From assembly GCF_000002425.4 (NCBI RefSeq), contig NC_037264.1, forward strand, positions 7,355,399 through 7,419,398: a stretch of 64,000 bases of DNA. Direction: 5' to 3'. The notes below the pieces were generated by a model. It worked only from the letters and a program-made list of their open reading frames with translations. It had not been told where the DNA came from and ran no database searches. The position numbers and the translations under genes were made by a program. Each line of letters opens with the position of its first letter. Position 1 is the first letter of the stretch. Shown one piece after another: positions 1-64,000 of the stretch. This DNA is from Physcomitrium patens (lineage: Eukaryota; Streptophyta; Bryopsida; Funariales; Funariaceae).

Positions 1-293
1 CTGATGTGCTCTCAAATCAAATTCAGGTTTGAATTTTTGAGCTTCTGCAAGGATGACGAGTATATACGTAAGAAACTAGGTATTCAGAACATGATGAGTA
101 ATTTTGCTTCATAATGCAAACAATGAAAAGTTTTAATTATACTAATATTCTACTGAAATTCACCATGCGCAAAAGCATAAATCGGTCTATCAAAACAGCT
201 AGAGAAGCCCTCCAAAAACAAGCTGTTGATATTAACGGCAATAACATTGCAGTCTCTAGTGAAGTGAACGAGTTCAAAGGAAATTTACCTGCT
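1..293. other. 3' flank of the MYB-CC gene
   Basis: No coding region is recognised here. On the minus strand this is the 3' untranslated region or downstream DNA of the MYB-CC gene. A good splice donor (CAG|GTAAAT, donor at 288/287) lies only five bases after the stop codon, so a 3' UTR intron or an alternative C-terminus continuing beyond the window edge is possible. Confidence 0.4.
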
Positions 294-3200
294 CTACTCT
301 GCTATGCTCTGTAATCCCTGTGTTGGACTCAATAGCGTATCTATTGATGGATGATTCTCACAACTTGCAGAAGCATCACCACTGTCCTCAGGGTTTGCAG
401 CAACATTGGTAACATGGCTTTTCTGTGAGGAACTATCTGATATACGAGGTTCTTGACATGGAAGGGTGCTAATGTTGGTGTCTGCAATGTGAGTTGGAGC
501 TTCTACCGAGGTGAAAGGAGGAAAAGACATATTCATAGGTTCAATATTGACTTTCGAGACCAGCTCTGTGAGCTTTGCATGTACTGTTTCAAGCCCTGGG
601 GATTCCCCAATTTGTCTACCTAGTGCTTCTTTAGCCTTTTCAAGGATAGTTTGTAAGTACTTGCCCTGGGCTTCAATCCTCAATTGTAGTTCCCTTTGCA
701 CCTGCACCAGAAAACAACAGTCCAAGGATTAGTATTAAAGTCTTGATGAGGGGGAGCATAGTAGTACATAAGAATCTTTAAGTTCGAGAGAAACTAGAAA
801 TACCAGCCCTATCGACCATAGATGAATCTCAGAATGAGCTTGTATACTGGAACGTAGGGACCCACAATCAAAAAGACTCCATCCGGACTGCTTGCACACA
901 AGATATCTAATACTAGAGCCAAAACGAGAAATCGAGTAGAAAGAAAACCTCGAGTTGCTCTTGCAACCGACGCTGAGCCTCCATTTGCATCCGAATAGCC
1001 TCGGATATCTGAAAGCCCCTGCATTACACGAAATATAAAGTCAAGAATCAGCAGACTTCCCACCTACCACTTACCACCTCGTCAGAGGTTAACCCATACT
1101 GGAGGCTTTTGTTAAAGCATTTCCTGACAAGACACGTGAAAATAGCAAAGTCCTCTGTGTCATAGACGCAGAATTCGAAAAGAACTGCCCAAGAAAAGTT
1201 TCAAAAATGTCTCGAGATAAACATACTCTTGATTCAGGGCTTTCGAAGTGCTTGGCTCATCACTACAAGCATTGCTTGTGACTTGGATATCAGAAGACCC
1301 TGATCAATGCAACTCCCACCCGTTGTTACTGTAAGTAAGAGTCAACCCCGCATGCTCAAGTTTCATGAAGCGTCTCACATTGACTGAATCAAGTAGTCTG
1401 AGAAATTGCCAAAAGTAAAACACGACATGCCGTCCTGAACGATAACAAAACAATAGAATCCAAATCCGCAACATTACAACATGAATTGGGACGATATGTA
1501 CCACACTTGGCTCCAAAAAACTAGTGTCCGGCAAGTTATCAATCTCTGTAAGAGCCGGAAGATGCATGGAAGCAATTTCCTTATCTATAATAAACTGATG
1601 AAAAGGACATCTTGTCCAAATGACCAACAGGAAAAGTATTGGTACTTCAGCTCTTTAAAGGACTCCGAAGCACTTACCTCCCTTGCCACCCTCATGTCCA
1701 CTATTTTCTGGATGAAGCTGTTTTCCGAGCCTGAACTTCTGCAGACCAAGTTCAAAATTGATGCCTGAGCTGGGTTAGTATTCAAGTCACAAATAATATC
1801 ACACATTCAAACGACACACGATATACTTATCAAAGTCCACATGCTCAGATAGTTAGCATAAGATCGGAACAGAAGCCTCACAGTAGAAATCTTTTACTGA
1901 GACAGTGCCAGACTAAAACTCCTAATTGTCACATTGTTTCGCACTTACAGGTGCTTCAAAAATTTCTAGAGAATATTCAGGCAAGGTTTTAAATCCTTAT
2001 TAAGAGGTTCTACGCTCATAAGAACCTTCAAACCGGGCTGTCAAGCTATAAACCCGACGAGAGCAGAATCTCGACGAAGGTACTCTGGATGTAACAAAAT
2101 GAATTCGTGAGTAAAAAATCAGTGTTACATCCTTTCTAGTGGGTATCAATTTTGCTCAAGCTGCTCCTAAATTTTCCTACATTCCTGACATGTCTTGACT
2201 TGATGCTATTCGCCCCTTACATGTGTGGAGTGCATGCCATATCATCAGCTACTAGAGAATGCCAACTTTATGCCTGAGATAGTGAAGGTTAGCATCAACC
2301 ACTGAATAGTGATGTAGTAGTGCTCAGGAAAGAAGCAGGAGCCAGATTCAAGAACGCCACAAAATCAAGATATACCAACGAGCTGAGTGCGAAAAATAGG
2401 ATTTACCTGGAAAGTATTACTATCACGATTTAAAAAGGCAAACATAGACGTGAGCAAGACGATTCAAAGACGATCCAACATATTACTGCTGAAGAGATCG
2501 AAACACGCACAGTGAAAATTCGATATCTAGAACATGAACAATTTCACCTTGGGTCACTACTACTAAAGCAAAGGTTATGATATTTTCTAAAAGCGGAAGG
2601 GAGATACACAAAAGTTTAGAGATAAGTGATGATAAAACAGATATACATACTTCACCCAAAAAAAGGTATGGAATATGGCAGGAAAAAACCCAACCTGGAG
2701 GTGGCTCTTCAAATGATAAAGCGTCAAGCCCTTCACGCCCATCACCCGCATCACCGACTTTGGAGTGGCTTCTGCACTTCAGAGGGACCGATAATCAGCT
2801 CATGAAATCCTCAACCAGACGCATTGCTCACGGCTTTTCACAAATAATGGACTTGATCTGGAGGAGATACTTCCAAAATAGACTCCAGAACAATAAGCTC
2901 TTGCAGGGATTGTAGTCTAGAAAGAAAGTATGCGAGGACACAAAGACCAGCAATAACAAAAATTAAGCCGTAACAATGTGCTGAGGCGTCAGAGGCAACT
3001 GGCGATGCAAATCGTATGTCATGTGGACCGCATCGATTCAATTCATCCTTCGCGTTGTTGAAAAAACACCCAAACAAACTGTAGCCACATGTAAGCTAGA
3101 TCGAATTGGATTGTACTTCCGGAGGGATTAGCACGAGTGGCTTACTGTCGGCACCACCCAGCCGTTCGACCGCGTCAACAAATCGCTCATGGAGCTCCGG

Positions 3201-3365
3201 GGTCCATCGCAAACGGGGTTTCGGGTCCGGCGAGCTCGCTCTCCCATTGCTAGAGAAGCTAGCACCGTACATCGAAGGCATGTCCTGGTTACTTGATGCT
3301 GACTGAGCACCACTTGCTGGGACTATTCCCACACTTGGATACTGCTTCATCAGGGTCTGATACAT
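294..3365 (-). CDS. MYB-CC (GARP family, PHR1-like) transcription factor
   Basis: Six coding exons on the minus strand give a continuous 302-residue protein: 3146-3365, 2695-2771, 1678-1738, 1227-1299, 949-1018 and 294-701. All junctions are GT-AG and phases agree. Residues about 48-105 form a GARP-type MYB repeat, beginning KPRLRWTPELHERFVDAV and continuing in exons 2-3 with LTLYHLKSHLQKFRLGKQ. Residues about 145-190 form the MYB-CC coiled coil with its LHEQLE-like core (RRLQEQLEVQRELQLRIEAQ). Family members are nuclear DNA-binding dimers; PHR1 and PHL proteins control phosphate starvation responses, but the MYB-CC family is broader and this one cannot be placed further. The start at 3365 was chosen because it precedes the Ser-rich N-terminus; the frame stays open to 3476, so an earlier Met at 3474 is an alternative. 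The stop at 294-296 lies soon after the coiled coil. Upstream exons appear to be untranslated. Confidence 0.88.
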
Positions 3366-3409
3366 TCTGGTAATATTTTCCTTCCCGTCCTTGGCCTCGA
3401 GGTCTTCCT

Positions 3410-4290
3410 TGCTTGCAGGTTCACAAATCGCAGAAAATCTTAACCCACAATTCAGCTCACAACTAATTAATAACACACAGTTATAAGACAGCTACGCTGA
3501 GCAGCTTGCAACGCCAACCAACGCCGAGGCAAAGCTGCGCAATTGTAAACATCCCCCCAACTTCGAAATCTCAAAGAACTGTACATAAACTGCCCTCTCC
3601 TCCAAAAAAATACATTAATAAAAACTAAAAATAATATAAATAACATTAAATCGCTTGAAGTCCTCTCAAGCAACAGAAATCCTGAACCCTACGAGCTACC
3701 GAGACATGAACTACTTCAACAAAAATTTCTTCAGTCACAGGAGAGTAAAGACAAAGCCCGGATGGACTCGCAGTAAAATAGACTGAAAATTTGACTGCGC
3801 CAGGAAGCGGCAACTGTGGGTGCAGAGCTTCCGACACTTGCGTGTTTGCAGGTTCAGAACTCGCGGACAAGCTCAACCCACAATTCAGCTCGCAATTGGC
3901 TACTGACACATAGGGACAGAACCGCTACGCTGAGCACCTTGCAACGCCAAGCAGGTTAAAGATCAACCTGGGAAATGACGAACATTCCCTCAACTTCGAA
4001 GTATCAAACCCCCGACGCAATCAACCTAGAAACTTGAAATACTCCGCAAAAGTTCGAAAACCTTCACAAAAGCAAAAACTGTGAATAATTACCCCCAAAA
4101 AAAAATTAAAAAATTAAAAGAAATATGAATAAAAAACAAAACCACAAGAAACCCTCTCTCGCAACGACAAATCCCCAACCCTACGAGCTACCGGGACATG
4201 AACTACTGCAACAAGAACATCTTCACAGTAGCGAGAGAGTAAGACAAGGCCTGAATGGACTCGCAGTAAAATCAACTGGAAAATTAACTG
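3410..4290. repeat. Diverged tandem duplication upstream of the MYB-CC gene
   Basis: Two head-to-tail units of about 430-480 bp can be aligned by eye. The block 3415-3515 (TTGCAGGTTC...CCACAATTCAGCTC...CTACGCTGAGCA) recurs at 3848-3955, and the block 3660-3810 (CCCTACGAGCTACC...GGACTCGCAGTAAAAT) recurs at 4168-4292. Short insertions and substitutions separate the copies, so the duplication is old. It covers the likely 5' leader or promoter of the MYB-CC gene. No open frame is conserved between the copies. Confidence 0.7.
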
Positions 4291-4292
4291 CG

Positions 4293-4913
4293 CCAACAAA
4301 TGTAGATGGAAAGCAACAGATGGAACGCCTACAACATAGCCCATAAACTTGCAACCCAACATCCTCTGCGGACCATCACCATAGTCTCAACTTCTACCCA
4401 CAGACAAAGCATATAGGAAAGCGTGTAGGCTGCTGGTTCAGAGAGCATCGCTTGTGGTTCTTGCATTGGAGGGAGGGCTGACTGAACCTCATAAGCAGGT
4501 CCAGGATATCGTCCTTCACCGTCTCGATCGACGGCATCCTGACATCTAGTTTGTTGGTCTCGTCCGCCAAGCCATTTCTTGGATGAAGAGCCTCGAATGA
4601 ACAGTTCACGAACGCTTAGTCTTGTCTCCAGACCATAAACTCGTCCTGCGAGTGGTCACGATTTAAACATTTGGATTGTACACGGATAAATGACATTCTT
4701 CGCAACCTAATGACAATAACCTTTGATGAAATCCGTGTATTGGGATGCGGAATCCACAAGAACCGGTTGCACCCTCCAGTGCATCACGTGTACCGTATCT
4801 AAAAACCTGAGGCGTACTGCTGTTGCGCTTCTCAAGTATCTGAGCTCAAGAAAACTTCGCCTGAGTCAACCCTACGCACCCTCTTCCAGACAACAAAATC
4901 CTTCGAGAGAAAT
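4293..4913. other. Intergenic or distal leader DNA up to the inverted repeat edge
   Basis: No gene is recognised. A short minus-strand open frame (4394-4609) has no recognisable domain and may be part of the MYB-CC 5' leader. Similarity to the right arm stops abruptly at about 4909-4914, which marks the outer edge of the left arm. Confidence 0.4.
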
Positions 4914-5449
4914 ATGCTAACTAAAATCTAGAACACAAAACAGTCGAGCTCGGAGAATTGGAAGACTTAGTGGTCCAGAAATCTGTGATGGTCTATAGCA
5001 CGATTCCGCACACGTCGCTCCACGAGTTCTGAGGACTAGATCTTCATAACCCATTCTCTGAGACAGGTACCGCTAATCACAGACTGTGCTCATGGATGAT
5101 GCAAACATGCGCTGCGATCACAAACGAATCCAGCACCCTTAGTGATATGTGATCCAGCTCTTACATCGTAACATCCTTCAAATTTAGAGCGTCGACAAAC
5201 CTATCGGAATAAGTGGTCCTTCAATATTCCGACATGGTCTGCTCAGAAAATGAAAAAGCTCATTCAAAATGAATGTGAGGACTCATCAGGTTTGTCTTGG
5301 CAGTAATAAGTTCCTCACTTGTGAGGCATAATAGTTGCTAGAATAACACTACTTATTGCGTATACGGTGCACGTTCATCAGCATTTGGAAAATCATTATA
5401 TAATGCAACTTGTGAAAGTGAGAAAAACGCCACCTCGTAGGGGTTTATG

Positions 5450-7560
5450 CTTAAGAATTAATGCACGACAGACCAAACCGCGAATACACGTGAGTGCCAT
5501 CAGTATTGTACAATTCCTTTAGCATGGTTGTGAAAATCGAAAGCAGATGTAACTTGAACGTCTTGATCATTTTCAATACATGATCACACTCATACAAATT
5601 CAAAAACATTACAAATATTTGAGACACGTTCTGAAATAAAACAAGATTCAAATCAGAAACAATATTAATCTGTAATAAACTTGTCGTAATGTATAGATTT
5701 AATGGAAATGATTCCATTTACTAGGTTGTAAAAGCATAAGCCATCCATCCCAACCAAACCAACAAAACAAAGTGGAACTCAAATAGTGTAAAAAGTAGAG
5801 AAAGGGCAAATTTCATCACATGATTCAACAAACAACAATACAAACAAAATAAAAAGCGTCACGTCATAATTATACAAATCTTAAACACATTTATTGCATC
5901 AAGCTAAACTGAATACAAATAAAAAGCTACATGTTTGTGATAAATAGCAAATGCTGACCAAACGTAAAGGTGAGGTACCTATGCATCATGCTCATGACTT
6001 AAATACACTGGATGTACTGCAACACTTAAGAGAGGAAAAGTCATGTATCTAGCCCGTAAAAGACAGCAAAATGAAAATAAAAATAAAACCAACAAACAAC
6101 AAAACACAACTACGCACTAAAACTTCAGAAAATTATCGAAAACAAAGCAAATTTGGATCATATGTTCATGCATGCAGTAACATCACCTAGCGCTTCCTTC
6201 AAAAATGACGGAAAAAAGTCCAAACATAATATTTTTGGGTACAACCAACGAGAAAAAAAAAGTAGTTGAACCATCAACAACAAAGAAGATAAAATACACA
6301 CGAGGAAAAGAATCTTACTAAAATGATCTATGACAATAACTAAGAAGAAAAACATAATGAAGAATGACCAAGATATTCCCAACGAACTCAATTCGCCATT
6401 ATTTCTAGAAAAGCTACACATTATAACAAATTCGAACAAACTGCTTAGAATCTAGAAACCCAGAAGAGAAATAAAAGCAAAAAACAGAACAGTAAATAAA
6501 ACTGGCAAGAATGGTCTTGAAAAACGAAGCACGAACCATGCCCAGAGAATAGAATCCAACAAGGGGGATTCCAGGCCCTCGCGGTTGAAACCCACAAAAT
6601 CATTCCGAGGCCACGCCATCGGGAACGGCGGGACTGGAAGTATCTTCCAACTTAACCGCGCTTTTGTTGAGGCTTTCATGTTATTCTCTGTGCGGTCTTG
6701 CCGCTTTGAACAGCGAGCCATGCAAGCTTCCTCCACTTGGATCTGACATGACACGGAACACTGTTTGATTGTGATGATGATGGTACTTAATATCATATCC
6801 TACCACCGGTATGAATTTCGTACACTCGTCCATGGAATGCCCGCGTGCCCAACAATCTCGGAGCGGAAATGTGCAGCAACGGAGAGACAGAGCAAGGGCA
6901 TCCGGGATTGCACACAAGAATTGCACACACCATTGCGGCGCAAGGCTAAGGGCCTCGCCACAAGGTCTCGTTGCCTTCCCGGACAATGCACTGCAGCGCA
7001 CCATGATTCAGCGCAAAGGGTGCCGCGCGGTGCTTGAACAGCACGGCGAGGGGACAGTGAAAGGGGCCATCGCAGTGCAGCCCACGGACGCAAGAGCGAA
7101 CAGGGATGGAAACGAAGCAAGAGCGAAAGGGACAAGAAAGGCTGGCATGCGGGAGTGGCAGGACGGGACAAAGCGATGGATGGCAAGGCGGGGGACGGAG
7201 CACTAGACGGGGAGGGACGAGGGACCGGGTTCAAGAGAAACCAGATTAAGGAAGGAAGGAAGGAAGTCAGAATGGCGGGGAGACTGAGCAGACGGCGGCT
7301 GCGATGCGAGATTGCGCGGGACGCGGCTACATCGGGGCCGTCCAGGGAATGAGGGGGGGGGGAGGGAGGCGACGCAGGCAGGCAGGGCAGGGGAGCGAGC
7401 AGCTGGGGCCGCACCGCGACGGGCACGATGAGAGCGAGGGCAGGAGAGCGGGGCATCGTGGCCGGCCGTCCGTCCGTCCGTCCGTCCAAGGGTGGAGCCC
7501 ACACGCACTGAAGCCCCCCTTCGTATTCCTTCCTTCGCCATCGTCGCCTTTCCTTCCTTG
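5450..7560. other. Non-genic part of left arm, AT-rich then very GC-rich
   Basis: From 5450 to 6650 the sequence is AT-rich and holds only short frames without recognisable domains. From about 6840 to 7560 it becomes GC-rich with simple runs: a G run near 7350, (CCGT)5 at 7467-7487 and GGAA repeats near 7250. The long open frames seen here on both strands are low-complexity Arg/Pro/Ser/Gly products of base composition and are not called as genes. The GC-rich part is probably the promoter-proximal region of the RBP45-like gene. The mirror image lies at 30246-32356. Confidence 0.5.
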
Positions 7561-7599
7561 ATGCGGGGGTCGTTCCGCCACTTCTTCGCTGGCTCGGTC

Positions 7600-8951
7600 G
7601 GGGGCGGGGGCTGTGAATGAAGCGCCGCCTGTCTCCGACTACGCCTGCGACGAACCTCCTCTCTCTCTCGATTGTCCCCCTCCCCCCCTTTCCCTTCCCT
7701 CCCCTTCCCCGCCCCATCCCCCCTTCCTTCCTGCATGGGATCGTCACTCCGTCCGCCACCCTAGCTCGCCCTGACTGCAGGTACTCACTCCTCTTTCTCC
7801 TCCTCCTCCTTGTCCCCCCCCCCCACCTCCTGCCCTTCGCGTGTGCAATTCTTTTTTCTGTTGGCTGGGTGTCGCTTTTCCAACTGCGCTGGGTGCGAGG
7901 GTTTGGGGTTTGGGACCGCGGGGTGTGGTCGGAGTCCGCTTTGGGAATGGGCGCGGTGGTGTAGAGCTCGGTTGTCGGTTGTGTCGGCGGCTGTGGCTTT
8001 GGATGGATGCGTGGGGGATTGTTTTATTGGAATTGTGTTTTGGTTTGCCGGTTGGTGGTTTTTTACATTTTTATGTAATTTTTTGTCATGCGGAGAGATT
8101 TGTAGGCGACGGTGTTAGGGTTTTGGGCGAGAGAGTCGGGTGGGTTAGAGTTTGGAGTCGTGCGTTGGAGAGATGGCGAGGGTTTGCGTCGAGCTGCAAT
8201 GCGGCGGCGGATGATGTTTTAGTAGGCGGAGCTGGTGCGTGGTCCGCTGTGGTTGGGCGTGACAGGGTTTTGCAGATTCTGCCGGAGCGCAGAGTGCCAT
8301 GATTCGGTGAGGTGATGCGAGAGGTCACGGGTTAGTTGTGTCGCAGATATCCGGAAGCTGCGTCGTCGTCGTCGTTGTTAGAGGAGCAGGTGAACTGCGT
8401 GCTGCTGGGGAGTTGTGGGTGACGTGACAGTTTGGACCTGGAACAATACGCGGTGTGTATGACGAAGTTATGTATTCCTTATCACTGTGAGCTGGCGCTG
8501 CAGGCATCGGCCGAAATTTGTTGCAGGAAGTCGATACGAATTGTTGTGGAACGAGTTAGTTGGCAGGGGTGGTGTCGCCGAGGTGGGAACGTGCGATGGG
8601 ATGGTTTATTTTAGAATGTCTTGTGTACCAGAGCAACCGAGAATGTACAGGCGAGGGAGGTTTCTTTCCCCCGCCCGTCTTGGGGGCCTGGGTATCAGTC
8701 GGCACGGTTTTATGCTTTTCGGACGTTGTCCAGTACACGAGGACATTGTGGAAGGATGGTGATGATATTCGCATGGGAACGTAGCGGGATGGAGGTTTGT
8801 GACACATGAAAACTGATTTGGCGGGGTTGGTGTGGAATTTGCAGGGTTTGTGCAGAGGAATTAGTTTCGGCTGGAAAATCGGGGGTCTTCCTAAAAGTTT
8901 GGGAATCGCAGATTTATTGGCTTAGTGTCTGAAGCGGGGTGGTCGTAGAGG
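7600..8951 (+). promoter_or_regulatory. Probable 5' leader and leader intron of left RBP45-like gene
   Basis: A pyrimidine-rich stretch (CTCTCTCTC, C-runs and T-runs, 7648-7830), typical of plant leaders, precedes the coding start at 8952. A strong donor (CTGCAG|GTACTC at 7780/7781) and acceptors such as TTTGCAG at 8838-8844 suggest a leader intron of about 1.06 kb. The intron call rests on splice consensus alone. The mirror copy lies at 28855-30206. Confidence 0.45.
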
Positions 8952-11900
8952 ATGATGCAGTCGCCAGCAGGGGCCGGGCCCCCGCATGGGCAGCAGGCAG
9001 AGGGGCAGCAGCAGCAGCCGCAGCAATGGGTGATGATGCAACAGTCGGGGATGCAGCCTCAGCATCACGAGGAGGTGAAAACGTTGTGGGTTGGAGATCT
9101 GCAGTACTGGATGGACGAGAACTACTTGCACACAGCTTTTGTACACACCGGAGAGGTACTTGTGTGAGCAGCTTTGGTGCCTCCGAGGGGGGGGGGTATA
9201 GGTTTGTGTGGGACCGTGCGTTTCGGGGCGCTGTTGGTGTGAACATGGTAGGTCGTGTAGGTGTTGTGGATGGTGTTGCATGATGATGCGATGGCAGCTT
9301 TGCGAAGTTAGAGCGGCTGTGGAGTGGAGGGAATGGATGGAGGATTGTGGGGATCGCATAGCAGAGCACAATGAGATTACATGTTCCAGAGCGGGCAGGA
9401 TGGGTTGGGAACAGGCGATGGCATGCTAACGGAGGGTGGGAATGGTTGTTGCAGGTGCAGTCTGTGAAGATCATTCGCAACAAGCAGACGGGGTACTCCG
9501 AAGGGTACGGGTTCGTGGAATTTGTGTCTCACGTGGCAGCGGAGAAGATTTTGCAGGCTTACAACGGCACTCAGATGCCGAACACAGAGCAGCCTTTCCG
9601 GCTGAATTGGGCTTCGTTTGGAATAGGGGAGAGGCGGCCGGAGGCGGGACCGGAGCACTCGATCTTTGTAGGGGATTTGGCTCCCGATGTGACGGATTAC
9701 ATGCTGCAGGAGACGTTTCGCACCCGGTACCCATCTGTGAAGGGTGCGAAGGTGGTGACGGACGCCAACACAGGTCGATCGAAAGGATACGGGTTCGTGC
9801 GTTTCGGCGATGAGATGGAAAGGAATCGGGCGATGAGTGAGATGAACGGGATTTACTGCTCGAGCAGGCCGATGCGGATCAGCGCAGCAACGCCGAAGAA
9901 ATCGCTGGGCCCTAATCAGTTGAATCCGAAAGGTGCGTGTACGCGGAAATCGGGGGTGTTGGGTGTGTTTGCGCGTGGTGTGGTTGAGGTTGGTGTGAGG
10001 CCGATGCAAGGGCGGGGTTGTGGGTTGGGTTGTGATTTGATGGGCGTCTGGGGAAGTAAGGACGGTGAAACGCTATGGCGAAAGTTGCAGTTCCGTATCC
10101 AATGCGGTGAGAGCATGGTGGGATGAAGGTTGAGTGAAGGTCGTGTAGGTCAAAGTGATGTGTGGCGGGTAAGCTTATTCGTCAATAATCTGTGTCGGAG
10201 CAGGAGGGCAAGAGGCTTGCTACCAAGGGTGCCTACAAAGAGAACCCGGCAACTGGGAAAGGACCGTCAGTAGTGAGTGGGGCGTGATTTAGGTCAGTGT
10301 CCGCTGTTTGCACGTTTTGCTGCTGCGTTGTGTGGTTGATTGTGTGTGGCGTTTCTCCATGTGGAGCATGGTTCTTTGTTCGTTTTGTTGGTTGGATTGT
10401 TTGTCGGTATGATGAGTTATACTCTTTGTCTGCGTCTATCTTTGTTGTTTGTAATGCATGTTGGTCAGTGCGTTGGGGATGGCCGGTGGGTGTCGTGACG
10501 GTCCTGTTAGTGGTGTTGGCCGGAGTTGGCGGGTAGTCTATGATGCGTGTGTCGGACGTCGTGACAGGACGCTTGTGCCGGTTTTCATGTTTGGGGTGGG
10601 TAGTTCTTATTCCTGTGGCTCCCAACCGGGGTTACGCCGCGGTTGAGGGAGCTCCGTGTGGTGTGTAGTTATTCGTACGTATGAGCGTCGAGCAAGGTGT
10701 CAGATATGAGAGGTGTGATTGTGATGCGACGTTGGAGCCCCGCTGGTAGGAGGGTGGTAGGTGTAAGGCGTGGGTGTGGGTTTGGGGAGTCGTTTGTAGA
10801 GTCCATGGGGGTGAGAAGTGAACGTGAGTGCGCGGTGGATGATGTGAGGCGTATAGTAAGATGGGTGCAATGTGGAGGATGCGGTGAGTATGTGTGTGGC
10901 GTTGACGTTGTGGTGATCGAAGGGGTAAAGCTTGGGTTGTAGAGTGTGGCAAGTTGGTGAGTGGCATACGATAGGCGGTGCATGGCTGACGGCGATGTGT
11001 GGTGGTTGATTGAGTGGACGCAGTGTCTCCCGTAGCCGTGGCAACATATGCAGCATACGGAGCGCAGCCCTCTCCGCAGGCGTTCCCCACAGACAACGAC
11101 CCCAACAATACAACCGTAAGGCATCGGTACTGTGTGTGTGTGTGTGGGCCCTGCGTCTGGTTTTGTTGTGGAGCTGGGGCGTTTGTGATTTCTTTGGTGA
11201 TTAAGCGATCATGATTTGAGATGCGGTGTTGGGACGCAAGTGCGACGAGAATGTGTGGGCGGGCACGTTCTCCGGGATGAAACGTTGTGAAGGATAGAAT
11301 ACGTTGAGATGTGGAAGATGGGTTGGTGGTTTAAGGTAATGGGTGTGGTGCGGTGGATTTGCGTTGGTAGATATTCGTGGGAGGACTTGACCCAGCGGTT
11401 GGGGACGAAGACTTGAGGAACGTGTTTGGGCAATTTGGAGAACTGGTGTATGTGAAGATTCCCGCCGGGAAAGGATGCGGGTTCGTCCAGTTCACGCATA
11501 GGTATGCGTGAGCGCCTAGGAGCACTTGTTTATTGGCTATTTTGGGGCATGGATTTTGTTGGTTGTTGTTCGTGATGGATGGCGTGAGAAGGCGCGGTCG
11601 TTGGCGGATTTTGCTGCCCACAAGGAAGCATTGATGATGATGATGATGTGCAAGTCGTGAGCGGAATGTATCCGGCAGTGAAAGCATGTAACAGGGGAAT
11701 TTGATGTTGGATGCGTGTCCGTGCGGTGTTGTGTGTTGCAGAGCGTGCGCAGAGGAGGCGCTGCAAAGGCTTCACCAGACGGTGATCGGGACACAAGCAG
11801 TGCGTCTGTCGTGGGGTAGAAGTCCCGGGAACAAGCAGACGAGTGATGTAAGTCGCAGTCTGGGTTGGAAAGTGAAAGTTGATGGGTGACTGCGTGGGTT

Positions 11901-13719
11901 TTATGCGATGCGACGGCGGGGTTGTGGAGTGTTGGGTTGGGAGATGAATCACGTGGGGGTGATGGGGCTTTTGTTGATAGGAGGAGTATTTGCTGACGGG
12001 GTGGGTGGTTTGTTTTGGTTTTGTGTGGGCAGCCTGCATGGGGGCACCACCAAGACCCGAATCAATGGAATGCAGCTGGGTATTACCAAGGGTATGCACA
12101 AGGGTACGACCAATACGGATATCCGGCGCCGGCACCTCAGGACCCTGCATACGCTCAATACGGGAACTACCCCGGTTATGGGAACTATCCCCAGCAGCAG
12201 GTACGCCGGAGTTTCTTTTGGGGTGCCGTTGAGTTTGGGCGTTGATGATTTGGTTTGTGACATGGTGAATTGTAGAGTATGCAAGTGAGGTAGTTAGTGA
12301 GCGGCAATGTTTGAGGATGGAGGGGCAAGGTGGTTGTGGTTGTGCGGGAGGGTTGAGGTGTGGTGGAGGTCGTGGCAGTGGGATCGAAGTTGGGTGAGTG
12401 TTGGACGGTAGGGATGTGTGCATTTTGTGGGGGTTGTGAAAGTGCGGGCGACAGTAGGTTGAGAGGTAGGAAAAGGGTAGGGTGATAATGTGCGTGGGAG
12501 GCAGGAATGAGGAGGGAGTGTGGCGAGGGGGTGGAGAGGCGCAGAGTGGGTTTGTTTGGGTGTGGTTGATGTTGGTTTGATTGTGATAGTGGATGATCGT
12601 GGATGATGATCTGAGGCTGGGTCTGCTGTGGTCGTATATTACAGTGAAGGGTTCAGCAACTGTGAGAAGTGAATTCCCGCCGGAGCGTTTTTGGCGTGTG
12701 ACAGTGCAGAATAGTTGTCGAAACGTGGAATGCCTTTTTACCTTCACATTGACTGACGGCAAGGCAGTAGATGTTTCAAGTTTTGCAAGTCGTGAGATGC
12801 CGAGCCGAAGCTGGTTGTGCAAGGCCGTCGGAGAGCTTTTTGTATGTTGACGTAGCCTTGCTGGGCATGGTTAGACGCGTTGAGTTAGGTGTAACGTCTG
12901 TACGGAGTTTCTCCTGAGCAATGAAAAGCTTGAACTGGTTAGTCGATAAACGAGGGACCGGGTCCGCTGGTTTTCCACTTGTATTGATAATTGAGACGCA
13001 ACATGAAGAGAGGTTTTATTTTCATCCCTTTTGGTGTTGGTACTGGCTGTTTGATTGCGTGGAAGTGATGGTGGCAAGGTGGACGGTGCACATGTTTGTT
13101 GATGTTGCGTGTGGAAGGTTGGATGTTGAACTTGGTGGTATGTTTTGCGTGCAAGTAGGGGTGAGGGGGTGTAGTGGTGTAGGAGTGAGATGATCACCGG
13201 GCAGAGGCCAAGGTGGGAGAGGTGGAGATGAGGGAGGTGTATGGAGGCCTCTTGTTTTTGATATTCTGGGTATCGCATATGCGCGAACATCACCATGGTT
13301 TAGGGTGACGCACAGGCTTCAGTTGCTGTAAGCGCCGTGCCTAGCGTGGAGCACAAGGAGGAGGAGAGTTTTGACCCTTTGGCCCCGCCCGACGTGGACA
13401 AGTGAGTGCTGGTTCCCGTCGTTGGTTGCGTTGTTTGATGGTATGCGTGTGAAGCTTAGGTGGTGTGGCATGTGAGTTAGGTGAGACATGAGTAGCGGTG
13501 GTTGTGGTGCGCACCGAATTGGCGGTGCACTTTGGTTCGTATGGGACATGGATCACGGTGGTGTTCTGCGGTTGGATGTTTGTGTGGGAGGAGTTTCTGA
13601 CGGTGGGAGCGGATGGTTGCAGGTTGAACGCGGCATACATGGCTGTACACACAGCCCCTCTGCTGGGTCGTCATTTGTGGCTGAAGACGTCCGATCACGG
13701 CCAAGCGCCCATCAGCTAG
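8952..13719 (+). CDS. RBP45: RBP45/RBP47-like protein with three RRMs (left copy)
   Basis: Eight coding exons (8952-9155, 9455-9932, 11024-11115, 11371-11501, 11742-11847, 12033-12200, 13316-13401, 13623-13719) sum to 1362 bases and a 453-residue protein with matching phases. After a Gln-rich N-terminus come RRM1 (from TLWVGDLQYWMDENYL, split by intron 1), RRM2 (HSIFVGDLAP ... GYGFVRFGDE) and RRM3 (TIFVGGLDPAVGDEDL ... GCGFVQF). A Tyr/Gln/Gly-rich tail (GYYQGYAQGYDQYGY) follows, then the family's C-terminal DPLAPPDVDKLNAAYM stretch. RBP45/47 proteins are nuclear and stress-granule poly(A)- and U-rich RNA binders. An early stop (TGA at 13403) is avoided by the strong donor AA|GTGAGT, whose downstream exon restores the conserved end. 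The gene points towards the spacer and has a near-identical twin in the right arm. Confidence 0.93.
10204..10272 (+). other. Possible in-frame cassette exon of left RBP45-like gene
   Basis: Within the 1.09 kb second intron, a 69-base segment has a good acceptor (GGAGCAG|GAGG) and donor (GTA|GTGAGT). Its length is a multiple of three, and it has no stop when read from the phase of the preceding exon. Inclusion would add 23 residues between RRM2 and RRM3. Skipping it joins NPK to VSPVAV, the better family match, so it is an optional or spurious exon. The mirror copy is 27534-27602. Confidence 0.3.
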
Positions 13720-14076
13720 TTTTAGGTGGTTTTCTTTTTCTTATTCTTTTTTTTTTTTTTGGGGGGGGGGGGGTAGGGGAAGGGGGTTGGGCGTGTACAC
13801 GAATGGTGACGTGGGTGCGTGCACATGGGTGGCCAGTTGTAGATGAAATTCAGTTACTGAGACAGAGGCAAAAGTAGATTTACGTTATCTTATTTTATTT
13901 TTTTCTTCAACAGCACTCCCCAAGTTGAAAAGCGGGAGCATACCCAAGTTGATAGATGGTGCACATGTGCTGTGTCCGATGTGTTAAAGCGGATGGCTCC
14001 CAAGGTCCGTGTGTGCATGCATGGGTGGATGCGTTTGGAATGGTCGCATTTATGATTAGTGTTGGTGATGTGGTGT

Positions 14077-14610
14077 GACGGCGGTAGGGGAGAGAATGCA
14101 TGGCGGTTGTGTTGTGTGTGGTTTGGGATTATTATTGGACTTTCAAGTGCCGAACTCGATGAATGTTTAAGAGGATAATAGGCAATGGTTGCGAAGAATT
14201 CAATGTCAGACGAAGTGAAGTGTAGACTCTGTCATGTTCATAATAGTAGGTAACAATTAGCAGTGGCTTGATTCGTACGTTACACCGTGATTGNNNNNNN
14301 NNNNNNNNNNNNNNNNNNNNNNNNNNNNNNNNNNNNNNNNNNNNNNNNNNNNNNNNNNNNNNNNNNNNNNNNNNNNNNNNNNNNNNNNNNNNNGACGGCG
14401 GTAGGGGAGAGAATGCATGGCGGTTGTGTTGTGTGTGGTTTGGGATTATTATTGGACTTTCAAGTGCCGAACTCGATGAATGTTTAAGAGGATAATAGGC
14501 AATGGTTGCGAAGAATTCAATGTCAGACGAAGTGAAGTGTAGACTCTGTCATGTTCATAATAGTAGGTAACAATTAGCAGTGGCTTGATTCGTACGTTAC
14601 ACCGTGATTG
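14077..14610. repeat. Exact 217-bp direct duplication flanking the gap
   Basis: Bases 14077-14293 (GACGGCGGTAGG ... ACCGTGATTG) are repeated identically at 14394-14610, on either side of 100 Ns. The right arm has this stretch once and uninterrupted. The two contig ends overlap and were joined by a default-size gap instead of being merged. Confidence 0.95.
14294..14393. other. Assembly gap of 100 Ns
   Basis: Exactly 100 unknown bases. The identical 217-bp flanks and the continuous right arm indicate that no sequence is really missing here. Confidence 0.98.
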
Positions 14611-15538
14611 TGGAATCTGGAATGGACCTGCTCCTTCAACTTTTAAAGCATGCCTAAGTTGTTGTTTGTAATGTTGTGTTGTGTTTATATTTAGTATGTT
14701 GAAATTTGTACATTGAAGCTCAGTCTGATGGTTGGTGTGGTTGTGATATGTTGAATTTGGCAACCTTCTAGGTGAGTTGTCATGTATGCCCGAAGGATTA
14801 AGACGGTGATTCGTTTTTCCTGCTTGTGGATTGCGGAATTTGGTGGACGTCTGTACAATACTCCAGCTGCCAATGAAGTTGCGATTTGGATAGATGGCGA
14901 ACACATTTTTGAGCGTTATATAGGGTATATGGTTTTACAGTATCCATTGCTCTATTTACATGGTAAAGATGGTTGGAATCATAACATTCCTCTATAAAAA
15001 CATCAACCATGTAGGTGATGACAAATAGTTAGGTGAGGAAGGAGTGGCCACTCATGTACAACAATGTAACAATCACAAAATTATATAATTAATGCTTTTA
15101 AATCAAAGAGTTTAATATTAGTACATTGGTAGAATTAAATCACATTTGTGAATAATTTATTGTCAATGCATATGTTGTAGAATAAAGTTGTATAAAATAT
15201 GATTGATACAATTTAAAAAAGCTATGTCCTAACCTTTGTCAAGGTCTTCATTACATGCTTGTTGTGGGAGATACCAATGTTGCTATTGTTAGCCAATACA
15301 TTATTTTTATTTTATTTTATTTTATTGGCAAAGCCTTAAATGTGGCACAAAAGTATGAAGATGTTGTGACAATCTTTTAATAAAGGAGGAGGGAGGGGGA
15401 CAAAGGGATGTGCTATCTAGATGTCTTTTTAACCTTTAAATGCAATGTGCTATATAAAGAAATAAAGCAATTACTATTTTTAGTTAGGAAGGATAGGACT
15501 ATCCATAATTAATATTCAAGGGTTTTCAAATTCGACTT

Positions 15539-17600
15539 GGGTGCTTTGATTGTATTCAAATATGCTTAATTTGGGATGTATCATATTTGGTATGTTGATG
15601 ATATATTTTTAAAAGCTAGGTTTTTAGTATGTCTATTTTTTTTTTTTTTTTTTTTTTTTGGACTTTATAATAAACTATATAGTTATTTTTTATAAGTAGG
15701 CTTATCATTGTAGGCATTTTGAATATTTATTGATACAATAAGGTTATTATTTATATTAATAAGATAATTAGATTGTTGGTCCTTGAAGTGATATAAATTC
15801 ATCTTTATGTTTTGCGCCAAAGCATGAAATACAAATAAAAAGATCTACATTGTATTGTTTGTAGCATATTAAGGTCTCTTTAAGGCAAAGTTCATTGAAA
15901 TTCAACAAATATTAGCATTTTTTTGAAGATTTGATGTACTCACTAAAGTTTAATTTTTGTAAAGAGTAGAGGGGTGTTCAAGGACTATTGTTGTTGGAGA
16001 GTAGAATAATTTTTTCAAGAAAGGCCTTTGTTGTGGACTAATATTTGTGCACATATTGTATCATACAGATTGGATAGTACTTATTGTTTGCATTGTGACA
16101 TTTAGGATGTTGGTGGAATTATCACAGATATACATCATTAAAACAAAAATTATAAGTAGCTCTTAATATATATAAGTTTTTTGGAAAGTCAAGGCGAATT
16201 AAACCTCTAATAGAGACAAATAAGTAGAAAAAATTCTACAACAAATATAATTAATAAAGTTACATGTAAATATCGTGAAGGTGTGCTAATTTACAATGAG
16301 AGAAGCTAAACTCTTAAATTCCTCCTTTAAAGGTTCAACTTAAAAAAAATAAGCCATGTTAGGATTTGGAGTAAAATATACGTGGATTTCAATAGGAAGT
16401 CAAGGACATCCAAGTTATTCTTCTAAAATTCCTTTCAAGACCCTTTTTAAGACTTAAGACTTAAAATTTATATTTATGGTGATTCCATGCCCTACAATAC
16501 ACTTTGGTGTAGATCACTAGATTCTTGACACCTTGAAGATATATTTCATCATAAGATTAAGGTGATGGAGACTATACTAAGTGGAATTCAACTTTGATAA
16601 AGTACATTTCCAAAGATGCAGTGTCAATTGTGAACCATATCTTATTATTGAACAAGCATTAGTGTTTGTGGAATTTAGAAAGGACCTTCTTCTTCAACTT
16701 TTATACTATTGTTAAGTTTTTGTTTCTTGTGTTGTTGTTAGTTGTATAAGATTTTGGTTGGGTTCACTTTTTGTATACATGTATTGTAGTTAAAAAAAAA
16801 CACTTTTAATGGATTTTTTTATGATATATTGGATTTTTTCACTTTTAGAATTTTATATATTATGTATAGATATATCTACACATAAGAAAATAAAAATAAA
16901 AATAAAAATAAAGTTTCTAAATTTTTCTAATTTTGATTTTTAAATGATATTTTTTGAAAATGGCATTTGATATATATATGGACATGTAATCATTTCAAGT
17001 TAACCAAAATAATTCTTGTTAGTGAATTCTTAATATTGGTTAAAAAAATTACAATTTAATCCTTGAAGTTTTATAAGATGATTGTCCAAAATGTAATTTA
17101 TCAACTCATATACAATTATATATGGCTAATGATGTTTGTATGATCTAATAATATTGGTTTTGATTACTATAAAGTTAGTTCTAATAACCAATTCAATTAT
17201 TGAAGCCAACCAATTACAACTTGTATATAATATTGAGTGAAAAATATGTAAATCCTCTAAGACAAGTCAAAATTTTAGAAAAAAACTCAAATAAAATAGA
17301 TATTACCTTGTAAAATCTTATCTACATTTATAGCCTTTAAAGCCTTCAAATGAATTTCTAATTAAGAATTTAAAACTTATGCTCATGGTAAATTAGAAAT
17401 TGGCATGTATTTAAAAACTAGGTTAATTGTTTGATCACCAATACTTGATTATTGATGTAACACAGATGACTTTTAATGGCCTTCTTTTTCACAAAGCTTC
17501 ATACTCTTATTTGTGTATAGAGATGTATATTAATTTCTATTTATTGGTAGTATTTTATTTTTTAATTTTTACACAATCCACTCCATTGAAGTTAAGTGGA
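15539..17600. other. AT-rich spacer DNA without recognised genes
   Basis: This begins where left-right arm similarity is lost. It is strongly AT-rich, with poly-T near 15639-15660 and A-rich tracts. No open frame with a recognisable domain, no LTR pair and no RNA gene was seen. Confidence 0.5.
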
Positions 17601-17699
17601 GGTTTTCGAAAAGAGATACGTCGAGCGCAACAGTCTGCCTGTTATTGTAGAGTACATGGATGAATGCAGAGCGATGGTCGTTGCAAAAGTATTGGATGA

Positions 17700-19040
17700 T
17701 GAATATGAGGATGAATGTTGGATGAAGAGGAGAGGATGACGTGCGCAACTGCTCATCAACCCGAAGCCCTAACCATCTCCCTCGGCGTTTCGCCAACAAC
17801 TTCTCCCCTCTTTGTGTTCTGCTGCATTGCCTCCAGCGCTTCCCGCACTCCTTTAGCATTCCCGTTAACTTGCCTTCAAGCTCGTTCACTCGCAAGTGTT
17901 ATCTACTGTCTCGTCTTTTCTCGTTCATCACATCATTCTATCTTGTGTTTCTTTTTTGTTCATATTTCAAGAGATCGTTACAACGAATCCTGCCTCCTTC
18001 AAAGTCGTTCACGCGCAAGTTCGTAGGGTTTCGACATTTCAGGTGTTTAAGGGCTTCATCTTATTTTGTAACTTGTAGGTGTTGAGATCTAGGTTGATTC
18101 TTATACGAACCAGAAGAGCAGCGTGATCTCAGGAAGCATTGCCTTGGGGAGCAGTTTCGATTTTTCATTTTCATTTTCTTTTTATTTACCCCTTGCCTCC
18201 GAAGCAGGGGTTAAAGGAGGGGGTGGTCTGCAATTTGGGTTCAAGATTACAGAGGTGATTACTCAAGTACCAGTAATATTCCCTGGTTTTAGTACCGTCA
18301 ATTGAATTGCTTAGTAGTGATCGTGGAATGGTATTTTAATTTTAATTTTAATTTTACCTTGCTCTCTCTCTTTCTCTCTGTCTATCTCTTTTTGACAAGG
18401 ATATCTGGCATGGAATGTTAGTCTGGATGATAGTACTTTTCTCATACACCGTCCTATGACGTTGTATCCGTGCTGTTGTGAGCATATGATGTGTAAGTTT
18501 TGATATTTTGTTAATTTTAACTATTTTTAGGGATGTCTGGAATTGATTAGAGATTTAGCACGTTGCCGTCGTGCATTTCGCATTTTGCTGAAATTGTTTT
18601 AAGACATTTGCGCAATTTAATTGTTCAATGGAGTACAGTGTTAGTGTCCATGTGATCATCAGCATTAGTCCGTTAATGTGATGGTTGTAAACAACTTTAT
18701 TCTTTACCTCTCGATAACTTATACTTAGCATTGTGCTAGGTCCGACTCTTGCCACCGAATGAACTTCAAGGACGGTATCTTGAAAACTGCTAAGCTTATG
18801 CGTCTTTGTCGCTATTTTGTAGCAATTGGAGAATCACTTTGCTGCAATTTGCGTCATGCTAAATTGCATAATTTTCATATATATATATATATATATATAT
18901 ACACACTTTAACATGACTTTATAGGCGTCTACATATGACTCTTTTGTCTCGATTTTGCTAACATGTCTGACTACAGGAGCTAGAAGCTGAAGGAAGTCAG
19001 GGCCCGTCTTACCAACCGGAGTTCGTTAAAAGCAGTGTGA
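17700..19040 (+). promoter_or_regulatory. Probable 5' leader of the zinc-knuckle gene
   Basis: A pyrimidine-rich, moderately GC-rich stretch (about 17760-18090) ends in a possible donor (TTTCAG|GTGTTT near 18040). It is followed by intron-like AT-rich DNA with a (TA)n run at 18877-18900. An acceptor at 18977 (TGACTACAG) precedes the coding start at 19041. A leader intron of roughly 0.9 kb is inferred. Confidence 0.4.
18877..18900. repeat. (AT)n microsatellite
   Basis: About twelve AT units inside the putative leader intron of the zinc-knuckle gene. Confidence 0.9.
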
Positions 19041-21314
19041 ATGTCTGCGTTGGATACTCAGACGAAGTTAGGAATGAGTTTAGATGATCTTACGGCTCGG
19101 GGCGGGGGAGGCCGCCGGATTCAGAGTGGGATAGTAGGGAAGCGTACCTTCCGCCGAAGCAGTCCTTACAAGGTCTTTAACCCGCGAGAGGGCAACGGGT
19201 ATGGCCCGCGATCGGGGCCTTCCAGGTGATGCATTTACTTTCGCGCTGCCTCAACTTCGTCCCTTTGTGCAAAGCCGCAAGCATGAGGCTTTTTCGAGGA
19301 TACGTTTTGGACTTCTGGAAATCTTGAAGTTTCTGGTTCTGGAAAGCACAGAGAAGTTATTGGGCTTTATATGAAGGTCGAAGACAGGAGTTTTGGTTGG
19401 CGGTTCACGAATGACATGTTGGAAAGAAGGGAGGGTTCGTATTACGTAGGGTTGGTTTGAAGGGTGGAGATAGAAAATTTGGGTTGTTGGACGAATGGCA
19501 TGTCGGGAGAACTGGAGAGTTGTTGTCACTCGGCTTGTGTGGGGGTGTGGGCAGAGGTGTTGGATGAAGGATGTGAAGGACGTGATAGATTTTGAGGAGA
19601 TAAAGATGGGAGGGAGATTTGTATGATGGGATGGTGAAGTGTACAGATGATTTTGGAATGGCTGAGGCGGGGGTTGTGTGAATGTTGAGGTGGAAGTGGA
19701 GTGTGGTGTGGTAGGACTGAAGTGTTGAAGTTTTAAAGGGTTGGGAAAGGTATTTGGTGGTGGTGGTGGTGGTGGTGATTCGGTGGGTAGTGACTAAAAC
19801 AAATTCCTCTGAGTTCCGCTCAGCAGTTAATGCACGGGATCCGTGCTGACATTCCATGTCTTATTGCTTCGTGGTACCTACGGTGGACAATTTGAGGATT
19901 GCGGGCCATGCCTCTCAGTTTAAACATGGCGAGTGCCACAGGCTACACTGGGGGAACTCAATTAGGAGTGGATGTGGTTCAGCTTAAATCCATCTCTCTC
20001 ATACTGTCCCTGAATTTGTTTGATGGATATTAGGGTGAAAAGTATAGCATGTTTTCCTACTCCCCAGTACTTGGAATGTTTGTCGATACTCATTCGGCTC
20101 CTTTAATGTGCGTTGCTAGGCTTTTCATTGTGAGCATTTGATTCTGTGTGCAGGCTTGATTTCAGCCTTTTGATTCTATGCTTTTTTGGACAGGGGTGCA
20201 GCTTCAGAATTGTGTAACAACTGCAGGCGCACAGGGCACTTTGCTCGCGATTGCCCCAATGCAGCAGTGTGTAACAATTGTGGAGGTTCAGGGTATGCTG
20301 TTGCGATCTTTGTCATGATGAGAGAATCTTTTCGTGACTTTGTTTTGTTGAATAGACTGAAGAATGTATACCTTATCAGTCCATACATACTTATAGTGGT
20401 GTCTTTGACTTGGGTCATTGTCAAGAAGTTGAGAAATCGTCGACATGAGATGAACCATCCTACTTCCCTAGCTTGCAGAATCTAATGATGTTGCATTTGC
20501 TGATTCATTATATTTACAATCAGAAAGATACTCGTTTTTATAGTTGTATTTTTGCAGGCATATTGCTGCAGCATGTCCAGTGGAGCCATTATGCCGGAAC
20601 TGCAAGAAGCCAGGACACATCGCAAGCGAGTGCCGGAGTGAGCCAATCTGCAACAACTGTGGAAAGCCTGGACATCTAGCCAAGGGTTGTGTTGTGCAGG
20701 AAGGAGGGATTCCCAAAGCATGGCTGTGCAACAATTGTTATCGACCAGGACATCTTGCTGTGGACTGCCCCAACGAGAAAGCGTGCAATAATTGTCGTCA
20801 GCCTGGACATTTGGCACGAGATTGTATCAATAGTCCTGTGTGCAATGTCTGTAGCCAACCAGGTCATATTGCACGGGATTGTCCTCTGAGCGGCACCACC
20901 CCTCCTCCTCTCAGAGGGCCTGCATCTACTTTTAATCCGAGTGATATGGTTTGTCATAATTGTCACCAACGTGGCCACAAAAGCAAAGAATGCTTGCAGG
21001 TATGATACTAGAGTATTCTGCTCCTTTTGATCTAAAAAATATCGGTCCTCTTTTTTAAAATTCGACTGGAGTTCATTCCAACATTTAAAGTGACATTTGG
21101 TTTGGTTCATGCTGCAAGCACTTTCAGGGGAGGTATATGTCTCCTTTTTGAGTTTGGTATGTGACTCGGCAAACCTAGTGTAGTAGTTGGACTGGATGTT
21201 GTTTTAACCTGTTGTTTCCAGGTCGTAATCTGCAATAATTGTGGAGGTCGAGGACATTTGGCCGTGGAGTGTCCATCTACACCAATGATGACGAGAGGAC
21301 CACGTCGACGGTGA
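19041..21314 (+). CDS. CNBP/GIS2-like protein with nine CCHC zinc knuckles
   Basis: Four coding exons (19041-19225, 20194-20292, 20558-20999, 21222-21314) total 819 bases and a 272-residue protein with consistent phases. Residues about 63-265 contain nine CX2CX4HX4C zinc knuckles, for example [28 protein letters not shown] (interrupted by intron 2), [14 protein letters not shown] and [15 protein letters not shown] short C-terminus ends in Arg residues. Cellular nucleic-acid-binding proteins and yeast Gis2 bind single-stranded RNA or DNA and act in translation and mRNA handling; that is family knowledge. The first exon is separate in character: it carries [17 protein letters not shown], which resembles the UAP56-binding motif of mRNA export adaptors. 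The gene lies alone in the spacer of the inverted repeat and is single-copy in this window. Confidence 0.9.
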
Positions 21315-22584
21315 TAAAGCGCACAGGGTGAAATATCGAGCTTGTCCGATCACGTTTTTCACTAATAGGATGGAGAGTGAACGGAGGTGGTTGTATGGAA
21401 CTGCCAGTCACGATGTGTAGCCAGTATAAATGAAATCAAAGCTGACTTTTGGCGTGAGTTATTTGATTTTTTTATCTGTTTTGTAGTGTCAACCCTGACT
21501 GTTAGTTGGAATGGAATTACTTGCACACGAGGTGCCTTGTTTTTTTGGTTGGCGTCAGTGGCAGCAAGTTGCTAGAACTTAAGTGTTATTTTGTTGCCAC
21601 ATTAGTTTTACTATACTTTTGAGACCTATAACGTACAAATTAACTTGTATATTTTGTTTGATACCACAGCCTTCAAAATATGCTTCTTTAGTTCTTACGT
21701 CAGTTATCAGTGAGCCATTCATTGGCCCGGATGTGATTGTTAGCCGCTGTTTCATGTCATATAACATCCAGCATTGTTCGAACGGGTATCCAGCTTAAAC
21801 CTACCGTAGCGGTTCAATTGCACTTAAATGTATCATCTTCTGCTACACGAAATACAATAACACATTATCCCTTAAGGACTTGGTCCCTAATTACGGAAAA
21901 ATTAAGAAAATATTCTATAAACAACCTGCAGAGCACAGAATCGAGTGTAATTGAGCTTGTGCGAGAATATGGTATTGTAACGCACATAAAAGTACACCTG
22001 GCTAGCCCTCAATATTCAAGAGAATTCACAATAAAACTCTTTAAATTGTTAAATGAAATCCTGCCACTGAAGGTGTGTAACGCCAGTGTATTTATATGTC
22101 CATCAAGCCCCCGAAACAATCAAAGAAGGCTGTGAAGTGTTAATCGTATCAGCAATGTAGTAAAGTCCAATGCTTTTGCATCATGTTTGGTAGTGAAGAG
22201 AAAGGCAGCTGACCAAGCAAGGTATTTCTAGAACTTCCAAAAAAAATATTATTTGCAATACTTTTTCCATCAACACCTAAATAAATAAAAAGCATATGAA
22301 AAAGTGAAGTTGTCAATAAAAGAGGAGTTTTTCAAAGAAGCAAGAGTTTTTCAAAGCAATTAACTCTATTTTTCAATACTTTAGATGTACGTTTTGAAAA
22401 GTTGGGTTTTTGGAATTTATCACCAACAAATTGATTGTAAGAGATATCATTGGCAACTTATTCTTTCACCCATATAAATTTAAAGGAATCACAAAGATGC
22501 AAGTATTTTATCTTTTTAAGCTCAATGAGCCCAATTATAAAGTGTCACAAAATCCCAATTCTATTAAATATTATAAAAGGACCG
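21315..22584. other. 3' flank of zinc-knuckle gene and AT-rich spacer
   Basis: Probable 3' UTR to roughly 21800, then AT-rich DNA up to the inner edge of the right arm. Short frames at 21737-22135 and 22410-22607 show no recognisable domain. Confidence 0.45.
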
Positions 22585-24086
22585 AAGTTGAATTTGAAAA
22601 CCCTTAAATATTAATTATGGATAGTCCTATCCTTCCTAACTAAAAATAGTAATTGCTTTATTTCTTTATATAGCACATTGCATTTAAAGGTTAAAAAGAT
22701 ATCTAGATAGCACATCCCTTTGTTCCCCTCCCTCCTCCTTTATTAAAAGATTGTCACAACATCTTCATATTTTTGTGCCACATTTAAGGCTTTGCCAATA
22801 AAATAAAATAAAATAAAAATAATGTATTGGCTAACAATAGCAACATTGGTATCTCCCACAACAAGCATGTAATGAAGACCTTGACAAAGGTTAGGACATA
22901 GCTTTTTTAAATTGTATCAATCATATTTTATACAACTTTATTCTACAACATATGCATTGACAATAAATTATTCACAAATGTGATTTAATTCTACCAATGT
23001 ACTAATATTAAACTCTTTGATTTAAAAGCATTAATTATATAATTTTGTGATTGTTACATTGTTGTACATGAGTGGCCACTCCTTCCTCACCTAACTATTT
23101 GTCATCACCTACATGGTTGATGTTTTTATAGAGGAATGTTATGATTCCAACCATCTTTACCATGTAAATAGAGCAATGGATACTGTAAAACCATATACCC
23201 TATATAACGCTCAAAAATGTGTTCGCCATCTATCCAAATCGCAACTTCATTGGCAGCTGGAGTATTGTACAGACGTCCACCAAATTCCGCAATCCACAAG
23301 CAGGAAAAACGAATCACCGTCTTAATCCTTCGGGCATACATGACAACTCACCTAGAAGGTTGCCAAATTCAACATATCACAACCACACCAACCATCAGAC
23401 TGAGCTTCAATGTACAAATTTCAACATACTAAATATAAACACAACACAACATTACAAACAACAACTTAGGCATGCTTTAAAAGTTGAAGGAGCAGGTCCA
23501 TTCCAGATTCCACAATCACGGTGTAACGTACGAATCAAGCCACTGCTAATTGTTACCTACTATTATGAACATGACAGAGTCTACACTTCACTTCGTCTGA
23601 CATTGAATTCTTCGCAACCATTGCCTATTATCCTCTTAAACATTCATCGAGTTCGGCACTTGAAAGTCCAATAATAATCCCAAACCACACACAACACAAC
23701 CGCCATGCATTCTCTCCCCTACCGCCGTCACACCACATCACCAACACTAATCATAAATGCGACCATTCCAAACGCATCCACCCATGCATGCACACACGGA
23801 CCTTGGGAGCCATCCGCTTTAACACATCGGACACAGCACATGTGCACCATCTATCAACTTGGGTATGCTCCCGCTTTTCAACTTGGGGAGTGCTGTTGAA
23901 GAAAAAAATAAAATAAGATAACGTAAATCTACTTTTGCCTCTGTCTCAGTAACTGAATTTCATCTACAACTGGCCACCCATGTGCACGCACCCACGTCAC
24001 CATTCGTGTACACGCCCAACCCCCTTCCCCTACCCCCCCCCCCCCAAAAAAAAAAAAAAGAATAAGAAAAAGAAAACCACCTAAAA

Positions 24087-27000
24087 CTAGCTGATGGGCG
24101 CTTGGCCGTGATCGGACGTCTTCAGCCACAAATGACGACCCAGCAGAGGGGCTGTGTGTACAGCCATGTATGCCGCGTTCAACCTGCAACCATCCGCTCC
24201 CACCGTCAGAAACTCCTCCCACACAAACATCCAACCGCAGAACACCACCGTGATCCATGTCCCATACGAACCAAAGTGCACCGCCAATTCGGTGCGCACC
24301 ACAACCACCGCTACTCATGTCTCACCTAACTCACATGCCACACCACCTAAGCTTCACACGCATACCATCAAACAACGCAACCAACGACGGGAACCAGCAC
24401 TCACTTGTCCACGTCGGGCGGGGCCAAAGGGTCAAAACTCTCCTCCTCCTTGTGCTCCACGCTAGGCACGGCGCTTACAGCAACTGAAGCCTGTGCGTCA
24501 CCCTAAACCATGGTGATGTTCGCGCATATGCGATACCCAGAATATCAAAAACAAGAGGCCTCCATACACCTCCCTCATCTCCACCTCTCCCACCTTGGCC
24601 TCTGCCCGGTGATCATCTCACTCCTACACCACTACACCCCCTCACCCCTACTTGCACGCAAAACATACCACCAAGTTCAACATCCAACCTTCCACACGCA
24701 ACATCAACAAACATGTGCACCGTCCACCTTGCCACCATCACTTCCACGCAATCAAACAGCCAGTACCAACACCAAAAGGGATGAAAATAAAACCTCTCTT
24801 CATGTTGCGTCTCAATTATCAATACAAGTGGAAAACCAGCGGACCCGGTCCCTCGTTTATCGACTAACCAGTTCAAGCTTTTCATTGCTCAGGAGAAACT
24901 CCGTACAGACGTTACACCTAACTCAACGCGTCTAACCATGCCCAGCAAGGCTACGTCAACATACAAAAAGCTCTCCGACGGCCTTGCACAACCAGCTTCG
25001 GCTCGGCATCTCACGACTTGCAAAACTTGAAACATCTACTGCCTTGCCGTCAGTCAATGTGAAGGTAAAAAGGCATTCCACGTTTCGACAACTATTCTGC
25101 ACTGTCACACGCCAAAAACGCTCCGGCGGGAATTCACTTCTCACAGTTGCTGAACCCTTCACTGTAATATACGACCACAGCAGACCCAGCCTCAGATCAT
25201 CATCCACGATCATCCACTATCACAATCAAACCAACATCAACCACACCCAAACAAACCCACTCTGCGCCTCTCCACCCCCTCGCCACACTCCCTCCTCATT
25301 CCTGCCTCCCACGCACATTATCACCCTACCCTTTTCCTACCTCTCAACCTACTGTCGCCCGCACTTTCACAACCCCCACAAAATGCACACATCCCTACCG
25401 TCCAACACTCACCCAACTTCGATCCCACTGCCACGACCTCCACCACACCTCAACCCTCCCGCACAACCACAACCACCTTGCCCCTCCATCCTCAAACATT
25501 GCCGCTCACTAACTACCTCACTTGCATACTCTACAATTCACCATGTCACAAACCAAATCATCAACGCCCAAACTCAACGGCACCCCAAAAGAAACTCCGG
25601 CGTACCTGCTGCTGGGGATAGTTCCCATAACCGGGGTAGTTCCCGTATTGAGCGTATGCAGGGTCCTGAGGTGCCGGCGCCGGATATCCGTATTGGTCGT
25701 ACCCTTGTGCATACCCTTGGTAATACCCAGCTGCATTCCATTGATTCGGGTCTTGGTGGTGCCCCCATGCAGGCTGCCCACACAAAACCAAAACAAACCA
25801 CCCACCCCGTCAGCAAATACTCCTCCTATCAACAAAAGCCCCATCACCCCCACGTGATTCATCTCCCAACCCAACACTCCACAACCCCGCCGTCGCATCG
25901 CATAAAACCCACGCAGTCACCCATCAACTTTCACTTTCCAACCCAGACTGCGACTTACATCACTCGTCTGCTTGTTCCCGGGACTTCTACCCCACGACAG
26001 ACGCACTGCTTGTGTCCCGATCACCGTCTGGTGAAGCCTTTGCAGCGCCTCCTCTGCGCACGCTCTGCAACACACAACACCGCACGGACACGCATCCAAC
26101 ATCAAATTCCCCTGTTACATGCTTTCACTGCCGGATACATTCCGCTCACGACTTGCACATCATCATCATCATCAATGCTTCCTTGTGGGCAGCAAAATCC
26201 GCCAACGACCGCGCCTTCTCACGCCATCCATCACGAACAACAACCAACAAAATCCATGCCCCAAAATAGCCAATAAACAAGTGCTCCTAGGCGCTCACGC
26301 ATACCTATGCGTGAACTGGACGAACCCGCATCCTTTCCCGGCGGGAATCTTCACATACACCAGTTCTCCAAATTGCCCAAACACGTTCCTCAAGTCTTCG
26401 TCCCCAACCGCTGGGTCAAGTCCTCCCACGAATATCTACCAACGCAAATCCACCGCACCACACCCATTACCTTAAACCACCAACCCATCTTCCACATCTC
26501 AACGTATTCTATCCTTCACAACGTTTCATCCCGGAGAACGTGCCCGCCCACACATTCTCGTCGCACTTGCGTCCCAACACCGCATCTCAAATCATGATCG
26601 CTTAATCACCAAAGAAATCACAAACGCCCCAGCTCCACAACAAAACCAGACGCAGGGCCCACACACACACACACAGTACCGATGCCTTACGGTTGTATTG
26701 TTGGGGTCGTTGTCTGTGGGGAACGCCTGCGGAGAGGGCTGCGCTCCGTATGCTGCATATGTTGCCACGGCTACGGGAGACACTGCGTCCACTCAATCAA
26801 CCACCACACATCGCCGTCAGCCATGCACCGCCTATCGTATGCCACTCACCAACTTGCCACACTCTACAACCCAAGCTTTACCCCTTCGATCACCACAACG
26901 TCAACGCCACACACATACTCACCGCATCCTCCACATTGCACCCATCTTACTATACGCCTCACATCATCCACCGCGCACTCACGTTCACTTCTCACCCCCA

Positions 27001-28854
27001 TGGACTCTACAAACGACTCCCCAAACCCACACCCACGCCTTACACCTACCACCCTCCTACCAGCGGGGCTCCAACGTCGCATCACAATCACACCTCTCAT
27101 ATCTGACACCTTGCTCGACGCTCATACGTACGAATAACTACACACCACACGGAGCTCCCTCAACCGCGGCGTAACCCCGGTTGGGAGCCACAGGAATAAG
27201 AACTACCCACCCCAAACATGAAAACCGGCACAAGCGTCCTGTCACGACGTCCGACACACGCATCATAGACTACCCGCCAACTCCGGCCAACACCACTAAC
27301 AGGACCGTCACGACACCCACCGGCCATCCCCAACGCACTGACCAACATGCATTACAAACAACAAAGATAGACGCAGACAAAGAGTATAACTCATCATACC
27401 GACAAACAATCCAACCAACAAAACGAACAAAGAACCATGCTCCACATGGAGAAACGCCACACACAATCAACCACACAACGCAGCAGCAAAACGTGCAAAC
27501 AGCGGACACTGACCTAAATCACGCCCCACTCACTACTGACGGTCCTTTCCCAGTTGCCGGGTTCTCTTTGTAGGCACCCTTGGTAGCAAGCCTCTTGCCC
27601 TCCTGCTCCGACACAGATTATTGACGAATAAGCTTACCCGCCACACATCACTTTGACCTACACGACCTTCACTCAACCTTCATCCCACCATGCTCTCACC
27701 GCATTGGATACGGAACTGCAACTTTCGCCATAGCGTTTCACCGTCCTTACTTCCCCAGACGCCCATCAAATCACAACCCAACCCACAACCCCGCCCTTGC
27801 ATCGGCCTCACACCAACCTCAACCACACCACGCGCAAACACACCCAACACCCCCGATTTCCGCGTACACGCACCTTTCGGATTCAACTGATTAGGGCCCA
27901 GCGATTTCTTCGGCGTTGCTGCGCTGATCCGCATCGGCCTGCTCGAGCAGTAAATCCCGTTCATCTCACTCATCGCCCGATTCCTTTCCATCTCATCGCC
28001 GAAACGCACGAACCCGTATCCTTTCGATCGACCTGTGTTGGCGTCCGTCACCACCTTCGCACCCTTCACAGATGGGTACCGGGTGCGAAACGTCTCCTGC
28101 AGCATGTAATCCGTCACATCGGGAGCCAAATCCCCTACAAAGATCGAGTGCTCCGGTCCCGCCTCCGGCCGCCTCTCCCCTATTCCAAACGAAGCCCAAT
28201 TCAGCCGGAAAGGCTGCTCTGTGTTCGGCATCTGAGTGCCGTTGTAAGCCTGCAAAATCTTCTCCGCTGCCACGTGAGACACAAATTCCACGAACCCGTA
28301 CCCTTCGGAGTACCCCGTCTGCTTGTTGCGAATGATCTTCACAGACTGCACCTGCAACAACCATTCCCACCCTCCGTTAGCATGCCATCGCCTGTTCCCA
28401 ACCCATCCTGCCCGCTCTGGAACATGTAATCTCATTGTGCTCTGCTATGCGATCCCCACAATCCTCCATCCATTCCCTCCACTCCACAGCCGCTCTAACT
28501 TCGCAAAGCTGCCATCGCATCATCATGCAACACCATCCACAACACCTACACGACCTACCATGTTCACACCAACAGCGCCCCGAAACGCACGGTCCCACAC
28601 AAACCTATACCCCCCCCCCTCGGAGGCACCAAAGCTGCTCACACAAGTACCTCTCCGGTGTGTACAAAAGCTGTGTGCAAGTAGTTCTCGTCCATCCAGT
28701 ACTGCAGATCTCCAACCCACAACGTTTTCACCTCCTCGTGATGCTGAGGCTGCATCCCCGACTGTTGCATCATCACCCATTGCTGCGGCTGCTGCTGCTG
28801 CCCCTCTGCCTGCTGCCCATGCGGGGGCCCGGCCCCTGCTGGCGACTGCATCAT
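24087..28854 (-). CDS. RBP45: RBP45/RBP47-like protein with three RRMs (right copy)
   Basis: Mirror copy of the left-arm gene on the minus strand. Exons are 28651-28854, 27874-28351, 26691-26782, 26305-26435, 25959-26064, 25606-25773, 24405-24490 and 24087-24183, encoding the same 453 residues with three RRMs and the Tyr/Gln/Gly-rich tail. I saw no substitution in coding sequence or introns relative to the left copy, and all splice sites are preserved, so both copies should be functional if both exist. The gene points towards the spacer, so transcription of the two copies converges on the zinc-knuckle gene region. The optional 69-base cassette exon lies at 27534-27602. Perfect identity may mean very recent duplication, gene conversion or assembly duplication. 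Confidence 0.92.
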
Positions 28855-31800
28855 CCTCTACGACCACCCCGCTTCAGACACTAAGCCAATAAATCTGCGA
28901 TTCCCAAACTTTTAGGAAGACCCCCGATTTTCCAGCCGAAACTAATTCCTCTGCACAAACCCTGCAAATTCCACACCAACCCCGCCAAATCAGTTTTCAT
29001 GTGTCACAAACCTCCATCCCGCTACGTTCCCATGCGAATATCATCACCATCCTTCCACAATGTCCTCGTGTACTGGACAACGTCCGAAAAGCATAAAACC
29101 GTGCCGACTGATACCCAGGCCCCCAAGACGGGCGGGGGAAAGAAACCTCCCTCGCCTGTACATTCTCGGTTGCTCTGGTACACAAGACATTCTAAAATAA
29201 ACCATCCCATCGCACGTTCCCACCTCGGCGACACCACCCCTGCCAACTAACTCGTTCCACAACAATTCGTATCGACTTCCTGCAACAAATTTCGGCCGAT
29301 GCCTGCAGCGCCAGCTCACAGTGATAAGGAATACATAACTTCGTCATACACACCGCGTATTGTTCCAGGTCCAAACTGTCACGTCACCCACAACTCCCCA
29401 GCAGCACGCAGTTCACCTGCTCCTCTAACAACGACGACGACGACGCAGCTTCCGGATATCTGCGACACAACTAACCCGTGACCTCTCGCATCACCTCACC
29501 GAATCATGGCACTCTGCGCTCCGGCAGAATCTGCAAAACCCTGTCACGCCCAACCACAGCGGACCACGCACCAGCTCCGCCTACTAAAACATCATCCGCC
29601 GCCGCATTGCAGCTCGACGCAAACCCTCGCCATCTCTCCAACGCACGACTCCAAACTCTAACCCACCCGACTCTCTCGCCCAAAACCCTAACACCGTCGC
29701 CTACAAATCTCTCCGCATGACAAAAAATTACATAAAAATGTAAAAAACCACCAACCGGCAAACCAAAACACAATTCCAATAAAACAATCCCCCACGCATC
29801 CATCCAAAGCCACAGCCGCCGACACAACCGACAACCGAGCTCTACACCACCGCGCCCATTCCCAAAGCGGACTCCGACCACACCCCGCGGTCCCAAACCC
29901 CAAACCCTCGCACCCAGCGCAGTTGGAAAAGCGACACCCAGCCAACAGAAAAAAGAATTGCACACGCGAAGGGCAGGAGGTGGGGGGGGGGGACAAGGAG
30001 GAGGAGGAGAAAGAGGAGTGAGTACCTGCAGTCAGGGCGAGCTAGGGTGGCGGACGGAGTGACGATCCCATGCAGGAAGGAAGGGGGGATGGGGCGGGGA
30101 AGGGGAGGGAAGGGAAAGGGGGGGAGGGGGACAATCGAGAGAGAGAGGAGGTTCGTCGCAGGCGTAGTCGGAGACAGGCGGCGCTTCATTCACAGCCCCC
30201 GCCCCCGACCGAGCCAGCGAAGAAGTGGCGGAACGACCCCCGCATCAAGGAAGGAAAGGCGACGATGGCGAAGGAAGGAATACGAAGGGGGGCTTCAGTG
30301 CGTGTGGGCTCCACCCTTGGACGGACGGACGGACGGACGGCCGGCCACGATGCCCCGCTCTCCTGCCCTCGCTCTCATCGTGCCCGTCGCGGTGCGGCCC
30401 CAGCTGCTCGCTCCCCTGCCCTGCCTGCCTGCGTCGCCTCCCTCCCCCCCCCCTCATTCCCTGGACGGCCCCGATGTAGCCGCGTCCCGCGCAATCTCGC
30501 ATCGCAGCCGCCGTCTGCTCAGTCTCCCCGCCATTCTGACTTCCTTCCTTCCTTCCTTAATCTGGTTTCTCTTGAACCCGGTCCCTCGTCCCTCCCCGTC
30601 TAGTGCTCCGTCCCCCGCCTTGCCATCCATCGCTTTGTCCCGTCCTGCCACTCCCGCATGCCAGCCTTTCTTGTCCCTTTCGCTCTTGCTTCGTTTCCAT
30701 CCCTGTTCGCTCTTGCGTCCGTGGGCTGCACTGCGATGGCCCCTTTCACTGTCCCCTCGCCGTGCTGTTCAAGCACCGCGCGGCACCCTTTGCGCTGAAT
30801 CATGGTGCGCTGCAGTGCATTGTCCGGGAAGGCAACGAGACCTTGTGGCGAGGCCCTTAGCCTTGCGCCGCAATGGTGTGTGCAATTCTTGTGTGCAATC
30901 CCGGATGCCCTTGCTCTGTCTCTCCGTTGCTGCACATTTCCGCTCCGAGATTGTTGGGCACGCGGGCATTCCATGGACGAGTGTACGAAATTCATACCGG
31001 TGGTAGGATATGATATTAAGTACCATCATCATCACAATCAAACAGTGTTCCGTGTCATGTCAGATCCAAGTGGAGGAAGCTTGCATGGCTCGCTGTTCAA
31101 AGCGGCAAGACCGCACAGAGAATAACATGAAAGCCTCAACAAAAGCGCGGTTAAGTTGGAAGATACTTCCAGTCCCGCCGTTCCCGATGGCGTGGCCTCG
31201 GAATGATTTTGTGGGTTTCAACCGCGAGGGCCTGGAATCCCCCTTGTTGGATTCTATTCTCTGGGCATGGTTCGTGCTTCGTTTTTCAAGACCATTCTTG
31301 CCAGTTTTATTTACTGTTCTGTTTTTTGCTTTTATTTCTCTTCTGGGTTTCTAGATTCTAAGCAGTTTGTTCGAATTTGTTATAATGTGTAGCTTTTCTA
31401 GAAATAATGGCGAATTGAGTTCGTTGGGAATATCTTGGTCATTCTTCATTATGTTTTTCTTCTTAGTTATTGTCATAGATCATTTTAGTAAGATTCTTTT
31501 CCTCGTGTGTATTTTATCTTCTTTGTTGTTGATGGTTCAACTACTTTTTTTTTCTCGTTGGTTGTACCCAAAAATATTATGTTTGGACTTTTTTCCGTCA
31601 TTTTTGAAGGAAGCGCTAGGTGATGTTACTGCATGCATGAACATATGATCCAAATTTGCTTTGTTTTCGATAATTTTCTGAAGTTTTAGTGCGTAGTTGT
31701 GTTTTGTTGTTTGTTGGTTTTATTTTTATTTTCATTTTGCTGTCTTTTACGGGCTAGATACATGACTTTTCCTCTCTTAAGTGTTGCAGTACATCCAGTG

Positions 31801-32356
31801 TATTTAAGTCATGAGCATGATGCATAGGTACCTCACCTTTACGTTTGGTCAGCATTTGCTATTTATCACAAACATGTAGCTTTTTATTTGTATTCAGTTT
31901 AGCTTGATGCAATAAATGTGTTTAAGATTTGTATAATTATGACGTGACGCTTTTTATTTTGTTTGTATTGTTGTTTGTTGAATCATGTGATGAAATTTGC
32001 CCTTTCTCTACTTTTTACACTATTTGAGTTCCACTTTGTTTTGTTGGTTTGGTTGGGATGGATGGCTTATGCTTTTACAACCTAGTAAATGGAATCATTT
32101 CCATTAAATCTATACATTACGACAAGTTTATTACAGATTAATATTGTTTCTGATTTGAATCTTGTTTTATTTCAGAACGTGTCTCAAATATTTGTAATGT
32201 TTTTGAATTTGTATGAGTGTGATCATGTATTGAAAATGATCAAGACGTTCAAGTTACATCTGCTTTCGATTTTCACAACCATGCTAAAGGAATTGTACAA
32301 TACTGATGGCACTCACGTGTATTCGCGGTTTGGTCTGTCGTGCATTAATTCTTAAG
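28855..32356. other. Upstream region of right RBP45-like gene
   Basis: Mirror of 5450-8951: leader with pyrimidine-rich tract (purine-rich on this strand, 29980-30160), GC-rich promoter-proximal DNA with (GGAC)n at 30319-30339, then AT-rich DNA. No additional gene is recognised. Confidence 0.5.
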
Positions 32357-32942
32357 CATAAACCCCTACGAGGTGGCGTTTTTCTCACTTTCACAAGTTG
32401 CATTATATAATGATTTTCCAAATGCTGATGAACGTGCACCGTATACGCAATAAGTAGTGTTATTCTAGCAACTATTATGCCTCACAAGTGAGGAACTTAT
32501 TACTGCCAAGACAAACCTGATGAGTCCTCACATTCATTTTGAATGAGCTTTTTCATTTTCTGAGTAGACCATGTCGGAATATTGAAGGACCACTTATTCC
32601 GATAGGTTTGTCGACGCTCTAAATTTGAAGGATGTTACGATGTAAGAGCTGGATCACATATCACTAAGGGTGCTGGATTCGTTTGTGATCGCAGCGCATG
32701 TTTGCATCATCCATGAGCACAGTCTGTGATTAGCGGTACCTGTCTCAGAGAATGGGTTATGAAGATCTAGTCCTCAGAACTCGTGGAGCGACGTGTGCGG
32801 AATCGTGCTATAGACCATCACAGATTTCTGGACCACTAAGTCTTCCAATTCTCCGAGCTCGACTGTTTTGTTTTCTAGATTTTAGTTAGCATTTTTCCGA
32901 ATCACTACTTACTCCCTTCTCCTTGCACCCATATTTCTTTGC

Positions 32943-33073
32943 CTATATATTTATTTATTTTATTATGTGTATATATATTTATTTATTTTATTATGTGTAT
33001 ATATTTTTATTTATTTTATTATGTGTGTATATGTTTTTATTTATTTTATTGTGTGTGTATATATATATTTATT
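32943..33073. repeat. Short AT-rich minisatellite, ~26-30 bp units
   Basis: Four to five imperfect units built on TTTATTTATTTTATTATGTG separated by TA-rich linkers. It begins only about 50 bases beyond the outer edge of the right arm. Confidence 0.8.
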
Positions 33074-33972
33074 AACATATACAATGAAATGTCAAAACAA
33101 CTCAAGGTTTTGCCAAATCATCACACCCACCTTAGCAGTCAAGATGAAAAAAAAGTAAAGAAAAATCTTTGGAATCATTTTTGTCTTACTAGATCTATAG
33201 TGAATGAAACTAAACCACATTCATCATATTTGTAATCTTGAGCATTGCTACAATCATGGTAGCCATTCTATTTCTCTACTCTTGCAAAAGAAAACCCTTC
33301 TTGTTTTTTTGAAAAGGAAGATGGCAAAGTATCTTGATTCAATATTTTTGCCATGTTTCTCATCTTCCTTTTGTATCATGTTTCATTGCACTCTACTCTT
33401 GGTCTTTGGCATGCCTCACATTTTCTCTCTTTAGTTTTCTTCTCCTTCTCACTTTCTACCTTCTTATCTACTTAAGTATGCTTACATCTCAAGATTTGTT
33501 GGTTTGTTTTTGGTGCATGTTCCATGTTTTTAATGCAGATGAATGTCATGCTCCTATTTTTTGTATTTCTCTTTTGCTTTTTATCATCATTGATATAGAA
33601 TTCATTGAACATTTTGGACTATAATAATTGCGTAATTATTATGCCATTTGCTTAGAAGGTTGGGCAAAATCAATGTTCGAAAACATCACATCTTGGTGGT
33701 TGTGGGCCATTATTATGTGGCATGTGTGATACTAATAGTGTTTAAGGAAGTCAAACTAAGGATCTAGAATTTCACTTTTGGAGTAAAAATAGAAGCAACA
33801 ATATCATTGTATCAAATGTAGCACATAGTGCAAATTGAGCTTGGAACGAGTTTGGAGCAGATTGATTATAGATATTATTTTTATTCTAGGATAGAGGTTT
33901 ATGAAGGATAGAATTATTATTTCTTTGGAAGTGTATTTGAAAAAAATATGACTTTTTAATCATTTAATGAAT
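33074..33972. other. AT-rich DNA, no gene recognised
   Basis: Short plus-strand frames rich in Leu, Phe and Ser occur (33204-33624) but have no recognisable domain and no splice context. Nothing else is supported. Confidence 0.4.
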
Positions 33973-34465
33973 TGTCACAAACATACATATTTATTCTAAT
34001 ATTTTTCTATATGATTAAATTGAAGTAAGTAAAACTAGATTTATTTCATAGTATTAAACTAGAATAATTATTGTCAAAGACAAGAAGACTAGAAAGATTT
34101 AAAACAAGACTAAAGACTGAAATGACATTGAGAAGAGTGAAGAAGGCTTCACTTTCATCTCCATTTATATTCTTAATTAGGAGCTATATTGTCGTAACTT
34201 AAAGGACCTCCAAAACATATTGACTTTGCAAGATACATATCTTAACTTGTAAGACAAGTTTTCTATATGTGTACTACATAAATAACTTGTTCTGCAAGCT
34301 ATCAACATGAAATTTATATATTGATCAAGTTTCTAAGCTGCCAATCAATTATAAATACATGTAAAGTCAAAGCATCTTTGAGTGACTTTGAGTGACTTTC
34401 TAGTTCTTTTGAGTGATACAAAAGTATATTCAAGATTTCTTTTTTTGAGCTTCATGTCTTTGATA
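33973..34465 (+). repeat. 5' LTR of decayed Ty3/gypsy copy, internally rearranged
   Basis: Begins TGTCACAAAC and ends TTTGATA (expected GACA with C-to-T decay), immediately followed by a degenerate tRNA-iMet primer site (TTGATAAGAGTG near 34469). Its two ends match the solo LTR at 47273-47462/53606-53954 in the same orientation. The middle (about 34040-34385) matches that LTR only as its reverse complement, so this copy carries an internal inversion of roughly 330-350 bp. Confidence 0.75.
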
Positions 34466-37400
34466 GTTTGATAAGAGTGTCAATTCAATGTTCTTATCTT
34501 ATTTTAAAAGTGAGTAGATTATCCTACTTCTATTATTGTATTTTAAAAGCTATCGATTATCTACCTTAAAATAAATTATTTAATTTTCTAATACTAATAT
34601 CTTTCTTAAAGAAAGCGGATTATTCTTTTTTATGGAAATTTTTACTTGATATTAGACGTTGTATATTATCCTATTTTAATTTGACTTGTAGACTTGTTAA
34701 GATGTTTGAAAGAAAAAAAAATATCATATATGGTATACTTGACAAAAGTAAGAATAGATTTGAACTATTGTTAATCTTCAAGAGCTTATTAATACTCTTA
34801 GGATAGAAATTTCATGCATTACAAGTGCCAACTATAGAAATATTAATCCTACACCTATAAAAGATGTTTAGAGTGTATGTCAAGAAGTTGTACACTTGAA
34901 GGAAGAAAGTAAATCAACCTTACAACTAAATCCACAAAGTTTTTTTTCTACAAATATGACAAGGATAAGGATTAGTATGCTTGAGAATTTTGATGGAACA
35001 TGATCAAAATTTTAACAATTTTTGTAATAAGTCAAGTTCTATCTAGGATTGCATGTCTTTTAATTCTTTGATGGATTTACTCAAGTTGGATTGATAGGTA
35101 CACTTTTATTTGGAACCACTATCTATTGATTTTTATTTTTAATAGAAAAAGATTCATGACTCTTTTATGATTTGAATTCACTCCTAAAAGTATTTAAAAC
35201 TACATTTAGAGAAAGTGATTGAGAAGGAATAGCAAAGATCAAGCTCTTATCTCTATGACAAGAATCACATTTAACCACCATATATACTACTGAATTTCAA
35301 AATTTTGCTTGTAATGTAGATTGAAATGACAAAGCCTTTATCAATCAATTTTCACATGTATTGAAAGATGATGTCAAAGATTTGTTATTGACAATGTCAA
35401 AAGCAAAATCTTTTGATCAATTTATTGTTGAAGCCATTGTATGTGACAATCAATTATTTGAAGACATGAAGAATAAAGACTTGATTAGAGAAGAACAAGC
35501 TAAGTAATGACAATAGTTCTTAAGTTTTTAGAAACTTATTTATCAAGATTGGAACCAATGCAAATTGATATAATATATTTTAAATCTCTCATTGAGCAAG
35601 AAAAGATTCAATTTCATGAAGTGGATTTGTACTTATATTGTGTTAAAACTAAGGACATTACTCAATATTATCTAAAGAAGCAATATAATTATAAAATGAA
35701 GAGCACAATTGCTAAAAAAGACAATGTGTTAGAAAATAAGTTTCTCCAACTACAAAAAGGATCATATGGCTAGAATCATGTATAATACTTAGTAAAGGTC
35801 TTATTTTCTCTTCAGATCCCTTACCTTGTTTTATAGTAGATGTGTCTTTAGAATCTAAAAATTACAAAGTCTTTGCATTATTAGATTCAAGAGCCTCAGT
35901 CTATTTTATAGACAAAGACTTTGTCTAAAAACATGAAATATCTTTAGTGAAGAAAATTAAACGGATACATGTAGAAATCATAGATGGTTGTTTGTTATTT
36001 TTTGGAGACGTTACTCATGAGAGTGTTCTTTTACATGTAATAGCTAAAGATTATAATATTATAATAATATTTAATGTAATAAGATCTCTATCCCATCTAA
36101 TTATTTTAGAATTATCATGGTTAAAAAAATATAATCCTTAGATAGATTGGATTTTTTTTAACTTTAATTTTTTTATAGTTTAATTCAAAATTTTTATATT
36201 AAAATAGAAACAAATAAGCATAATACATCCAAATCTTTATTACTAGGTGCAAAAACTTTTATACATATAGCTAAAGGAGGGCTATCTTTTTTTATATATG
36301 CCACATCCATTTTTAATAGTAAAAAGATATTAAGTGGTATTCTTAGCCTGTATCAAGATTTCTATGATATTTTTGAAAAAAAGAATATAAATATGCTTCT
36401 AAAGTATCAATCCTATGATTATACAATTGATCTATAAGAAGGAATTTAACCACCATTTGGAACAATCTACAACTTATCACAAAATGAGTTGATTACATTA
36501 AAAGAGTACATTGATAAGAATTTAGCTAAGAACTTTATACACCACTTAAAATCTTCAATAGAAGCTTCAATCTTATTTATAAAAGAAAAAGATGGATCTT
36601 TGCGGATGTGCATAAACTATTGAGGACATAATAAGATCACTAACGAGAATATGTATTCCTTATCCTTGATTTTAAGATTTATTGACTAACTCAATTAAGC
36701 AAAGACCTATACAAAAATAGATCTATGAGGAGCATATAATATAGTTTGTATTAAAAAAAGAAATAAATAGAAGTTTAATTTTTGAACTAGGTATGAATAT
36801 TTTGAATATAATGTCATACCTTTAGATTCATAAATGCACCAATTGCTTTTTAATATCTCATAAATGATGTCTTTTGTGAGTTTTTTGATGATTTTGTTAT
36901 CTATTATTTAGTTGAAATTCTAATCTACTCTAAAAATATAAAAAAACATGAATTTCATGTTTATCGTGTGTTACAAAAACTTTAAAATGTAAGATTATAT
37001 ACAAAGATGAAAAAGTATATATTCCATACTACTCAAGTTTATTTTTTAGCATACATCATTTCCAACAAAGGATTAATAATGGATTCTAAGAAAGTCCAAA
37101 CTATCATGGATTAGAAGGTCTCAAAAATAGTTAGAAATGTGAAATATTTTTTAAAATTTTCTTATTATTATTAAATCTTTATCAAGATTTTTTTTAAATT
37201 TTTGGCTCTTCTTACATATATGACATGTAAAGACAAACTTTAGTAGAACAAAGAAGTAGAAACATCTTTTGAAGCCTTGGAGACAACATTTATTTTTACA
37301 CTAATTTTATATTGAGTCAATTTTTTTAAGATATTTTTTTATAGAAATAAATGCATCAAATTTTATTATGAATGTTGTTTTATTACAAATGGAAGCAAAT

Positions 37401-39165
37401 GATAAAATTTATGTAGTTACTTTTTGTTCCAAGAAATTTTCTACAACTAAGATTAACCACAAGATCCATGACAAAGAGCTTCTTGCAATTATAGATTTAT
37501 TTTAAGAATGGCGTTATTATTTAAAAGATACTTCTAGTCTAGTTATTATATATATGAATCATAAGTACCTCAAGTACTTCATATTGACATGTATTTTGAA
37601 TTGTTGCAAAGTCCATTGGAGTATGTCTTTATTAAGATTTGATTTCAAATTCACCTATAGATTTAGAAAATAATAAAATTTATTAGATGCTCTTTTTAGA
37701 TCTTCTTATCATACACCAAAAGAAAGAAATGCATCTTTTAATCAACAAAGAATAATTTTCTTCAAGCTATAGCATTTTCATCTTTGAGCAATAAAATCAA
37801 AATTGACTATTGATTCAATTTTTGTCAAGCAAATTCAATTAAGTACATCTTCTGATCTTCTTGGTCATGATATCAAGAGTAATTTTTTAAAATCTCATGA
37901 TACTTCCAATTTTAAGTTTAAAAATAATCTATTCTATTTTAAGGGATAATTATACATTCCAAAAGTTAAAGCATGATTATGTATTTTTGAAGCTCATCAT
38001 GACTTTCTAGCAACCGGATATTTTAGATATAACAAAACTTTAGAGCTAATATCTAAAGATTTTTGGTGGTTTCAAATGTAGAAGGCAGTCAAAGACTTTG
38101 TACAATTATGTAATATTTGTTCAATATCCAAAACTCCTTGTCATCAATTTTATAGACTTCTTTAACCATTATCTATTTTGAAACAATGATGGTTTTTTTT
38201 CTATTGATTTTATCACAGATCTTCCAATGTCAGATTTTTATGGTTTTTTATTTATGATAGTAGATTTTTTTAGCAAGATGGTATATTTTATATCATATAA
38301 AAAATTTATTATAGGTAAAAAAATGGCTAAGTTTTTTTTAACAACATCTATTACTGTCATGGATTATCTATAAATATTATATTTAAAAAAGAGACTCAAT
38401 TTATATCAAGATTTTGGAGAATCATTTTTAAGATATTAAAGGTGGATATAAAGCTCTCTTTGGCTTTCTATCCTCAAATTGATGGACAAAAAAAATGAAT
38501 GAATTAAATTTTGGGATAGTATTTGAAGAGTACTATTAATTATCATTAAGTTAATTAATTAATTCTTTTGTCATTGGTAGTATTTATATATAATAATTTG
38601 ATATATTCTTCTATTTAATAAATACCTTTTTTTTCCAATTATAATTATCATCCAAAACTTGATAGTTTTGACTTTTCAAAAGTTAATAATCCTACAACAA
38701 AAAAATTGACAAATTATTTTTCGAAACTATATGCAACAATGAAGATACAATTAAAGAAAGCTCAAGAATGGCAAAAGATTAATGTAGATGCCTATCACAA
38801 GGAACAACTACAATTCAATGTCCAAGACAAGGTATGGCTACTTTATTACAATGTCAAGACTCCTTGTCATTATAATAAATTGGACTACTGTGGGCTTCAA
38901 CCTTTTTCTATTAGTGAACAAGTCAATTCTATTGCTTTTTTATTATAACTATTAGAATCTATGAAAATCCATCTTGTATGATATATGTCTCTTTTTGAGC
39001 CATATAAGACAATGAACATCTTAAAAAAAAGACAATGCCACCTCTTCTTATAGAAGTGGATAATAATCAAGAATTTGAGGTAGAAGAAGTCTTAGATTCA
39101 AGGTCGCACCAAAACAAGTTATAATATCTTATTCATTGGCACGATATTATATTATAAGTATTTAT
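34466..39165 (+). mobile_element. Decayed Ty3/gypsy chromovirus, 3' truncated
   Basis: Degenerate plus-strand relative of the young element at 47463-53600. In order, matches can be followed to the leader (34500-34700), gag (about 34960-35500), protease (LLDSRAS in place of LLDSGAS, near 35880; the next open stretch is 35947-36141), reverse transcriptase (36560-37100), RNase H, integrase and the start of the chromodomain (EEVLDSR ... HWHDI, 39080-39150). Many stops and frameshifts break it. The zinc-knuckle cysteines are mostly lost and the YLDD catalytic motif has become YLVE, so it is inactive. The sequence is extremely AT-rich and almost free of CpG, as expected from long deamination of methylated DNA. 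No 3' LTR is seen; the copy ends just before the next element. Confidence 0.85.
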
Positions 39166-39229
39166 AGTATATAAAAATTAATTAAAATATATAATATATT
39201 TATAAATATTGATGTATATTAGTAAAATA

Positions 39230-39724
39230 TGATTGGATTTTCTAACATCTAAAACCTTACCAAATCTATAACAACAAAGATCTCAACACAACATAAGACC
39301 AAGTTTTACAAAATAAAATTGAAAATAACTAAATATATTAGAATCTAAAAGATAAGACTAAGTAGAATCAAATAAAACCAAACAAAATCAAATAAAACAG
39401 AATAAGAAAATCAAACTTTACTAAGACAAAGAGTCTAAAATGATACTTGATTGAATATCTAAATGGTCTCAATCAATACTATTTATAATTTTTTAATTAT
39501 CCTAAAACTTTCTAGAATATCTCTAATGGTGAGTTCCACAAAGATAACTGCTCTTTTAAAAGATTTTAGAGATAGGTCCTACCATAATAACCATCCTAAG
39601 CTTTTTTAGAAGGTTCTATAGTGGATTCCACATAAACTACCATCCTAACTTAAATTCTAGAAAATTTTCAAAAAAAACTCCACCTACATATCTCTATGTG
39701 CAAATAATATAAATATCCTATTCA
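39230..39724 (-). repeat. 3' LTR of decayed minus-strand element
   Basis: Starts TGATTGGATTTT and ends CTATTCA on the plus strand. It aligns along its length to 44905-45407, at roughly 75% identity by eye. It contains GAA/TTC clusters (39509-39523, 39606-39618, 39653-39669) resembling decayed heat-shock elements. Confidence 0.8.
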
Positions 39725-42434
39725 TACCTTCTTACTATCAATCCCCCTCCATTAATGCGGAACGTCCTTGTTTTGTTCTTGATGGAATTTTCAAATAATT
39801 TCTTGACAATGAGTGAAGTTTTGTGCACGTTTCTAAATTTTATTATGGATGTAATAACCTTTTTAAAGAACTTTGTAGTGAAGTTACGAATATCTATTGT
39901 CATGGCAAAGGTATGATGATCTATAATACTATCAACTTCATACTTCTATTGATCATTAATCACAACCAATGGTAGTGATAGTGGTTGATGTTGGTCTAGA
40001 AAGTGCTTTGCTTCAATGCCTAATTCCTTCAACTACAAAACATGGAAGACCAGATAGATCCAAATATATGGCAGAAGTTCAAGGTAATATGCAACATCAA
40101 AAATTACTGTAAAAATGCAGAAAGATCCTAGCTATAGAGGTGTTAGCTTACGGACTTGAGTTGATATAGCAAGTAGAACGTTGGCATTGGAGAATAATAC
40201 TTGATCATAGTCTTGAAAGATCTTGTATTATTGGTCGTTATCTGTATATTACTTTTGTCAATTCTAAGCAGTAAAGAGATAGTATCGTGCCTCTTGTAAG
40301 GCTATTGTAAGCCATTATATAAACTCCTTCATTGTTATATTTTTGATATCTATAAGACAATAGAGAGTTGCTGGCATAATTGGATGTTGATTAGTGTTAA
40401 GGAAGAATGGTGAATGATCAATACTTGCTTAAATACTATCATTGTAAGTAAGTTCTAAGGATATCAAATATTCATCGTAGTTATTATAATCAACGGCCAC
40501 AAATTTCCATAGCACATCATCTAAGGTCTAATTTGCATACTCTATTTGTCTATCTATTTGAGGATAGAAGGCCGTAGACATGGTAAGTCATGTACCTAGT
40601 AGCTTGAATAAGGCTTGCTAGAGACTCCTTGAAAAGCACAAGTCTTAATCTAAAACGATGATACAAGTTAATCCATAGTGACAAAAGACAATATCAAAGA
40701 AGATTCTTATAATTAGTAGAGCATCAATATCAGAGCATATTATATCCAAGTGAAATTGCTTCAAGAATTGATCTACAAAGACAACAACTACAGTGTGATT
40801 AAAAGGTGTCTATGGCAAATATGTAATGAGATCCATAATCATCCAATCTCAATGTGCCACAAGTAGTAGAATTTGTTATAATAGCCCAAAAAATGTTGTA
40901 TTGTGTGTTTTATTATGTTGGCATGATTCACAAGAAAACACAAAATCTCGAGCATTACAATCAAAATTTGTCCAAAATCATGTCTTTGAGATCTGTTTTA
41001 GAGTTTTTTGGTATCCTAAATGTCCAAATATTGAGATGTTGTGTCTTTCTTGAAATATGCATGTCCGGAGTATAATATTGTCAAGTATATAAATTTGCTT
41101 CTTGAAATAGAGCAAGCCATCATTGAAACAATAATCTCAATATTGTACATCATCTACCTTAAATTGATCCATAACCATCTTAAAATAAGTATCGCAATGC
41201 ATAGCTTCTTTTCATTTTTTTCCCTCTTATTAAGTCTAAAATAATACTACTAATGATAAGGCATTCTACCTTATTATCTAATTTAGATTTTAAGTCGGAT
41301 CTACTCAATAAGGTGTCCGATACGGTATATTGTCATTCTTATTTATATTCAAGTTGAATATTAAAGAATTGTAACTATTTTTCTTGACAATAATATCATG
41401 ATTTTATATTTTTTAAATGCAAATCGTATAGTAAGGGTTGGTGGTCAATCCGAAAAGTCATTGACTTCCTCAATAAATAGTCTCACCACACATTTGTTGC
41501 ATATACAATTCCTAATTATTCTTAATCACATGCAAAAAAATTGTATTCTGCCGTTTTGAGCTTGAGCAATTCATATACTACAAATTCATGGCTCCTACCA
41601 AAGTCTTATTAAAAAACCATGCCAATAGCAAAGTCAAAAGCATCAATATTAAGTATACATAGAAGGTTGAAATAATATGGTTGCAATATTAGAGCAATAA
41701 TTAGTACCTCCTTCAATTCTTCAAAGGCCCTTTTCTGTTCTAGTTTTTACTCAAATAGAACACTCTTCTCCAATAAGATTGTCAGTGAAGCAACAATGTA
41801 TACAAATTGTTGAATAAAATGGCAATAATATCCAAGAAGGCCCAAGAATGAGCGGACTTCAAAAGTATCCTCGGAGGTTGGCTAATCTTTCATTGCTTTC
41901 ATCTTATCCTCTTTCATGCATACGCCTTTAAAAGATACTATATACCCCAAAAATATCACCTTTGCCTTCAAAAGTTCACACTTTGATTGCTTGTAATAGA
42001 AGCGACTATCATGCGGTCCGTATAATATTTCTTATAGATGTTATTCATGCTCCTTAAGAGTTTTATTATAAACCAAGATATCATCAATAAAGACAACCAC
42101 ATATTTATCTAAAAGGTTTCAAAATAATTTATTCATATAACCTATAAAAGAGGCTAGAACAATGGTGAGGCCAAAAGATAATAGAAGCCAGTCAAAGTAT
42201 CTTTAGTATGTATATAATGTTATCTTTTTTATACCTTCTTTGACAATTGGGATCTACTAATAACCACTTTCAAGGTCTAATTTGCTAAAAATGATTACAC
42301 TTCAAATTTGGTCAAAAAGATTATCTACATGTAGAAGTGGATTTTCATTCTTGATAGTTTGCTTATTGAGGTCCTAATAATTGATGCAAAGTCAAAGTCT
42401 ACTATATTTTTTGGATGCAAAGAGTTCATGTGTA

Positions 42435-42930
42435 TGACAAAAATATACATGAAAACCAATAATTACCTATATGATTAGATAAAAGTAGATAAAAATAAAT
42501 TAATTCCATAATATCTTTTATAAAAGCTTCCTTGAAGCTTTATAGATGTTGCTTTGTCTTTATAAATGTTTATAATTGAATTTTTAGATTAGAAACATGG
42601 TCAACAAGTTAGCCATGTATTATACATGTTGATAGCTTAAAGAACAAGCTAATTATGTGGCACACATATAGAAAACTTGCCTTGTAAGCTAAGGTATGTG
42701 TTCTGCAAAGTCAACACATATTAGAAGTCTTATAGAATATCACCACGTAATTCCAAGTTAGATAGTATATATAGAGGTAAGAGTGAAGCCTTCTTCATTC
42801 TTGTCAATTTTTTTTATATATATATTTTAGATTCAAGAATTTCTAATTTTCTTGTCTTTTGGCAATATCCATTTCAGTTTCTTTTTAATATACATACTAC
42901 TTTACTTCGATTTTGTTATTTTTTTTTTTA
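42435..42930 (+). repeat. LTR fragment inserted in the decayed element
   Basis: Sequence related to the LTR at 47273-47462/53606-53954, in the same orientation, recognisable by AGATGTTGCTTTG, TTATGTGGCACACATATAG and GCCTTCTTCATTCTTGTC. It interrupts the reverse transcriptase region of the minus-strand element, so it is a later, probably solo, LTR insertion. The ends are blurred by decay. Confidence 0.7.
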
Positions 42931-44904
42931 CACAAATTTTTCAAGTTTGTGCATCTTGTCCAGTTAATGTCCTTTACAATGTGCTTCTTATGGCAATGTG
43001 CTTTTTCAAATGAGGCCCTTCTCTAAGAATTCATCCAATGACTTTTGTAGCTCTTCAAGTTCATTTGGTGCTAGGCAATAAATTGCTTGATTTGTTGGTT
43101 TGGCTCTAAGAACTAATTTTATTTAGAAAATGGTATCTTGATCAGAAAGCATGCCACTAGATAAGTTAGTTAGAAAGACATTTTGATATTCATATATGAG
43201 TTATTCTATCATTTCTATTCTTTTGGATGTCTTTCCCACTACTGAGGGAAGATTTGGAACCACCACATATATTGGATGCTTATGCCATATTTATATCTTC
43301 ATAAAGATCATTCTTATGAATAAGCTTTAGCTATATATTGTTTTGCTATCCCACTTAATATAGAGATACAAAAAATTACTATACATCTTCCATCCTAGAA
43401 AGAGATTGTCCTTGCTAACTAATTGACGTATTTATTTTCTACTTCCAATTATGGCATACCAAGGATAATATCATATCTAAGCTATGTTATCCTAAATATT
43501 TTCCTCAAGATATAGGTATCACTTAGCCTTAGAGTTTCTTCTTGACTTGTCTCACTCAACATGTTCTCTTGATCATCTATTAAGTATATACTTCTTCTTT
43601 TGATTACCTTTGTTTTAATCTCAAGTTGCTTAGTAATTGTAGTCAAGATGTAATTTTTTGAAGAGTCGCAATTCACAAGCACTTGACATGGTTGTCTTCT
43701 TAGTCAACCTGTTAGACATATCAGTCAATCCTTTTAATAGTAGTTTGAGGCCATATTATTTGTCTTTGAGAATCAATAAATATTCTTACTATTGACCTTC
43801 AATGCCTTTATTGAGAAGCGAGGTTTTTCTACTTCACTTCTTCATCAACTTGGTGGCCTTTGAGATTATAAACTCACCATAATTTGTTGGTATCTAAACT
43901 TTGATGTTTTGGATAGTCTCTAATGTGATGGTCTAGCTCTCAACAATAAAAGCACAATTCCTTTTGTATCAATATTTGTTATCTTTGTAGTGTCAATAGT
44001 CTTTAGAGAGTATCAATCTCCATTGGTATTGGTTGTTGTGCCATAGTATTTACTAGTGGCATAGGACTCAGCAATATAAGTTGTATTATATTATTTCTAA
44101 AATCTATAGCATTGATCCTCTTTGCAATCTTAATTGCCTTCTCAAAGGTTTGTGGATTCCTTAATTCTACCTCTTCCTAGACCACAAGTTTCAACCCTCG
44201 TATAAATCCATCCATCATCTCTGCCTCTTAGATGTTGCCAATATGAAGATATAGAGACTTAAATGAAGAAACATTATCTTACACTGACCTAAATTGTGTA
44301 AGGTTAGCCAATTGGTTGCATCCTAACTTCTCTGCATTGATAGGCCAAAATTGATTTTTAAGCTCGGTTTCAAGCTCCTTCCAATCACCAAATCTACATT
44401 GAGCTCTATAGCTTTGAGCTTGATATTGCTACCAAATATCTATTGTACCTTTTAAATAATTGGAAGCATATATAATACTTTCATTGATGTTTGTCTCAGA
44501 TAATTGGAGGTATTGTCGCATAGTGAAGAGCCATTGGCATACATCTTCTTGTCTTAAGGTTTCTAAGTATGTATTGAGCTTGCTTAACTCCAACCTAGCA
44601 GATGGCAACTTCCTTGTCTTAGAAACTTCTATTTGCCCTTGCAAAGTAGCTATCTAGTCTAAGAGGTGTTGTATTTGAGTCTCTATCTAGGATTGCTCTA
44701 CCCTATCTTCTATGTTGCAATTTCTTCCCTAAATTTTGCTATCGTAATATCTTTTTTCTTTTTAGCTGACTTCTTAAAGTAACTCATTGTAATCCAAAAA
44801 TAGCCCCTAATGTTATTATAATAATTGACTTCTAACTAAATAATGGCTACTAAAGAATAAACTAACACTATCAAAGAAAAGACTAACACTTGCTTTGATA
44901 CCAA

Positions 44905-45407
44905 TGAAATTGGACTTAATTTTTTAAGATCTAAAACTTTACCAAATCTATAATAACAAAGATCTTGATATAACTTAAGATCAAGCATACAAGAATAAAA
45001 TTGAAAGTAACTATTTGGAATAGAACTTAAAAGATAAGATTGAGTAGAAGAGAATAGAATTAAACAAAATCAAATAGAATGGAACAAAAAAACCAAACTT
45101 TACTATTAAAAAGAATCTAAAGCCATATTTGACCAAATGTCCAAAAAGCCTTAGTCAATCTTATTTATATTTTATTCAATTATCTTAGAACTTTCTAGAA
45201 TATCCCTAATGGTAGATCCTATCAAAATAATTGGTCTTTTAGAAGATTCCAAAAATAGGCTCTACCATGATAATTGTTCTAAGTCTTTCTAGAAGGTTTT
45301 ATAGTAGATTCCAAATGAACCACCATCTTAATCTAAATTCCAAAAAAATTCTAAAAATTATTCTACCTACATGTTTCTATGTACAAATAATACAAATATC
45401 ATATCCA
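44905..45407 (-). repeat. 5' LTR of decayed minus-strand element
   Basis: Starts TGAAATTGGACT on the plus strand, next to the primer-binding site at 44892-44903, and ends CATATCCA. It pairs with the LTR at 39230-39724. GAA/TTC clusters remain at 45191-45205 and 45283-45300. No clear target duplication was found at the outer ends. Confidence 0.8.
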
Positions 45408-47272
45408 TGCTTTATTACAATTAGAACAATTAATAGGTTAATTTAAAAAAAGTTGATATAAATAAATTTAATTTTAGATTTATCTATTTTGATTATAGTA
45501 TTTAAATTATATAGAATTTAGATATTTAGTATAAACTTTAAAGAAAAAATAGGGATTCAAAAATGAAGACTCAAATCTCTAAGAAGCTTATTTGGAGGAA
45601 TGAAAGCAAGGCATGGATGGATGAAGGTAAAGAATGAAGATCTTTATCTCTAATGGTCAAAAGCCATGCCTAATAGGCTCTCAAGAGGTTGTCCATGACC
45701 ATAATAAGGATTTTAGCAACTTCAAAAGAAGCATTTGATAATCAAAATAAAGGATTTTAAGGTTTAAGATTTAAAATATATTTTTTATACAAAGTTTAGA
45801 GGATTTGGAATTAAGATGATAAAGTTATAGTTGTTTGAAGTTAAAGCATTTTTTTTAAGATATAATATTGCTCTTTTGAAGATAAGAAGAATTATACGAT
45901 AGTTTTTAGAGATCAAGAGATGTGGCCGTAAGAGTAATTGTAAGACCTATGTCTTTTGCAAAAGAATTATTATATTTAAAAATTTATGAAGGAATTATTG
46001 AGCATTGAAGATAGTACATGTAATTTAAAGACAATAAGTGAACTTATTTTTTATTAGTAATGATTAGAGCTATGTCTTGAGTTTTTGGATGAATTTTTGG
46101 CTCAAAATTTTTAAAGATGAATATTATTAGGTTAAAAGGCTATATATCAAAATTTTATAATATTTAAATATTTAGTTTGTGAGATATAAAGAAAATTACA
46201 CAAGGAAATATGTAAGCAAGGATTTGAAGCTATTGTTAGGATTTTGGCAATATCTCAAGATTTATAACAAATTTGTAGTTGAAATTTTTTTTGGTAGTTG
46301 TTTAAAGTACATCAATACTTCATGTAAAATTTTAGTTTATTTGGACAGTCCAATCATGAAATATGATCTATTGAAGTTTGGAAAAAAATTGCCTTAAGGA
46401 TATATAAAGATTTAAAATATTTTTATGATATTTTGAGTATTTTTTGATACTTAAGACTTATGTATTGATGTAATTATCCCTATAGAGACAAATTTATATA
46501 TATATAATTGTTACTTTTTTATCTTGAGACTTAATTGAGCAATTAGTAATAGCCAGAAGTCTATCAGTTTCTTAAGGCAAATTCTTTCTAGTATAACAAC
46601 AAATATGATATTTATAAATGCATATGGAAGATGTTAAAGAATCTTACAAATGTATCAAAGAAGGTTGAAGTTCTTCATCAACAAAATCCATCAAAACCAA
46701 GATGAAGAATAACAAATCTTTGATATAAAAGAAACAAGATTTAAAGAAAATAGAATTTTACTTTCTATTCTTGTTTGGTACTTTTGAGCATTTAAGATGC
46801 TAAGGAGATGAAAAATCAGCAATTAGTAGATTCAACCTTAAGAGCTATCACTTATTGACTTATTAGATGAAATATTGTAATTATCACAACCTTCAAGTTG
46901 ACATAATCGAGATGAAGATCTTAAAGAATAATACGTCTTTCCTTGAATAAATGACAAGTTACAATGTATTTGGTATCATGACTTTAGAAGAGACTCCCAA
47001 TATTTGGTGATTTTATTAGAGATTGGAACGATTCTTAATTGTGTTCCAAATGTTTTATTTGAAGGAAGTTACAAAGGCCTCAACAATAATCAAGTAATAT
47101 AGTAGTCTTCTTACCTTGATATTAAACACTATGAATAACTGAGAGGACCTATCAACCATCTTCTAAGAGATTAAAGATCAAAATATGTAGCAAACACAAT
47201 TTGTCGTATCTTGGATTTCTTTAATATATGATAATTGCTCCTTATGAAACTCATCTTTAGAAAGAAAGATAA
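45408..47272. other. AT-rich DNA, no gene recognised
   Basis: Only one short frame (46179-46397) without a recognisable domain. The base composition matches decayed transposon DNA but I could not assign it to a family. Confidence 0.45.
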
Positions 47273-47462
47273 TGTCACGAATATATGTATTTAGTCTAAT
47301 ATTAATCTATATGATTAATTTGAAATAAATAAAATTAGATTTATATCATAATATGTTTTAGAAAAGCTTCTTAGAAGCTTTTTAAAAGCTTCATAGATGT
47401 TGCTTTGACTTTCCATGTATTTATAGTTAATTGGTAGATTAGAAACTTGATCAATAAATTAA
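47273..47462 (+). repeat. Solo LTR, left part, split by the young element
   Basis: Starts TGTCACGAATAT. It is interrupted at the ATTAA target site (47458-47462) and resumes at 53606. It belongs to the same LTR family as 33973-34465 and the fragment at 42435-42930. Confidence 0.8.
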
Positions 47463-47875
47463 TGTCACGGACACAAAATACAGACTTGAAATCTAACAAG
47501 AAGTTCAAGAAGAAGTGGCAGAACTAGATTAAACAGATGAGTACAAGAACAACACCAGAAAGGTGAGCTAGAACTCCAAGAGATGTGTTGTCGAGACTGA
47601 AGAACCCTTCAGCCTCGACTCCTATATATACTACTGAATAGGAAACTTCTCGAGCTACTTCCGCTAACTAGGACGCTTCTCCAACAACTTCTACTAATTA
47701 GGAAACTTCTCGAGCAACTTCCTAGAATCTATCAGAATATTTTAGAACCTTCTAAGAGAATCTTTAGGGAATATTCTAAGAATTCTTCTAGAACCTTCTA
47801 AAGGAATCTTTACAGAATCTTTAGAGAATATTCTAGAAGAATAATCGAAGAATCTTCTAATGTATGTCCATGACA
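47463..47875 (-). repeat. 3' LTR of young chromovirus
   Basis: 413 bp, TGTCACGG ... ATGACA on the plus strand. It carries the same TATA box (47623-47630) and GAA/TTC array (about 47730-47860) as the other LTR but lacks its 21-base duplication. Confidence 0.95.
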
Positions 47876-47895
47876 TCACTTCCTCTTCTAACTTC
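47876..47895 (-). other. Polypurine tract of young chromovirus
   Basis: On the minus strand it reads GAAGTTAGAAGAGGAAGTGA directly before the 3' LTR, the usual plus-strand DNA primer site. Confidence 0.7.
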
Positions 47896-47925
47896 AAGGT
47901 CTCCGAGAAGCAATGTTGTTATCAG

Positions 47926-48273
47926 TCAATACCAACGCAAGAAAATGAAAATCTGTCGCATCACATCCGCTATGAATTTCAATTGTTGTTCGCGAGGCAA
48001 ATGATTCATCGGCCCTTGGAGCCAACGGTAGTGACCAACACCTTCAACCTCTGACCAAGCGTGGACTTCTGTGTCTTCATTGTGAAACTGTCCTCCAAAC
48101 ACACCTTCTGGCTGACCGTCGTAGGCAGGCTCGACCTCAAATACAATTACTAGCGATCTGTTGCTCGGTATCCTCCGACGTCGTCGTGGTGCAGGCAGTT
48201 CTTCATCTCGCGGTCGTCTTCGTGAGCTAGTCGCTTGAGATGACATAACAAGTGTAGTATCTTGACTATCCAT
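47926..48273 (-). CDS. Extra ORF between chromodomain and 3' LTR (unknown)
   Basis: An open frame of 115 residues in sense orientation, starting at an ATG about 130 bases after the pol stop and ending about 50 bases before the 3' LTR. The N-terminal part is Ser-rich, then strongly basic (SRRRPRDEE ... APRRRRRIPSN, a possible nuclear localisation signal). The C-terminal part is acidic and aromatic (EVEPAYDGQ ... HYRWLQGPMNHL). There is no transmembrane segment or signal peptide, so it does not look like an envelope-type protein. I do not recognise a family. Chromoviruses usually end at the chromodomain, so this ORF is unusual. It could be expressed from a spliced or subgenomic RNA, or be a captured fragment; composition alone cannot prove that it is coding. 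Confidence 0.5.
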   Translation of the reverse strand: MDSQDTTLVMSSQATSSRRRPRDEELPAPRRRRRIPSNRSLVIVFEVEPAYDGQPEGVFGGQFHNEDTEVHAWSEVEGVGHYRWLQGPMNHLPREQQLKFIADVMRQIFIFLRWY

Positions 48274-48399
48274 GTCCAAAGGCTAAAATGATGAGAGCAA
48301 ACTATAGTTGCTAACAAAGTTCTACACTATCGAACTATGAGTTTTGGAGGTGCCCTCCCCCCTTTTTATGCTACTTGATGAGCAAGCTTCAGCAAGAAG

Positions 48400-51300
48400 C
48401 TATCGTTGAATCGGCTTAGGTTTATGAGGATATCGTTGATGAAATTCTTGTACCTTTTTTGGTGCATTGGCAAGATTTTTGGCACGCTCCCACGTTCGTT
48501 TATTGATGTCGTATCCACTCCAATGCACTAAATACTCCAATTTTCTCCTATTACGTCGTGAATCTAGTACCTTTTCCACCTCGTATTCCTCATGGTTTTC
48601 AATTTCGATACTTGGTGGCGGACTTTGTACTCTTTGGGGAAAAGCTGACTCTCGATAAGGTTCCAACAAAGACACATGAAAGACTGGATGTACCTTCATA
48701 GTAGCTGGTAACTCTAGACAATATGCCACCGGATTGATCTGCTTCCCGATAACAAATGGCCCTAATCTCCGATAGTCCAATTTGTCACATGGCCGCTTGG
48801 TCTTGATATTCCGTCGAAGAAGCCATACTTTACTTCCAACTTTAAAAGTAGGCGCCTCATTTCGATATTTATCTACAAATGCCTTGTAACTCTCTTGGGC
48901 AGATTGCAATTGAAGCTTCAACGTCGCTTGAAGCTCCGATAGTTGCTTCACAAATCCTTCAGCTGCTGGGTTGTTATTTGCTGAAGAACTCAATAAATCG
49001 AGCTTGGGGTGGTATCCGTAGTTGGAGAAGAATGGTGTTTATTGAGTTGACGCATGAAGAGTGTTGTTGTATGCGAACTCAGCAAGCGGTAGATATGCAG
49101 TCCAATCATCTTGTTGATAGTTGATGCTGCATCGTAAATATTGCTCCAAAACTTGATTCACCCGCTCCGTTTGACCGTCAGTTTGAGGATGAAAAGCCGA
49201 AGAGAGCTTAATATCCACCTTCAATATCTCAAAGAGAGACCTCCAAAACTTCGATACAAACTGAGTACCTCGATCCGACACGATATCATCTGGTAGGCCA
49301 TGATAATGATATATGTTATCAAGAAAGAGTCTTGCGGTGTCTTCACTTGACGATGTTTTCTTGCAAGGCACGAAATGCGCCATCTTTGTAAATCGATCCA
49401 CCACAACAAAGATGCTGTCAAATGAATTTGATGGCGGTAGGTCCGTAATGAAGTCCATAGAAACTGAAGACCATGGTCAGTGCGGAATAGGCAATGGCTG
49501 GAGAAGTCCATACGGACGATGTCGAGGGATCTTGGATCTTAAACAAACATCACAAGAAAGGACAAATTCCTTCACATCCTTCCACATTTGGGGCCACCAA
49601 AAATCTCGTGAAATGAGCTCCAAAGTCTTGTTGAATCCAAAATGTCCCGCAGCTGGAAAGTTGTGGCGAGATTGAAGTACTCGGAGTCGAGTTGGTCCTT
49701 TCGGGATATACAACCGCTCCTCAAAATACAGAAGATCTCCCTCCACCTTAAACTTGTCATTATCGACACGTTGTTTGATGTCAAGAGCTATAGAATCCTC
49801 AATGGTCGCAGTACGTACCTCGCTGAGGAAGCCATCATCGATAGTTGCAACAGTAGCAAAAATCCTGAATTTTTCTGGTTTCAACAATGTTGTACATTGT
49901 TGATCAAACGCTGCTTCTCCAACCTTTGGCGCAAGATACGATCTCCTCGATAATGCGTCAGATAATCCTTGCTGTTTTCCAGGGCGGTAGGTGATAATAA
50001 AGTCAAATCGTGATAGAGACATATTCCATCGAGCTTGACGACGATTCAAAATTCGAGCTGTCATGAAGTACTCCAAATTCTTGTGGTCCGTATAAACAGT
50101 CACTGGATGTGCAGCTCCTTCAAGGAAGTGACGCCACTCTTGGAAGGCATCCACTATAGCAAGCAGATCTTTGTCGTGGATCTCGTAGTTGATCTCAGCA
50201 GCAGAGAACTTTCGTGAATAGAATGCAACTGGGTGAAACTTCTTGTCTATGCCCATCTGTGAAAGCACAGCTCCCAAAGCAAAATCTGAAGCATCGGTCT
50301 CTAAATAGAAAGCCTTTGCAAAGTCAGGGTGTACCAAGATTGGAGCCGTAGTGAATGCCGTCTTGAGATCTTGAAATGCTTTTGCTGCTTGTGATCCCCA
50401 TTCGAGCTTGTCTTTGCTTGTTAGACGCGTGAGTGGTGCAGCAAGTTGAGAATAATTCTTGATGAAGATCCGATAGAAGTTAGCAAATCCAAGAAAACAC
50501 TGAACATCTCTAACCGTCTTCGGAACTTCCCAAGATATAATTGCTTCTACCTTTTTTGAATCCATCTTCAAGCCCTCTGTAGTCGCAATGAAGCCCAAAA
50601 ATTCCATCTCATTCTGGTGAAATTGACACTTCTCCAACTTGGCGTAGAGTCCTCGTTCGCGTAGTTTTTCAAGAATCAAACAAACGTGCTTCTCATGTTC
50701 TTCTTCATTCTTGGAAAATATCAAAATATCATCCAGATAGATGACAACAAAGTCATCGAGGTACTCCCGAAAGATGTCGTTCATCATATGCTGAAAGACC
50801 GCTGGAGCATTGGTAAGACCAAAAGGCATGACATTGTACTCAAAATGGCCATACCTTGTACGAAAGGCTGTCTTCCATTCATCTCCTTCTTTGATTCGCA
50901 CAAGGTTGTAGACTCCTCTTAAATCAATCTTTGTAAAAATCCTTGCACGTCCAAGTTGATCTAAGAGGCCGGAGATCAAATGTAAGGGATAGCGATTTTT
51001 CTTGGTCACCTTGTTGAGTCCTCGGTAGTCCACGCACATCCGCAGTGAGCCATCCTTTTTCTTCACGAATAGGATTGGTGCTCCAGCTGGCGACTTTGAA
51101 TGTCGAATAAAATTCTTGGCTAGATTCTCATCGATGTACTTCCACAATTCTGCCAACTCCGTCTGCGATAGGTTGTATATTGGACCAAAAGGTGGTTGCG
51201 CTCCTTCCTCTAAGTCTATGGCGCAATCATATGGTCGATGTTCCGGCAGTATATCGGCGTTCTTCTTCTGAAACACGTCTTCAAAATCCCTATATTGCTC

Positions 51301-51888
51301 TGGTATATTCGATGTTGAGATATTCTCGCCGCTAGTTGGAGCTGCATAAATGACAAATGGTACGCCTTCCTTGGACGATCTTAGGAACGCTCTCGCTCCA
51401 ATAAACATGGATTTCTTCATGTAGGTTCTACCAACAGGTTTATTATTATTTTTTTCAGGAAATGTTATCCTTCGTAGCCTCCAATCAATGGACGGATTAT
51501 GATCTTCTAACCAAGAAAGATCAAGGATAACAGGGCTTGATGGGATTCTAATAATATTAAAAATAACGTGACTACTATGGTCCTTAAACACCACTTCTAT
51601 AGGTTTTGATTCGTGGGTAACGTTGCCTGACAATAAGGGTCGTCCATCTATCACCTCTACGTGAACAGGTTTGGACTTCTGTACTAAACGGATCTTGTGG
51701 CGTTTAGCAAACTCTTCATCTAAAAAACAAGTAGATGCCCCCGAATCCAATAAAGCTAAAGTTTTTTGTTTTTGAGGGCCTAAAAACAAAGGAATTGTAA
51801 AACAACGGGCAGGTTGGACAGAGAAGGAGGAACCTGATTGTTGTCGTGATATTAGATTGTCCAGCCGCACGGTTCCTACTGTGGCTGG
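48400..51888 (-). pseudogene. pol of young chromovirus: PR-RT-RH-INT-chromodomain
   Basis: One reading frame interrupted by two nonsense codons, TGA at 49477-49479 (after PLPIPH) and TAA at 49039-49041 (after HASTQ). Domains in order: protease with LLDSGAST (near 51750); reverse transcriptase with YLDDILIFSK (near 50730); RNase H with ETDASDFALGAVLSQ; integrase zinc finger (H-X6-H ... CDVC); and the integrase core with its acidic residues in [17 protein letters not shown] and [15 protein letters not shown]. The integrase C-terminal part and a chromodomain (YEVEKVLDSRRN ... YLVHWSGYDINKRTWERAKNL) follow. The catalytic residues I could check are present. Both stops lie one C-to-T change from a sense codon (CGA or CAA). 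Related chromoviruses make gag and pol from one long transcript. Confidence 0.92.
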
Positions 51889-52864
51889 GCGTCGTCGTTT
51901 TCCGGAATCATCGCACTTCTAGTCTTGACAGGGTGCCAATTTTGCTTCTTTGGGCAATTTCCAACCTTGTGACCTTCTTCTCCACAGTACAAACATAACC
52001 CTTCCTCCATACGCCGTTTCTTCTCTGTTGGAGTAAGAGATCGGACACGCGCCGTGTCGATTTGCATGTCTGTTGCCTCCGAATGTGAGTTTAAGCTATT
52101 TGCAGACATAGCCACGTCGTAACGAGTCATTTGGTGTCTTGGCGATGCTGGAATAGGCGGTTGTCACACTTTACACCTTGGCTAATAGCTTCGTTGAGCG
52201 TTTGAGGATTAGGAAGAGATAACAGCAAGTCCTTCACATCATCCTTCAAGCCCCAATAAAACTGACTCACCAACGCCTCTTCACCCCAATTAATGTCACT
52301 TGCCAATTGTCTGAAATCCGAGGCATAGACTGATGCAGAGCGTGTTCCTTGTCGTAGCGATCGGATCTTTGTTGTAGCCCATCGAACTTTATCATGCTCG
52401 CCAAATGCTTCTGCAAACGCCTCCAAGAACGTTTCAAAGTTGCTCAGGATTGGCGATCGCTTCTCGAACAAGGGAGTAAACCAAGACAGAGCTTGTGCTG
52501 TAAGCAAGGTTCCAACAAGCCCAACACGCGCTTCCTCCGTCGGATAACGTTCGGGCTATAAAATTGTTATCAACCTGATTTGGTTGACAAAACCTCGAAA
52601 CTTGGAACGAGTTCCATCAAACTTATCCGGAAGACTAACTCGAGGCTCCTTTCGTTGTAGGACTACTCGATCTTGTTGAAATGGAGGTAGAACTGCTTCT
52701 TCTGGCGCAGAAGTTTGAGGCTGAAATGCTTTAGATGGCGCTATCCCAGATGCTCCATTGTTATGGAGTCCTACCATGACTCCTTCGATCTTTGTTGTCC
52801 TATGTGACAACGAGGCAAGAGCATTTATGATGGCGTCTAGTTTGGATTCCAAACTTTCAGCCAT
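51876..52864 (-). pseudogene. gag of young chromovirus, with CCHC zinc knuckle
   Basis: Starts at the ATG at 52864 (MAESLESKLDAI). A TAG at 52556-52558 interrupts the frame after about 102 residues. It then continues through the capsid-like part (LTAQALSWFTPLFEK ... GLKDDVKDLLLSLPN) to 52127. The zinc knuckle CLYCGEEGHKVGNC (52130-51876) is in the -1 frame relative to the preceding part, and pol is again -1 relative to the knuckle. A -1 shift at gag-pol is a known retroelement strategy; the first shift is more likely a one-base indel. The protein would coat the RNA inside cytoplasmic particles. Confidence 0.85.
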
Positions 52865-53132
52865 TTTAACGTCTTAACCTTCGGCTAACCTTCAGAAAGA
52901 AGAAAAAAGAGTTTTGACAAGAGGACAATATTGGTTCAGAGGAGAGTACTCCGCAACCTCTAAAACGCCTTAAGACTCCAAGATGAGGGGTAATCCACTC
53001 TCTCCAAGAAGAATAAAGCTCCAATATTGAGAAAGAAGAGATATCAGTTTAGAGGAGGGTAATCCGCAACCTCTAAAACACTAGCACACCTTCAAGAAGA
53101 GGGGTAATCCACTCTCTAACAAGAAGGAACTA

Positions 53133-53144
53133 GCTCTGATACCA
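53133..53144 (-). other. Primer-binding site (tRNA-iMet) of young chromovirus
   Basis: On the minus strand TGGTATCAGAGC, complementary to the 3' end of initiator tRNA-Met. It lies 23 bases inside the 5' LTR edge rather than directly next to it, which is unusual. Confidence 0.75.
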
Positions 53145-53327
53145 GTGAAAATGCAGTCTCGACAAACTGTCACGGACACAAAATACAGACTTGAAATGTA
53201 ACAAGAAGTTCAAGAAGAAGTGGCAGAACTAGATTAAACAGATGAGTACAAGAACAACACCAGAAAGGTGAGCTAGAACTCCAAGAGATGTGTTGTCGAG
53301 ACTGAAGAACCCTTCAGCCTCGACTCC

Positions 53328-53335
53328 TATATATA
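53328..53335 (-). promoter_or_regulatory. TATA box in 5' LTR
   Basis: TATATATA read on the minus strand within AGTATATATAGGAG, about 105 bases downstream of the near edge of the GAA/TTC array. It is conserved in the 3' LTR at 47623-47630. Confidence 0.7.
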
Positions 53336-53439
53336 CTACTGAATAGGAAGCTTCTCGAGCTACTTCCGCTAACTAGGACGCTTCTCCAACAACTTCTACT
53401 AATTAGGAAACTTCTCGAGCAACTTCCTAGAATCTATCA

Positions 53440-53585
53440 GAATATTCTAGAACCTTCTAAGAATATTCTAGAACCTTCTAAGAGAATCTTTAGGGAATAT
53501 TCTAAGAATCTTCTAGAACCTTCTAAAGGAATCTTTAGAGAATCTTTAGAGAATATTCTAAAAGAATATTCGAAGAATCTTCCAA
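53440..53585 (-). promoter_or_regulatory. Array of perfect heat-shock elements in 5' LTR
   Basis: The array consists of alternating GAA and TTC triplets spaced by two bases, the binding pattern of heat-shock factors. On the plus strand GAATATTCTAGAACCTTC occurs twice, 21 bases apart (53440-53457 and 53461-53478); further perfect blocks are GAATCTTCTAGAACCTTC (53506-53523), GAATATTC (53552-53559 and 53564-53571) and GAATCTTC (53575-53582). Looser repeats (GGAAACTTCTCGAG type) continue to about 53345. The array is upstream of the TATA box in the transcription direction. Confidence 0.8.
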
Positions 53586-53605
53586 TGTATGTCCATGACA
53601 ATTAA

Positions 53606-53954
53606 TGACATGTTGGTAGCTTGTGGAAGAAGTTAATTATGTGGCACACATATAGAAAACTTACCTAATAAGTTAAGATACGTGTATTGCAAAGTCAACA
53701 TGTTTTAGAGGTCATATAGAATACCGCCATGTAGCTCTTAGTTAAGAGTATATATGGAGGCAAGAGTAAAGCCTTCTTCACTCTTGTCATTGTCTTTTTT
53801 GTCTTAAGTCTTGTTTTAAGACTTTCCAGTCTTCTTGTCTTTACTAATACTCATTCTAGTTTAATACTAAATCATCTTTAAGTGATTTTTAATTCTTTTG
53901 AGTTATACAAGAGTGCATTGAGGATTTCTTTCTTTGAGCTTCATGTCCTTGATA
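53606..53954 (+). repeat. Solo LTR, right part
   Basis: Continuation of 47273-47462 after the inserted chromovirus, ending CTTCATGTCCTTGATA. It matches the outer parts of 33973-34465 directly and its middle part in inverse orientation. Confidence 0.78.
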
Positions 53955-54773
53955 TTAATAGGCCTTTGTAATATATATTATTTTTTTACCTAATCATGAA
54001 AACTAATATTAGAATGCAAACTCTATACTATAAGTAGAAGCATATTCAACATGTATTGATTCTAAGGCTTTAATTTGTTGTTGGATTTATAATTTTTGTG
54101 TGATTTGATGTAGATGGATTGATTATTTTATGTAGTTGTTTATGTAAGTGTTGAGTGCATACGTAGACATTTGTTTCACAATATCTTTAAAAAAATTAAA
54201 TAAATTGTATATTAATAATATATACAAGTTTTTTTTAATTTTTTTTGCATTGATCTCTTTTGTTATATTCTCAAAAAATCTAGAGAGTTAAATTTGTATT
54301 TCTTGTAAATTTTTGGTGGAAACTTTTAAATATAATTTGAAAGCTAAATGTTGACTTTTAACTTGAGTTATAGTTACATTTCCAAAATAAAGATAATTCT
54401 TTGTTTAAGCTTTAACAAAATAATTTTTTTGTGATATCAAAGTATTTTGCAAATACTTAATAGTCATATAGGTAGTTGTGGGAGTATTTTTGATAGAAAA
54501 AAAATCAAGTCTATATTATAAAGTACCTCAAAAGAAGCATTTATTAAATTATTCCATTCTATAAGAAATAAAGACCAATATGCTTCCAATTCAATGGCAA
54601 AATATTTCTTGTAGTTTTTCAAGATATTTTTTAAATGTACCATATGTTAAGTAAGTCATTAGAAGTAAAAAAATAAAATAAAAATAATGACATTTATAAA
54701 TATAATATCTTAATCAAATCCAATACAAATAGATCAAATATTTTCATACAATTGGATAAATTGGGTCAAGGCA

Positions 54774-54809
<36 letters not shown>

Positions 54810-55600
54810 TTGTAAAAAAGTAAAAAATATTATAAAAGATGTATTAAAATTAATAATTTCTACTATATATAATGTAGACGTCTTGAATTACTTTTTTTTA
54901 TACATACAATCCATAAAAATAGAAGATATATATTTCTTTAGTAATTTAATATATCTAATATGTACACAAAAAAATAAAAAATAAAAAATAAAACTTAGAT
55001 ATACTAAGTATATGATGCAAATGGATACCTAATTAATTGGCTTATGATATTTTTTTTTAAAATAAGATTATTTTGGTCAATATAAACATGTTCTCTGTCA
55101 CATTTAAAATCAATGTAATCAATGTCAAATTGTTGCTTACAAATGGTATTACCTTAAATATAGACAAATTCATCTATATTCTCTTTGATGTCTTCAAAAG
55201 AATCAAAAGTCATCTCTAGTGGAAGATACATATATGACACAATATCCATTACAAAATCCAAATAACCTAAGAATATATCTCTTTCTTTCTCTTTGAACAT
55301 TGGACACAATACTAAAGATATTACAACAATACAAAGTCAATAACAAATTAGCTTAGTATTTAAAAAGATATATTTCTCACAATATAAAATAAAAGGAAGA
55401 GACTATTAATTCTAGCTATTGATAGTTAGTTGTTGTTATTCATAATATTTCTATCATTATATTAATTCCATATTAAAAAAATCATTATTATATCAATCCA
55501 AATGTGGATCATAGTAATGATGATGTACATGACTTCAACATTCTATATACATTGTGATGATGAGTGGGTCGATTTAATAAAACCCTGAGTCATTTTAGCA
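53955..55600. other. AT-rich intergenic DNA
   Basis: No open frame or repeat family recognised apart from a (TA)n microsatellite at 54779-54806. Confidence 0.5.
54779..54806. repeat. (TA)n microsatellite
   Basis: About fourteen TA units in AT-rich intergenic DNA. Confidence 0.9.
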
Positions 55601-55612
55601 TTTCATACATAT

Positions 55613-55629
55613 ACATATATATATATAAA
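55613..55629 (+). promoter_or_regulatory. Probable TATA box of the split-barrel protein gene
   Basis: A TATATATATATAAACC stretch at the abrupt change from AT-rich DNA to GC-richer transcribed sequence, about 600 bases before the coding start. A leader exon (about 55650-55940) with a small upstream ORF (ATG near 55815, donor GGCAAG|GTGTGT) and an intron ending at TTTTTCCAG near 56077 are likely but inferred. Confidence 0.4.
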
Positions 55630-56216
55630 CCGAAGAGAAATCTATGGGGCAGGTTGTTTGGTTTCGTAGTGTTCAAGAACTTGGTCGGGGGTGTTTCGCA
55701 TCCTCGTGAGCTTTGGGTGACGTGAGTTGTGGTCGTTTTCGTCGAGTCGTCGTCGTCGTCGACTAGGTCTGGTCGCCATTGGCAGGTCGCCGTCGCCGTC
55801 GCCGTTCGCGTGGAATGAAGCTCAATCGTGTTCGGTTCAGTGGATCGAACTCTGTCTGTCTGCCGCACTTCCTTCAAGCTTCGACACTGCCCAAGTTCTT
55901 GAAATTTTTAGCAGCGCTTGGTTTCTACGGCAAGGTGTGTATTCCATTCTGGTGTCCTCACCTTTCGTTCATTCAATCTTGCGCCAATTTGCCTCGTCAA
56001 CATCAGGTACAGACTACGACCGTCATCTTAGGGTTTAAGAATCTCAAGGTTTACGGATAGCTTGTATTTTTCCAGAAATTGTTCAAGGAAGGATGACGGG
56101 TTGATGTGCCTGATTTTGCGTGCAAAGCAGTTTTGAGCCGAATTGAATGTGGAGCATCTCACTGGAATTTTCCATGTAGTGTTGAAGGAGTGTTTGGAGA
56201 AATTCGAAGTTGAGGG

Positions 56217-57682
56217 ATGAGTCGTGTATGGCGATCGCTTTGGCCGCGGGTTGGTGGGATGAGAGTGGAGGAGAAGATAGGGTGTGGTTGCCGATACGTT
56301 GCGGTTCGAAGGGCGAGTGTGGAAGCTGGAACTGAGAGCCGAAGCCCACGGGAAGAGGAGTCCAGTTTGCCGCTTGTACAAAGATGTAAGAATCTGCTGG
56401 CGGCCAATTGGAGGGCGCAGATTACCACCATAAATGCGAACGACGAGGGCCCGGATGCGCCTAAAGTGCACGGTTCACTAGTTAATTACATTCTTGTGGG
56501 CGGGAATCCGTTGTTGTGGATACCAAAGAACGATGCGCATGAGCTGAATTTAGTGTTGGATGAGCGAGGGTCTCTGGTGGTCGGGCACACGGACCCGCCG
56601 CCGCTAGTACGCGCGTGGCGGGAAATAGGACGTGTGCCGCCTCGGGTCATGTTGCTGGGATCCGTTGCTCCTTTGCAGAGACATGAGTTGGACTACGTCA
56701 AGCGGAGGGTTGCAAAGGTCCATTTCGCTGTTAGCGACGCAGTGAAGGAAGCAGGAGCTGCTTTGCAATCTGTGTTGCACGAATCAGGAACGTTGGTTAA
56801 CTCTCGAGCTCAGGCGCTTGAACCTATGGTGAAAACCACTGATGCAGAATATTCAATTTTTAGCATGGCGCCGAAGTAAGTTTGCGAGCTAGTTTCTGAT
56901 TCTGGGTTTATTTTTCTGTTTTTCTGTTTTTTTTCTTTTACAGAGTGGAAATGCCGTGTTTCTCTAGTGACGAATTGTACCTTCAATTAGAGCAATGAAT
57001 TTTCTCACTCATAAGAGTGGCAACTTTCTTTTGCAGATCTTGTCATTTTGTGGATGTGCTCGGGGGGCGTCATGAGGTCGATGCAGCTGATATTGCAGGT
57101 GCTGCAGTGGACCCCCTGTGCAGAGTCCTGTTGGCACTCATCGATGGCATCAACAAGAGTGAAACGCGAAGATTTGCACTTATCGTCTTCTGTGCAGGTG
57201 CATACTTTCACTGAGTGAAACACGGACAATGTTGACATCATTCCCATGGGGCCCATGCCTTGAAAGACAATGAGTTGGAAAGCTGTATTTTGGCTTCTCA
57301 AGTATCTCCAAACTGTGTGATTTTTAAGGATGAGAGTTTAGTAACACAGGTTTTATACTTCATATCATCAAGATTTCATCTTCTAGGTTTTATTACTGTT
57401 TCCTGTGCAGTTTACTTGCAAGTTCGAGTTCAGGATGCCTACATTTTTGCCGCAGACCGGTGGGGTTTCAACGTACTTGCCAATGTCATGCCAAAAGAAG
57501 ATTCCGATGCAGTTGATTCCAACAAGCTTTGGAGAGAATTTCGATTTGGTTTTGCCAGGGAAGTGAAGGATGCAGAGGGTTTCTGTGTTTTGCTTGCGGA
57601 GATGGAGAAAGAGAGTCTAGACGCCTTGAAGAAGGCTCAGGAAGTGGACCCAGATTTTTTGAAGAGAAATGTCCCTAAGTAG
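56217..57682 (+). CDS. FMN-binding split-barrel (PNPOx-like) family protein
   Basis: Three exons (56217-56875, 57037-57197, 57411-57682) total 1092 bases and 363 residues with consistent phases. The N-terminal ~45 residues are rich in Arg, Gly, Val and Ser, low in acidic residues at first, and may be a plastid transit peptide. A central domain contains VHGSLVNYILVGGNPLLWI and PPRVMLLGSVAP. The C-terminal domain contains FVDVLGGRHEVDAADI and SLIDGIN-like (ALIDGINKSETRRFALIV), then AYIFAADRWGFNVLANV. I recognise this layout from plant pyridoxamine 5'-phosphate-oxidase-like proteins with an added C-terminal domain (Arabidopsis At3g21140/At1g51560 type); that link is from memory and untested. Catalytic activity is unknown for this branch. 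The gene converges on the coiled-coil gene with about 0.7 kb between stops. Confidence 0.72.
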
Positions 57683-58380
57683 TAACAAGACGATACTTTG
57701 TCGAATTCATTTGGAGAGCTTAGCAGTGGGAATCTTTAGAATGCGGGAGTTTCTTTTTGTTACTCTTACTTCAAGTTGGTTTGCTACCAAAGGTGGACTT
57801 TTACTTGTAAGTAGTTTTTTCTTGAAAGAGGTTTTTCACCTCCGATTCATTGGGGGCATCAGATCAATTTCTAGGGTTGTCATCACCCATATTCATTATG
57901 ATTTTTGACGATTCAGTAAAACGAGAATGTTGGAAGTGTGATCACTTTCGATGTCTCATCACTTGCATGCGACACGATTCTCGCTCAATGATGGTGTGCA
58001 GGTTGTCGTACATCACTTTTTTTCTCTGTACCAGAGTCTCCAAATGTGCATTCATGGTTATTATTCATTTGCCATTGAGTCTGGTAATCCATCTGAACGT
58101 ACAGTATTGCCAACTGTTAGGCTGTTTGCTTGTCCGTCCATCTCAGGAAGAAGTGCAGCCTAACTTTTAAGTCAATGCAATACTATGAACTCACAGAAGA
58201 CTATAAACAACACTTTTGACGATTTGAAGATAATGAAGCTACCAATCGATGAATCATAGGATGAACATGGCAAACGACGAAGTTTTGTACGAGTGCCGAT
58301 CCTGCAGAGAGGAGCCTGCTGTGAAGGGGAAATCAACATTCTGTAGGGTAATCCGAGAAAAATCCTACCGAGATGGAGGT
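57683..58380. other. Convergent 3' regions of two genes
   Basis: Holds the 3' UTRs of the split-barrel gene (plus strand) and the coiled-coil gene (minus strand). Frames such as 57850-58170 have no recognisable domain. Confidence 0.5.
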
Positions 58381-59433
58381 TTAGCCTAGTAGTTTCTCTT
58401 CTCGAATGTGACCCAGGTCGGCTTTCATGAGGTTGGCAAGCCCGTCCTTGTTGCTCTCTTCCTCCACTTGATGTTCATGATACTCTCTGTTCGGTATGAT
58501 GGGCCTGGAATCTTGATATCGTTGTGGATGAATCACTCCATGGAATCCTTGTGACTGATCTCTTGAGAGGAATTGAGACTGTCGTTTGTCTAATTTTCCC
58601 ATTTCGGCCGTCAACCATGCAGCATTACTGCAGCTCCGTTCCAAGGTCTTTCCTGCCCTTGGTAGGAATGGATTCGACTGATTCGATGCATATACCTGTT
58701 TCAAGCATTGCTAATTTGATTAATCAAACTAAACTCAACCACATTCTACGAACTAAATGAATCCTGAAACTGGCATTCATGTATGTTTCTGTGGCTAGCT
58801 TGAAGCAAAAAGAGGTGAGTAATGGAAGCTACATGTATCTTAGTATCTACAAGCCAAAAAATTGTCTTATTTGCAGTTTATTCTGCTTTATTAGATATTA
58901 AACACTCACTTGTTATCATACCAAAAGATCATGTATTTAACTCTAATCAAATGCGTTGCAAATTACTCAAGTTTAATTGATTATTACCCACATGTAGGTT
59001 TTGAAGAAAGGAAATACTTGTGCAATTGTAAAGACATAAAGGAATTGAATATGTGGGATTTGATTCCTTGGTTTAGAAATAGCTTACCAATCTAATGGGT
59101 TGAGTAAGAGCCAATTGTGTCTCAATTTCGCGTGTTCGGATCATCAATTGGTTGTGGTCTGTCGTTAATGCCATCAATATCTTGTTGGTTTCTTTAAGTT
59201 TCTGCATTTAAAACACCTTATCAACACAAATCGATTTTTTAAAAAAGAAATCCTTAGCAAATATCATATTATTTCATCCATAAACATACAAACATTAAAT
59301 TCATTGTTAATTAAAAAAAACCAATAACTGTGCAAATGTTTTGAGACTTCAATTTGTTACATTTTTTACACTAAGAGTACAATAATTAAGTTCTTTAAAT
59401 GAATAATAAAGCAACTTGTTTACTTTGTATTAA

Positions 59434-59480
<47 letters not shown>

Positions 59481-59975
59481 CATACATACATATGTTTTTT
59501 CTAAAAATTTATGTTTCGAGTAAAACATGTTATTAGACAAAAATCACTTTTATTCTGTCTATTGGGAATTTTTTTTGAAAAGCGAATTTTTGTAAATTGT
59601 TAGAGTTGAACCTTCTTCAGAGAATGATTTTTGTCAGCAAGTTCTCGTTGCCGATCCTGTGCTTGCTTGGTTTCTTTTAATATAATGGCTATTTTTTCAG
59701 TTGTCCAAATTCTCTATTACTCCAACCCAACCAGTACTGTTTTAGTAAAATAATCATGTGATTACATCACAAAATTTGCATGTGAAAAATACATCATGAA
59801 AAAATTACATCAAAACTGCAGGTTTTTAGTTGATTACTCCAACAAATGTGCAATTATTTCCTCCAATACAAATAATTTTAATCAAATAACATATACTGAA
59901 ATATAGTCATCACAGACAGAAATATTCTTGCAGAATTAGTGAAACAAAATGTAAATACATGTAAATATGCTAAGT

Positions 59976-60012
<37 letters not shown>

Positions 60013-63000
60013 CCTTGGCATTCTCCAAGTTACGAATGTGATCTTGTTGATCCTGCTCTCGAGCTTTAGAAATATCATGTAGTTCTATTTTAAGATGTTC
60101 TAGTCGTCGTTCATACACATCCAATGCTCTTCTGATGCACACCAGGCACTAGTTTAAAAAACCAGATGGTGTAAACAAGGAACGGGAAACAAACATGCAA
60201 TTATTTCTTCAAATATCATATGCTGAAACATGATCATCGTGAATAGAAATATGCTTGAAGCATCTGTATAGCCAAATGTAAATACATGTTCATATTCAAA
60301 GTGTCGTGAATTAATGTTGCCGAGGGAAGTTCGAATTCATAATTGAGCCAACTATCCAAGGAAATACTCGTTCTCACAATCATGATTTGTACCTATACTC
60401 AGCAATTTGAGTGTAAGATTCATGGTTCTTAGACAGTGTATCATTCAGCTGTTCTCGGAGTCCTTCAATTTCTGTTAGTAATTGACCATTTTCCCGTTGG
60501 AAGCTTTTCAGTGCATCAGTGACCTCCTTTACTTTTTCCTTGGATTCAGCTAGTTCTGTACGAAGAGATGTAGACTCCTACACAATTACAATCACTCTAA
60601 GCAAGGCATTTCACCATGGGTTGAAAATTTATAACTGTAATATAATGATAGAATAATACAATGAACCTCACGTTTATTACCTTAGTGAGTTCTTGCATGG
60701 ATTGTGCGTGGCGAGTCTCCATATCGTTACTGGCTTGCTCCATTGCAACCAACATAGCACGCAGGTCAGCCGTTTCCCCTTCTAATGTTCTCCTTAATTC
60801 TCTTTGTTTTTCTTCGTCATAGCGCACATCCGTGAGAGCCTCTTTGATACAAAAGTCAGCTTCTTCTCTGTAAAGGCGCTCACTTTCCTCCTTTTCTCGT
60901 TGCAAAAGGGAAAATTTTAACTCATATTCCTCCTTCAAGCGTGATGCGGTATCCTCCTTCGATTTAACTTTCTGTTGATCCTCCCTGTTCAAAAAATGAA
61001 TTTTTTATAGGATGCTCTGCATACTGGATGGATACGGTTCCCCAAACTTTATGACTAGACATCTGAACAAGTGATTCAGCCAACTATGCAGCCAGGTGTG
61101 CCATCTATAAAAGATGGCATGACGGTTGTAATTGAAGAAGTCATGTCCCCAGAGCTACTTTAAGCAAATACCAGAGGCTTACAATGTTTTTAAGCTAGAT
61201 CCAGCAGATCTGCAATCACGAAGTTTTCATGTAATTGTGTCATCTACCTATTCTTTGCGGTGTACCTCAAGCACTCGAATGTTCCCAAGGAAATGCGATA
61301 AGAAATTCAATTGCTTAGATGTTGCCTACCTCCTGCATGGAAATACGTACCACTCTCTGGTCTCAATCGTATGTAATAACATTTTTCGCTCACATTCCCA
61401 CCCTTGCTCAATTTTCTTCTGTTGCTCCTTCTGAGCATATATATCCTCTCTGCGTGTGACATGTAGTTATGCAACTTCTAACGTCATGACTACAGTGAAA
61501 GTATAGGATGGCACTAGAATGTACATCCATACAGAATTTATCTGAAGTACATGGATTTGACCGTTTGGAACACTGCTGAAAGAAAAAACTCGGGTTCAAT
61601 GATTTTGTTTGAATGAGCATTCGGACAAACTTTCTGTAAAGATGATTTCATTGGAACAAACAGAACCAAAGTTTACACGGTTTATCATAAACAGCATTGA
61701 CAAGAAGATGGACATTTGACGTAAAATATTTACTTACTCCATTCTTCGTAATGAATCCTTGAGGTTTGTGATGATCGAGTCTTTCTCATGTGTGATAGTC
61801 AAGATCTCCTGTTGAGCAACGTCAACCGCATTCATGGATTTCTCCAAGTCTATTTCGAGATGTTTGCACTGCCCCCATCGTACAACGAAATGCATTTGAG
61901 GTAGAATCATGGAGAATTTCAGTGTAATATGTGGGTTAATTAGGAGGTTCTGTCAACAATACTGTCGAAAATCATTCTAAATATCAGAGAAGTATTGTTT
62001 CGGGACAATGTCGAGAACCTATCAAGGAGATTTGCAACAACCTTATGGGCGAGATCAGCAGCCAATTGCTTGGATGTTTGGTCTTCCGCTCTAAAAGCCA
62101 TCAAATCTCGGGAGTGCGCCATCTCTACGCATTGCTTACTAGCTACTGCTAGATCTTTCTCCACCCTACACAGACAGTTATTACGGTCAAGCTTTATGGC
62201 ATGGAAATTCGTGGTCCCTTTGTGCTCATTCTAATGTGAGCACGGTTGACTTCTAGAAAAGTCCAAAAGAAACATACAAGAGGACTACCTTGTTTGTACA
62301 ACGTCTTGAACAAGCTTCTCGAGCTCGACCTTGGAAGTTAATAATTTTCTCTCAAGGGTTTGTACAAGATTTTCCAAATCCTCTGCCTTAGCTGCAAATG
62401 AAACCCAATCTGTAAGTATTGCAACCCATACCCTTGACTGTCAAATGGTGTACAAACTCCACAGTCGTCTTCAATGTGAAAACAGAAAAACATTTTTAGG
62501 GACGTCGAACAGTTTCGGTTACCAGCAAATTCATCTCGCTCTGTCTTTAGTAGACGTTTTTCCTTCTCCTGCTCAAGTTTCTGCAGTTGCGAGAATTTTC
62601 CATCTCAGGATGGTCAATCGTGTTCCAACTCCTCCTGAATAGAAGCAGAAAGTCTATAATCAACAAAATAGACCTGAAAAGAGAACAAACATAAGCTTCA
62701 TATTCTTTTACAGCAAGTCAAATCCATCACAATCAAGAGGTGTGAGACTCATGCGCAGGCCTGAAGCTAACTGTACGCTTCATTACAACTGTTTCCAGAG
62801 GAGTGACTCTAAAAATCTCGGTTAATTTACGTCTTTGAAGATAACCTAAAACTTAAAATGACGAATATCGTAGAATATCACGTCCTATGTAGGAATCTTT
62901 AAATGCTACTCAAGGGTGCCGAAGGCGTTGGAAAAGCGGGATTGACTCTATAAGCGTAGCATGTATCATGGGACGAATGTACCAGAAAATACTGATTGAC

Positions 63001-63889
63001 ATGAAAAGACCTGGACGATAAAAATAAAATCAAAAATCAAAAAAAAAATCAAAAAGCACCTTTCGGCGCCTAGAACATGACTGACATATCATAGATCATT
63101 AAAAGAAGGAAGTACAACGCAAATTATCATGAAATTGTATGCCATTATATGTGAGGAAAGGAATGCAAGCACCAGATCATCTTTGTTCAACAGCATTCGC
63201 TCTTTCTCAAGTTTAGTTTCGTTGAATTCCAAGGATGCTTTCTCCAATACGGCCTGAGAAAAAAACACCATGAACTCAACTAGTAACTTCTCGATTTAAT
63301 ATAAGAATTAGACCAAAAAAAACCTAACAAAATTAAATCTATTAATAGAAACGAGCGGGCAAAATAGAGATGCTAACCTTCTCCTCTTGTAGTCGCAGGC
63401 AGGCTTCATGCAACTGCAAGTTGGAATCTGTCATCTTCAAGTGCAGCCCCTTCAACTGAATCAGTATATGAAAATTGATAGTCAGCAATAGTCGATACTA
63501 AAGTCGATACTTCAGGCTCATCCTAAAACCCAAACAATCATTTTCTTTATCTGAAGAAAGTAGAGTTCGACAATTATGAGGAAAAAGAACATCTAAAAGC
63601 ACAAATCCTAATTCCATTTTATCATTCTAACTTCAGTTACATTGAAGAGATGAGGCAGAGCAGGAAGTTGATTGTAACACAATTCCAGTCTCTTCGACGA
63701 TAGACGATTACTTTACTTTGGGGAATTGTTCCTTACTTCCTCGAAATTGTCACGAAGTGCACAATTGTGTTCCAGAATTTCTTGAAATCTGGCTTCTGGA
63801 CAAATTCCATAATGTGGATCTTCCATCCCCAGCACTGGCAGCTTCCAGTGTTGATCCTCAGATGTATGGTCTTCCTCGTTCATGCAGGC
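58381..63889 (-). CDS. Long coiled-coil protein (unknown function), 5' end uncertain
   Basis: Fourteen exons on the minus strand join without a frame break: 63737-63889, 63378-63455, 63173-63253, 62523-62580, 62289-62391, 62042-62165, 61738-61868, 61351-61449, 60681-60984, 60393-60577, 60014-60131, 59612-59713, 59088-59201, 58381-58677. From the ATG at 63883 this gives 646 residues. An acceptor just before it (CCACAG at 63890-63895) means more 5' exons exist, coding or not. Residues about 40-540 are almost continuous heptad repeats rich in Glu, Lys, Leu, Gln and Arg (e.g. LLQREKEESERLYREEADF, QLLTEIEGLREQLNDTL). The last ~100 residues are non-helical, with PFLPRAGKTLERS and a polar tail. No motor, kinase or membrane segment is present. 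The build resembles centrosomal or ciliary coiled-coil proteins, plausible in a plant with flagellate sperm, but golgin or tether functions are equally possible. Confidence 0.78.
59439..59475. repeat. (TA)n microsatellite
   Basis: About eighteen TA units in an intron of the coiled-coil gene, followed by CATA repeats. Confidence 0.9.
59978..60008. repeat. (TA)n microsatellite next to a splice donor
   Basis: About fifteen TA units ending five bases before exon 60014-60131, so the donor sequence itself (AAG|GTATGTATATA) runs into the repeat. Confidence 0.9.
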
Positions 63890-64000
63890 CTGTGGCAGAA
63901 TTTTTTTCAGTGACAGAAGAGAATAATGATGACTTGGAGCATCGAGACGTCATTCTAAAAGCCCAAACCTTACATACACCTGAAGTAGACACAATTTATA

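Follow-up and report, generated by a model that had tools for sequence, protein, structure and literature searches.

The window, a stretch of 64 kb on contig C12 of the 470.4 Mb assembly, contains a complete LTR retrotransposon flanked by a short target-site duplication (Table 1). Pfam searches identified gag, protease, RT, RNase H, integrase and chromodomain sequences. The order protease-RT-RNase H-integrase, together with the LTRs, the target-site duplication and the primer binding site, is that of a Ty3/gypsy chromovirus, and the chromodomain lies at the C-terminus of the integrase (PF00385, E = 3e-16). These results bear out the chromovirus identity proposed in an earlier sequence-only reading of this DNA, which had also suspected a bryophyte host; the nearest named proteins of the genome are mostly bryophyte. 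For an exon in the window and an intronless gene elsewhere in the genome, the closest named matches were to Sphagnum, Riccia and Ceratodon, with a weaker one to Protea. We take the primer binding site to fit initiator tRNA-Met. Because pol is broken into separate ORFs, the window copy is probably not autonomous. The 5' and 3' LTRs differ by 7 substitutions over 412 aligned sites and by 22 gap positions (K2P 0.0172).

Both flanks of the element align with L053, a member of a second chromovirus family, and the right-hand match restarts 14 bases past the end of the left-hand match. On these alignments, the window element is inserted into a decayed element of the second family. Another relative of the second family's LTR lies in the window at 42619-42859 and is 80% identical to the flank at 53601-53842.

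Table 1. Features of the window element, its flanks and the LTRs of the second chromovirus family. Positions are those of the window, except in the last two rows, where they are those of the locus named.
Feature	Position	Strand	Basis or remark
Whole LTR retrotransposon, Ty3/gypsy chromovirus	47463-53600	minus (transcribed on minus)	LTR pair, target-site duplication, domains
5' LTR, 433 bp, termini TGTCA...TGACA	53168-53600	minus	LTR pair comparison
3' LTR, 413 bp, K2P to 5' LTR 0.0172	47463-47875	minus	LTR pair comparison
Primer binding site TGGTATCAGAGC, 23 nt inside the 5' LTR	53133-53144	minus	Sequence
Target-site duplication ATTAA, 5 bp	53601-53605; other copy 47458-47462		Sequence
TATA box TATATATAGG	53326-53335	minus	Downstream of HSE array in the element's direction
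gag fragment (Retrotrans_gag)	52127-52507	minus	ORF and Pfam
pol ORF: protease, RT, RNase H, integrase zinc-binding domain	49477-51870	minus	ORF and Pfam
Integrase core, own separate ORF	49039-49458	minus	ORF and Pfam
Integrase C-terminal region with chromodomain	48400-48993	minus	Pfam
Perfect four-unit HSE	53440-53457		Motif scan
Perfect four-unit HSE	53461-53478		Motif scan
Perfect four-unit HSE	53506-53523		Motif scan
Decayed further HSE block, one mismatch	53546-53563		Perfect three-unit HSE at 53551-53563 in 18 of 25 other LTR copies
2.8 copies of 30-bp repeat with two-unit HSE-like cores	53344-53427		Between array and TATA box
Three-unit HSE remaining in 3' LTR	47786-47798		Motif scan
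Three-unit HSE in 3' LTR	47826-47838		Motif scan
Left flank: end of second-family chromovirus element and start of its LTR	46969-47460	+	72.2% to L053 over 497 bp
Right flank: part of decayed second-family LTR	53608-53862	+	75.6% to L053 over 258 bp
Second-family LTR, L046	5894-6432		Several W-box and some ABRE cores
Second-family LTR, L053	3665-4217		Several W-box and some ABRE cores

The U3 region of the 5' LTR carries three perfect four-unit heat-shock elements (HSEs; GAA-nn-TTC-nn-GAA-nn-TTC) 105-188 bp upstream of the TATA box, as the sequence-only reading had described, and these blocks are the only arrays of at least four units in the window. In segment 53168-53606 there are 3 arrays of at least three units, a number never attained in 5000 dinucleotide shuffles, which averaged 0.0136 such arrays. 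No four-unit array is present in the 3' LTR, where two three-unit arrays were found. When one mismatch in nine was allowed, 51 three-unit matches were found in the window versus 29-33 in five shuffles, and the two 200-base bins richest in these matches fell on the two LTRs of the element. HSE-like cores also reach nearer to the TATA box than was first noted, through the 30-bp repeats between the array and the box, and the LTR contains tandem repeats whose periods are about 10, 21 and 30 bp. The U3 contains 5 CG and 5 CHG sites (both strands) in 265 bp, counted in two pieces, which rules out an ONSEN-like absence of such sites and is listed against the HSF-based promoter discussed below.

About 2.6 kb from the HSE array, an ORF at 56217-56879 has moss-like relatives, including a Sphagnum protein that is 55% identical. 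It lies on the strand opposite to the element, reads away from the array and is a candidate neighbour for an effect on expression. Elsewhere in the window, positions 4909-14293 and 23513-32897 are inverted copies of each other, 9385 bp long and 99.97% identical, and a further pair lies at 14394-15559 and 22564-23729. A gap of 100 Ns interrupts this region at 14294-14393, with a 217-bp exact overlap flanking it. The inverted repeat looks like an unresolved assembly join, although a real recent inverted duplication is possible.

A search of the genome with the window LTR returned 5784 candidates, of which the best 40 were scored. These 40 were long LTR matches, the window's own included, and 25 of the 39 other places were analysed; L009/L022 and L011/L017 are the same places and were each counted once. 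Three copies of the 21-mer, with at most 2 mismatches, were present in all 25 of the other LTR copies, while all three four-unit blocks were present in 22 and two blocks in the remaining 3. Since three 21-mer copies occur in every one of these LTRs, the 21-bp difference in length between the window's LTRs represents a loss in the 3' LTR, and not a duplication gained by the 5' LTR as had been claimed. Two elements, L016/L017 and L018/L019 (contig C6), have LTR pairs that are identical over 433 bp and matching flanking duplications, which argues that they moved very recently and counts in favour of an LTR promoter driven by heat-shock factors (HSFs). L029 looks like a solo LTR with a duplication. 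The LTRs of L020/L021 have a K2P of 0.0187 and share no duplication, and so may not belong to one insertion.

Variation per site and copy was compared among 24 young LTRs, with L031 and L028 excluded because their LTRs are not 433 bp. The values were 0.0074 for the HSE cores, 0.0076 for the spacers, 0.0017 for the rest of U3 and 0.0092 for R-U5. Extra constraint on the HSE core bases was not found among these 24 LTRs, as the cores vary like the spacers and more than the rest of U3. We count this against heat as the driving force of the elements. The same result, and an LTR that is visibly made of tandem repeats, would suit a view in which short AT-rich modules were duplicated in tandem and the arrays are a by-product of this process, with no part in regulation. 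We consider such an origin quite improbable in view of the genome-wide distribution of the sites and the comparison with related LTRs described below.

Because the query that yielded the 25 close copies includes the HSE array, LTRs were picked again by means of an HSE-free TATA/R sequence of 24 bases, which occurs at 1452 places in the genome. Twenty such LTRs were picked along contig C1 and 19 were counted (L071 was left out). A perfect four-unit HSE was present at least once within 300 bp upstream in 18 of the 19, the exception being L084. Comparison of two lists gave a four-unit HSE at 7 of the first 8 listed TATA/R places on C1, which are different from the 19. The GAA/TTC array is thus kept across genomic copies, whether close copies or LTRs picked by TATA/R, and an HSE of at least three units upstream of the TATA box is found in the LTR group to which the window element belongs. 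This is the opposite of the loss of the GAA/TTC spacing from other copies that the sequence-only reading had named as a sign of a chance simple repeat.

The four-unit pattern is its own reverse complement, and the same pattern read backwards served as a control. Genome-wide, the pattern occurs 11,443 times and the control 81 times (approximately 140-fold), which argues against a by-product of duplication. The first 100 four-unit places form 50 clusters, and 26 of the 50 have a partner at 5.0-6.5 kb versus 3.6 expected at random, an excess that is as expected for LTR pairs. The LTR parts were compared for a sample of 26 of the 50 clusters, all in the first 2.1 Mb of contig C1. All 26 match LTRs of the window's kind, 24 well and two weakly. 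The window LTR was matched by L057 (92%) and L061 (85%) along some 220 bp, and both were then used as extra references beside it. For a further 22 clusters, a match of 152-181 bp to one of the three R-U5 references was obtained, at 86-98% identity, and the weak R-U5 matches of L060 and L092 span only 68 and 47 bp at 81-83%. By extrapolation, and not by count, roughly five to six thousand LTRs would carry four-unit sites. The subfamilies differ in U3 and in array, with up to five and six units in L056, L057, L062, L064 and L065, but keep the GAA/TTC phase, which is a second argument against a by-product. The centre TTCTAGAA is present in 92 of the 100 listed four-unit sites (counted by eye).

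A random 200 kb (GC 31.3% of all letters, 3.3% N) contained 0 four-unit and 3 three-unit arrays versus 0.1 and 3.8 in shuffles. Three-unit sites therefore occur there at chance level, which again does not favour a by-product of duplication. The genome mean predicts about five four-unit sites per 200 kb, and their absence from this sample, which we list against an HSF-driven promoter, suggests that the sites are clustered or that the sample was unlucky.

The abundance of four-unit sites raises an alternative, in which the elements are kept silent in living tissue and are little transcribed, and the thousands of HSEs they carry serve mainly to titrate HSFs, as a sink. The chromodomain family RLG1 is described as sitting in heterochromatic islands (PMC7466625), which would be compatible with silencing. 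The identical LTR pairs oppose this view, as they indicate recent transposition, for which element transcription is required, and we regard a mere sink as very improbable.

The second chromovirus family, represented by L046 and L053, has RT sequences 76-78% identical to that of the window element. No HSE arrays were found in the two LTRs of this family, which have one two-unit core each, and this absence is difficult to reconcile with arrays that arise simply as a by-product of duplication. We count the level of the arrays in the window's group, which is far above chance, their retention in copies and the two-unit cores of the two second-family LTRs in favour of an HSF-based promoter. The LTRs of L046 and L053 contain 6 and 8 W-box cores and 1 and 3 ABRE cores, respectively, and the partial second-family LTR flanking the window element contains one of each. 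In the six LTRs checked of the other kind, five of the window's group and L001, the ABRE core (ACGTG) was absent and the W-box core occurred at most once. Two related families in one genome thus display different promoter logic, with HSE arrays in one and W-box/ABRE cores in the other. The TATA motif of the second family occurs 2577 times in the genome.

Outside the genome, a GTDB scan identified seven loci on eukaryotic-type contigs in cyanobacterial bins, and no relative was confirmed in IMG/VR by two protein scans and one DNA pattern scan. L001, from a bin whose name presumably refers to a Negev soil-crust study, has a pol 88% identical to the window's, and its contig ends at a pair of three-unit HSEs that lie directly upstream of the same TATA/R sequence. 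The loci L002-L007 were found in a Trichormus bin, and the water fern Azolla is the probable source of their DNA. Four of the six fern-like U3 regions (L002 right end, L005, L006 and L007) have one three-unit HSE starting 77-88 bp upstream of the TATA box; these four are related to each other and are therefore not independent. L003 stops short of U3, and no three-unit HSE was found in L004 or in the left end of L002, where 172 bp of U3 are available. Shuffling each outside-relative LTR piece 2000 times gave a three-unit site in 0.15-0.3% of shuffles. The three-unit HSEs upstream of TATA in L001 and the fern-like loci count for an HSF-based promoter, and a position shared with relatives outside the genome speaks against a by-product of duplication. 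Three-unit arrays are lacking in L050 and L054 (other relatives), L004, L084 and the left LTR piece of L002, and these cases are listed against the HSF-based promoter.

The two LTR-like ends of L002 (1-323 and 4877-5208) are strongly different, at 76% over 66 bp, and L002 may therefore be a chimeric assembly or two different elements. By eye, the fern-like LTR starts (L006 2455-2560; L002 right, L005 and L007) are tRNA-like on the other strand, with A- and B-box-like words; ARAGORN found no tRNA genes in the seven loci. P0096, a protein of Powellomyces, which we take to be a chytrid, is 66% identical to the window element over 418 residues of the RT region. In an RT tree built without reference Tcn1, P0096 joins outer lineages with fern-like and frog sequences (support 0.50). 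The chromodomain residues resemble group I by eye. The frog-genome proteins P0029, P0038, P0073, P0087, P0088, P0100 and P0109 align with part of the window pol at 42-61% identity, and the two placed in the RT tree group together. Horizontal transfer or an amphibian lineage of such elements is possible.

The best-described parallel is ONSEN (ATCOPIA78) of Arabidopsis, whose LTR is reported to be bound by HSFA2 in vitro (PMC3907296). ONSEN resembles the window's group as an LTR retrotransposon with a four-unit HSE in its LTR and related families with different arrays, and the strength of its HSE has been proposed to reflect duplication of a proto-element (PMC3907296, PMC5059998). ONSEN with a four-unit element is reported to rise 185-fold in B. 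antipoda and 884-976-fold in two Arabidopsis species, which also carry a gap-type element, and not to rise strongly in Brassicaceae species lacking the strong element (PMC5059998). ONSEN is described as a Ty1/copia family represented in A. thaliana by eight full-length copies, with a promoter that lacks CG/CHG sites, whereas the window's group, known here from sequence alone, is a Ty3/gypsy chromovirus group that has some CG and CHG sites, HSEs in the thousands across the genome and, in the window subfamily, usually three four-unit blocks to each LTR. The gypsy domain order and the chromodomain rule out membership of the ONSEN family proper.

Mobile elements supply much of a genome's HSEs in Caenorhabditis as well, where Helitrons are reported to contain more than 10,000, over half of all those in C. 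elegans (PMC6927752); these are animal DNA transposons, and HSF-1 binding was demonstrated in that case. The Cryptococcus LTR elements TCN3 and TCN12 are described as moving at 37 C and as having two and one putative HSEs in their LTRs, respectively (PMC12810828). They are fungal and have few sites, and a role for HSF is inferred both for them and for the window element. Moso bamboo PHRE1 and PHRE2 are, like the window element, Ty3/gypsy, with heat-induced activity, but are reported to bind TCP20, DOF2 and GATA, and the available text names no HSE (PMC8656106). Tcn1-like chromoviruses of mosses, lycophytes and fungi are likewise chromodomain gypsy elements of non-seed plants (PMC2864245, PMC3350952); we liken the window element to them by description only, and the available text of both sources makes no mention of HSEs.

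In Physcomitrium patens, RLG1 is described as the most abundant gypsy family, with a chromodomain, and RLG2 as a gypsy family induced by heat and ABA (PMC7466625). Both are moss gypsy LTR elements and are set beside the window's group by description only, and the words HSF, motif and cis are absent from the main text of that paper. If P. patens is the host, as is likely, the window's group could be filed under RLG1, RLG2 or another name. Identity with RLG2 is disfavoured, as the RLG2 tree is reported to follow plant phylogeny (PMC7466625) and the window element looks Tcn1-like. Heat-induced Ty3/gypsy elements have been published for other plants in addition to RLG2, and the earlier suggestion that heat control would be unusual in a gypsy element was too strong. 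Heat-induced gypsy elements, a mobile-element origin of HSEs (in C. elegans) and putative HSEs in Cryptococcus elements are thus known already, and what is unusual here is the scale. Among the matches listed from the open-licence literature, no paper dealt with arrays of HSEs in the LTRs of mosses or ferns.

HSFs could also bind the arrays and act mainly in development, in oxidative, UV or dehydration stress, or through repression by class B HSFs, so that heat need not induce the elements. HSF families serve several stresses. RLG1 is reported to be expressed in unstressed protonema and repressed by heat (PMC7466625), which lends weight to such a role and counts against heat induction. Conversely, four-unit HSEs accompanied strong heat induction in Brassicaceae ONSEN, as reported in PMC5059998, and ABRE cores are absent and W-box cores scarce in the six LTRs checked; we count both points against such a role. 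We consider a predominantly heat-independent role unlikely.

Taken together, these data lead us to favour the view that the window element belongs to a young, multi-subfamily group of moss chromovirus LTRs whose promoter is probably built on HSF sites, with HSF-driven, heat-induced bursts of activity. Under this model, the HSE arrays would have grown by tandem duplication, and HSF trimers would bind them cooperatively in heat or in another HSF-activating state. The bound HSFs would recruit transcription to the TATA box, yielding genomic RNA in bursts and, from it, recent copies. The mechanism would resemble that of Arabidopsis ONSEN, although the superfamily differs and the copies are far more numerous. 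As a likely by-effect, the window's group would hold nearly all the strong HSEs of the genome.

More tentatively, we propose a broader picture in which this one chromovirus group is the main holder of strong HSEs in the moss genome, with thousands of arrays built by duplication and reshuffled. Heat would drive the bursts, and the pool of HSF sites might buffer or rewire the heat response. The fern-like and soil-crust relatives suggest that the habit may be old in non-seed plants. HSE-driven retrotransposons have been studied best in copia families of low copy number, and here a gypsy chromovirus group seems, from the location of 26 sampled clusters, to hold almost all of the perfect four-unit HSEs in a genome of 470 Mb. 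If HSFs bind these sites, the moss would offer a testable system for a heat response that operates amid thousands of transposon-borne sites. It would also allow a test of the growth of HSE arrays by duplication, and of heat episodes as a cause of retrotransposon bursts in mosses.
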